Source: Xestospongia bergquistia (lineage: Eukaryota > Porifera > Demospongiae > Haplosclerida > Petrosiidae). Taken from it: DNA of 64,000 bases. The translations under genes and the position numbers were made by a program. Position 1 is the first letter of the stretch. Each line of letters begins with the position of its first letter. A model generated the notes under the pieces. That model saw nothing but the letters and a program-made list of their open reading frames with translations, did no database searches and was not told the origin of the DNA. Below, one piece after another: positions 1 through 64,000 of this stretch. Location: NCBI GenBank assembly GCA_963965975.1, contig OZ014419.1:1054001-1118000 (forward strand), read 5' to 3'.

Positions 1-130
1 CTTTCCTTTCTCTCTAATCAAAGGGGATGGTCAAAAAAACTAGTTCCACGTGCTCGGCCAGCTCGGGAAGCTTGTTATCTTTTGTTTGATTCTGCTATAA
101 GTAATAATTACTTACAGTAATCCAGGTATC

Positions 131-552
131 ATGGCTGAGCGTATAAACTTTTTGATTCCGTCTGTGCCCCGAAGACTGTTTCGGGTTTTGGGACGTTATG
201 TCCTTGTTCGAATTCAAGAAAGTAAGCTTAAATTTAATTTTCTGTTAGAATCTCGAATTTAATAGATAGAGTATACGTTTTTATTGTATTATTATTGCTT
301 TTAAACTAGTTAATTAGATATTTTAAATAGTGCAATATGATAGCCTAGTTGTGTTTTGATGGCTTACTATAATGTTTACTATCTGTTTGTAATCAATCTT
401 TAGGTCGAGTAGCTGCTCCGCCCCCCACAGTACAACCTAGATTGGATGATCTCAGTAAGTTGCTAAATTCCTATATTTTCTTTTCATTATATATAGGGTA
501 CTTCCAATTTAATTATGACCCCTATGAACCACCGCCTTTGTCTGATTTTTGA
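131..552 (+). CDS. Small protein of 65 residues, three exons
   Basis: Three exons join in frame: 131-221, 404-454 and 497-552, each flanked by GT and AG. The product is 65 residues. It begins MAERINFLIPSVPRRLF, has a basic amphipathic first half with several Arg, then a proline-rich stretch, and ends in an acidic and aromatic tail (NYDPYEPPPLSDF). There is no clear signal peptide or full membrane span. The basic, Arg-rich start could suit a small mitochondrial protein, but I do not recognise the family. The ATG follows a plausible 3' splice site (…ttacag at about 117), so a 5' UTR intron is possible. It converges on the DNAJB6-like gene downstream. Confidence 0.5.
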
Positions 553-1036
553 TGACTATCGTACAATTGTAAGTTAATTCATTATTAACTTGCAGACTAA
601 TTACTTTTTGTCTCTTATCTTGTTATTTAGGACAATTATTTGACTGTGCAAGTGTGGCATTTAATCCTTATATCATATATTCTGTTTATGATTCTCATAT
701 AACAGCCACACCTGCTTTGAATAAGCTCTGATTAGGTTTTACTGTTTTTGGTTTTCATATAACATAGTCACAATTGCTTTGATTAATTAGGTTTTAAGTT
801 TGTATTATTAATCTTGTCGAAGTTATTACATAATAAAAGGTTCATAACCAATTTTGTGATAAATAAGTACAGACAAGTACATTTTGACATTCTAAACACC
901 TATTACACATAGCATGTCTTTGTAATGTATAAAGATGTCTACAGAACATGATACTATTATTAGTAACAATCCTAGAAAGAAAAAATGGATAATTTCATAA
1001 AGAAATTATGGCTACATACTGTAATGTATGGGACCT
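553..1036. other. Convergent intergenic spacer
   Basis: AT-rich DNA between the 3' ends of the 65-residue gene and the DNAJB6-like gene. It presumably holds both 3' UTRs. I see no further coding exon or repeat. Confidence 0.5.
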
Positions 1037-3334
1037 TCATTTCTTTTTACGTTTCTTAGTCTCTCCATCATCTATTCTCTTATCTCTTGATCTTGAGCCA
1101 TCTTCCAGCTGTTCTATACCATCTACAGTCCTTGATACTAGTTTACCATTATGTAAAATTTCTACCGTTTTAATGCCATTTTTGTTTGTCCTAAAGATAG
1201 TGTTGTTAACTATAATCATATAACACAATTACATACGTTTTTGTAACAACTTTTTTTCCACCCTCTACTTTAGTACTTGTACTAGTACTTGTAAAACTAC
1301 TTCCTCCTCCTCCTCCTCCTCCACTGTTGAAAGATGAAAACCTATAAAGAAAAGATTGTACATATTATGAAGGGGTGGAGTCTCTTAACTTACGAGGCTC
1401 CGCCTGAAGACATATCACCAAATCCAAAAGAACTGAAATCAGATCCAAAACCACTCCCAAAACCAGCCCCAAAATTTGAACCAAATCCACCAAAAAGTCC
1501 TCCTCTATTGCTCATTTTTTGTCCTGATGATCTCCGACCTATTAATTATGAGATGATCATCAATATGAAATAAAAACTTGAGTTCTTAGTTAGTTTAGAG
1601 ATTACTTACTTACCAAAGAAGTCAGTGTCCTCATCAAACATTCCTTCCATGTCAGCAAACATTCTATCAAAAGCTTCAAACACATTGCTAGTTCCAAAGA
1701 ACTCTCTATAGTGACATAACAATAGATTATAATTAATTTATAGTAGTTAGTTAGACTCAATCTAATAGCCTTATACACACACACACACATCATTATGTAG
1801 TATCATAATGTGACTAGGTATATTACTGTTCCTTACCTAAAAATATCATTAGCATTAGTAAATCCAGCAAAACCAGCTCCACCTATCAATTAATAATGAA
1901 TTAATAATTAATTAGTAATCAACAGTATTATATCTTATATTGAAACTAGAGAACTCTATTAATAACTATTAATAACTATAAGATATTTTTATGTAACCTT
2001 CACTATATAGGTAAGAGATTTCATTTTCTCTATTATATAAATAACTATAATAATATTAATATGTATGTAGTTTCATTATAAACATAGCTGGTTAAAAATA
2101 AACACATAACTATTAATAACTATAAGAAATTTTTATGTAACCTTCACTATATAGGCAAGAGATTTCATTTTCTCTATTATATAAATAACTATAATAATAT
2201 TAATATGTATGTAGTTTCATTATAAACATAGCTGGTTAAAAATAAACACTAACATTACAATGAAAGCTTTGTAGTATAAACTTTTTAATAATACAGATTA
2301 CTTGAAATAAACACTGTTGTTAGTTCAATGTTCCATATATAGGTTTTACTGGTTAACTAAGACAACTCCTAGAGACATTTATACAGGCTAGTATTATGTG
2401 GTCTATGAATTATATTAGTTAGTATAGGCAAATATAGGCAATGAATATTGTTGGGTTGTTGTAATTCCTAGAATTGTAATTCCTGGAATTGAATTGATAA
2501 GAAACACACTAACAAATAGTGAATATATAACTTGTTGATGTAAATTAGGAACAATACAATTATGTTAGTAATTTTAGTATCATTTCTCTCTAACGATTGT
2601 AAGCACAAAACGTTTACTATATTATATACAATAGAGTAACTATATATCATTTTAAATATTTCTAATCAAAGAGTAAATTTTTTTAGTAAGACCTCCAAAA
2701 CTTACCATCTCCTTTCAGACCTTCTTTTCCATACTTGTCATAAATCTCTCTCTTCTCAGCTAAAATAGAAAAATTGACTTTAACAATGTATCCTGTACTT
2801 CATTGAAACACAGCCATGCAAAATAACAATTGCTTTCCACACTATGACAACTAAAACTAACAGCTGCTACACCTTTCCTACTTGTAGCCTTACAAAATAC
2901 ATCAGTTCAATGTTCAACGTAACTACAATAGAACCATATAATGCAATGTCTCTATACATACACAATATTATATCTAATCAGATTAACATTACTTTCACAT
3001 AACTTTTGTTCGCTAAGGCTGAAGCAGTTTCAATGCTTACAAATAAATATTCTACAAAACAAACTTACGATCACTGAGGACAGCATAAGCTTCTGAAATT
3101 TCCTTGAATTTTTTATCTGCCTCTTCTAAATTGTCAGGATTTTTATCAGGATGCCATTTGAGGGCCAATTTACGATACCTGCAGTACAAGTCAGCGGACA
3201 ATTTCAACACATACTAATTCATAATATACACATATAATACAGTAATGTTCTCTGACTCACGATTTTTTTATTTCTGCTTCAGACGCATCACGAGATACAC
3301 CCAGAGTATCATAATAGGACTGTTCAGTAGCCAT
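1037..3334 (-). CDS. DNAJB6: DNAJB6/DNAJB2-type J-domain co-chaperone
   Basis: Eight exons on the minus strand: 3334-3261, 3178-3069, 2759-2706, 1882-1837, 1705-1614, 1538-1394, 1341-1237 and 1190-1037. They give 259 residues in frame. Residues 1-75 are a J domain with the HPD tripeptide at 34-36, which stimulates Hsp70 ATPase. A Gly/Phe-rich segment follows ([18 protein letters not shown]), then a poly-Gly run encoded by a (TCC)n tract, a Ser/Thr-rich part, a segment with GKKVVTKT and [16 protein letters not shown], and a basic tail KKRKKK that may act as a nuclear signal. This order (J, G/F, S/T, C-terminal beta segment) is that of DNAJB6/DNAJB2/DNAJB8, which suppress protein aggregation. 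The last intron is placed with acceptor ctttag at 1191-1196, because the nearer tag would break the frame. Its promoter is shared head-to-head with the TEX12-like gene. Confidence 0.9.
1307..1325. repeat. (TCC)n microsatellite coding poly-Gly
   Basis: A run of TCC/CTC triplets in exon 7 of the DNAJB6-like gene. Read on the minus strand it encodes six glycines between the G/F and S/T regions. Length change would keep the frame. Confidence 0.8.
1962..2249. repeat. 144-bp intronic tandem duplication
   Basis: Two head-to-tail copies (1962-2105 and 2106-2249) differ at only a few bases, for example agatattttt against agaaattttt. The duplication lies within an intron of the DNAJB6-like gene. The near identity suggests it is recent. 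Confidence 0.9.
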
Positions 3335-3635
3335 GATAATCTAATATAAAATTACAGAGTGTATGCAAGCAACAGTAAGTTTTAGTTTGATTAAAGAATT
3401 CACTTGCTTAGTGACGACGCTCGACTGTTTTGATAGAGAAGGGAAGTTTAAAAGTTTCTGGTATTTTCCATTGCCAAGTCAGCAGACTCAGCACGACACA
3501 CCCACTAATTAATTCATTATTATTATTATTATTATTATTAATATTATTAGTTAATTATTATTCATAAATAATTATTACTTTTAATTAGCGGGATCTTGAA
3601 TTAATTTGGGGCTGAAAGGAAAAGGAAGTGAAAGC
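3335..3635. promoter_or_regulatory. Bidirectional promoter, DNAJB6-like / TEX12-like
   Basis: These 301 bases separate two divergent start codons and must hold both promoters and 5' UTRs. The middle carries an ATT/TTA microsatellite (about 3518-3545). No clear TATA box or heat-shock element triplet was recognised. Confidence 0.55.
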
Positions 3636-4873
3636 ATGGCCAAGCGAGGTTAGTAAGAACAAGTTGATAACATTGTTTTCAGACTAAGTTAAACTTTCTC
3701 TCCAGTTGCATCAGTTGAGTTAGAACATCAACTTTATGAGTCACATCATTTAACAATCAATGAAGATACAAATGAACCACCTGGTAAGCAAGCTAGATTA
3801 TCAAAGGACTCTGACTCAAGTTTGAAATCTATTTCATCAAAGGTTTGCTAATATGATTAAAATTAAGTCACTAATTTTAGATCATTTGATGCAAATAAAA
3901 GGCAATATTGCATTACCACAATGATTATTAATGATTAATAATGAATTAGGTGTAATGAATTCAAGGGGTACTTTCAATTGTTTATTGTCTGTTGTTTGCA
4001 AAAAAAGAGTTTTACCCAAAACATCTAGCTTATTAGATCACTCATTATAGTTGCATGAGCAATTGCAAACAACTGGTCAATGAAACATTAAATGTACAAA
4101 ATTTATCCAACGTATCTTAATTGTTTATCTGACATAAGAATAGTTATTAATCCAGGATTATTATTAACAATCAATCAACTACACTTAGTCCCAGGGTCAA
4201 ATAGATACACACCACATATACTCATGACCATTATTCCATAGGACTCCTACATAGAAACTAATGCCGAGTTTGATCAAAACTCAGTCTACACAGCAAACAT
4301 AGCTACTGAAGAAGGAACTCTGTCTCTTGTAGAGGTGTCTGAATCAACTGCTGAGGATATAGTTACAGCAATCAATGGTATACTTGTACATGTACACATA
4401 ACACAATGTGTTTTTGGTAGGAATTCAAGAAGAGAATAAAGAAATATTTGCAAGATGGAAAGAAGAGTTCAGGTATATTACTGACTAATGCCATAAATAT
4501 TAGAATGTACTGACAAAGGATATTTTGATAAATTTTAGTGCAAATTTTGTGCCTTTTCATCAAAAACAAGAACTTTTTCAGCTTTGTTTTGTCAAGTAAA
4601 GGGAGTTTATTTTAAGATTAGTATGTCCAACAAAGACATAATCTGATAGACAGTTATATATTCTACAAGACAATTCAAGTTATATTCTTTCATTTCTCTG
4701 TTCATTTCAGTGCTGCTGAAGACTTTGAGATGCTTTGTCCATCAAGATTAGATGAGCTCTTAAAGGAAGCATATGCACTAGAAAACAGTCTTATTGAACA
4801 GAAAGAAAAACTAAAACATCGACTACAATTGCTTTCAAAAACACTAGGTCCTCTAAGGAGTCAAATAACTTAA
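3636..4873 (+). CDS. TEX12: TEX12-like synaptonemal complex central element protein
   Basis: Five exons (3636-3648, 3706-3842, 4242-4377, 4421-4472, 4711-4873) join in frame to give 166 residues. The C-terminal third is a predicted coiled coil containing RLDELLKEAYALENSLIEQK and then a KLKHRLQLLSKTL segment. From memory, human TEX12 reads [20 protein letters not shown] followed by REFLRQRFTVIANTL, in the same register and also at the C terminus. An upstream SKDSDSSLKSIS segment resembles the GKSDSSFSEIS of TEX12. TEX12 pairs with SYCE2 to build the fibres of the synaptonemal complex central element in meiosis. The sponge protein is somewhat longer than the vertebrate one (about 123) because of an extended, low-similarity N-terminal half. 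Coiled coils can mimic homology, so a profile search is needed. A polyadenylation signal follows at 5007. Confidence 0.65.
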
Positions 4874-5006
4874 AATAGATATGGATGATGTCCATCTATG
4901 CAACCCAATCCAGTGTTATATTCTGGTGTTATATTTCAATGTATAACATCTGATCTCATATTTAAGTGTGTGTTAAAAACAAGCTACTACAACTTACTCT
5001 TATTAC

Positions 5007-5012
5007 AATAAA
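5007..5012 (+). terminator. Polyadenylation signal AATAAA
   Basis: Canonical AATAAA 134 bases past the stop codon of the TEX12-like gene. Confidence 0.6.
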
Positions 5013-5521
5013 TCAAAGTATTAATTATTATATGAAAAATAAATTATTATGACAAGATTTATTGGTAGTAAAATGTCCTTTATTTAAAATTAATATTTAC
5101 AAGAAATGCAAGTTAGATTTGGACACTTGAAATTATAGAAATATAATATTATATTAAAATATAATATATAGAATGTATAGGTATAGGAATGAACTTCTTA
5201 TTGGGGGGGCCCTCATTATTTACTTAGTTTGACACATGCATATGTGCTGTACATCATTTTTTGTGTTGCATAAAATAAAATGATTATAGATATGGTGAAT
5301 CTAGTGAGGTAGGTTATAAAACTTTAAGTATTATCAAATTTATCTTATGGATGATAGAGATATGACTAATTATATAAAAATAAACAAAATCAACAGCTTA
5401 TGTTTCACAGTTTTTTGTTCCTTTAATTTTTAACTCTTAAACAATGTTATCTTTATAATAAGATTCATTATATTTAATTAATGTTAATAAAAAATTGTAA
5501 TTATTATAAAACCTAAATAAT

Positions 5522-5790
5522 AATTATAAGATATCTTCGTAAGTCATTCGTGTGTTATGATTTGAGTCTCTCTCTCTTTCTCTTATAGATGTATTAATAC
5601 TAGTCTGGCGAGACCAGCCCCTTTGCTTGGAGAGATAACTGGAAATGGTATATACCATATGTTTCCAGTTATATCTCTAAGCAAAGGGGTTGGTCTCACC
5701 AGACTAGTATTAATACATCCATGATAGAGAGAGAGAGAGAGAAAGAGACATAAATCAACATATGTATGAACTATGAAGATATTTTATAAT
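5522..5790. mobile_element. Fold-back (palindromic) MITE-like element
   Basis: An imperfect inverted repeat with arms of roughly 125 bases meets near 5655. The arms share CT/GA microsatellite stretches and the words ttaatactagtctgg, gagaccagcccctttgctt and gataactgg. One arm is 5522-5650 and the other 5660-5790 in reverse complement. There is no coding capacity. A single arm of the same sequence lies at 10618-10745 in the duplicated unit, so the second arm was lost there or added here. Confidence 0.75.
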
Positions 5791-6314
5791 CATTATATGT
5801 GTATAGTACTGTAATAAAAGTCAGTAATTAACCAGAAGCTCAAGATGCATACATTATATAAGAGAACAAGTTCCACAGTCTGTTATTGAGGTACTTTAAT
5901 AAACAGTACAAAGGAATTAGACTATTTAGCTACTTCCGTGTTCTCCACTTTAGAAGCACCTCCTAATGTCATTGCAAGTATTATTAGCTCTTAAAGAACT
6001 GGATTATAGCAATTTTTCTGGGCTTATTTGTACATGCATGTTAATTAAGTACTAATGATAGTCCAACAAAATGTACATAGTTATAGTCTCATAGCTATGT
6101 CTGTATAGCTGGACTTAAGACTGTGATAATGAAAACTACTATGTATACATTTATAGATACCAACATCTGACAGCTATCACAATTGTGATAGATAACTAAT
6201 ATCAAATTCTAAAAATAAGGTCATTCTATCTTTAGACAATCCAGTATACTGTCTTTGTACAGTTGCTGTAAGGGCTGCATTCTGATTTTGAGATCTTGTA
6301 AAGGAACAACTGTA

Positions 6315-9300
6315 ATGGCTACTCAAAGTTTACAGGCACTAACAGCTATCATCTTTTGCTTTGTGTAAGTTTAAAGTTAAACTGTCATTAATGTAGTGAA
6401 AATCTTTGCACATTCACAAGCTCATAGCTGAAAGTTTTGCAGTTGCTGTTGACTTGCAGATGGCAAAGACTTGAGGTGTCATTGTCAGTGTAGATAAGAC
6501 TACCATAGGTTCTAAACTGCAACTGCAAGCTTTGTGTGTACATTTGATAGCAGAGTACTATTCAACAAAAAAGTGCCAGTATAATCTCTTATTATGGATT
6601 AATTTTTATAACACCTGTTAACAGTATGTACTATGAGATTATAGATACTTAAGATAGATATAACATATAATATATGCAATAAATTAAACCTAGAAGTCTG
6701 TACTTTACATGTAGTCTGGCATTGTTGACTCCTCACTATATATATTATTAGTATTAGTTCCTCTCTTAGCAAAGGGTCAGGAATGTCAGACTACTGTAAA
6801 TGGCTTCATTTGCACCTGTGTAAACTGAGCTTGAGTTACAAAGATTCAGAAATCCCTCCTTTGTACCACAAATTATTTTGAGTCTTTTATTTTACTCACA
6901 GAATACAATCAAGTGTTGCATCATACCTTGATGTACCAAGAATCCATTTCACTGGAAATTTCCGTGCTGATCCTAACACTGCTAACAATAACAAGTGTAG
7001 CTACATACCACCTTACCAAGACACTAATCTTAACAATAATTGGAATATTAATGGCACAAATGAAATTGATTTTTATGACGCTGACATTGGTGCAGTAGAT
7101 TATAGCAGTTTTTCAACAATTCCTGAGGAAAATGATCCCGTTCTCTCAGCATTTATAGTCACCAATCTGAAACGCCCATTTGCTAAACTTACTGATCTTG
7201 ATGTAGAGGCTCAACACAAGTCTACCATTTATGGAATGAAGTTTGGCATAAGCTGGGGATACAATGACAAAGGAGAGCATCAGTTTGCATTTATGGGGAA
7301 ATGGACACCATCAGTCATTGCTCAAGATATATGGGTAAGAATGAAGTGCTTTAGGGGGGATCCTCCTCAAGACACTTTTCCTTTAGGCTCACAGGGTACT
7401 ACAATTTTAACGGACATAGAATGGGGAGATCTCCGCAATTCTCCATCACTTCAACAACTAAAAGATAAATGTGAAAGTGGATCAAACAAATTATCAATTC
7501 GTGTGTCATACTATTACTATACACGCAACTATGAACCTCTTGTACCATATCGATTTACCCTTGGAAATGTTGTAGGAACTATTGGAGTATACAATGATGG
7601 AGAAACACTCAATTTTGGAGGAGACCGGCTAATGACCTCAGAAGGACTTGATCCCCCTGAACTCACTTTTAATCAAGGTGATAGTTGTTATGGTTTGAAT
7701 ATCTCAGAACAAGCTCCATGGACGTTAAATGCTCCTTTTAAATTAAGGGATAATGGCAATAAAGAAGTTGTGGTAGATTTGAGCAACGCTCTTCCCATAA
7801 AGATAGACAGTACTCAACGGGACATTGGAGAACTCTATCTGGGCTATAATGATACTGACTGTAATTGTCTCTACCTTATTGAGCCTAATACTCCCATTCC
7901 TTATATGGCAAACAATTGGTTAGAGTCTGGTGCTCTGGCAGTATATTCATTAACAAATGATCAATATCAATATCTACTATCCAATTCACTTATGGTAATT
8001 CAAAAAGTCCAAGGCAATCAAAATGCACCATTGTGTGGAAACCTTATGTCTACAAAAACTGAGAGTGGTATAATAGTTCTAAAAGAGAGGGAGTATTTCA
8101 TACGTCCTCTAAATTATTATGTTGATCGACTTGAATATAATGGGAACACATCATCACAAACTCTTTATGTAACACATTATGGTGCTTCAGCTCAGAATGT
8201 CTGCATAAAAATAAAACAGTCAAAATATGAAACTACTCTTCCAATAGGTGGCATTGCTCCTGATCAAAATACTAAGACAACTGATGCACAAGGAAAAGTT
8301 ACTTTTGTTTTCTCAGTTACCCAAACCATTCCTTACCCTCGTGAGTACACAGAACCTCCATGTCCAGATCAAAATGATACATTGAAAACTCTTCCTATTG
8401 ATGGCCAAGTTTACTTCTTTAAGTATTGCATTTTAACTACAACAAATGACTGTGAACCTTTAAGTGTTTCAGAGTTAACCTTCCTAGCTTTCTCCACTTC
8501 ATGTTATATTCCACCGTATACCTGGATTGATCATGTAAAGCCCATTTTTACTGGGTATTATAATAACTCAGCTGTTATGAAATCCATTCTTAATCTCAGT
8601 AACTATACTGATGTGGTTTGGAATATTGAATTAATTCGTCATTCCATGGAACTGGACTTTGAAGATGCTAATCACATGCCAATCACACGAGACCTCTCAC
8701 CAACTAAACGCAGTATGATTCTTACATGGTTGAATAATCCAAAGTATAGTAATGAAAATGACACGCTGTCTAGAAACTCTCCAGTATGTCAATATCCATC
8801 TGTTACTAGAGGTATGAGCCCTTTTGCTAGCTATTCTCCACCACGATGTTATTCAAATATGATGATATCATTTGATTCTCATCCAAAAGATGCTGATACT
8901 TACTTTTTAAGTATATTAAATGACACATCTGGACGTTTACTTAAATATCGTCCTTTGTATGGTTTATTGAGTAAAAAGAAATCTGGATCTAAACATCTTT
9001 GCACAGTGGAAGAATTGAAAAATCAACTTCAACTGGCCATGCAATTGGAATTTTACACTATACCAACTTACTTGACTACACTGTACTCCATTGTGGATGG
9101 TTGCAACATTGAAATATATAATGTCATTAGACAAATTGTTATGGAAGAAATGATGCACTTTGCACAAGCAGCTAATCTTTTAATTTCAATTGGTGGGACT
9201 CCAGTCATTGACAGTCCTGACTTTGCTCCTAGATATCCTGCTCGTGGTCTTCCAGGTGGAGTGTTACCTGGTCTTTACATAGATATTGCAAAACTGTCAC

Positions 9301-10040
9301 TGGAACATGTTTATAAAGTATTTATGGGTATTGAAGTACCAGCAGAGACAAATATAGGAACAAAAGTTCCTGTGTATGCCAATAATACTATTGGCCAGTT
9401 TTATGAAGAAATAAGTGAATGTTTTAACTCTTTACCTCCTGATACAATTGATCCTTCCAGTGTGTCTAAACAAGTAGCATGGCCTTGGAATGGAACAGAT
9501 TATGTTGGTAACCTTATGAAAGTTGACAATCTTGAAACTGCTCAGTTGGCAATAAAAGAAATCATAAACGAAGGAGAAGGAGCCTCTCCACTTAATCCTA
9601 ATTCAAATTTTGATGGTGAATATGCTCACTTTTATCGCTTTGAGGAAATAGTGTGTCAAAATAGGTTGGTCAAAGTTAATAATTTGTCTTATGCATACAC
9701 TGGAAATCCGATTCCCTTTGATCCTCGTGGGGTGTGGCCAATGAGGGTGAACCCTGACTCTTTCATTCGTCCAAACACCAACTGTTTCCATGAAGCACGA
9801 GCTTTTCATCATCAATATCGTGGCCTCCTCAGCAAACTTAACAACACTTTCTCATGTGACACACCCAATTGTGATCCTCAAAAATTGCTCTGGGACTCCA
9901 TTGAAATTATGGAATCTCTTCAGGTCCATGCTAAAAAGCTCATGTGGATTAAATTTAACCCCGATAATCTGAATGACAAACGCACATGTGGTCCTGTTTG
10001 GGACTATAATTGGGATGATGTTTGTAGTAGTAATTATTAG
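6315..10040 (+). CDS. Secreted VioB/RebD-like protein with ferritin-like domain (copy 1)
   Basis: Exon 1 (6315-6364) encodes a signal peptide, MATQSLQALTAIIFCFV. A 537-bp intron with GT-AG ends leads to the 3.1-kb exon 6902-10040. The product is 1,062 residues. The mature start (SYLDVPRIHFTGNF) matches the N terminus of bacterial VioB (SLLDFPRLHFRG) as I recall it. Toward the C terminus lies a ferritin-like domain (Pfam Ferritin-like, VioB type). Candidate metal ligands are Glu733, Glu766 and His769 in EEMMH, and His926/Glu931 in AHFYRFEE, preceded by GEGASP as in VioB. VioB and RebD couple two oxidised tryptophan imines into a dimer for violacein and rebeccamycin, so an oxidative pigment or defence chemistry is possible but unproven. 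Many N-x-S/T sites fit a secretory route. The tail ends with TCGPVWDYNW, shared by all copies. Confidence 0.85.
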
Positions 10041-10156
10041 GTTAGGATTCTAGTACATTGTGAATTTACTTTGATTTGTGTAGTTTGATGATGATTGTAA
10101 AATTCATTCAAGAGTCAAATTTAAAACAAAAGAGACCAAATCATTTGGAACTTAAC

Positions 10157-10175
10157 TGTGTGTGTGTGTGTGTGT
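10157..10175. repeat. (TG)n microsatellite at a convergent junction
   Basis: A pure TG run between the stop of copy 1 and the opposing relic. Similar runs occur at the other two convergent junctions (about 14977-15000 and 20184-20197), so the run predates the duplications. Confidence 0.8.
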
Positions 10176-10194
10176 ATACAACATGACATGATAA

Positions 10195-10444
10195 CTACAC
10201 TAACCATCCCAGTCATAGTCCCAGACTGGGCCACAAGCAGGACATCATCATCAGGATCAAATGGGGCTTGTATGACTCTTTTAGCATGTATTAAGAGAGA
10301 TTCCATGATTTCTACTGCTTTTGTGATGCTATCTGGTTCACCACCAAATGGAATTAAGTCAACTTTGTAAGCATACTGTTTATTGTCAACTTTTATGAGT
10401 TTCCTCTGATAGACTATTTCGTGAAAACGGTAGAAGTGAGCCAA
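10195..10444 (-). pseudogene. Relic of a minus-strand VioB-like gene
   Basis: This fragment matches the 3' end of the minus-strand genes at 15037 and 20236. It retains WDYDW-region, HAKRV, KAVEIMESL, GGEP, KLIKVDN and AHFYRF segments. An internal deletion joins IPF directly to GGEP, and the last codons are shifted. Everything upstream of AHFYRF is gone, and the sequence passes straight into the duplicated 5' region of copy 2. It therefore marks the lost partner of the first convergent pair. Confidence 0.85.
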
Positions 10445-11114
10445 AGTTTATGCTTCACAGTTCTTGTTTCAGTAGTGCCTTTAATTTTTAACCTCTAAAC
10501 AATATTCTACAGGTTATATAGATAAATTGGGAAAATGGCACTAAAACATCAACTTATAATAAGGTATTGATTATTCATAAATTAATTAATAACAATTGTA
10601 TTTATTATTAACCCACGTAATGATTATAAGATAGTTCATACGTGTGTTATGATTTGAGTCCCTCTCTCTCTCTCTCTCTTTCTCTCCATGGATATATTAA
10701 TACTAGTCTGGCGAGACCAGCCCCTTTGCTTAGAAAGATAACTAAACAGTATGTGTATAATATTGTAAAAGTTAGTAAGATCAAGATATAATACAACAAG
10801 CGCAATAGTCTGTTATTGAGGTACTGTAATAGAGAGTACAATTAGCACCTCCTAATGTTATTGCAAGTATTATCAGCTCTTGATAATGGCAATTTACATG
10901 TTAAGCACTACTGATCATAGTCTAGCATCTACATTGTCACAGACTTATGTCTATAGCTGTATAGCTAGACTTGAGGCTGTGATAATTTAAACTACAATGT
11001 ATATGCAATTCTATTTTTAGACAGTCGACTGTCTAAAAATAGAATGACTTAGCATTGTACAGTTGCTGTAAGGGCTGCATTCTGATTTTGAGATCTTGTA
11101 AAGGAAGATCTGTA
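10445..11114. other. Duplicated 5' flank of copy 2
   Basis: Matches 5395-6314 with indels. It carries one arm of the fold-back element (10618-10745) and a 38-bp perfect palindrome at 11008-11045. The last 70 bases before the ATG nearly equal those of copy 1. Confidence 0.65.
11008..11045. promoter_or_regulatory. 38-bp perfect palindrome upstream of copy 2
   Basis: The left half is attctatttttagacagtc and the right half is its exact reverse complement, with centre TCGA. It ends 69 bases before the start codon. The matching place in copy 1 (about 6205-6250) has related but unpaired sequence. It may be a binding site or just a small snap-back rearrangement. Confidence 0.6.
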
Positions 11115-14100
11115 ATGGCCACTCAAAGTTTACAGGCACTAACAGCTATCATTTTTTGCTTTGTGTAAGTTTAAAGTTAAACTGTCATTAATGTAGTGAA
11201 AATCTTTGCACATTCACAAGGTCATAGCTGAAAGTTTTGCAGTTGCTGTTGACTTGCAGATGGCAAAGACTTGAGGTGTCATTGTCAGTGTACCTTAGGT
11301 TCTAAACAGCAACTGCAAAGCTTTGTGTGCATTTGATAGCAGAGTACTACTAACAACTATTTAGTGCCAGTACAATCTCTTATTATGGATTAATATTTAT
11401 AACAGCTGTTAACAGTACTATGAGATCATAGATACTTAAGTTAGATATAACAGCTGCTAAAGTACACAATAAATCAAACTTAGAAATCTGTGCTGTAAAT
11501 GTAGTCAGGCATTACTGGCCCTTCCCTATATATATTATTAGCATTAGTTCCTCTCTTAGCAAAGGTTCAAGAATGTCAGACTACTGTAAGTGGCTTCATT
11601 TACACCTGTGTAAACTGAGCTTGAGTTACAAAGATTCAGAAATCCCTCCTTTGTACCACAAATTATTTTAAGCTTTTTATTTTACTCACAGAACACAATC
11701 AAGTGTTGCGTCATACCTTGATGTACCAAGAATCCATTTTACTGGAAATTTCCGTGCTGATCCTAACACTGCTAACAATAAAAGGTGTAGCTACATACCA
11801 GGTCACCAAGACACTATTCTTAATGATAATTGGGATATTAATGGAACAAATGAAATTGATTTCTACAAGACTGACATTGCTGCAGTAGATTATAGCAATT
11901 CTGCAACAATTCTTGAGGAAAATGATCCTGTTCTCTCAGCATTTATAGTCACCAATCTGAAACGCCCATTTGCTAAACTTACTGATCTTGATACAGATGC
12001 ACAAGACAAGTCTACCATTTATGGAATGAAGTTTGGTATAAGCTGGGGATACAATGACAAAGGAGAGCATCAGTTAGCATTTATGGGGAAATGGACACCA
12101 TCAGTCATTGCTCAAGATATGTGGGTAAGAATGAAGTGCTTTAGGGGGGATCAAGACAGTTTTCCTTTTGGCTCACAGGGTACTACAATTTTAACGGACA
12201 TAGAATGGGGAGATCTCCGCAATTCTCCATCACTTCAACAACTAAAAGATAAATGTGAAAGTGGATCAAACAAATTATCAATTCGTGTGTCATACTATTA
12301 CTATACACGTAACTATGAACCTCTTGTACCATATCGATTTACCCTTGGAAATGTTGTAGGAACTATTGGAGTATACAATGATGGAGAAACACTCAATTTT
12401 GGAGGAGACCGGCTAATGACTTCGGAAGGACTTGATACCCCTGAACTCACTTTTAATCAAGGTGATAGTTGTTATGGTTTGAATATCTCAGAAGAAGCTT
12501 CGTGGACCTCAAATGCTCCTTTTAAATTAAGGGATACTGGCAATAAAGAAGTTGTGGTAGATCTTAGTAATGCTCTTTCCACAAAGACAGATGGTACTCA
12601 ACGGGACATTGGAGAACTCTATTTGGGCTATAATGATACTGATGGTAATTGTCTCCAGCTTATTGAGCCTAATACTCCCATTCCTTATATGGCAAACAAT
12701 TGGTTAGAGTCTGGTGCTCTGGCAGTATATTCATTAACAAATGACCAATATCAATATCTACTATCCAATTCACTTATGGTAATTCAAAAAGTCCAAGGCA
12801 ATCAAAATGCACCATTGTGTGGAAACCTTCCATCTACAAAAACTGAGAGTGGTATAATAGTTCTAAAAGAGAGGGAGTATTTCATTCGTCCTCTAAATTA
12901 TTATGTTGATCGACTTGAATATAATGGTAACACATCATCACAAACTCTTTATGTAACACATTATGGTGCTTCAGCTCAGAATGTCAACATAAAAATAAAA
13001 CAGTCAAAATATGAAACTACTCTTCCAATAGGTGGCATTGCTCCTGATCAAAATACTAAGACAACTGATGCACAAGGAAAAGTTACTTTTGTTTTCTCAG
13101 TTACCCAAACCATTCCTTACCCTCGTGAGTACACAAGACCTCCATGTCCAAATCAAAACCCTACATCAAAGACTCTCCCCATTGATGGCCAAGTTTACTA
13201 CTTCAAGTATTGCATTTTAACTACAACAAGTGACTGTGAACCTTTAAGTGTTTCAGAGTTTGCCTTCCTAGCTTTCTCCTCTTTGTCTTATACTCCACCT
13301 TATACTTGGATTGATCATGTAAAGCCCATTTTTACTCAGTATCAAGAACTCTCAGCTGTTATGAAATCCATTCTTGATCTCAGTAACTATACTGATGTGA
13401 CTCTTCCTTGGAATATTGAATTAATTCGTCATTCCATGGAACTGGACATTGAAGATGCTAATTATATGCCAACCACACGAGATCTCTCACCAACTAAACG
13501 CTCAATGATTCTTGAATGGTTGAATGATCCACAGTATAGTAATAAGGACGATACACTGCCTGGAGAGCCTATAAGGCCAGTATGTCAACACCCATCTGTT
13601 ACTGAAGGTATGAGCACTTTTGCTAGGTATTCTATTCCACCACGGTGTAGATTAAAAAAGATACGATTTGATTCTGATCCAAAAGATGCTGATACCTACT
13701 TTAGTAGTATATTTAAGGACACATTAAAACGTTTACTTAAACATCATCGCCGTCCATTGTATGGTTTATTGAGTAGAAAGAAATCCAGATCTAAACCTAT
13801 TTGCACAGTGGAAGAATTAAGAAACCAACTTCAACTGGCCATGCAATTGGAATTCTACACTATACCAACTTACTTGACTACACTGTACTCCATTGTGGAT
13901 GGTTGCAACATTGAAATATATAATGTCATTAGAGAAATTGTCATGCAAGAAATGATGCACTTTGCACAAGCAGCTAATCTTTTAATTTCAATTGGTGGGA
14001 CTCCAGTCATTGACAGTCCTGACTTTGCTCCTAGATATCCTGCTCGTGGTCTTCCAGGTGGAGTGTTACCTGATCTTCGTGTAGATCTTACGAAACTGTC

Positions 14101-14824
14101 ACTGGAACATGTTTATAATGTATTTATGGGTATTGAAGTACCAGCAGAGACATGGGTAGGAGGAAAAGGTCCCGTGTATACCAATAACACTATTGGTCAG
14201 TTTTATGAAGAAATAAGAGTATGCTTTAACTCTTTACCTCCTGATACAATTGATCCTTCCAGTGTGTCTAAACAAGTGGCATGGCCTTGGAATGGAACAG
14301 ATTATGTTGGAAACCTTATAAAAGTTCATAATCTTGAAACTGCTAATTTGGCAATAGAACAAATCATAATCCAAGGAGAAGGAGCCTCTCCACTTAATCC
14401 TAATTCAAATTTTGATGGTGAATACGCTCACTTTTATCGCTTTGAGGAAATAGTTTGTCAACATAGGTTGGTCAAAATTGATGATTTGCATTATGCATAC
14501 ACTGGAGATCCTATTCCCTTTGATCCTCTTGGGGTGTGGCCAATGAGAGAGAACCCTGACTCTTTTCATTCAAACACTAACTGCTTCCATGAAGCACAAG
14601 TTTTTCATCATCAATATCGTGGCCTCCTCAGCAAACTTGACGACACTTTTTCATGTGACACACCCAATTGTGATCCTCAAAAATTGCTCTGGGACTCCAT
14701 TGAAATTATGGAAGCTCTTCAGGTCCATGCTAAAAAGCTCATGTGGATTAAATTTAACCCTGATAATCCAGCTGACACACGCACATGTGGTCCTGTTTGG
14801 GACTATAATTGGAATGTATCCTAA
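11115..14824 (+). CDS. Secreted VioB/RebD-like protein (copy 2)
   Basis: Exon 1 is 11115-11164 (the same signal peptide as copy 1) and exon 2 is 11692-14824, giving 1,060 residues. It is a close duplicate of copy 1 along its whole length. Most change lies in the segment before the ferritin-like domain (about residues 535-600), where charged residues and small indels accumulate. The ferritin-like motif reads QEMMHFAQ, the upstream Glu in QLEFY is kept, and the AHFYRFEE motif is kept, so the predicted metal site is intact. It converges on the minus-strand gene 213 bases away. The function is as for copy 1: VioB-like oxidative chemistry is inferred from family membership only. Confidence 0.85.
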
Positions 14825-15036
14825 CTGGAATAGTTACTTGTAGTAATAATTATTGGGTTAGGATTCCAATACATTGTGAATTTACTTTGATTTTGTGTTA
14901 TGTAGTTTGATGATGATTGTAAATTCATTCAAGGGTCAATTTTAAAACAAAAGAGACCAAATCATTTGGAACATGAGTGTATATGTGTATGTGTGTGTGT
15001 ACATGACATGATAGCTACATTAATCAATGTGTTCTT

Positions 15037-18000
15037 TTAGTCATCCCAGTCATAGTCCCAGACTGGGCCACAAGTAAGTCCCAGGACATCATCGTCAGGA
15101 TCAAATGGGACTCGCATGACTCTTTTAGCATGTATTAAGAGGGATTCCATGATTTCTACTGCTTTTGTGATGCGGTTTGGTTCACCACCAAATGTAGCCT
15201 GAAGCTCTCGGAGGAGGGCACGATAAACACGATGAAAAGCTTTTGCTTCCGTGTAGCAGTTAGTATTACGTTCAATGCCTTTTTTACTTGGGTTATCTCT
15301 CATTGGCCATATACCTTTTGGATCAAATGGAATTGAGTCTCCTTTATAAGCATAGTGCTCATTGTCAACTTTTATGAGTTTTGCCTGACAGACTATTTCC
15401 TGAAAACGATAAAAGTGAGCCAAAGTATCACTGTTATCATTAGGATTCACTGGACTAGCTCCTTCTCCTTGCTCTATTATTTCATTGATGGCCTTCATGG
15501 AAGTGTTTACATCCTTCACTTTGTACAGTTTGCCTAACTTGTCAGATGGTGTCCATGGCCAGGAGACTTGAATATCTTCTGTGCTTGCGTTAAATATGTC
15601 ATCACCTAGACACTTAATGCATTCTGCTATCTCACTATAAAACTGACCCACAGTGTTGTTAGCAAAAACAGGATATTTCTGAGCAACACAAGTTACATTA
15701 GGCTGTTCTATGGTGACAAACACATCATGTATGTGTTCCAAAGATGCCTTTTCTAAATTAACTAGAAGATTGGGGTGGACACCACCAGGTAAACCTTTTC
15801 CTGGATATTTTGGAGCAGTATTACTGCTATCAATTACTGGTTGTTTGTTTATTGCAATAAGAATGTTGGATGACTGTGCCATATGAAGCATTTCTTGCAT
15901 CACAACACTGCGAATGAGTTCATACACTTGAGGATTACAGCCCTCAATAATGGTATAGAGAGATGTCAGGTACAGAGGAAGAGTAGCAAACTCTAGCTCA
16001 ACAGCTAGCTGTAATTGAGATTGAAGATTGGGAAGAGTGCATATTTCTCCTTTTATATTACATGCATCATTAGAGTGCCTCCTGTAACCATAAAGTGGTC
16101 TCTTCTTTTCATTTCTAGTTGGATCACCTTTTAATGTTTCAAAATAGTAATCATCAAAAAAGTCACAAAACTTTTCAGGGTTATAAGGGATTTTATTAAA
16201 TCGACAAACATAAGGATTAACTCGCACAGAGAAGTCACTCATAGCTGTTGGACGTTTTGGTTCTGTACAATTAGGAACTGGTATCAATTCTGGAGTATGA
16301 TCATCAATAGCATCCATCTTTTTGAGATTTTTCAAAGGATTATCTAACCACTCTAGTATCATTGCTTGTTGACTAGGAGGAAGATCTCGTGTTGCCGGCA
16401 TGAAGTTGGCATCATTGAAATCTTGGCTCATGGCTATTTTCATAAGTTGCCTATTTGGTAAGAAAATGACTGAGTAATAGTTGCTGAGATTAAGTATACT
16501 ATTCATAACTGGGTATAAATGATAATATTGTGTGAGAATTGGCTCAACATGGTCGTCCCAAGTGTATGGAGGATCGTATTTGATGTTAGAGAAAGCTCTG
16601 ATGGTGATAGGTGTTTCATCAATTTTAGATGGATTCTTTGGACATATAACATCTGTACAAACATAGTATTTAAATTGATATGATTGACCATCAATTGGAA
16701 GTTTTGTTGTATTACTGATATTTGGACATGGTGGTTCTTCATACTCACGTATTGTGTTCATACTAGTTGTAACTTTGAAAGTGAAAGTTGCAATACCATT
16801 GGTGTTAGTCTGCTTTGATGGCTCCTCCACGACTATTCCATTCGTTGGTAAAACAGATCTATATGTAGCCATTTTAACTGTAATATTTAAAGCTGGCCTT
16901 CCTAAATGAGTAACATAGAATGACATATCTTTTGAATTTGGATACACAAGACGTGCATTATAAAAACCACTTGGTCGCATATAATAGATTACTTCTCTCA
17001 ACATCATTTTGGCGTTATCTTCAGCAGAGTGTAAATGACCACAAATTTTGTATACATCATACGAAATGTTTGTATTTTGAAGACGGACAACAACTAATGA
17101 TGGAGAGGTCATTAAAAGATCAAACTGTTCATTGCTTAAAGGGATATCAATAACACTACTGGTTTCTTTTAGCCAGTCAGAGTCAAGATAAGGAATAGAT
17201 GGTCCAATTAGTTCTATACATTTTGCTGACTCATGCATCAAACCAAGATAAATATCACCAATATCACGTGGACTGGAATGCAAGGTGATTGGAAAGGAAT
17301 TGCTGAGATCAACTGTAACAACTTTATGATCTTCATTGACTTTAAATGGAGCATTAAACATCCATGGATTGTATAATTTTGGATCTTTTTCATAGCAAGA
17401 ATCACCTTGAGAGAATGTCAAAGGAGGAGCTGATAATCCATCAGGACTTAAAAGTCGTTCTCCACCATAATTTAGGGGTTCACCCTCTTTGTATATTCCA
17501 ATTGTTCCAGTGACATAGCCAAGAGTGAAGTTGGATTGTACAAACTCTTCATAATTTCTGGTATAGAAGTAAAATGAAACTGAAACTTGTAGCATTCCAC
17601 CATTTTCATCACTAGCGTCTTTGAGTTCACTTAACACTGATGAACCTTTAAGATCTCCCCATACAATATCTGTAATAGTTGTCGTAGCTTGTGCTCCTCG
17701 TGGAAAAGTGTCTTGATCTCCATAGTAGCACTTGACTTTGTCCCAAAGATTTTGAGCAATAATGTTAGGACTCCATTTTCCTTTGAAAGCAATATCTTCA
17801 GATGTGTCTCCCCAACTTACACCAAACACCATACCATATATGGCAGTTGTATTTTCTGTATCGACATCCAGGATGACCATCTTTGCAAAAGGCTGTTTTC
17901 CGTTATCTATAACTCGAGCACCAACTACCTCATCATGCATTGCACTGCCTTGAGTGGACACTGCTCCTGCAATATGAGTATTAATGAATGAGAATTCATT

Positions 18001-18770
18001 AGTACCAACAGAATTCCAATCTTTATTCAAGACTTCATCATATGGTAAATTAGCATCAAAATTGCAAGGCATATTATTGGTTGTAGCAGCATCTGCTCGA
18101 AAATGACCAGAAAAATGTAATCTTGGAGTATCTAAGTAAGATCCATTTGAAATGGTGATGCTATGGAAAGAAGGAAAGAAACCATTCATTATAGTCTGTG
18201 GTTTGAAGAACTGACAGTGACTATAGCAGTGATTAACAATGAGCAGATAATTATTGAACAAAAAAATAATGAAAACTTTAAACTAGATTATTTCCAACAT
18301 GTACTAAAGTCAACAGGGCTGATTTCAGAAGCCTTATATCTGTGCCCTAAATTAAAATCTAAAGCAAACCTTGAACTCTTATATATACACCTTGTTTGTC
18401 ACATATGTCCAGATGTTAAGTACATTATCCAAACATGACTTGAATAGTAATAACTATTCAATACTTATTATGGCAATAGGAGTTGAAGTTACAATGCATA
18501 TATACCATTTAGTATTAATTATGTTGAGCTTGTATGTAGAGCTAGGCTACATAGTGGGCTAATTATTTTTACTGCAATAAAAAATATTTTTGGTGGACAA
18601 CAAAATGTCATCTCCTAGTAAGTCTATATAACTAATGATTGTAGAATTAGATTTAACTATATGCCAATGTTATGAAGATATCAATGACATGTATTAAAAA
18701 TTGTTACTAAAACTTAGTTAACTCACCAAATACATGCGAGTCCTAAAAGAACTTGAATAAGATTGGTCAT
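15037..18770 (-). CDS. Secreted VioB/RebD-like protein, minus-strand type (copy 3)
   Basis: The long exon runs 18160-15037. Its upstream AG lies behind a pyrimidine-rich tract (tttctttccttctttccatag), so the in-frame ATG codons 5' of it are not the start. A signal-peptide exon lies at 18770-18727 (MTNLIQVLLGLACI), with a GTGAGT donor and the same phase-2 junction as the plus-strand copies. The total is 1,055 residues. It is a clear paralogue of the plus-strand type: same N-terminal YLDTPRLHFSG, GEGASP, ferritin-like QEMLHMAQ, AHFYRFQE and C-terminal CGPVWDYDW. The two types differ throughout, so their split is much older than the tandem duplications. Several N-x-S/T sites are present. Alternative start codons inside the first intron were rejected. 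Confidence 0.85.
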
Positions 18771-18943
18771 TTTTATTTGCGTTCTTACTCTTGCTCTTTG
18801 CTCTGAAAAATTTACTTGGAAGTAAGTCGTGTGCCCTTACTGCAACCATCAAAGTTACAAGTTATATTAATTTTAATTTTTTAGAGTTTAATTAATATTA
18901 ATTATTAATTTTGTTATTAAGCTAAGATGGCTGCTCAAACTTA
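18771..18943. pseudogene. Copy of the proline iminopeptidase promoter and first codons
   Basis: This stretch matches 24209-24347: ttatttgcgt, cccttactgcaacca, and finally ATGGCTGCTCAAACT at 18927-18941, the first five codons of the iminopeptidase gene. The match then stops and VioB-like sequence begins. It shows that the duplicated segment once reached just into the iminopeptidase gene. Confidence 0.8.
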
Positions 18944-20053
18944 TAAACTTACATAGCTTTGGAAGCATCATCGCCGTTCTTTGTATGGCTTATTGTGTAG
19001 AAAGAAATCTGGATCTAAACAGTTTTGTACAGTGGACGAATTAAAAGGCCAACTTCAACTGGCCATGCAATTGGAACTTTACACTATATATACCAACTTA
19101 CTTGACTACACTGTACTCCATTGTGGATGGTTGCAACATTGAAATATATAATGTCGTTAGACAAATTGTCATGCAAGAAATGATGCACTTTGCACAAGCA
19201 GCTAATCTTTTAATTTCAATTGGTGGGACTCCAGTCATTGACAGTCCTGACTTTGCTCCTAGATATTCTCCTCATGGTCTTCCAGGTAGTGTTACCTGGT
19301 CTTCATGTAGATTTTATGAAACTGTCACTGGAGTGTGTATTTAATGTATTTATGTGGGTATTGAACTACCAGCAGAGATATATATGAGTAAGAGGAGGAG
19401 CTCCCATTTATACGAATAGCAAAATTGGCCAGTTTTGCAAAAAGTAAGGGTATATTTTAACTCTTTACCTCCTGATATAATTGATCCTTCAGTTGTCTAA
19501 ACAAGTAGCCTTGGAATGGAACAGATTATGTCAGAAAACTTATAAAACTTCACAATCTGCTAAATGTAGAACAAATCATAAACCAAGGAGGAATCTCTCC
19601 ACTTAATCCTAATTCAAAGTTTGATGGCAAATATGCTCACTTTTATTATTGCTTTGAGAGAACAGTGTGTCAAACTAGGTTGGTCAAAGTTGATAATTTG
19701 CATTATGTGCACACTGGAGATCCTATTCCCTTTGATCCTCTTGGGATATGGCCAATGAGGGTGAACCCTGTCTCTTTCATTCGTCCAAACACCAACTGTT
19801 TCCATGAAGCACAAGCTTTTCATCATCAATATCGTGGCCTCCTCAGCAAACTTAACAACACTTTCTCATGTGACACACCCAATTGTGATCTCAAAAATTG
19901 CTCTGGGACTCCATTGAAATTATGGAATCTCTTCAGGTCCATGCTAAAAAGCTCATGTGGATCAAATTTAATCCTGATAATCTGAATGACAAGCACACAT
20001 GTGGTCCTGTTTGGGACTATAATTGGAATGATGTTTGTAGTAGTAATTATTAG
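18944..20053 (+). pseudogene. 5'-truncated, decayed VioB-like copy (plus type)
   Basis: This matches copies 1 and 2 from just before the ferritin-like domain (HHRRPLYG region) to the common stop codon. The first two thirds of the gene, including signal peptide and N-terminal domain, are missing. Several short indels and frame changes interrupt the rest: for example, an inserted tata near 19087 and lost bases near 19285 and in the stretch 19320-19640. The ferritin core (QEMMHFAQ) is still readable. It is the dead plus-strand partner of the third convergent pair. Confidence 0.9.
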
Positions 20054-20235
20054 GTTAGTATTTCAGTACATTGGGAGTTTACTTTGATTTGTGTTATGTA
20101 GTTTGATGATGTTATGTAACTTGATGTAATTCATTCGAGAGTCAAATTCAAAATGAAAGAGAAAATCATTTGGAATCTAACTATGTGTGTGTGTGTGACA
20201 TGATATGATAACTACATTAATCAATATGTGTTCTT

Positions 20236-23200
20236 TTAGTCATCCCAGTCATAGTCCCAGACTGGGCCACAAGTAAGTCCCAGGACATCATCGTCAGGAA
20301 TAAATGGGATGCTCATGACTCTTGTAGCATTTTTTGAGAGGTATTCCATGATTTCTACTGCTTTTGTGATGCGGTTTGGTTCACCACCAAATGTAGCTTG
20401 AAGCTCTCGGAGAAGGGCACGATAAACACGATGAAAAGCTTTTGCTTCCGTGTAGCAGTTAGTATTAGGCTCAATGCCTTTTTTACTTGGGTTATCTCTC
20501 ATTGGCCATATACCTTTTGGATCAAATGGAATTGAGTCTCCTTTATAAGCATAGTGTTCATTGTCAACTTTTATGAGTTTTGCCTGACAGACTATTTCCT
20601 GAAAACGATAAAAGTGAGCCAAAGTATCATTGTTATCATTAGGATTCACTGGACTAGCTCCTTCTCCTTGCTCTATTATTTCATTGATGGCCTTCATGGA
20701 AGTGTTTACATCCTTAACTTTGTACAGCTTGCCTAACTTATGTGATGGTGGCCGTGGCCAGGAGACTTGAATATCTTCTGTGCTTGCGTTAAATATATCA
20801 TCACCTAGACACTTAATGCATTCTACTATCTCACTATAAAACTGACCCACAGTGTTGTTAGCATAAACAGGATTTTTCTGAGCAACACAAGTTACATTAG
20901 GCTGTTCTATGGCAACAAACACATCATGTATGTGTTCCAAAGATGCCTTTTCTAAATTAACTAGAAGATTGGGGTGGACACCACCAGGTAAACCTTTTCC
21001 TGGATATTTTGGAGCAGTATAATTGCTATCAATTACTGGTTGTTTGTTTATTGCAATGAGAATGTTGGATGACTGTGCCATGTGAAGCATTTCTTGCATC
21101 ACAACACTGCGAATGAGTTTATACACTTGAGGATTACTGTCCTTAATAATGGTATAGAGAGATGTCAGGTACAGAGGAAGAGTAGCAAACTCTAGCTCAA
21201 CAGCTAGCTGTAATTGAGATTGAAGATTGGGAAGAGTGCATATTTCTCCTTTTATCTTACATGCATCATTAGAGTGCCTCCTGTAACCATAAAGTGGTCT
21301 CTTCTTTTCATTTCTAGTTGGATTGTCTTTTAATGTTTCAAAGTAGTAATCATCATAAAAGTCACAAAACTTTTCAGGGTTATAAGGGATTTTATTAAAT
21401 CCACAAACATAAGGCTTAACTTTCATAGAAAAGCTATTCATAGCTGTTGGACATTGTGGTTCTGTACAACTAGGAACTGGTAGAGTATGATCAGTAACAA
21501 GTTCAGAAACAGTCAAGCTGCGATTCTTCAAAGGATTGTCTAACCACTCTAGTATCATTGCTTGTTGACTAGGAGGAAGATCTCGTGTTGCCGGCATGAA
21601 GTTGGCATCGTTGAAATCTTGGTTCATGGCTATTTTCATAAGTTGTCTATTTGGTAAGGAAATAACTGAGTAATAGTTGCTGAGATTAAGTATACTATTC
21701 ATAACTGGGTATAAATGATAATATTGTGTGAGAATTGGCTCAACATGGTCATCCCACGTGTATGGAGGATCATATTTGATGCTAGAGAAAGCTCTGATGG
21801 TGATAGGTGTTTCATCAATTATAGATGGATTCTTTGGACATATAACATCTGTACAAACATAGTATTTAAATTGATATGATTGACCGTCAATTGGAAGTTT
21901 CCTTTTATTACTAATATTTGGACATGGTGGTTCTTTATACTCACGTGTTGTGCTCATACTAGTTGTAACTTTGAAAGTGAAAGTTGCAATACCATTGGTG
22001 TCAGTCTGCTTTGACGGCTCCTCCACAACTATTCCATTTGTTGGTAAAACAGATCTATATGTAGCCATTTTAACAGTAATATTGAAAGCTGGCCTTCCTA
22101 AATGAGTAACATAGAATGACATATCTTTTGAATTTGGATACACAAGACGTGCATTATAAAAACCACTTGGTCGCATATAATAGATTGCTTCTTTCAACAT
22201 CATCTTAGCGTTATCTTCAGCAGAGTGTAAATGAGCACAAATTGCGTAAACATCATACGAAGTGTTTGTATTTTGAAGACGGACAACAACTAAAGATGGA
22301 GAGGTCATTAAAAGATCAAACTGTTCATTGCTTAAAGGGATATCAATAACACTACTGGTTTCTTTTAGCCAGTCAGAGTCATTATAAGGAATAGATGGTC
22401 CAATTAGTTCTATACATTTTGCTGACTCATGCATCAAACCAAGATAAATATCACCAATATCACGTGGACTGGAATGCAAGGTGATTGGAAAGGAATTGCT
22501 GAGATCAACTGTAACAACTTTACGAGCTTCATTGACTTTAAATGGAGCATTAAACATCCATGGATTATATAATTTTGGATTTTTTTCATAGCAAGAATCA
22601 CCTTGAGAGAATGTCAAAGGAGGAGCTGATAATCCATCAGGACTTAAAAGTCGTTCTCCACCATAATTTAGGGGTTCACCCTCTTTGTATATTCCAATTG
22701 TTCCAGTGACATAGCCAAAAGTGAAGTTGGATTGTACAAACTCTTCATAATTTCTGGTATAGAAGTAAAATGAAACTGAAACTTGTAGCATTCCACCATT
22801 TTTATCACTAGCTTCTTTGAGTTCACTTAACACTGATGAACCTTTAAGATCTCCCCATACAATATCTGTAATAGTTGTTGTAGCTTGTGCCCCTCGTGGA
22901 AAAGTGTCTTGATCTCCATAGTAGCACTTGACTTTGTCCCAAAGATTTTGAGCAATAATGTTAGGACTCCATTTTCCTTTGAAAGCAGTATCTTCAGATG
23001 TGTCTCCCCAGCTCACGCCAAACACCATACCATATATGGCAGTTGTATTTTCTGTATCGACATCCAGGATAACCATCTTTGCAAAAGGCTGTTTTCCATT
23101 ATCAATTACTCGAGCCCCAACTACCTCATCATGCATTGCACTGCCTTGAGTGGACACTGCTCCTGCAATATGAGTATTAATGAATGAGAATTCATTAGTA

Positions 23201-23961
23201 CCAACGGAATTCCAATCTTTATTCAAGACTTCATCATATGGTAAATTTGAACCAAACTTGCAATACATATTATTGGTTGTGACAACATCTGCATGATAGT
23301 AACCAGAAAAATGTAATCTTGGAGTATCTAAGTAAGATCCATTTGAAAAGGCAATACTATGGAATGAAGGAAAGAAGCCATTCATTATAGTCTGCTGACA
23401 GTGACTATAGTAGTGATTAATAGTGAACAGATAATTAATGAACAATGAATAATGAAAACTTTGAACTCCCTTCAATTAAAGATTATTTCCAACATGTACT
23501 AAAGTCAACAGGGCAAATTAAAAAATCTAAAGCAAACCTTGAACTCTTATATATACACCTTGTTTGTCACATATGTCCAGATGTTTATCCAAACATGAAT
23601 TGAATAGTAATATTTATTCAATATTATTATGGCTCTGGGAGTTGAAGTTGCAATGCATACATAGTATTTAGTATTGATTATGTAGAGTTTGTATATGTAG
23701 TGTTAGTCTACATGGTAAGTTAATCATTTTACCACAATAAAAAATTTTGGGTGGAGAACAAAATGTTATTTGCTAGTAAGTCCATATATATATATAACTA
23801 ATGATTGCAGAATTATATTTAACTATATGCTAATGTCATGAAGATATCAATGACATGTATGAAAAATCGTTACTAAAACTTAATTAACTCACCGATACTA
23901 AAACTTAATTAACTCACCAAATACACGCCAACCCCAAGAAAACTTGAATAAGATTGGTCAT
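20236..23961 (-). CDS. Secreted VioB/RebD-like protein, minus-strand type (copy 4)
   Basis: Exon 2 is 23356-20236. Exon 1 is 23961-23918 and encodes MTNLIQVFLGLACI, nearly the same signal peptide as copy 3. The product is 1,054 residues and close to copy 3 throughout. The main differences are in the variable linker before the ferritin-like domain and in the last 30 residues. The ferritin-like motif QEMLHMAQ and the AHFYRFQE motif are kept. The first intron carries a 25-bp tandem duplication of its donor region (23887-23917), which yields two possible donors. The start codon lies inside the target-site duplication of a hAT-like element, so the present promoter may be partly element-derived. 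The gene is divergent from the iminopeptidase gene. Confidence 0.85.
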
Positions 23962-23964
23962 TAT

Positions 23965-24203
23965 CATCGGCGGATCCAGAATGCAGGGGTGCACGCGTAG
24001 GAGCGGTAAGCCTAATAAATATTCATTAATTTATTATTCATAGCACACTCTTTTAATTGTAAGGTGTGGTTGCAAGAATTTGCTATGAATATACTTAAAT
24101 TAATAATTATATACCCCAGATACTAGGTGTGACCTGAATGATGACCATGAATATTATTATAGAATAAAAAAGGGGTGTCTTGTGCACCCTAGATCTGGCA
24201 GTG
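23965..24203. mobile_element. hAT-like MITE of about 239 bp
   Basis: The left end reads catcggcggatccaga…ggggtgcac. The right end, in reverse complement, reads cactgccagatctagggtgcac. These form imperfect terminal inverted repeats. Flanks gtcattat (23957-23964) and gttgttat (24204-24211) agree at 6 of 8 bases, as expected of an aged 8-bp hAT target duplication. The paralogous spacer at 18765-18790 lacks the element. There is no coding capacity. Confidence 0.65.
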
Positions 24204-24332
24204 GTTGTTATTTGCGTCCTTACTGTTACTCTGAGCAAATTAAAATTTATTTGGACGTAAGTTTTGTTCCCCTTACTGCAACCATTAATTTTAATTTTAT
24301 GGACCTATTAATTTAATTATTAAACTAAAAAG

Positions 24333-25814
<1,482 letters not shown>

Positions 25815-25969
25815 TTGTTATTAATAGTAGAGTTATCTTGAGTCATTTTGTACTAAAAATAGAACGGGCGCTTTGTTCTAAAAATAGTATCATAAACTCC
25901 ACCTTCTTTTCACCATGGCAGTGCATAAATACAGACAAGGAGCGTTTTCAGCATTCATTGTTAGTATCG

Positions 25970-28338
25970 ATGGAGACGCTCAAAGTAGTGGTTATTGGGG
26001 ATGGAGCAGTTGGTAAATCTTGTTTCCTCATTACGTGGTCGACCAACTCTTTTCCAAGTGAGTATGTCCCCACAGTCTTTGACAACTACTCGCAAAATCG
26101 TATCATTAATGGAAAACCAGTCAACATAGCACTATTTGATACAGGTAGAGTAATTAGACTCATATTATTTTAATGGAATTATTTTCCATTTATTGTACAG
26201 CTGGTCAGGAGGATTATGATCGATTGAGACCTTTATCTTACCCACAAACTGATGTCTTCCTCATCTGTTATGACATCACTAGACGTGCGTCATTTAGTAA
26301 TGTTAGGTAAGGACGTTGATACTATTTATAGAATACACTTATGATGTCATGTTTTTATATAATTATAGTGACACATTAATAATAGTCATACATTTTTAGG
26401 GAAAAATGGGTCCCAGAAGTTCAACATTATTGTCCTGGAACACCTATGGTTTTACTTGGTTTAAAGACTGATCTTAAGGATAGTAATCATGATATTGTGT
26501 CATATGATGAAGGCAAGAGATTAGCAAGTGATCAAGGTAGTATTTCTTTGTACTTAAACAAAATCTATTCTATTGATGTTACATTAGGTTGTGTTGCATT
26601 TCATGAAGCCAGTTCCCTGAATTTTCAAGGAGTTGATGAAACAATGGACACTGTTTTAAGAGTGGGACTATCACCACCTGATCAGAAAAGAAAAAGACGT
26701 TTTAATTTGTTTGGAAAAAGGTTAGAAGACAGATCTTTATCTCTTAATAAACTTTATTTTATAGGAAGTCCAAATCATCTAATGATTTTAATGACGAGCC
26801 CTCTATTCCACCTCCTCCAACAATGCCAGAAAATGAGAGGGCCCCCTGGATCAATATTGAGTCATCAGTGTTGAGTAATGACTGGGGCAAACTTATTAAT
26901 CAACAACAATTCTCAGATGTTGTGTTACATTTGGGATCCAAGCAATACTACACTCACAGATATGTCCTATGTTCGGCATCAGATGTCATGAGACAATTAT
27001 TTGGAATACATTTGAAAAACAAGCCAGATAGTCTGTCTCAATATCCACAGTGGTCATCGAAAAGACTAAAAGGTCTCAGTTTTGATCGAATCAATGATGG
27101 CAAAGAAGAAGGCTTTCTATCTGCTGTTATAGAGAACCAGTATGTTCTCATAGTATCAATATTCTATTATATATATCTTCTTGTAGATCAAATACTCTTG
27201 AAGACCATCCTACTGTTCATATTACTTTAGATCCAACTCTGTTCACTGAACTTGCACTAAAGAGATGTATTGAGTTTCTCTATACTGGTATCATTAATGT
27301 TGACAAAACTAGTGAAGGTCTAGAAGACACAGTTAAAGCAGCTGGACTTCTTAATTTACCTGAACTTCAAATTATTTGTGAGAATGCTTCGAAGGAAGAA
27401 GAAGATTTAAATCCCAGTATCGGGACTTGGTTAAATGATCGCAACAGTTCTGTGGCTAAGGAACTCTTTTTTAACAAGCCCCTCATGTCTGATATCGAAT
27501 TTGTAGTCGAGGGTCACACGATATATGCTCACAAAGTTGTATTAACCACACGATGTGATGTTTTAGGAGCTATGCTAACAGGTGGATTTGCTGAGAGCAA
27601 CACGCAACAGGTAAGTAAGTACCTAATTATACGATCTCTTATAAAAATTATCTTCTATTATAGGTTGAGCTTCCTGAAGTACCTCATGAAGGATTTATGG
27701 CAATGTTAGAATACCTTTACACTGATCACAGTCCTATTGAAGAGACAGATAGTATTAGCATTTTAGTTTTAGCTAACCAATATGTACTACCTCGTCTAAT
27801 GTCACTATGTGAACTGTATATTACAAAACTAGTTGATAAAGCTTGTGCTAAATCCATTGCTGATGCAGATATTAACATTATTGGTGAGTAAGAGGATAAC
27901 ATACTTACTTTGCAATTTGTTTTAATGTATATAGATCTTCTCCAATTGTCTCAGTTACATAATGCCAATCAATTGAGTGGGTGGTGTTTGCATTTTGTCT
28001 CCAGTAATTATTTAGCATTTGAACATAATGAAAAATTCGTTGAACTTTCCTCTGATAATAAAGATTATATTGAACAACACAGGTAACAGTATTAGTGTAG
28101 ATTAGTGGAATGACTTCATTGTTGTAGTATTAATAAGGAATATCTGATTGTTACAATACTTTGACCTGAAGTCAGTTTTTTCTTTGTATTTTCTTATAGA
28201 TGGCCTCCGGTATCTTATCTCAGAGCAATGGAGGAGTATCAGGAAAAATATGGTGGCAATGAGGATGTTGAGGGAGAGGAGCTAGGTACTAGTGGAGCCG
28301 TGGGAAGGAGAAGAAGAGAAAAATGTTCTGTCATGTAA
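25970..28338 (+). CDS. RHOBTB: RhoBTB GTPase with two BTB domains and a CAAX box
   Basis: Nine exons (25970-26144, 26201-26306, 26400-26536, 26588-26720, 26765-27139, 27187-27610, 27664-27883, 27935-28082, 28200-28338) give 618 residues. Residues 1-180 are a Rho/Rac-like GTPase with P-loop GDGAVGKS at 10-17, switch [10 protein letters not shown] and DTAGQED. The G4 motif is LKTD rather than TKLD. A short proline-rich linker (PPPPT) leads to BTB1 (about 225-385) and BTB2 (about 400-510), then a helical C-terminal region. RhoBTB proteins act as Cullin-3 substrate adaptors. The protein ends [10 protein letters not shown], a basic stretch plus a CAAX box (Met end favours farnesylation). The ATG at 25970 is preferred over an in-frame upstream one because it begins the GTPase fold ([10 protein letters not shown]) exactly. 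Confidence 0.93.
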
Positions 28339-28630
28339 TAATTATCAAGTTTTTAAACCACTTTAATTTATTTAATATTTTGGTATATATTATTTCGATG
28401 ATCTATTTGCATACCAGACTTCACTAGCTATTAGTTATATATTGTGATATCTATATCATAGTGTCTCTTGCTTTTAAATCAGAGTTGTGTCTACTATGCT
28501 AGCAGTCCTAAGTTTTCATAAATTAAAGATTGCAGTTAATTATAACACTATTAAAATTGAGAACGTTTCCGTATATTTCTTCCGTATAGTGTAATCTACC
28601 TGTAGTTGAGCTCCACCTATATTATTAAAA

Positions 28631-30490
28631 ATGGCAAAATTATGCAGAGTAAGATTATTGGCTTGCAAATTTACGAGATTCTGTTCTTCAACCACTTCCT
28701 CATCTACTAAACCTTTTGACAAAATACCAGGACCAAAACAGTTACCCTTCTTGGGCAACTCATTAGAGTATTCTCGTCGTGGCAGGAATATCTTGGACCT
28801 ACTACAAGAAAGAGTAGAAAAATATGGAACCATATACAAGGACAAACCTATTCCAGGAATGCCAGAGATGGTAGTAATATCAAATTCAAAGGATGTTGAA
28901 ACAGTATTCCGTGCTGATGGTAAATATCCTATGCGCCCTGATCTAACAATAGTATTTTCTGAGTTGAGACATCAGTTGAAATTAGACAATCCTCATCCAA
29001 TTTTAGTTAGGTATATATTACCTCATCATAATAATTGTAACTTCTTTCTTTGTAACAGTAATGGTGAAGATTGGTATCGTCAGCGACAGCCAATGTCTCA
29101 ATTCATGATGGTCCCTCGAAGAATAGGAGAGTACCACGTCGGATTCAATGAGGTTTCTCATGACTTGCTAGAGAATGTGAGAAAACTACGAGATCCTCAG
29201 ACTAATATTGTATCTGATGTTCTCCCCCTTTTACATAAATGGTCTTTTGAATGTAAATGAGCACTTACAACCTTTTTTGTTGTTATTTCCAATTTTAGCT
29301 GTTGCATTGTTCACTCTCGGCAAGAGACTGGGTACCTTAAACAGTGATGCTAGTTCTCCAGTTTGTCAGGAATTCATAAGAGAGACACACAGACTGTTCA
29401 ATGTATCATTAGAACTGGCATTCTATCCCGTAAAACTATTTCGTGTGCTTCCTTCAAAGAAATGGAGAATTGCACTTGACAGTCAAATGAAGGTATAAAG
29501 TTATTTTACAGTCTTTTAATTTTTAAAAAGTTATTTGAAATTGTTCGAGGTTGGATTGAAGAAAAGCAAGGAGAACTTGAAACACTTAAAAAAGCAATAG
29601 AGAAAGGAGATGCCGAGATGCCTGAACTGCCAGACTTTTTAACATTCATGTTAATGTCTGGAAAATTGAGTATTAAAGAGCTCACAATGAATGCCCTCGA
29701 TCTCTTATCTGCAGGAATTGATACAGTATGTTTGAATCAATATTAAGTCACTGTGTTATTGTTGTTGTTGTTTCTCTGTAGACATCAAGCACATTTTCAT
29801 GGTGTCTCTATAATCTTGCTACTCATCCTGAAGCTCAGGAGAAAGTTCGTACTGAAGTACAACAGACTGTTGTAGATCAAGACATTATTACTCCAGAACA
29901 TATTCACAATATGCCTTATCTACGAAGTTGTATCAAAGAGACTCTTAGGTCTATATGCTATATTTGATCCTCATCCTTTTATCTTAATTCATCCTTTTAG
30001 ACTCTATCCTATAGCTGCCCTTACACTTAGAACACTCACCAAAGATCTTGTCTTATCAGGATATCATGTTCCTGCTGGGGTCAGTATTTTTTAAATATTT
30101 CATATAACATGGCCACTGTTCTGTTTTAGTCTGTGACTACTATCTTGATGACTAGCTTAGCTCGATCTCCTGAGATATTTTATGAGCCAGATCATTTTAT
30201 TCCAGAACGTTGGACCAAAGATGGAGAACATGTATCTACTACTTTTGCTCACATTCCATTTGGTTTTGGATCCAGAATGTGTGTTGGTATGTCACAATGA
30301 TGACAAATGTTATGATTGTAATAACTATATAGGTCGTAGAATAGCTGAACTTGAGTTACACATTAGTTTAGCAAATGTTATGAGGAATTTCAGATTAGCT
30401 TTCCCAGAACAGTCACCAATGAAGGCTCATTTTGGAGGAGTAGGTATAGAAGTGGAAAGACCATTGAATCTTTTATTTAAAGATCTATGA
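28631..30490 (+). CDS. Cytochrome P450, mitochondrial clan
   Basis: Eight exons (28631-29010, 29059-29252, 29299-29492, 29531-29725, 29782-29948, 30001-30079, 30130-30286, 30333-30490) give 507 residues. The N terminus, MAKLCRVRLLACKFTRFCSS, looks like a mitochondrial targeting peptide rather than a membrane anchor, followed by the PGPKQLPFLGNS hinge. The oxygen-activation motif is AGIDT, the K-helix motif is KETLR, and the haem ligand Cys454 lies in PFGFGSRMCVGRR. These features fit the mitochondrial clan (CYP11/24/27-like), which is fed electrons by adrenodoxin and oxidises sterols or related lipids. All key residues are present. Its last two exons are copied three times downstream as part of a tandem repeat unit. 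Confidence 0.92.
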
Positions 30491-31118
30491 ACAGTTAAAA
30501 TTATAATATTTGCTTTCTTGGGAATAAATATTAATATACCATTAACCATTATTACCGCCCACTTTTAGCCACACCTGCTACATATTATTATATTACATTA
30601 TTCCTACTATTTACATGTACATGTTAAGAGGATCCCCCTTTAATTAGGCCAATTAACTAAAAGATGCTCTTTCTCTTTTTTGACTTCAGACAAACTTTGA
30701 TGTAAAAGTTATCTACTATAACAATAACAATAACAACATAGTCAATGACATTCTTTATTAATTAATCTTAAGCTTAATCTTACTTTTCTCTTTGATTTGT
30801 TTCATCTTGATGTTTTAATGCCTATATAGAAATAACACTATTACAAACAATTTAGAATACAATTTAGGATATTCATCAACAATGTCACTTAAATAATATT
30901 AGTGGCATATTTTTGCATTGTGCTATTAACTATAATCTCTAATTAATTTATAATCTCTAATTAACGATCTAATGTTTTTCATTGAGTGAAGTTGGTATTT
31001 TCAAAACAATTATAGAATGATTTTTGATTTTAATTTTTTTGCTGTGTATGTAAAGCTATGTAAACTGTAGGGCTGGGTCGAGAATAACATACGCCTCTCT
31101 ACTCTCATCTCTGTGATT
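30491..31118. other. Intergenic spacer, P450 to CARD-synthetase gene
   Basis: Contains an AATAAA at 30523-30528 for the P450 gene and then AT-rich sequence. The proximal promoter of the CARD gene must lie here. No exon or repeat was seen. Confidence 0.5.
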
Positions 31119-34100
31119 ATGTCTTCACAGGACTGGAAAAATGCCATAAGGCACAACTATGTTGACCTAACCGAATATTTGAATGTAGATGAAGTCTTAC
31201 CTCGATTGTACCAGCAAGATGTTTTGACACAAAATGAGTACGAGGAATTTAAAGTTATAACAGAAACCAGGGTCAAAAGAGCAGACAGGCTATTACAGAA
31301 GCTACTGAGTAAAACATTTACATCTTATGAGAAATTTATTCGAGTTCTTCAAGACACTACAGCAGGTACTGCACATAATGAATTGATCTTGGCTCTTCAG
31401 AACTATGGATGTGCACCAACTCAACCATTTTACCAGTCTCCCACACCAAATTATTCCAGTCCAGTTCTGGTGTCTGAGGCACATAAACAGGCAGCAATCA
31501 GTGAGGTTTCTCAAGATAAAACTACCTCAATATCTGGTGCTATTTACGAAATGCCTTTACAAGAGTCAACAGCAATCAATGAAAACATGAGAGGAGAAGA
31601 CGTTGAGAAAGATGGATCTAAATCCAGTAAGTCTGACAGTACAAAACCTAAATAAATAAAAAATAAACATGTAATTACATTAAATAACACATCGAAGTTA
31701 TCCCCCTGAATAAATTATTTTTGTTATATAGTTATGTTTAATTATGTAGCTATACACTTATTATAATTATTGTCTGTAAGCTATTAATTTTATTATATTA
31801 ATTAGCTACTCCAAGTTTATCCAGAGTGCAGTCGAAAGAAAAAGGAGTTTCTAACTTGGAGTTGTTGGAATTTGAACATCGCAATGTGATAGCTTTACTC
31901 TGCAAAAGGAATGATTGTCAGAATTTTGAGATGTTTTCACAAAGCATATTAAAAGATTTAAATTATGGTGAACAAGCTAAGGATATACTATGTCAAGCCT
32001 TTCTCAATTTTTTTGATTCTGATAATATTTACGAAGCTATTAAGATCATCTCCAAGTGCTTATACTTCCACTACATTAATTCTGATATTCTTCAAGTGTT
32101 AGCTCGTGCTACAGGAGATAGTACCTCTATTGAAGAAGCACAAGCTTATGAAAAACTTTTGAGTCAAATTTGTCAAAAAGTTCATGTAGAAGAATTCCTC
32201 AAGTTTAATCAGCCACCTGAAGCTGCTGAAGATATAACCAGTACAGTGCTTATCAAGAAAAATGAACGATGGCAGCTTTGCTATCTTAACACTGTGAAGG
32301 CTACTATTGATGCTGTCTGTAAACTTGGAGGAATTCCGCCTTTTTTATGTCGTTTAAAGTCTATCAGACGAGGGTGTGTAGCTATGGAATTACTGATACC
32401 AAGACTTCTTGCTCAAAAAATGTTCCAACATCTTCAGAGTCAATGGAAAGTGTTGCATGATTCTCACTCCATTGACCAACTGATCATTGACGATGATATT
32501 GTTGTAAATCTGTTTGATGAAAAGGTATTTAAAAGAGGATTTATCTTGTTATCAGATATTGTTGTAATGCCTACTAGATACACAGAATTCTCAAGAAAGG
32601 ACAGAATCCAGATCAACCACTACTAGAAACATCACAAGAAGTTCTACAACAATTTCGTACTTATTACAAGGATGCTTATGAGGCAAGTTTACACAGTCCG
32701 AAAAAGTTCTGGCATTTTTTAGGAGAAAAATGTTTGAAATGGATCCGTGATCCTACTCCCAATAAAATACCTGGTGATGATGATATAATTCAAGACAATA
32801 TACATATTGAGTGGTTTAAAGATGGTTTGTTGAATGTCACAGGTAAAAGAACTAATAATTGCTGTTTTTGATTTATTACTACTTTTCTCAACAGAAAACT
32901 GTCTTGATCGTCATATTAAAACAAATGGTGATAAGATTGCTATCATCTACAAAACTGATGACTTTGAAACTCAAAAACTGACGTAAGAATGTAACCAATA
33001 GTTTCATTTAAAATTATTATACTATTTTCTTCTTAAGATACAATGATCTACTGAGACTTACCTGTGAAATTGCTAATGTTTTGAAACGACATAGTGTCCA
33101 GAAAGGAACAAGAGTCATTATACATTTACCTACTCATCCAATGGCTATTGCTTGTATGTTAGCTTGTGCTAGAATTGGTGCAATACACTGGTAAGTATAG
33201 TTTTATCTTTAGCTGTTTATATTTTGTGTTTTCTTCTATTAGCAATGTACCATCTACATCTAGTGCTACTTTACTTGCCCCAAGGATAAGAGATGGTGAA
33301 CTATTTATTATCTAGTGTGTTTTATAAGTCATATTATCTCTTTCAGCTGGTGCTGCAGTTATCATTACTAGTAGCATTACTTTGCAACACAAAACAAAGG
33401 AGATCAAACTGTTTGATAATGTGATTGAAGCTATAGCCATGTTTGGATGCAATGAAGTTAAAAAAGTCTTTGTAACCAAATTAGATCAATCCGCTATTAA
33501 AAATACTTTTTCACCAGAGATTCCAGACTGCGTAAAAGTTTATTTATTGGAGACTGTAAGTTCTTCAAACTATCCACCTACAGTTTATCAATATACAGGA
33601 TATACTTAAAGAACGACATTATTGTCAACCTGAGCCCATGTCAGGAGAGGATGAACTCTTTATTGCATATACATCTGGTAGTACTGGTACACCAAAGGGT
33701 CTAGTTCACACACAAGCAGGATATCTTCTTTATGCTACAGTTTCTTATCAAGTCAGTCTTTGGAAATTTAATACTATCTAATATTCTTAAATATATAAGG
33801 TTGCATTTGATTATGAAGAGGGTGATATATCAGCATTTCTTGCTGACATGGGTTGGATAGTTTCTCATACTTACATGACTTATGGAGTTCTATCATCAGG
33901 TGGTACTACTCTACTATATAATGGAAAATTAGAAGACCATGATCTAAGTATGTACAATTTAGTAATTATTTAGATAATGTACTTGATTTTTTTCTTTCAG
34001 ATTCACTACTGTCAATTGTTGAAGAACAAAAAATTACTCAGTTAATTATGTCACCATTGTTGTTAGGTAAATTAAAATCTAAACATGAGATTGAGAGTTC

Positions 34101-37100
34101 ACAGCCACTACCTGAAAAACCTTCCTGTCTCAAGTTACTAGGCTCAGGTAATTTGCAATAGAACTGTTACTATAATAATTTGTGCTTAGTTGGTGAACAT
34201 TTGCCTTCTACAACAAAAATGTGGTATAAAGAGAATCTACAATTGACAATATTTGATCATTACTGGCAGACAGGTATTTATTTTATTGTTTAAAATAAAA
34301 ATAAAAGAGTTTGTTACTGATAGAAACTGGTGGTATTTTATTTTCTCCTAAATTAACAAAAGACAATGGAACACTGACAGTTTCAGATGGAATGTATCCT
34401 TTTTTTGGAGTTCAGCCACTTTTGTTTGATGAAAAAGGAGGAGTATGTACTATATCAAACTAATTTGTTACTTAATTATATTGTATTGTATGTAGATGAA
34501 AGAGGTACATGGAGACAATGTTGAAGGGAACCTATATTTAACTAAACCCTTACCTGGGATGGCAAGGACTATATATGGTGATCATGACAGATACAAGAAC
34601 ACTTACTGGAATGAAGTCTATGGTATAGTTAACTTTTAAATCTCTTAACTTTACCTTTTACCTAGATGGTAATCCCTGTTTTTATACTGGTGATAGTGCA
34701 TTAAGAGATGAGTTTTCATTATATCATATTAATGGAAGAGTTGATGATGTTATTACTGTTGGACAATATCGATTTGATCCAGCCAGACTTGAAGATGTCT
34801 TGGTATGTAGAGAATTCCTTTTTGTTATTAATTTTATTTTATTTGGTTAATTTTAATATCAGAATGAGGACAAAAATATAGTCAAATCAGCATGTATTGG
34901 TTTCAGAGATGATGTTAGCTCAGGTAAGTGCTATCCTATTATAGTTTGCACTGTTGTTATTCTATTGGTGCTTATTAATGTTATTTGTTTATTTCTTTGT
35001 TTTTAATGTTTTGTACTTAGGAATTATGAGTTTTGTAGTTTTGAAAAGTCAAGCACTGTCATGGACAAGAATGGAGAAAAAACTTATTGATAGATTAACA
35101 AGAAACTATCCAGATATTGATAAAATGCCTTGCAAATTTCAAGTTAGTTAAAATACAAAGAAACACAGCACTATAATAATATACTGTTTCATATTTTGTG
35201 TTGTAGTTTGTGAAAGATTTTCCAACTACAAAAAGTTCAAAAACAAGTCGACATTATCTCAGAGAGATAACTAAGAAGTATGGTTTCCATAAAGAAACAG
35301 ATTATGACTCTTTAGATGACCCACGTGTACCTAAAGACATCAGTATTCAACTCAATGTTATCAGAGGTTTATAAAATCACTTTTAACGCATTTCCAATAT
35401 ATTATTATTAGGTGAAGGATTGGCTCATGAATCAGACAATTATAGTGACACATACAAAGCAACAGTTGAGCTTTCTGATTTGTTTTGGAGTGGACTAGCA
35501 GACAACATACTAAAACATGAGGAGGTGAATGTCTGTGATATGAACAGTGGACATATTGAATGGTTTAAGGGAGGATTCCTTAATGTTGCTGGTAAATAAT
35601 ATCTAATGGAATAATATGTAAATTCCTCTCTTTGTAGAGCAGTGCCTTGATAAGTACATTGATTATGACAATATTGCTCTGATAAGTGAAGCAGAAGAAA
35701 TTACTTACAAGTAAGATATTAATTAATAGTATATCTAACCTATTTAATAAATTGTTGATCATTTTAGAAAATTATTGGAAAGAACATGCAAGATTTCCAA
35801 TGTTCTTGTTAATAATGGAATAAAGTCTTACTCTAAAGATCAAGAGTTCCCTGATATTATTGTTATAGTTATGTCATTAGAAGTTACTTCAGTAGCTTGT
35901 GTTCTAGCATGTGGAAGACTTGGCTTGATCCACTGGTGAGATGATTATATCTTAATTAGTTTGTTTTATTTTATTAACTATTAGTACAATATCTCCAATG
36001 ACCAACACATCAACACTTACTCGATATCTTAATGATGGTGAGATTTATATTGTATGCAGTAAGATAATAAATGGATTATTAAATTCTGTAATCTCTTTAG
36101 TCAAACCAATTGCCATTATCACTAATTATAATTTGCTGGAAAATGTAAAGAAAGCTATGACCAAGACTGGACAAAGTATAAAATTATTTGTTACTGGTAT
36201 ACCACAGACTACTGAAGATATAGTGGACTTTATCAATATGGACAAGGTTAGGTTTTAAATAACAATGACCTACAAATCTTTGTATCTTAGGAACTTGATC
36301 AGTGCCTTAATACTGATTTTCCACCAGTCAAAGTTCCAAGTAGACATCCACTGTTTGTCATTTTAGCTGCAGGGGACTCTGATGAACCTAAGCGAGTCAT
36401 TCACTCACATGCAGGATTCCTCCTCTACTCTGCAACAACTTACAAGGTCTACTTTACAACTCTTAAACTATTTACATCAAATGATTACTTTTTATAGTAT
36501 GTGTTTGATTGTGGAGTTGGTGATCGATCAGTTGTTACTACAGACTTGGGTCATCCATTGACACTAGCCTACACAATTTATGGTCCACTTTACAATGGAT
36601 GCACATCAGTTCTACTAAATGGACAGTTACTGTCAAATGACCCAGGTATTTAATATTAATTAACTAATTCACATTTGACCACATGTTTTATTATTAGCTA
36701 AATATTGGAAGCTCTTAGATTCATTTAGAGTAACTCAATTTATCATGACATCAAATATGGTTACCAAAATGAAGCATAAATGTAGTACTTGCCAGATTAG
36801 TAGGATCAATTCACTAAGACTCATTGCCACAGGTGAGATAGTGATCATTTATTGGGTACATGCATATTTAATTTTTAATAGCTGGAGATTACTTACATGA
36901 AGACAATTGGGAATGGCTTTATAACAATATAGGGAAGAACTCTTGTACTCTTGTTGATTGTTATTTTTCATCAGGTTAATTTTACTAATACTTTGTAAAT
37001 ATTTTAATAATTATATTACAGTTGGTGGTGCTGTTATAAGTTCTCGGCCATGTCAAAAGAATGTGGCCTTTTCTAAAGATTGTCAAAGACCTGGTGTTCC

Positions 37101-37949
37101 TATGCAACCATTCTATGGAGTTGATGTACAATTGTTTTATATCAATGTATGTTTGTTATTAATTATTATTAAGTAAACTGATATTTCTTTGTAGACTAAA
37201 ACTAAAATTGAAGAAAATGAACATATTGGCTACTTATGTGTAAAACCATTTCCAGGACTGGCTATTGGGTTGCTAGGTGATCAACCTGAAAACGGACAAA
37301 CAGAGTTTTATAGGATGTATTGTAGTCTTATTCCAGGTATTCAATAATGTTACTATGGCAACTGAGTTAAATGAAATGAGACTTTCTTCTCCTTTTCAGG
37401 ATATTTCTACACTGGTGATGTTGCTAGAAGGACAGCTAATGGTGACTATAGAATTCTTGGTTTTTTCACTGACCTTCTTTATATTGATGGAAAGTATATA
37501 GCACCAATGGAGATAGAGGAAACCATTGTATGTCTGTCGGCATTTTTTGTAATTTTAATAATTATTTATATTTTTAGACAAAACACAATTCTATTGTTGA
37601 GGCAGCTGTAATACAAGATGAGACCAAGACAGGTTATATATACTGATCAAAGATATAATATTATAATTTATAATGTACTTATGCTTTAGAAATCCATGGA
37701 TTTATTGTACTTGAAGATGACAAAGTGTTGGACTCTATTTTGTTTAGTGAAATCAATGCAAGGATTACAGAAAGTCATGGAGAAAAAGCTCAACTCACAA
37801 AGCGACCAGTAAGACAGTCATTATTTTAATATCAGGTGTATTTCATAACAATGATGTTTTTAAAATAGAATGTACTTGCAAAATTACCCAAAGCTGGCAG
37901 AGGAGATAAAGTTGACAGGACAAAGCTAAAGAACATTTTGCAGGATTGA
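31119..37949 (+). CDS. CARD plus tandem acetyl-CoA-synthetase-like fusion (gene A)
   Basis: Close to 30 short exons; the first eight are 31119-31626, 31806-32524, 32578-32842, 32895-32982, 33038-33190, 33243-33295, 33347-33555 and 33599-33751. The product is about 1,600 residues. Residues 1-95 form a CARD ([31 protein letters not shown]). A Ser/Thr linker follows, then an unassigned, mainly helical region to about 410. Next is an AMP-forming acetyl-CoA-synthetase domain: [11 protein letters not shown]-loop [11 protein letters not shown] (about 689-699), HYWQTETGG, YTGD, GRVDDVI and the C-terminal catalytic-lysine segment [16 protein letters not shown] second synthetase-like copy ends in [10 protein letters not shown], but its P-loop position reads [10 protein letters not shown]. 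The first domain should adenylate a short acid; the second is probably a dead, regulatory copy. The CARD implies recruitment into a death-fold signalling assembly. The joint function is inference. Confidence 0.85.
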
Positions 37950-39232
37950 GTTTATCTTCTAATGCAAATGATATAATTATAGATATTAATATACATAGTT
38001 AAAGAGAGTTATAAACATTGTAGGTTACTATAACGATTTAAAGTTGACAATTTCTGGGTGGGGCTCAAACACTGCTCCACCCACACATCATGCAGTTCAC
38101 CATCTGATGCAAATACCATTCTCTGATTTTCAGCCCTCTTTTGCTATTAATTCACGTATTGACAACTTAATAATAGCCAGTACTAGAGGAAGATGTGCTT
38201 TTGTCTTTGAATACAAAGATGGCACATACACAAATGTAAGTTGCTGTATTGTTATGTTCACAATAGTTTATTGTTCTCTTTTGTTAGTTGGGATCAATTA
38301 AATTAACTATATCAACAACTTCTGACCAATATCCTTGGGTATTAATATCTTTAGTGCTGGACTCTTACCCTCGTCTGGTGATCCTATTTTGACAACCACC
38401 AGTCACATGTCTTCAACACTTAGTTTATTGTCAGATAAACCACACCTCCCTAGAGAGAAGACTGAAAGAACAACAACACAAGCATATACTGCTAAGAGTA
38501 CCTCCCCTCCAACCAAACCTATCCTCACTGCCAGATATGGATACTAAGGTATCAAAGGGTACCAAACTATTAGTCACTGTTCGTATGGGACAATGGGAGA
38601 TATCCACATATGTAAAACCTGCCCTCCCTCATCAAGTTAATATTGGTGATAGTATTATTGTAAAAAGAAGCAATGGGACCTATGATGCTGGTGTTATCAG
38701 ATGTGTGGGTGTGCAATGGAAAGGAGACAAAATGTGTGGAGTTGAGTTGGAAGTATCAAGTAAGTCTGTCCTCCATTTGTGGAAAATACCAATAACATTT
38801 TGAATAGTATAATAAGAAGGAACCATTGCTATTAAAATTAACTATTTAGCAAGCAGTATAGCAAATTTAGGGTTAAAAATGAATCTGCAATGTCAAACCA
38901 AACAATATAATTTCAATAAGCATTGATTGCTTATTGAAATTAGATTTGTTACTATGTCATAGATCCATTACCACACTTATAGATCCATTGATATATTTAT
39001 AGATCCATTACCATGTTTCATTCACATACAATATATCCATTGCAACATTTATGCATCTTTTGATATTTTAAACATGCATCCATTGTTATTAATTGACCAT
39101 TTATTCCATTTTATATTTCAATATACCTTCTTTTTTCAGGGCAAGACGGACAAGAAAAAAACAATGATGGAACATTTAAAGATGGAAAGAAATATTTTGA
39201 ATGGTAAGATGAGGACTAGCAAGTTAACCTAT

Positions 39233-39234
<2 letters not shown>

Positions 39235-39263
<29 letters not shown>
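39235..39263. repeat. (CT)n microsatellite
   Basis: A pure TC run in an intron of the CAP-Gly remnant. The homologous run at 59206-59227 in unit 3 is shorter. Confidence 0.9.
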
Positions 39264-39269
<6 letters not shown>

Positions 39270-39910
39270 CCCTTCCCCCTGTCCAGTTTCAAAGGATACG
39301 ATCTATATACTCCAATGTCAAATATCCATCTTTATGTACAACAATAACACATAGCCAAAATAGTGATGGTCACGCGTTTGTTGTTCCTTGCTAGGTGTGT
39401 GCTCGTGATATTTCCCGCCTAACATTATGTGGAGCCCTTTGACTGGACTCTCTCCCTCCTTTGACTGACTCTCGAGATCTTCACCTATTGAGACAGTTTT
39501 TTCCGTTTTAGTGTTCGACTGCACTCACTTACTTTATCATAGAATGTGCCAAGAACAAGAGTATTGAGAGGAAGTGTCAAAGTACTCTTCATATTTATGG
39601 ATGTTATGTAGCCATGATTGATCGATGGATGAACAAAACAATGATTGGCTAAGTTTCAATCAAGTTATTTCAATCAAGTTATTTTTAATTTTTTATTTTA
39701 TTTTGGTATTTAATTGTTAAAATTTTATTTATCAGTTGCGGTAGATTTACATATAATACAGCAATATGTGTAAATGGCTAATATATAATGACAAATTAGA
39801 ACTGAATTGAGTGCATGAAATAGTACATTTCAAAATCCAGTTTTTTATGAAAGCTGGCACTGGCTGATTCAAGTCCAGTTGGGGTAGTCAAGTTACCACA
39901 AATAGTAAGC

Positions 39911-40410
39911 ATGTACATGTAATATGTAATAATGGTATGGAGCTACCTTCAATAGGTATACATGTAATATGGTAATAATGGTATGGAGCTATCCTCAATA
40001 GGTATACATGTAATATGGTAATAATGGTATGGAGCTACCCTCAATAGGTATACATGTATATGTACATGTAATATGGTAATAATGGTATGGAGCTATCCTC
40101 AATAGGTATACATGTATATGTACATGTAATATGGTAATAATGCTATGGAGCTATCCTCAATAGGTATACATGTATATGTACATGTAATATAGTAATAATG
40201 CTATGGAGCTACCCTCAATAGGTATACATGTATATGTACATGTAATATGGTAATAATGGTATGGAAACTACACTCAATAGGTATACATGTATATGTACAT
40301 GTAATATGGTAATAATGGTATGGAGCTACCTTCAATAGGTACACATGTACATGTAATATGGTAATAATGGTATGGAGCTACCCTCAATAGGTATACATGT
40401 ACATGTATAT
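39911..40410. repeat. Minisatellite, 47/59-bp units, about 9 copies
   Basis: The unit contains ggtaataatggtatggag, ctaccctcaataggtata and catgtaatat. A variant adds the palindromic 12-mer tatatgtacatg, giving 59 instead of 47 bases. The same array in unit 3 (62025-62255) has about four units. Confidence 0.9.
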
Positions 40411-40881
40411 TAGTTAATGTATTATGTGAAGGTATCATGTACAAGATGTAGAAACTAAAACTAGAGAAGTTGAAATAATAAGAGAATGTTTACAGAGAAC
40501 TGAGCAAAGCAGAAATGTCTCTAAAGTAAGTTAACATCAAATAATGTCTATCTGGACATTTTATACTAATGTGTTCATTTATCCATTTGTATCACTATAC
40601 ATCCATTGATTACATATAAATTAACTGTCATTTTATTTATCTATTAATCTATTCATCTCTCAATCCATCAATACTCCTAAGTATGTATCCATTAATCAAT
40701 CTATATGTCCATTTTTAGTTGGAGGCACTATAGAGATTGAAACTGTTAAACAGAAATGTGAAGGTTGGAAAGAGAGAGTAGATCAGTTGTCTGGTGAACT
40801 CTAAAGTGTTCAGGCTCTCTTAGAACAGACGCAAAGAGACAAAAAGTTTATGGAACAATAACTAAACCATCGTCTTGAGGT

Positions 40882-41345
40882 TAGACTCTCTATAATAATC
40901 ATATTTAATTTAATAATATTTATAAGAGACTTTTTCTCTGACAGCTGATCATCAAACTAATATTACTACCCTCAGAAATAGACAAGTAATAAGATGGGGG
41001 TACTTATTCTGGAAAATTAAGCATTAATCATGATATAGTAATTGCCCTTATTCTCACAATGTCACAAATAATGTTGCTATGGTGATCTTGTTATGTTGAT
41101 TGTTACCATGGTAATATTTGCTATGATAAACATGATAACACACAAGTTGTTATAAAATATCTGTTGCTATGGTTACATATGTTATGTAGCGTTTTGTATG
41201 GACTACAAGGTTTCATGAATTTGGTAATTCTATGAGTCCAATTGGTTTGGAAACTTTCTGAGTACGAGTAGAAATTGAACAGTATGTTAGAATAGTAAGT
41301 TTTGGTATTGTTTCCAACAAATTGGGAAGGGTTGTGGCAATAAAC
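40882..41345. other. Spacer before the second unit
   Basis: AT-rich with short near-repeats of ttgctatggt. The piece tttttctctgacagct…ctcagaaatag and the piece ccaattggtttggaaactttctgagtacgag recur near 49690-49790, showing that unit 2 kept the same junction. No coding exon was seen. Confidence 0.5.
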
Positions 41346-41608
41346 AGTTTTCTCTACTTTTGCACACATTCCATTTGGTTTTGGAGCCAGAATGTGTGTT
41401 GGTATGTCACAATGATGACAACTGTTGTGATTGTAATAACTATATTATAGGTCGTAGAATAGATGAACTTGAATTATACATTAGTTTAGTAAATGTTATG
41501 AGGAATTTTAGATTATCTTTCCCTGAACAGTCACCAATGAAGGCTCATTTTGGAGGAGTAGGTATAGAAGTGGAAAGATCATTGAATCTTTTATTTAAAG
41601 ATCTATGA
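41346..41608 (+). pseudogene. P450 3'-end copy 1
   Basis: Matches the end of P450 exon 7 (CTACTTTTGCACACATTCC, PFGFGARMCVG) and all of exon 8, with the 46-base intron lengthened by a few bases. The last exon is open to the original stop codon. Nothing of the first six exons is present, so no P450 can be made. It forms the left edge of tandem unit 2. Confidence 0.9.
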
Positions 41609-41756
41609 ACAGTTAAAATTATAATATTGTTGTTTGTTTTTTGAAATAAATATTAATAAACTATCCCACACTATGTATTAGCTAGCCACACCTGTTTGCA
41701 TAGCAAAGGGAATTCCCTGAACTTTTTGTTGCTTTTCTCTATCACTCTTATGTCTT

Positions 41757-44700
41757 ATGGATCATAGTGGTGAGGACTTAGTATTATTGTCTGTTTTCAT
41801 ACTTACTATCTTTATATACTCTCCATTGTTAACATGAAATGTAGTATGTCTATGAATTCAGTTAAAGGTGCTGTGAGTGAGTCTTAATAATATACTGAGG
41901 AGCCTAAACCCATGTAATTATAGTCAGACCCTCCTACAGGAGGGAGTGTCTGGCTATGTAAGACCTGTATTTTATGGGAATGTTCTTATAGCTTTAATTT
42001 TGCCATGGTTTGTATATATATATGTGTGTGATCTATCATCAATGTTTGATAGATATGCAAGTATTTTAGAAGTGAAAGATGTTAGTATATTTTGTTGTTG
42101 TGGGAGAAGGAGTAGGAATAAAGTATTTTGTTATATGGTCCTACTAATTCACTGTTTGTTTTCTGTACAGAACAAGACACTACAGGAGGTACTTCTTTAC
42201 CAACTCCAGTGTGTGAAACACAACCAATCAAGGAAGTATCTCAAGACAGAACTACATCAATGTCTAGTGCTATTTATGATAGCCCTATACAAGTGTCTAT
42301 ATCTGGTTAGTTATTAAAATATTAGTAGTTTATGCAATGGAACAAATAACAGTTTATATATATAGTATATCCTCCATTGCACTTTATTTGTAAACCTTCA
42401 TTGTATATTTATAGCTAATTAATGTTGATGAACTGTTGATAGTAATGTTGATTTTTGTATTTATTAGGTCATAATGTTATTCCAATCTTACAGTCTAAGG
42501 AAAAGAAATCTCCTCTAAGTTTTCTAGAATTTGAACATCGTAATGTAATAGGTTCACTGTCCAAAACAAACAGTACTAGTAGTTTAAAATTTCAAAAGTT
42601 TTTACAAGAAATTTTGAAAAATTTGAATTGTGAACAAGATGAAGCTAAGTGTGTACTAAGTCAAGCCTTTCATAATATTTTAATCTCTGATAATATATCT
42701 GAAGCTATTCAAGTTATCTCTGAAAGTTTATTCTGTCACTACATGAATTCTGATATTCTTCAAGTGTTAGCTCATGCTACAGGAAAAGATACCTGTATTG
42801 AAGAAGCACAAGCTTATAAAACACGTCTGAATCAAATTTGCCAAGAAATACATGTAGAAGAATTTCTCAAATTTAATGAGACACCTCAAGCCACTGAAGA
42901 TACCAGTATTGTCTATGTCAAGAAGAATGAACAATGGCAGCATTGTAGTCTTAGTACAGTGATGGATACTGTTAAGACTGTCTGCAAACTTGGAGGAGTA
43001 CCACCATTTTTGTGTCGTATAAAGTCTATCAAACGAAGTTCTGTTGCTGTGGAATTTCTTATACCAAAATGTCTAGTTCAAGATACAATACAACATCTTT
43101 CAAGTCAAAAGGAATCATTACATATTGATCACTCAATTGATCAACTGTTCATTGATAATGTCAACATTGTAAATCAATTTTATGATAAGGTACAATGGTC
43201 TATTTTATTATCATGTAATGGTTTATTGTATAATAGGTTCAAAAACTTCTTGAGAAAGGACAGCGCCCAGATCAGCCACTACCTAGAACATCACAGGAAG
43301 TTCTACAACATTTTCATACTTATTATGATGATGCTTATGACACAAGTATATACAGCCCTAAAGAGTTTTGGCATTTTTTAGGGAAAACTTGTCTGAAATG
43401 GATTCGTGGTCCTACTGCCTGTGAATTGACTCAAGATGATCATAAAATTATTCAAGATGGCATGTGTATTGAATGGTTTAAAGACTGTTGGTTAAATGTC
43501 ACTGGTAAATTATAATAATTGTTAACATGTTTATGATTTATTACTACTTTTCTCAATAGAAAACTGTCTTGATCGTCATATTAAAACAAATGGTGATAAG
43601 ATTGCTATTATCTATAAAACTGACAACTTTGAAACTCAAAAACTGACGTAAGAATGTCACAGGTAGTTTATATTAAAATTATTGTACTATTATCTTCTTA
43701 AGATACAATGATCTACTGAAACGTGTCTGTCAAATTGCTAATGTTTTGAAACGACATAGTGTCCAGAAAGGAACAAGAGTCATTATACATTTACCTACTC
43801 ACCCAATGGCTATTGCTTGTATGTTAGCTTGTGCTAGAATTGGTGCAATACACTGGTAAGTATAGTTTTATCTTTAGCTATTTATATTGTGTGTTTTCTT
43901 CTATTAGCAATGTACCATCTACATCTAGTGCTACTTTACTTGCTCCAAGGATAAGAGATGGTGAGTTATTTATTATATGGTGTATTTTATAAGTCAATAT
44001 TGTCTCTTTCAGCTGGTGCTGCAGTTATCATTACTAGTAGCATTATTTTGCAGCACAAAACAAAGGAGATCAAAATGTTTGATAATGTGATTGAAGCTAT
44101 ATCAATGAGTGAAGTTAAAAAAGTCTTTGTAGCACAATTAGGTCAATCTAATATGAGACGTCTTTCTCAAAATTATCCAGATAATATAGATGTCCATTTG
44201 TTAGATATTGTAAGCTATTCAACACTTTCTGTCTCTCCATATTCATTATCTATTACATCAATAACAGGCCATACTTGATGAATGTTCTGATTGTCAACCT
44301 CAGCCCATGTCAGGAGAGGATGAGCTCTTTATTACATATACATCTGGCAGTACTGGTACACCAAAGGGTCTAGTTCACACACAAGCTGGGTATCTTCTTT
44401 ATGCTACAGTTTCTTACCAGGTTGATCTTTGAAAATCTAATATTCTTCTATATATATATATATTTTGAAGATTGCGTTTGATTATGAAGAGGGAGATATA
44501 TCAGCATTTCTTGCTGACATAAGTTGGATAGTATCTCATAGTTATATGACTTATGGAGTTCTATCATCAGGTGGTACTACTCTACTATATAATGGGAAAT
44601 TAGAAGATCATGATCTAAGTATGTACAGTTAGTAATTATTTAGATAATGTACTTCATTTTTTTCTTTCAGATTCACTACTGTCGATTGTGGAAGAACAAA

Positions 44701-47700
44701 AAATTACTCAGTTAATAATGTCACCATTGCTGTTAGGTAAATTAAAATCTAAACAAGAGATTGAGAGCTCATGGCCTTTGCCTAAAAAACCTTCCTGCCT
44801 CAAAATACTTGGCTCAGGTAATTCACAGTAGTAATTCACTGTTACATACAACACACTAACTTATGCTTTAGCTGGTGAGTGTTTGCCTTCAACTACAAAG
44901 AAGTGGTATAAAGAGAATCTAGGTGTGACAATATTTGATAACTATGGACAGACAGGTATTTGCTTTTTGGTTACTAATTTTATCTTCTGATATTAATTTT
45001 AGAAACTGGAGGCTTATTGTTTTCTTCCAAATTAACAAAAGACAATGGAACACTGACAGTTTCAGATGGAATGTATCCTTTCTTTGGAGTTCAGCCACTT
45101 TTGTTTGATGAAAAAGGAGGAGTATGTACTATATCAAACTAATTTGTTACTTTATTGTATTGTATGTAGATGAAAGAGGTACATGGAGACAATGTTGAAG
45201 GGAACCTATACTTGGCTAAACCCTTACCTGGGATAGCAAGGACAATACATGGTGATCATGACAAATACAAGAACACTTACTGGAATGAAGTCTATGGTAT
45301 GGTTAACTTTAAATCTCTTAGCTTTATCTTTTACCTAGATGGTAATCCTTGTTTTTATACTGGTGATAGTGTATTTAGAGATGAGTTTTCATCATATCAT
45401 ATCAGAGGAAGAGTTGATGATGTTATTACCATTGGAGAATATCGTTATGATCCAGCGACACTTGAAGATGTCTTGGTATGTTAATCAAAGTTAATCTAGA
45501 ATGAACAGAATAGATTGTTATGTACTTTTGTATAATAGAAAAGAAATGAACATGTTGTAAAATCAGCTTGTATTGGTTTCAGAGAGAATGACAGTTCAGG
45601 TCAGTGATGTCTATCATTTGAGTTTATAATTCAGTGATTGTCTGGACTCATTTAATATATAATATAATCAAACAAGATTGTTCAGTTTGAAATGTTTTGT
45701 ATTTAGGAATTATGAGCTTTGTAGTTTTAAACAATCAAGAACTGTTATGGAAGGAAGTGAAAAAAGCTCTTCATGACTTATTGACTGAACAATTTCCCAA
45801 TATCAATAAATTTCCCTGCAAATTTCAAGTCAGAAATATTTGATAATAGAACAGTTTCATATTTTGTTTTGTAGTTTGTGAAAGATCTTCCCACTACAAA
45901 AAATTTAAAAACAAGTCGACATTATCTTAGAGAGATAACCAGAAAGGGTGATTTCCATAAAGAAACAGATTATGAATTTTTAGATGACCCACATGTACCT
46001 AAAGACATCAGTATTCAACTCAATGTTATCAAAGGTTTATAAAATCACTTTTAATACACTTCTAAATTCAAATATATTATTATTATTATTAGGTGAAGGA
46101 TTAGCTCATGAATCAGACAATTATAGTGACACATATAAAGCAACTGTTGAGTTTTCTGATTTGTTTTGGAGTGGACTAGCAGACAACATACTGAAACACA
46201 AGGAGGTGAATGTCTGTGATATGAACAGTGGTCATATTGAATGGTTTAAGGGAGGATTCCTCAATGTCACTGGTAAATGATATCTAATGGAATAGTATGG
46301 AAGTTCCTTCCTTTATAGAGCAGTGTCTTGATAAGTACATTGATTATGACAATATTGCTCTGATAAGTGAAGTAGAAGAAATTACTTACAAGTAAGATAT
46401 TAATAATTAATAGTATATCTAATCTATTTAATAAATTGTTGATCATTTTAGAAAATTATTGGAAAGAACATGCAAGATTTCCAATGTTCTTGTTAATAAT
46501 GGAATAAAGTCTTACTCTAAAGAGCAAGAGTTCCCTGATATTATTGTTATAGTTATGTCATTAGAAGTTACTTCAGTAGCTTGTGTTCTAGCATGTGGAA
46601 GACTTGGCTTGATCCACTGGTGAGAATTTATATCTTAATTAGTTTGTTTTATTTTATTAACTATCAGTACAATATCTCCAATGACCAACTCGTTGACACT
46701 TACTCAATACCTAAATGATGGTGAGTATTTTTTATTGCATGTAGTAAGATAATTAATAGATTCTTTCTGTAATCTCTTTAGTCAAACCAATTGCCATTAT
46801 CACTAATTATAATTTGCTGAAAAATGTAAAGAAAGCTATGACCAAAACTGGACAAAGTATAAAATTATTTCTTACTGGTATACCACAGACTACTGAAGAT
46901 ATAGTGGACTTTATCAATATGGACAAGGTTAGATTTTAAATAACAATGACCTACTAATCTTTGTATCTTAGGAACTTGATCAGTACCTTAATACTGATTT
47001 TCCAGCAGTCAAAGTTTCAAGTAGACATCCACTGTTTGTCATTTTAGCTGCAGGGGACTCTGATAAACCTAAGCAAGTCATTCACTCACATGCAGGATTC
47101 CTCCTCTATTCTTCAACAACTTACAAGGTCTGCTTTACAACTCTTAAACTGTTTACATCAAATGATTACTTTATAGTATGTCTTTGATTGTGGTGTTGGT
47201 GATCGATCAATTGTTACTACAGACTTGGGTCATCCATTGACACTAGCTTACACAATTTATGGCCCACTTTACAATGGAGGTACATCAGTTCTAATAAATG
47301 GACAGTTACTGTCAAATGACCCAGGTATTTTAATATTGGTTAACTAATTCACATTTGACCACATGTTTTATTATTAGCTAAATATTGGAAGCTCTTAGAT
47401 TCATTTAGAGTAACTCAATTTATCACGACATCAAATATGGTTACCCAAATGAAGCGTAAATGTAGTACTTGCCAGATTAGTAAGATCAATTCATTAAGAC
47501 TCATTGCCACAGGTGAGATAATGATCATTTATTGGGTACATGTATACTTAATTTTTAATAGCTGGAGATTACTTACAAGAAGACAATTGGGAATGGCTTT
47601 ATAGCAATGTAGGGAAGAAGTCTTGTACTCTTGTTGATTGCTATTTTTCATCAGGTTAATTTTACTAATACTTTGTAAATATTTTAATAATTATTTTACA

Positions 47701-48625
47701 GTTGGTGGTGCTGTTATAAGTTCTCGACCATGTCAAAAGAACATTGCCTTTTCTAAAGATTATCAAAGACCTGGTGTTCCTATGCAACCATTCTATGGAG
47801 TTGATGTACAGTTGTTTGATATCAATGTATGTTTGTTATTAATTGTTATTAAGTAAACTGATATTTCTTTGTAGACTAAAACTAAAATTGAAGAAAATGA
47901 ACAGATTGGCTTCTTATGTGTAAAACCATTCCCAGGACTGGCTATTGGGTTGCTAGGTGATCAACCTGAAAATGGACAAACAGAGTTTTATAGGATGTAT
48001 TGTAGTCTTGTTCCAGGTATTCAATAATGTTACTATGGCAACTAGGATAAATGAAATGAGACTTCTTCTCCTTTTCAGAATATTTCTACACTGGTGATGT
48101 TGCTAGAAGGACAGCTAATGGTGACTATAGAATTCTTGGTTTTTTCACTGACCTTCTTTATATTGATGGAAAGTATATAGCACCAATGGAGATAGAGGAA
48201 TCCATTGTATGTCTGTCAGCATTTGTTGTAAATTTTAATAATTATTTATATTGTTAGACAAAACATAATTCTATTGTTGAAGCAGCTGTAATACAAGATG
48301 AGACCAAGACAGGTTATATTGATCAAAAAGATAATATTATAATTTACAGTGTACTTATGCTTTAGAAATCCATGGATTTATTGTACTTGAAGAGAACAAA
48401 GTGATGGACCCTATTTTGTTCAATGAAATCAATGCAAGAATTACAGAAAGTCATGGAGAGAAAGCTCGACTCACAAAGCGACCAGTAAGACAATCATTAT
48501 TTTAATATCAGGTGTATTTCATAACAATGATGTTTTTAAAATAGAATGTACTTGAAAAATTACCCAAATCTGGTAGAGGAGATAAAGTAGACAGGACATG
48601 GCTTAAGAACTTTTTGTGGTATTAA
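41757..48625 (+). CDS. Tandem acetyl-CoA-synthetase-like protein without CARD (gene B)
   Basis: Exon 1 is only 41757-41769 (MDHS plus one base). It joins in phase 1 to exon 2 at 42171-42305 ([10 protein letters not shown]…), then exon 3 from 42468. The CARD of gene A is absent. The rest follows gene A exon by exon: linker, helical region, first synthetase domain with P-loop [11 protein letters not shown] and catalytic-lysine segment [15 protein letters not shown], and a second, degenerate domain ([10 protein letters not shown]). Two points stand out. The conserved acetate-pocket Trp before QTETGG is Gly (codon 44946-44948). The last codons (WLKNFLWY then stop) differ from genes A and C because foreign sequence begins at the stop. 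All exons examined are open. The middle part (about 45540-45830) differs strongly from genes A and C. Confidence 0.8.
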
Positions 48626-49279
48626 GGGTACAGGGTCAAGATTTTTTACTTACATTTTTATATTGTTATACAGAGTTTTTGCCATCTTGTTCCCTTTTTA
48701 TATTTTTTCAGATTTTTACTTCCTTACTTTAGCTAGAAAGTGGTGTTATTATTCATTAGCGGAGAACTTGATGACGTTTAATTAATCATTACACGTCACG
48801 ATGATGATGAATAGAAATACATCTCTCTAGAATACCCATCACTAAAATTAAAGAAAGTGGCGGACTAGTTTTTGCGAAGTAGTTTTTTAATGATTATAAA
48901 TAAATAATTCGCAAGTACGAAGCTCAGATATGTACAATAGCATGATCTCTTAGAAATTACGTATGCTTTTTTCAGAGAAATGCGTAACGATTAAAATAGA
49001 CTGATCATAAAGTTTATGAGAGCTCAATAAAAACTTTAAAATCAATGAAGCGCTGTATCAGAAATTCATACATATTTTTTTGTATAAAACTATAATTGGA
49101 TTTTTAAAAATTGGGAAATATGCTATAAAAATGATTTTATTACATTATGAATCTTGCAGTATGTTATGATATTTCTTTGGCAATTTGTTTAACAGAAGAA
49201 ATATTTTTAAAAGAATTTTATATAGGAGAACCAATTTTAAAATATATTTAGAAAAATCTAAATTAAGACTGTAACCCCG
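48626..49279. mobile_element. Unit-2-specific insertion, possible non-autonomous DNA element
   Basis: This 650-base stretch is absent after genes A and C, where the sequence runs directly from the stop into gtttatcttctaatgcaaatg. The left end (gggtacagggtcaagattt) and the right end in reverse complement (ggggttacagtcttaattt) are similar, suggesting imperfect terminal inverted repeats flanked by TAA. There is no coding capacity. The family is not identified. Confidence 0.45.
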
Positions 49280-49980
49280 TAAGTTTATCTTCTAATGCAA
49301 ATGAGATAATTATAGATATTAATATACATAATTAAATAGAGTTATAAACATTGTAGGTTACTATAATGATTAATAAACATAGTTGACAATTTCTGGGTGG
49401 GGCTCAAACAAAGGAGACTGCTCCACCCACACATCAAGCATCTAGTGCAGACCATGCATTCTCTGATTTCCACCCTTCTTTGCTATTAACTCACGTGATG
49501 ACAAGTGAGGCCTCACAAATGTAAGTTGCTGTATCACTGAGTATTATACCTGGAGAAAGTAGGTGATCTTTAGGATTAGGTCCTATAACATGTTGACCAC
49601 ATCTTGTACATGTAGCCTGGCCACTCTTTTTAGCTGAATTGAGCTACATAAACACATTAACATTTCATGTGGATGTATTATAAAATGACTAACTTTTTCT
49701 CTGACAGCTAATTATTTAACTGATACCACTACCCTCAGAAATAGAGAGTCCAATCAGTTTGGAAATCTTCTGAGTACGAGTAGAAATTGAATAATATGTT
49801 AGTATATAAAATATAGTAGGTTTTAGTATTGTTTCCAACAAATTGGGAACGGTTACAGCAATTTTCTGTCAAAATGTGTAGAAAATTGGCATTGTGACTA
49901 GATTCTTCATTTTTTGGTAGAAATCATTTTTAGCTGATAATGCATGGAAATTGAACAATATATTAAAATACAATATCTTG
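49280..49980. pseudogene. Shortened CAP-Gly gene remnant and unit-2 spacer
   Basis: 49280-49525 matches the start of the CAP-Gly remnant (ctgggtggggctcaaac, tgctattaactcacg), with internal losses. It then jumps over the CAP-Gly and minisatellite parts to sequence matching 40920-41340. Unit 2 thus carries a deletion of roughly 3 kb relative to unit 1. Confidence 0.65.
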
Positions 49981-50278
49981 TAGGTTTTGAGAACATTAGA
50001 ATAAAGATGGAGATCACGTGTTTACTACTTTTGCTTACATTCTATTTGGTTTTGGAGCCAGAATGTGTGTTGGTGTTGGTATGATGACAAATGTTATTAT
50101 TGTAATAACTATAATTATAGGTCGTAGAATAGATGAACTTGAATTATACATTAGTTTAGTAAATGTTATGAAGAATTTTAGATTATCTTTCCCAGAACAG
50201 TCACCAATGAAGACTCATTTTGGAGAAGTAGGAATAGAAGTGGAAAGATCATTAAACCTTTTATTTAAAGATCTATGA
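49981..50278 (+). pseudogene. P450 3'-end copy 2
   Basis: Matches P450 exon 7 from ERWTKDG (altered) through FGFGARMCVG and exon 8 to the stop. The exon 7 part has base changes including a stop near its start. Exon 8 is open, with Asp-Glu-Leu-Glu-Leu-Tyr in place of Ala-Glu-Leu-Glu-Leu-His, as in the other two copies. Confidence 0.88.
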
Positions 50279-50894
50279 ACAGTTGATATTATAATATTGT
50301 TATTTGTTTTTGAAATAAATATACAACCAAAGACCTGAATGCATAGGGGTATGAAAGGGTGGGGGGCGGGGCTAAGCTCTCCTGATTTGCACTCAAGACT
50401 ATGTACACAACCTCTTGACTGAAGTGGTTATTATGTTAATTTATGTATAAAGTACTATGACCCAAGAACGACTAAACCATGTCATGCTGTTACATACACA
50501 TAAGGACCATACTGATAACATAAACTTATTAGAAATAGCTAAAGAGTTTGTTTCCTTTAACGACAGACAAATTAATTTTTTTTGTCATTTTTGATGTTTA
50601 ATAATATAATTCAACTAAATATAAGGTCAGCCCCCCCCCCCCCCCCCCCCAACTTAAATTTCATTCCTACTCCTCTGCCTGGATGTCTGGGTATATAGTA
50701 GTAGAATTCATATTTTTATTATTCACCAAACAAAACTTATTCGCCAAACGTTTCAAAAATTAGAACATCGATCAGTAGTTACATAAATTTTGTTTGGTGC
50801 CCTAATACTTATTAATAAACTATTATTAGCTAGCCACACCTGTCTTCTTAGCTTTGGGAATTCCCTGAGCTTTTGTTGCCTTCTTCAATTACTT
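50279..50894. other. Spacer with unit-specific insertion and poly-C tract
   Basis: About 490 bases (50325-50815) are absent from units 2 and 4, where P450 tail and synthetase start lie close together. They include a run of 20 C at 50631-50650 and a G-rich stretch at about 50357-50374. No coding exon was seen. Confidence 0.6.
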
Positions 50895-53800
50895 ATGGAT
50901 CATAGAGGTGAGGACTTAGCATCATTGTCTATTTTCATACTTAACATTTGTATCTTATAAGTAGTGTGTTGACTGTGATTTCAGTCATAGGTATTTTGTA
51001 GGATTTCTGAAACGTAGTGGCTATACGTACGGCACTGGCCGGCAGCCAATACGAACCAGCAGTTAGGTATATGGACGCTGTTTGTATCAAAATAACATTA
51101 TTGTGATATTTATTAATAGCTAGTTAAAACATTTAAGAAATGGAACGTCACATATATTATATATAAGTTTAACAAAATGTATAATAACCTGTTTATATGT
51201 TTATTGAATGTAACTCTAGCTATTTATGTAATATCTATCATAAAAGGTGTTGTTTTGATACAAATAGCACCCCATGGGTAGGTTCTATAATATTTCCAGG
51301 TATAATATTATTTCCTCATTAAAGTGTATACTTCTAAGCTTGTGTGTGCTGTGGGAATAGTCACTGCCTTTCTGAAATGCTTGTATATCAATCAAACATT
51401 GTATATACATATACAACACTAGTCATTAGCAAAATATTTTGCTAGTCCTACTAATTTTATGGTTTGTTTCCTGTACAGAGTTCAGAAAACAAGACACTAC
51501 AGGAAGTACTTCTTTACCAAGCCCAGTGTCTGAAACACAACCAATCAAGGAAGTATCTCAAGATAGAACTACATCAATGTCTAGTGCTATTTATGATAGC
51601 CCTATACAGGAGTCTATGTCTGGTTAGTTATTAAAATATTAGTAGTTTATACAATGGAACAGGTTAACAGGTCATGTATATATAGTATGTCCCTTACCTT
51701 GCAACAGTTTCTCCATTTCACCTTGCATGTATAACCTTCCTTATGTATTATAATGTTGATGAGCTGCTGAGGATAATATTGATTTTTGTATTTGTTAGGT
51801 CAAAATGTTAGTTCAAACTCACAGCCTAAGGAAAAGAAATCTCCTCTGAGTTCTCTAGAATTTAAACATCGCAATGTTTTAGGCTCACTGTCTGAAAAGA
51901 CCAGCAGTGTGAATTTTCAGGAGTTTTTGCAAGAAATTTTGAGATACTTGAATTGTGAACAAGATGAAGCTAAGTGTGTGCTAAGTCAAGCCTTTCATAA
52001 TATTTTGAACTCTGATAATATATCTGAAGCTGTTCAAGCTATCTCTAAAAGTTTATTCTGCCACTACATGAATTCTGATATTCTTCATGTGTTAGCTCGT
52101 GTTACAAAAAATGATACCTGTATTAAAGAAGCACAAGATTATGAAACACGTCTGAACCAAATTTACCAAGAAATACGTGTAGAAGAATTTCTCAATTTTA
52201 ATGAAGCACCTCAAGCCACTGAAGATACCAGTATTGTGTATGTCAAGAAAAATGAACGATGGCAGAGTTGCTATCTTAGTGCAGTGATTGATACCGTTAA
52301 GACTGTCTGCAAGCTTGGAAGAATACCACCATTTCTATGTCGTATAAAGTCTATCAAACGAGGTTCTGTTGCTGTGGAATTTCTTATACCAAAATGTCTA
52401 GTTCAAGATATGATACAGAATCTTTCAAGTCAAAAGGAATCATTACATGTTGATCACTCAATTGATCAACTGTTCATTGATAATGTCAACATTGTAAATC
52501 AATTTTATGAAATGGTACAATGGTCTATTTTATTTTCATTTAATGGTTTATTGTATAATAGGTTCAAAAACTTCTTGAGAAAGGACAAAGTCCAGATCAG
52601 CCACTACCTAGAACATCACAGGAAGTTCTACAACATTTTCGTACTTATTATAATCATGCTTATGACACAAGCATATACAGCCCTAAAGAGTTTTGGCATT
52701 TTTTAGGGAAAACTTGTCTGAAATGGATTCGTGGTCCTACTGCCTGTGAATTGACTCAAGATGATCATAAAATTATTCAAGATGACATGCATATTGAATG
52801 GTTTAAAGACTGTTGGTTAAATGTCACTGGTAAATTATAATAATTGTTAACATGTTTATGATTTATTACTACTTTTCTCAACAGAAAACTGTCTTGATCG
52901 TCATATTAAAACTAATGGTGATAAGATTGCTATCATCTATAAAACTGACTTTGAAACTCAAAAAATAACGTAAGAATGTCACCAGTAGTTTCAATTAAAT
53001 TATACTGTTATCTTCTTAAGATACAATGATCTACTGAAACGTGTCTGTCAGATTGCTAATGTTTTGAAACGACATAGTGTCCAGAAAGGAACAAGAGTCA
53101 TTATATATTTACCTACTCACCCAATGGCTATTGCTTGTATGCTAGCTTGTGCTAGAATTGGTGCAATACACTGGTAAGTATAGTTTTATCTTTAGCTGTT
53201 TATATTGTGTGTTTTCTTCTATTAGCAATGTACCATCTACATCTAGTGCTACTTTACTTGCCCCAAGGATAAGAGATGGTGAGTTATTTATTATATGGTG
53301 TGTTTTATAAGTCCATATTGTCTCTTTCAGCTAGTGCTGCAGTTATCATTACTAGTAACATCACTTTGCAACACAAAACAAAGGAGATCAAACTGTTTGA
53401 TAATGTGCTTGAAGCCATATCCATGAGTGAATGCAATGAAGTCAAAAAAGTCTTTGTAACACAACTAGGTCAATCTAATATGAAATGCCAACCTCAAACA
53501 AATTATCCAGATAATATAGAAGCCCATTGGTTAGATACTGTAAGCTATTCAACACTCTCTGTCTCTCCATATTCATTACCTATTACATCAATAACAGGCC
53601 ATACTTAATGAGTGTTCTGACTGTCAACCTCAGCCCATGTCAGGAGAGGACGAACTCTTTATTTCATATACATCTGGCAGTACTGGTACACCAAAGGGTC
53701 TAGTTCACACACAAGCTGGGTATTTTCTTTATGCTACAGTTTCTTATCAAGTCAGTCTATGAAAATTTAATATTATAAACTATTATTAAATATATAAGAT

Positions 53801-56800
53801 TGCATTTGATTATAAAGAGGGAGATATATCAGCATTTCTTGTTGACATGGGCTGGATAGTATCTCATACTTACATGACTTATGGAGTTCTATCATCTGGT
53901 GGTACTACTCTACTATATAATGGCAAATTAGAAGACCATGATCTAAGTATGTACAATTTTGTAATGTTTTAAATAATGTACTTCATTATTTTCTTTAAGA
54001 TTTCTTACTGTCATCAATTGTGAAAGAACACAATGTTACTCAATTAATGATGTCACCATTGCTGTTAGGTAAATTAAAATCTAAACAAGAGATTGAGAGC
54101 TCACAGCCTTTACCTAAAAAACCTTCCTGTCTCAAATTACTTGGCTCAGGTAATTTGTAGGAGAACTGTTACTATATTAACTTGTGCTTTTAGCTGGTGA
54201 GCGTTTGCCTTCTACAACAAAATTATGGTATAAAGAGAATCTACAATTGACAATATTTGATCATTACTGGCAGACAGGTATTTATTTTATTGTTTAAAAT
54301 AAAAATATAGAGTTTGTTACTGATAGAAACTGGTGGTATTTTATTATCTCCTAAATTAATAAAAGACAATGGGACACTGACAGTTTCAGATGGAATGTAT
54401 CCTTTCTTTGGAGTTCAGCCACTTCTGTTTGACCAAAAAAGAGGAGTATGTACTATAACCAACCAATTTGTTATTTAATTGTATTGTATTGTATGTAGAT
54501 GAAAGAGGTGCATGGAGACAATGTTGAAGGGAACCTATATTTGGCTAAACCCTTACCTGGGATGGCAAGAACAATACATGGTGATCACAACAAATACAAG
54601 AACACTTACTGGAATGAAGTCTATGGTATGGTTAACTATTAAATCTCTTAACTTTATCTTTTACTTAGATGGTAATCCTTGTTTTTATACTGGTGATAGT
54701 GCATTCAGAGATGAAGTTTCATCATATCATATTAATGGGAGAATTGATGATGTTATTACTGTTGGACAATATTGTTATGATCCAGCGACACTTGAAGATA
54801 TCTTGGTATGTAGAGAATACGTTTTGTTATTAATTTGTTATTTGGTTAATTTTCATAACAGAATGAGGATGAAAATGTAGTCAAATCAGCATGTATTGGT
54901 TTCAGAGATGATGTTAGCTCAGGTAAGTGCTATCCTATTATAGTTTGCACTGTTGTTATTCTATTGGTGCTTAATGTTATTTGTTTATTTCTTTGTTTTT
55001 AATGTTTTGTACTTAGGAATTATGAGTTTTGTAGTTTTGAACAGTCAAGCACTGTTGTGGACAGAAATGGAGAAAAAACTTATTGATAGATTAACAAGAA
55101 ACTATCCAGATATTGATAAAATGCCTTGCAAATTTCAAGTTAGTTAAAATACAAAGAAACACAGCACTATAATAATATACTGTTTCATATTTTGTGTTGT
55201 AGTTTGTGAAAGATTTTCCAACTACTAAAAGTTCAAAAACAAGTCGACATTATCTCAGAGAGATAACTAAGAAGGGCGGTTTCCATAAAGAAACAGATTA
55301 TGACTCTTTAGATGACCCACGTGTACCTAAAGACATCAGTATTCAATTCAATGTTATCAGAGGTTTATAAAATCACTTTTAATACATTTCTTAATTTAAA
55401 TATATTATTATTAGGTGAAGGATTGGCTCATGAATCAGACAATTATAGTGACACATATAAAGCAACTGTTGAGTTTTCTGATTTGTTTTGGAGTGGACTA
55501 GCAGACAACATACTAAAACATGAGGAGGTGAATGTCTGTGATATGAACAGTGGTCATATTGAATGGTTTAAGGGAGGATTCCTCAATGTCACTGGTAAAT
55601 AATATCTAATGGAATAGTATGGAAGTTCCTCTCTTTATAGAGCAGTGCCTTGATAAGCACATTGATTATGACAATATTGCTCTGATAAGTGAAGCAGAAG
55701 AAATTACTTACAAGTAAGATATTAATAATTAATAGTATATCTAACCTATTTAATAAATTGTTGATCATTTTAGAAAATTATTGGAAAGAACATGCAAGAT
55801 TTCCAATGTTCTTGTGAATAATGGAATAAAGTCTTACTCTAAAGAGCAAGAGTTCCCTGATATTATTGCTATAGTTATGTCTTTAGAAGTTACTTCAGTA
55901 GCTTGTGTTCTAGCATGTGGAAGACTTGGCTTGATCCACTGGTGAGATGATTATATCTTAATTAGTTTGTTTTATTTTATTAACTATCAGCACAATATCT
56001 CCAATGACCAACACATCAACACTTACTCAATACCTTAATGATGGTGAGTATTTTATTGCATGTAGTAAGATAATATTCTGTAATCTCTTTAGTCAAACCA
56101 ATTGCCATTATCACTAATTATAATTTACTGGAAAATGTGAAGAAAGCTATGACCAAAACTGAACAAAGTATAAAATTATTTGTTACTGGTATACCACAGA
56201 CTACTGAAGATATAGTGGACTTTATTAATATGGACAAGGTTAGGTTTTAAATAATGATAACCTACTAATCTTTGTATCTTAGGAACTTGATCAGTGCCTT
56301 AATACTGATTTTCTAGCAGTCAACGTTCCAAGTAGACATCCACTGTTTGTCATTTTAGCTGCAGGAGACTCTGATAAACCTAAGCGAGTCATTCACTCAC
56401 ATGCAGGATTCCTCCTCTATTCTTCAACAACTTACAAGGTCTGCTTTACAACTCTTAAACTGTTTACATCAAATGATTACTTTATAGTATGTGTTTGATT
56501 GTGGTGTTGGTGATCAATCAGTTGTTACTACAGACTTGGGTCATCCATTGACACTAGCCTACACAATTTATGGTCCACTTTACAATGGAGGTACATCTGT
56601 TCTAATAAATGGACAGTTACTGTCAGATGACCCAGGTATTTAATATTAATTAACTAATTCACATTTGAAGACGTTTTATTTTTAGCTAAATATTGGAAGC
56701 TCTTAGATTCATTTAGAGTAACTCAATTTATCACGACATCAAATATGGTTACCCAAATGAAGCATAAATGTAGTACTTGCCAGATTAGTAGGATCAATTC

Positions 56801-57924
56801 ATTAAGACTTATTGCCACAGGTGAGATAATGATCATTTATTGGGTACATGCATACTTAATTTTTAATAGCTGGAGATTATTTACAAGAAGACAATTGGGA
56901 ATGGCTTTATAACAATGTAGGGAAGAAGTCTTGTACTCTTGTTGATTGCTATTTTTCATCAGGTTAATTTTACTAATACTTTGTAAATATTTTAATAATT
57001 ATTTTACAGTTGGTGGTGCTGTTATAAGTTCTCGACCATGTCAAAAGAATGTAGCCTTTTCTAAAGATTGTCAAAGACCTGGTGTTCCTATGCAACCATT
57101 CTATGGAGTTGATGTACAGTTGTTTGATATCAATGTATGTTTGTTATTAATTGTTATTAAGTAAACTGATATTTCTTTGTAGACTAAAACTAAAATTGAA
57201 GGAAATGAACATATTGGCTACTTATGTGTAAAACCATTCCCAGGACTGGCTATTGGGTTGCTAGGTGATCAACCTGAAAATGGACAAACAGAGTTTTATA
57301 GGATGTATTGTAGTCTTATTCCAGGTATTCAATAATGTTACTGAGTTAAATGAAATGAGACTTTCTTCTCCTTTTCAGGATATTTCTACACTGGTGATGT
57401 TGCTAGAAGGACAGCTAATGGTGACTATAGAATTCTTGGTTTTTTCACTGACCTTCTTTATATTGATGGAAAGTATATAGCACCAATGGAGATAGAGGAA
57501 ACCATTGTATGTTTGTCAGCATTTGTTGTAATTTTATTAATTATTTATATTTTTAGACAAAACACAATTCTATTGTTGAGGCAGCTGTAATACAAGATGA
57601 GACCAAGACAGGTTATACTGATCAAAGATATAATATTATAATTTACAATGTACTTATGTTTTAGAAATCCATGGATTTATTGTACTTGAAGATGACAAAG
57701 TGTTGGACTCTATTTTGTTTAGTGAAATCAATGCAAGAATTACAGAAAGTCATGGAGAAAAAGCTCGACTCACAAAGCGACCAGTAAGACAGTCATTATT
57801 TTAATATCAGGTGTATTTCATAACAATAATGTTTTTAAAATAGAATGTACTTGAAAAATTACCCAAAGCTGGCAGAGGAGATAAAGTTGACAGGACAAAG
57901 CTAAAGAACATTTTGCAGGATTGA
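50895..57924 (+). CDS. Tandem acetyl-CoA-synthetase-like protein without CARD (gene C)
   Basis: Exon 1 is 50895-50907 (MDHR plus one base). A 571-base intron leads to exon 2 at 51479-51622 and exon 3 from 51799. The layout otherwise matches gene B. The first synthetase domain keeps [20 protein letters not shown] with the pocket Trp, and the lysine segment [15 protein letters not shown]. The second domain reads [10 protein letters not shown] at the P-loop position and lacks WQTETGG, so it is probably inactive. Its N-terminal third is closest to gene B, but from about 54190 onward it is closest to gene A, including introns. This points to gene conversion or unequal crossing-over. All exons examined are open, ending LKNILQD. 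Confidence 0.82.
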
Positions 57925-59335
57925 GTTCATCTTCTAATGCAAATGATATAATTATAGATATTAATATACATAATTAAATAGAGTTATAAACATTGTAGGT
58001 TACTATAACGATTTAATGTTGACAATTTCTGGGTGGGGCTCAAACACTGCTCCACCCACACATCATGCAGTTCACCATCTGATGTAAATACCATTCTCTG
58101 ATTTTCAGCCCTCTTTTGCTATTAATTCACGTATTGACAACTTAATAATAGCCAGTACTAGAGAAAATGTGCTTTTGTCTTTGAATACAAAGATGGCACA
58201 TACACAAATGTAAGTTGCTGTATTGTTATGTTCACAATAGTTTGTTCTCTTTTGTTAGTTGGGATCAATTAAATTAACTATATCAACAACTTCTGACCAA
58301 TATCCTTGGGTATTAATATCTTTAGTGCTGGACTCTTACCCTCGTCTGGTGATCCTATTTTGACAACCACCAGTCACATGTCTTCAACACTTAGTTTATT
58401 GTCAGATAAACCACACCTCCCTAGAGAGAAGACTGAAAGAACAACAACACAAGCATATACTGCTAAGAGTACCTCCCCTCCAACCAAACCTATCCTCACT
58501 GCCAGATATGGATACTAAGGTATCAAAGGGTACCAAACTATTAGTCACTGTTCGTATGGGACAAGGGGAGATATCCACATATATAAAACCAGCCCTCCCT
58601 CATCAAGTTAATATTGGTGATAGTATTATTGTAAAAAGAAGCAATGGGACTATGATGCTGGTGTTATCAGATGTGTGGGTGTGCAATGGAAAGGAGACAA
58701 AATGTGTGGGGTTGAGTTGGAAGTATCAAGTAATCCTGTCCTCCATTTGTGGAAAATACCAATAACATTTTGAATAGTATAATAAGAAGGACCATTGCTA
58801 TTAAAATTAACTATTTAGCAAGCAGTATAGCAAATTTAGGGTTAAAAATAAATCTGCAATGTCAAACCAAACAATATAATTTCAATAAACATCCATTGCT
58901 TATTGAAATTAGATTTGTTACTATGTCATAGATCCATTACCACACTTATAGATCCATTGATATATTTATAGATCCATTACCATGTTTCATTCACATACAA
59001 TATATCCATTGCAACATTTATGCATCTATTGATATTTTAAACATGCATCCATTGTTATTAATTGACCATTTATTCCATTTTATATTTCAATATACCTTCT
59101 TTTTTCAGGGCAAGACGGACAAGGAAAGAACAATGATGGAACATTTAAAGATGGAAAGAAATATTTTGAATGGTAAGATGAGGACTAGAAAATTAACCTA
59201 TGTGTTCTCTCTCTCTCTCTCTCTCTTTCTTTCCCTTCCCCCCGTCCAGTTCCAAAGGATACGATCTATATACTCCAATGTCAAATATCCATCTTTATGT
59301 ACGACAATAACACATACACATCTGACCTCCACATA
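57925..59335 (+). pseudogene. CAP-Gly gene remnant (unit 3)
   Basis: Nearly identical to 37950-39350. A one-base loss in the CAP-Gly exon (atgggactatgatg against atgggacctatgatg in unit 1, near 58647) shifts the frame, so this copy is clearly broken. A (CT)n run lies at 59206-59227. Confidence 0.8.
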
Positions 59336-60006
59336 AGGTCAAAATTTGTACTATAGACCATGTGCTTGTGCTATAAATAGTAACATGCTATTAATAGTAA
59401 CACAGACTGTTATAGTTGCATATATTTCTAGTGTTGTTAATGTTTTTTTAAGCAACGCCAAGATCATTACATTGATACATAATTAAATCAATAGGCTTAT
59501 AGTACTGATGATAAATGTACTTAAGTTCCATAGAGTCTGTTTTTATAAATCTCTATTAGTATATAGCACTGGCAGATCTGAGTTCATACAACTAGTCGGA
59601 TACACTATGATAGCTGTCTCCTACATACACTAGTTTCACTAATTCATAATATATATTGATATACATGTATTGTAACAGAAAATGACTTTGAGACCATTAA
59701 ACTGACTAGTTTCGAATTTTCTGACAGAAATATTGTACCCTATATCACATATAGACATTGTATTACAAATATACTTCTTTCTAGTAACAAGTTGTAGAAT
59801 AGTTAAAGTAATGTTGAAGACTTTTAATTAATTGTTAATTAGATCAATTAAAAATCAATTAACATTGGTCACGCGGGTGGTGGTGGAGGTGACAAATTTT
59901 TCACGCGTTTTCTTGAACTGATTGTCAAATTGAAGCGTGAGAAAGATCTCTTGATAATATAAAAGGTACTCCATTTTTCATGCCTCTATGTTCTCTACGA
60001 CTCGTC

Positions 60007-60195
60007 TCGTCACTTCGTTGGATCTACTCGTCTCATCGTTGGATCATCTCGTCTCATCGCTGGATCATCTCGTCACTTCGTTGGATCGACTCGTCTCATC
60101 GTTGGATCATCTCGTCACTTCGTTGGATCTACTCGTCTCATCGTTGGATCATCTCGTCACTTCGTTGGATCGACTCGTCTCATCGCTGGATCATC
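60007..60195. repeat. 21-bp minisatellite, 9 units
   Basis: Units alternate between tcgtcacttcgttggatctac or …gac and tcgtctcatcgttggatcatc. Nine units run without gaps. Because 21 is a multiple of three, two frames stay open across it by chance. I do not call them genes. Confidence 0.92.
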
Positions 60196-60592
60196 TTTTT
60201 TTTAGTTATGTCATCCTTATCTGTTTCTTTACTTTTTTTTTTTTAATTTAGTTTTTTAATTTTTTGTTTATGTAAAGATTTTTATTTTCACTCTTCATTT
60301 CTACAGGACTCAACTTGGAAGTTCTTACTGTGATTGGCCTGATGTTCTTGACTGTTCTTCTCTGATGTTCTTGACTAGTACTGTTCTGATGTTCTTGGCT
60401 GTTCTGATGTTCTTGACTGTTCTTCTCTGATGTTCTCTGGATGTAAAAGATGAGTCGCTCTCCTGCTCATTGGACTCTTTCCTGTCTTCCTTCAAGCCTT
60501 CTTTCCTCTTCTTTTATTTTTTTTTAATTTTATTTTGGGCTATCTAGCCTATCTACACCATACACACACTCATACAATCTCTAAAAATCATA

Positions 60593-60661
60593 TTCCCCCT
60601 GCCGCCTGGCGGCCAAAAAAAATTTTTTTTAATATCCAAGGCCGCCAGGTGGCGGGGGGAA
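60593..60661. repeat. GC-rich hairpin with 22-bp stem
   Basis: The left arm ttccccctgccgcctggcgg (plus cc) pairs with 60640-60661, with only two mismatching positions that still allow G-U pairs. The 25-base loop is almost pure A/T. This is striking in such AT-rich DNA. Confidence 0.85.
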
Positions 60662-61449
60662 CCTCTGATCTTCTAGGGTGCGCGTGTGTGTGCTGTGTGT
60701 GTGTGTAGGTTGGTAGTCCTTTTTCACTTCCTCTGTCTCTCTTCACTCTCTATCCATTCATTGTCACTACCAGTTCAATTATGACTACTCTTTTTCTTTC
60801 CCTGCAGGAGCAGCACTGTTGAAAAGGTGAGCTACCTCTCCATCTATCCATTCTTTAGTAATCCAGTTGTTTCAGATAACTTTCTTTTTCTTCTTCTATG
60901 TTCTCTACTAGTGGACTGACTGGAGGACTATACTTGTGGACTGACTGGAGGACTCTTGGGAACTCTTCAATTGTCTTATTTTAATTTCTAATTTTCTTTT
61001 TTCTGTAATTTTTTAATGTTTTTCTTTATAGTTTGTTTGTATATTGTTTTTAATTTATTGAAGTTCTCAAAAACATTTTTTATCTAAACTTTGTCAAAAG
61101 TCAATCAATTTTAGTTAATTTTTTTGTTAATCTTCAAATCAAACATTGTATATTTTTTTAACTTTGAACTTGTTTCATGAAATTGAGTTAGTTAAGAATT
61201 GATTTTTTTACAACTACAATGACACTGAATTCTTATTAATCTTTTAATAACTAATGTATTATACATTGTTATACCAATATGGATCATTTTTTATTATTGT
61301 GAATTCTTTTTTTTAATTAATATTAGTTTGTATCATATTATCATTAATGTTTTTAGCTAAAAGCTATACCATTTAATTAATAATCATTTTTTAATAATTA
61401 ATTAAAAATCTATTAATGTCTTGCTGTTCTCTTTACGCGTGCAATGTAA

Positions 61450-62640
61450 TATTTTCCCGCCAAAATAGTAGTGGTCACGCGTTTGTTGTTCCTTGCTAGG
61501 TGTGTGCTTGTAATATTTCCCGCCTAGCCATTATTTGGAGCCCTTTGACTGGACTCTCTCCCTCCTTTGACTGACTCTCGAGATCTTCACCTATTGAGAC
61601 AGTTTTTTCCATTTTAGTGTTCAACTGCACTCACTTACTTTATCATAGAATGTGCCAAGAACAAGAATATTGAGAGGAAGTATCAAAAGAACTCTTCATA
61701 TTTTATGTAGCCATAGTTGATCAATGGATGAACAAAACAATGATTGGAGGTAGTATGTTAGAAACTGAGTCAATCAAGTTATTTTTATTTTTTATTTTAT
61801 TTTGGTATTTAATTGTTAAAATTAAATTTTATTTATCAGTTGCAGTAGATTTACATATAACACAGCAATATCTGTAAATGGCTATTGTATAATTTTATTA
61901 ATGACAAATTAGAGGTGAATTGAGTGCATAAAATGTTACATTTCAAAATCCAGATTTCTATGAAAGCTGGCACTGGCTGATTCAAGTCCAGTTAGGGTAG
62001 TCAAGTTACCACAAATAGTAAGTATGTACATGTAATATGGTAATAATGGTATGGAGCTACCCTCAATAGGTATACATGTATATGTAATGTGGTAATAAAT
62101 TAATAATGGTATGTAAGCTACCCTCAATAGGTATACATGTACATGTAATATGGTAATAAATTAATAATGGTATGTAAGCTATCCTCAATAGGTATATATG
62201 TACACATAATATGGTAATAATGGTATGGAGCTACCCTCAATAGGTACACATGTACATATTAATGTGTTATGTAAAGGTATCGTATCTAATTTTGTAATAA
62301 AGTCTCATTCCCATATCATAGATTGATTTTCATACCATATCATAAAGATTGTATGAAAAGAAGTCTCATTTCCAATCCTCATGTTTCATTCTCATGTATA
62401 GAAACTGATAGACACTTCAAACTTTAAATCTCATGTTTTTAGATTATCCAAACTTGAAGAAGAGAACAGAACTTTACATCAAATATCTAATCAGCTCTCA
62501 TCAGAAATAGAGGAGTATCAGAAACAAGCTAGAACACTTGTTCAAGATGTAGAAACAAACTAGAGAAGTTAAAGACTTAAAGTAATAAGAGAACATTTAC
62601 AGAGAACTGAGCAAAGCAGAAGTGTCTCTGAAGTAAGTTA
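61450..62640. pseudogene. Unit 3 tail: minisatellite and coiled-coil remnants
   Basis: Matches 39351-40540. It contains the 47/59-bp minisatellite at 62025-62255 (about four units). Coiled-coil pieces of the CAP-Gly gene follow at 62440-62550 (LSKLEEENRTLHQISNQLSS) and 62545-62632, the latter with stop codons (aactag, cttaaa). A TTTCCCGCC word, like an E2F site, occurs at both ends of the first 60 bases and at 39410. Confidence 0.65.
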
Positions 62641-62992
62641 ACATCAAATTGTGTTCTTGGAAATTGAACAATACATTAAAATATAATATCTTGTAGGTTT
62701 TGAGAATATTGGACTAAAGATGGAGAGCATGTGTTTACTACTTTTGCTCACATTCTATTTGGTTTTGGAGCCAGAATGTGTGTTGGTATGTCACAATGAT
62801 GACAAATGTTATTATTGTAATAACTATATTATAGGTCGTAGAATAGATGAACTTGAATTATACATTAGTTTAGCAAATGTTATGAGGAATTTTAGATTAG
62901 CTTTCCCTGAACAGTCACCAATGAAGGCTCATTTTGGAGGAGTAGGTATAGAAGTGGAAAGATCATTAAACCTTTTATTTAAAGATCTATGA
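62641..62992 (+). pseudogene. P450 3'-end copy 3
   Basis: Starts in sequence matching exon 7 (GGACTAAAGATGGAGAGCATG), includes FGFGARMCVG, and has an open last exon to the original stop. It matches the other two copies better than the parent P450, so the copies share a common duplicated ancestor. Confidence 0.88.
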
Positions 62993-63140
62993 ACAGTTGA
63001 TATTATAATATTGTTGTTTGTTTTTTAAATAAATATTAATAAACTATTATTACCTCCCACACTATGTATTAGCTAGCCACACCTGTTTATATACCAATGG
63101 GAATTCCCTGAACTCTTCGTTGCTCTTCTCTATCACTCTT

Positions 63141-64000
63141 ATGGATCATAGTGGTGAGGACTTGTCTGTTTTCATAGTTAATATCTGTATATACTCTCCA
63201 TTGTTTGTACAGTATCTCTATGAATTCAGTTATAGGCGAGTCTTAATAATATATGATTGATTGATTGAAGAGCCTAAACCCCAGTAATTATAGTCAGATC
63301 CTCTTGCAGAAGGGAGTGTCTGGCTATGCAAGAACTGTATTTTATGGGAATGTTGTAGCTTTAATTTTGCCCATGGTTTGTATTTATATATATATATATA
63401 CATATATATATATGATCCATCATCAATATTTGATGGATATACAAGCATTTAAGAAATGAAAGATGTTAGGATATTTTGTTGTTGTCGTGGGAGAAAGAGT
63501 AGGAATAATAAAACATTTTGTTATATTCCCCTACTAATTCATTGTTTGTTTTTTGTACAGAGCAAGACACTACAGGAGGTACTTCTTTACCAACTTCAGT
63601 GTCTGAGACACAACCAATAAAGGAAGTATCTCAAGACAGAACAGCATCAATGTCTAGTGCTATTTATGATAGCCCTATACAGGAGTCTTTATCTGGTTAG
63701 TTATTAAATATTAGTAGTTTATACAATGGAACAAATAACAGTTCAAGTATACAGTATATCCTCCATTGCACTATATGTGTAAACCATTATTGTATATCGA
63801 TTATATTATAATGTTGATAAACTGCTAATAGTAATATTGATTATTATGTTTATTAGGTCACAATGTTACTCCAAGCTTGAAGCCTAAGGAAAAGAAATCT
63901 CCTCTGAGTTCTCTAGAATTTGAACATCGTAATGTAATAGGTTCACTGTCCAAAACAAACAGTACTGGTAGTTTAAAATTTCTGAAGTTTTTACAAGAAA
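63141..64000 (+). CDS. Tandem synthetase-like gene, 5' part only (gene D, runs off the window)
   Basis: Exon 1 is 63141-63153 (MDHS plus one base), exon 2 is 63561-63695 ([12 protein letters not shown]…) and exon 3 starts at 63857 and continues past the end. The sequence matches gene B closely ([19 protein letters not shown]). There is no CARD. The synthetase domains lie outside the window, so intactness cannot be judged. It shows that the array has at least four members. Confidence 0.8.

What the first reader, a model, noticed from the sequence alone, without database searches (positions are those of the whole stretch)
31119..37949. A CARD fused to two acetyl-CoA-synthetase-like domains: undescribed architecture
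Seen: one gene model with consistent splice phases reads from a CARD-like N terminus through a linker and helical region into a full AMP-forming synthetase domain, then a second one. Known: CARDs assemble apoptosis and immune signalling complexes; acetyl-CoA synthetases make acyl-AMP and acyl-CoA. Inference: the CARD would bring an adenylating enzyme into a death-fold assembly, so that acyl-CoA, acyl-AMP or protein acylation becomes part of an innate immune or cell-death signal. I know of no described family that joins these domains.
Basis: partly seen in the sequence, partly recalled or inferred. Interest (0 to 1): 0.92.

Follow-up and report, generated by a model that had tools for sequence, protein, structure and literature searches.

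The report
CARD joined to acetyl-CoA synthetase pair
One animal gene appears to encode a cell-death/immune assembly domain (a CARD) joined to an acetyl-CoA-making enzyme and a probably dead copy of that enzyme, which would put a metabolic enzyme inside an immune signalling complex.

Summary
A 32-exon model (31119-37949 +, 1,684 aa, all 31 introns GT-AG, phases consistent) joins a real CARD (PF00619, E=4.7e-12, over its cut-off) to two acetyl-CoA-synthetase-type domains. The window holds two further copies complete for exons 2-32 (B, C) and the 5' part of a fourth (D). B and C keep all 30 introns between exons 2 and 32. The CARD exon's linker and its phase-1 splice to exon 2 recur in B, C and D, supporting the join without RNA. 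Corrections: (1) exon 2 ends in a predicted beta-alpha-beta-beta-alpha-beta domain with a GC/GS turn, probably TRADD-N as in published Amphimedon "Death-like + TRADD-N + variable C-terminus" proteins; sequence profiles do not prove it. (2) Only the first synthetase looks catalytic; the second has lost its ATP loop and other motifs in A, B and C, yet is under purifying selection. (3) B, C and D appear to have lost the CARD. Against: the intron after the CARD exon holds the window's densest plus-strand poly(A)-signal cluster, so a CARD-only transcript is possible. New effector, known architecture class; immune role inferred.

The parts
31119..31626 (+). Exon 1 of copy A: CARD (residues 1-~95) plus linker (~100-170); donor GTAAGT, phase 1
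   Evidence: PF00619 E=4.7e-12; open frame; donor and phase; linker conserved in B, C, D
31627..31805 (+). Intron 1 of copy A (179 nt, longest of 31); in-frame stop at 31653 if unspliced; five poly(A)-signal hexamers at 31651-31709
31806..32524 (+). Exon 2: helical region (residues ~171-310) then a predicted beta-alpha-beta-beta-alpha-beta, TRADD-N-like domain (~314-400) with a Gly-Cys turn
   Evidence: AlphaFold2 secondary structure, block-mean pLDDT 59-83 in the C-terminal part and under 50 in the N-terminal part; Foldseek; paralogue alignment
32578..35366 (+). Exons 3-17: synthetase domain 1 (ACAS_N, AMP-binding, AMP-binding_C), core motifs kept
35412..37949 (+). Exons 18-32: synthetase domain 2, degenerate motifs; stop codon at 37947-37949
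41757..41769 (+). Copy B: candidate 13-nt first coding exon (ATGGATCATAGTG, then donor GTGAGG), conserved in C and D
42171..42305 (+). Copy B: linker exon, begins with the CARD-tail remnant QDTTGGT
42468..48625 (+). Copy B: exons 2-32, intact open frame, all 30 introns between them kept
50895..50907 (+). Copy C: candidate first coding exon
51479..51622 (+). Copy C: linker exon with CARD-tail remnant
51799..57924 (+). Copy C: exons 2-32, intact open frame, all 30 introns between them kept
63141..63153 (+). Copy D: candidate first coding exon
63561..63695 (+). Copy D: linker exon with CARD-tail remnant
63857..64000 (+). Copy D: start of exon 2, runs off the window

Best explanation
Copy A encodes one 1,684-residue protein: CARD - linker - helical region - TRADD-N-like domain - acetyl-CoA-synthetase-type enzyme - degenerate second synthetase. 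Most likely mechanism: the CARD joins or nucleates a death-fold assembly, the TRADD-N-like domain sits as a switch between the adaptor and the effector part, and assembly concentrates or releases synthetase 1, which makes acyl-AMP and acyl-CoA (probably from a short-chain acid) at that site; synthetase 2 acts as a non-catalytic regulatory or structural partner. Shown by computation: gene model, domain identity, internal duplication, motif retention and loss, purifying selection on exons 2-32. Inferred: transcription of the joined form, TRADD-N identity, enzyme activity, substrate, assembly, and any immune or cell-death output.
For: Domain hits over curated cut-offs. Exon model with 31 GT-AG introns, its 30 downstream introns kept in B and C. 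Linker and phase-1 splice to exon 2 conserved in four copies. The first full codons of the linker exon in B and D match the CARD tail of A at 21 of 24 nt (C: 20 of 24, from its fourth full codon) in the same reading frame; of random 508-nt targets not overlapping the four copies (2,957 for B, 2,948 for C, 2,958 for D) none scored above 16. dN/dS 0.25-0.52 in 18 comparisons, six partly overlapping regions of exons 2-32 in three pairs; linker A-B: 6 changes over 14.7 synonymous sites against 8 over 51.3 non-synonymous sites. Synthetase 1 of A keeps [24 protein letters not shown] and the A10 lysine; synthetase 2 has [17 protein letters not shown] and GFFTDL in place of the first three. Published precedent for Death-like + TRADD-N + variable C-terminus in Amphimedon, with the 'switch' model (PMC8195603).
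Against: Poly(A)-signal cluster in intron 1: 5 hexamers; 4 of 1,276 200-nt windows hold 4 or more, and all 4 lie on this cluster; the matching introns of B, C and D hold 1 each. B, C and D carry no CARD that tblastn finds (besides A only one hit, opposite strand, E=0.72), so the synthetase can evolve without it. TRADD-N is not supported by sequence: no NCOA6 or TRADD-like family among Pfam matches at E<=10 (HMMER's filters drop most matches above 0.1), hhalign probability 0.5% against 32 bacterial TRADD-like_N segments, and no TRADD-N structure named among the 50 of 1,096 Foldseek rows shown. Selection on the CARD itself could not be tested. No RNA or protein data.
Confidence: 0.5

Rival explanations
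1. The CARD exon is mainly a separate short product (178 aa, stop at 31653) made by polyadenylation in intron 1, with the synthetase read from another start or only from a minority of transcripts. As an alternative isoform it could act as a CARD-only decoy.
For: Five AATAAA/ATTAAA hexamers at 31651-31709 in intron 1; 4 of 1,276 200-nt windows hold four or more, and all four lie on this cluster; homologous introns of B, C, D hold one each; the introns between exons 2 and 32 of A, B and C average 0.45 per 179 nt (12 in 4,793 nt).
Against: The linker is read in the CARD frame and looks constrained relative to B, C and D (22 codons only); the donor is a perfect GTAAGT in the phase exon 2 needs; linker-to-exon 2 splice sites are conserved in B, C and D. 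Three of the five hexamers fall in one AT-rich run.
Confidence: 0.24
2. An ordinary metabolic acetyl-CoA-synthetase relative, internally duplicated, with a dispensable N-terminal adaptor: the CARD of copy A is a remnant or lineage accident with no signalling role.
For: Both enzyme domains match AcsA best in NCBIfam; B and C, with intact frames, and D, as far as visible, show no CARD; the CARD itself has no paralogue here by which selection could be tested.
Against: A CARD-tail remnant in B, C and D suggests that the CARD was joined before the copies split, and the CARD frame of A is intact with a good family score. Neither domain reaches the AcsA equivalog cut-off: 485 and 304.6 against 724.95 bits. 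The adaptor-like exon 2 is kept in A, B and C under dN/dS 0.41-0.48.
Confidence: 0.21
3. Artefact: two neighbouring genes joined by mis-assembly or by an over-eager hand-made model.
Against: The same exon structure in B and C, the linker in B, C and D, and the 14 shared intron phases between the two synthetase domains.
Confidence: 0.04

Closest known systems
NCOA6-clade TRADD-N proteins of Amphimedon (Kaur et al. 2021, PMC8195603)
   Same: N-terminal Death-like domain(s), then a TRADD-N domain, then a variable C-terminal effector or sensor; lineage-specific expansion; conserved small-residue + Ser/Cys turn
   Different: The Amphimedon C-terminal domains named in the text are ankyrin, SH3-LRR, kinase, MATH, SH2, PDZ, caspase, PNPase and HD; no acyl-CoA synthetase is named. 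Its figures and source data could not be read here.
[quoted passage not shown]
   Same: Three-part ACAS_N / AMP-binding / AMP-binding_C; synthetase 1 keeps the core motifs; 34.6-38.5% identity to the ten bacterial hits listed
   Different: Two domains in one chain, the second degenerate; below the AcsA equivalog cut-off; CARD and TRADD-N-like N-terminus
CARD-bearing adaptors and caspases (RAIDD, RIP2, CARD11, CED-3)
   Same: PF00619 match; all-helical model; 26 of the 50 Foldseek rows shown (of 53 at E<=10) name a CARD in the title, though none has E below 0.79
   Different: The CARD is attached to a metabolic-type adenylating enzyme, not to a caspase, kinase or NTPase
DIP2 proteins (recalled, no call)
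   Same: Two adenylation-type domains in tandem in one animal protein
   Different: FAAL-like domains with a DMAP1-binding N-terminus, no CARD

Membership tests
CARD (PF00619) | Score over the curated Pfam cut-off | tested here: met
   46.2 against 23.9 bits; the sister family CARD_2 is below its own cut-off, 21.7 against 28.2
CARD (PF00619) | Six-helix death fold | tested here: inconclusive
   Single-sequence AlphaFold2 model, pLDDT 70.5, all helical, seven helices counting the short H17-20; 26 of 50 Foldseek rows shown name a CARD, best TMq 0.69 to the MDA5 CARDs chain, but no E-value better than 0.79
AcsA acetyl-CoA synthetase, domain 1 | Core catalytic motifs (A3 P-loop, A5, A7, A8, A10 lysine; motif names recalled) | tested here: met
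   for copy A; 82 of 125 columns invariant (>=98%) in 51 bacterial enzymes are kept
AcsA acetyl-CoA synthetase, domain 1 | NCBIfam equivalog cut-off (TIGR02188) | tested here: not met
   485 against 724.95 bits: a relative, not filed as AcsA
AcsA acetyl-CoA synthetase, domain 1 | Acetate specificity | not testable with these tools
   Pocket tryptophan kept in A and C, glycine in B; neighbouring pocket residues changed in all three
AcsA acetyl-CoA synthetase, domain 2 | Core catalytic motifs | tested here: not met
   A3 [12 protein letters not shown]5 YFSS-VG, A8 GFFTDL in copy A, alike in B and C; A7 YTGD kept; 55-56 of 125 invariant columns kept
TRADD-N superfamily | RRM-like beta-alpha-beta-beta-alpha-beta sandwich | tested here: met
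   Secondary-structure order in a model from three sequences only, block-mean pLDDT 59-83 in that part; Foldseek lists ferredoxin-like, ACT-type and other alpha+beta structures at weak E (best 0.0074, a mycobacterial adenylyl cyclase)
TRADD-N superfamily | Small residue + Ser (or Cys) at the beta2-beta3 turn | tested here: met
   GC in A, SS in B, GS in C; criterion from PMC8195603
TRADD-N superfamily | Significant profile match | tested here: inconclusive
   No such Pfam family at E<=10; hhalign probability 0.5%, E 0.12 against 32 bacterial TRADD-like_N segments; the query profile is very shallow, Neff 1.4
Sponge Death-like + TRADD-N + variable C-terminus class | Death-like domain N-terminal, TRADD-N between it and a variable C-terminal domain | tested here: inconclusive
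   CARD position met; the rest hangs on the TRADD-N call; organism not verified
Sponge Death-like + TRADD-N + variable C-terminus class | Function in immunity or cell death | not testable with these tools
   none

The most novel reading that the evidence does not exclude
A metabolic effector arm of animal innate immunity: CARD assembly in copy A switches on an acyl-adenylating enzyme held in check by a TRADD-N-like hinge and a pseudo-synthetase partner. Acyl-CoA or acyl-AMP made inside the death-fold complex would be the signal or the substrate for local protein acylation. Tandem paralogues without the CARD, one with a possibly widened acyl pocket (Trp to Gly in B) and one with a lost active-site arginine (C), would serve as CARD-free partners, decoys or variants.
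Probability: 0.3. Interest if true: 0.87.

Novelty: new variant of a known kind. Interest (0 to 1): 0.6.

Why it matters
Death-fold proteins are known to recruit proteases, kinases, NTPases and nucleases. A death-fold adaptor covalently tied to an acetyl-CoA-type synthetase would make central metabolism a direct output of such a complex. It also gives a clean natural comparison: tandem copies with and without the CARD, and an active-looking and a dead-looking synthetase in the same chain.

Tried and rejected
Searches that led nowhere: no relative of exon 2 or of the CARD exon confirmed in IMG/VR contigs; no relative of synthetase 1 confirmed in GTDB contigs with patterns drawn from the whole domain; no PADLOC hit at E<=0.1 for exon 1, exon 2 or synthetase 1; phmmer of exon 1 against PDB gives only weak hits (best RAIDD CARD, E=0.27); the TRADD-N profile test is not significant; the A2 profile finds no TRADD-N in PDB (2 matches, best E=0.6, viral capsid triplex proteins).

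Considered and rejected: CARD as a chance ORF; second synthetase as a separate neighbouring gene (frame and splice sites run through, and intron phases show internal duplication); a hidden CARD exon upstream of B, C or D (tblastn of the whole window finds only A apart from one hit of E=0.72 on the other strand; a conserved mini-exon takes its place); CARD gained by A alone (the CARD-tail remnant in B, C and D argues for loss in them). MAFFT aligned that remnant elsewhere, so the homology rests on the ungapped tests.

Full report
What was checked. The finding claims one gene model with a CARD, a helical region and two acetyl-CoA-synthetase domains at 31119-37949. I rebuilt the model exon by exon: 32 exons, 31 introns of 42-179 nt, all GT..AG, phases consistent, 1,684 residues and a stop. 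Pfam gives CARD at residues 8-81 (E=4.7e-12, 46.2 bits, cut-off 23.9), then ACAS_N + AMP-binding (1.4e-59) + AMP-binding_C, then the same three again (AMP-binding 3.6e-33).

Is the CARD really joined to the enzyme? The window holds more copies of this gene: B (42468-48625) and C (51799-57924), each complete for exons 2-32, and D, which runs off the end after the start of exon 2. B and C keep all 30 introns between exons 2 and 32 with GT-AG, exon-length differences are multiples of three (exon 2 after a hand correction of its start), and there is no internal stop. Upstream of exon 2, B, C and D have a linker exon homologous to the C-terminal part of A's CARD exon, with splice sites that join it to exon 2 in the same phase 1 as in A. 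That linker exon begins with a remnant of the CARD tail: a 24-nt stretch at or near its start matches A at 31350 at 21 of 24 (B, D) and 20 of 24 (C), in the same reading frame. Against random 508-nt targets from either strand that do not overlap the copies (2,957, 2,948 and 2,958 for B, C and D), nothing scored above 16. The linker looks constrained as protein: A-B 6 changes over 14.7 synonymous sites against 8 over 51.3 non-synonymous sites, but over 22 codons only. So CARD-to-linker continuity and linker-to-exon 2 splicing are both supported by comparison, without RNA.

What speaks against the join. Intron 1 of A holds five AATAAA/ATTAAA hexamers (31651-31709) at and just past the in-frame stop at 31653. 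Four of 1,276 200-nt windows in the sequence hold four or more, and all four lie on this cluster; the homologous introns in B, C and D hold one each; the introns between exons 2 and 32 of A, B and C average 0.45 per 179 nt. Three of the five are in one AT-rich run, but a CARD-only transcript, as the main product or as an isoform, is a live possibility.

CARD loss in the paralogues. tblastn of the CARD finds copy A and, besides, only one opposite-strand hit of E=0.72. In B, C and D the place of the CARD is taken by a candidate 13-nt coding exon, ATGGATCATAGTG, followed by donor GTGAGG (41757, 50895, 63141; one mismatch in C), whose phase fits the linker exon; these are the only such sites in the window within four mismatches on the plus strand. 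With the CARD-tail remnant this argues that the ancestor had the CARD and the B-D lineage lost it. The role of the mini-exon is inferred from position and phase only.

The enzyme domains. Both match AcsA best in NCBIfam but below its equivalog cut-off (485 and 304.6 against 724.95 bits). Best PDB relatives are acetyl-CoA synthetases. Of 125 columns invariant (98% or more) in 51 bacterial enzymes (51 of 80 loci fetched passed the length and no-stop filter), synthetase 1 keeps 82 (A), 77 (B), 79 (C); synthetase 2 keeps 55 (A), 56 (B), 56 (C). Synthetase 1 has [17 protein letters not shown] (GRIDDV in C) and the A10 lysine in all three copies. The acid-pocket tryptophan (Trp414 in the Salmonella enzyme; numbering recalled) is kept in A and C and is glycine in B (codon 44946-44948); the arginine equivalent to Arg526 (recalled) is cysteine in C (codon 54773-54775). 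Other pocket positions differ from the bacterial enzymes in all three copies (ADMGWIVSH in A against ADVGWVTGH). Synthetase 2 of A has [11 protein letters not shown] for the ATP loop, YFSS-VG for WQTETG and GFFTDL for GRVDDV, nearly the same in B and C, while keeping YTGD and a lysine near the A10 position. It is therefore probably a pseudoenzyme, but a constrained one: dN/dS 0.25-0.39. All 14 introns inside synthetase 1 have a counterpart of the same phase in synthetase 2, 13 of them within three alignment columns and one 11 columns away: the second domain arose by duplication of an intron-bearing domain.

Exon 2. No Pfam match for copy A at E<=10. The C-terminal half is predicted as beta-alpha-beta-beta-alpha-beta (block-mean pLDDT 59-83, from three sequences; whole-model mean 51.2), with Gly-Cys (A), Ser-Ser (B), Gly-Ser (C) at the beta2-beta3 turn. 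PMC8195603 (sections 8 and 10-13 read in full; passages elsewhere) characterises the TRADD-N superfamily by an RRM-like fold and a small-residue + Ser (sometimes Cys) motif at that turn. It reports 357 such proteins in Amphimedon, the majority of architectures with 1-3 N-terminal Death-like domains, then TRADD-N, then a variable C-terminus. Copy A fits that plan. The sequence test does not confirm it: hhalign against 32 bacterial TRADD-like_N segments (from a Nostoc genome and genomes of its family) gave probability 0.5%, although the ten aligned columns fall on the Gly-Cys/Gly-Ser motif; Foldseek has 1,096 matches at E<=10, none at 0.001 or better, and the 50 shown include ferredoxin-like, ACT-type and other alpha+beta structures with no TRADD-N named. 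The N-terminal helical half is low confidence; whether it is a second Death-like domain is open.

The CARD model. A single-sequence AlphaFold2 model (pLDDT 70.5) is all helical; Foldseek has no hit better than E=0.79, but 26 of the 50 rows shown name a CARD in the title, best TMq 0.69 to an MDA5 tandem-CARD chain.

Divergence pattern. A against B or C: dS 0.64-0.67 in exon 2, 0.22-0.29 in synthetase 1, 0.07-0.10 in synthetase 2. The 3' half looks homogenised, for instance by gene conversion (inferred), while the adaptor end diverges. dN/dS is 0.25-0.52 over the 18 comparisons of that call.

How it most likely works. The CARD recruits or assembles; the TRADD-N-like domain couples adaptor to effector, the switch model proposed in PMC8195603; synthetase 1 makes acyl-AMP/acyl-CoA at the assembly; synthetase 2 regulates or scaffolds. 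Only the anatomy is shown; the chain of events is inference.

Known or new. The paper's text names ankyrin, SH3-LRR, kinase, MATH, SH2, PDZ, caspase, PNPase and HD as Amphimedon C-terminal parts; 'acyl-CoA', 'CoA synthetase', 'AMP-binding' and 'acetyl' do not occur in its main text, and the passages shown with 'synthetase' or 'ligase' concern cGAS, oligoadenylate synthetase and ubiquitin-type ligases. Its figures and source data could not be read. Ten literature searches gave no title or abstract start that describes a CARD or TRADD-N protein with an acyl-CoA synthetase; searches returned no paper, and the lists (12 of 295; 12 of 14; 6 of 2,053) were capped. Apart from PMC8195603 I opened no listed paper. 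I rate it a new variant of a known kind, with a metabolic enzyme as the unusual effector.

Noticed in passing
window 6882-23475: Four long ORFs without a stop (1,050-1,081 aa), two on each strand, each with a Ferritin-like domain (PF12902), plus a related fragment by eye at 19509-19985: a local expansion of an apparently intronless gene.
   Followed up: partly
window 41519-41664, 50189-50322, 62903-63060: DNA matching the stretch around the 3' end of the P450 gene (30401 to 30531-30562) lies upstream of copies B, C and D: the duplicated unit seems to have carried a piece of the neighbouring P450.
   Followed up: partly
window 38393-38803 and 58364-58765: A further gene-like ORF follows copy A and again copy C; no Pfam match at 0.01. 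By eye it resembles a CAP-Gly type segment (recalled, untested).
   Followed up: no
window 31806-37949 against B and C: Strong gradient of synonymous divergence, from about 0.65 in exon 2 to under 0.1 in synthetase 2, suggesting gene conversion of the 3' half.
   Followed up: partly
window 44946-44948 (copy B) and 54773-54775 (copy C): Copies differ at predicted acid-pocket and active-site residues of synthetase 1: Trp to Gly in B, Arg to Cys in C, as if substrate range or activity had diverged.
   Followed up: partly
window 25766-27709: ORFs with a Ras-like and a BTB domain in succession upstream of the P450 gene, RhoBTB-like if one gene.
   Followed up: no
window 40005-40407 and 62041-62220: Tandem repeats with units of 58 and 61 bp that look alike, in the spacers upstream of copies B and D.
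   Followed up: no
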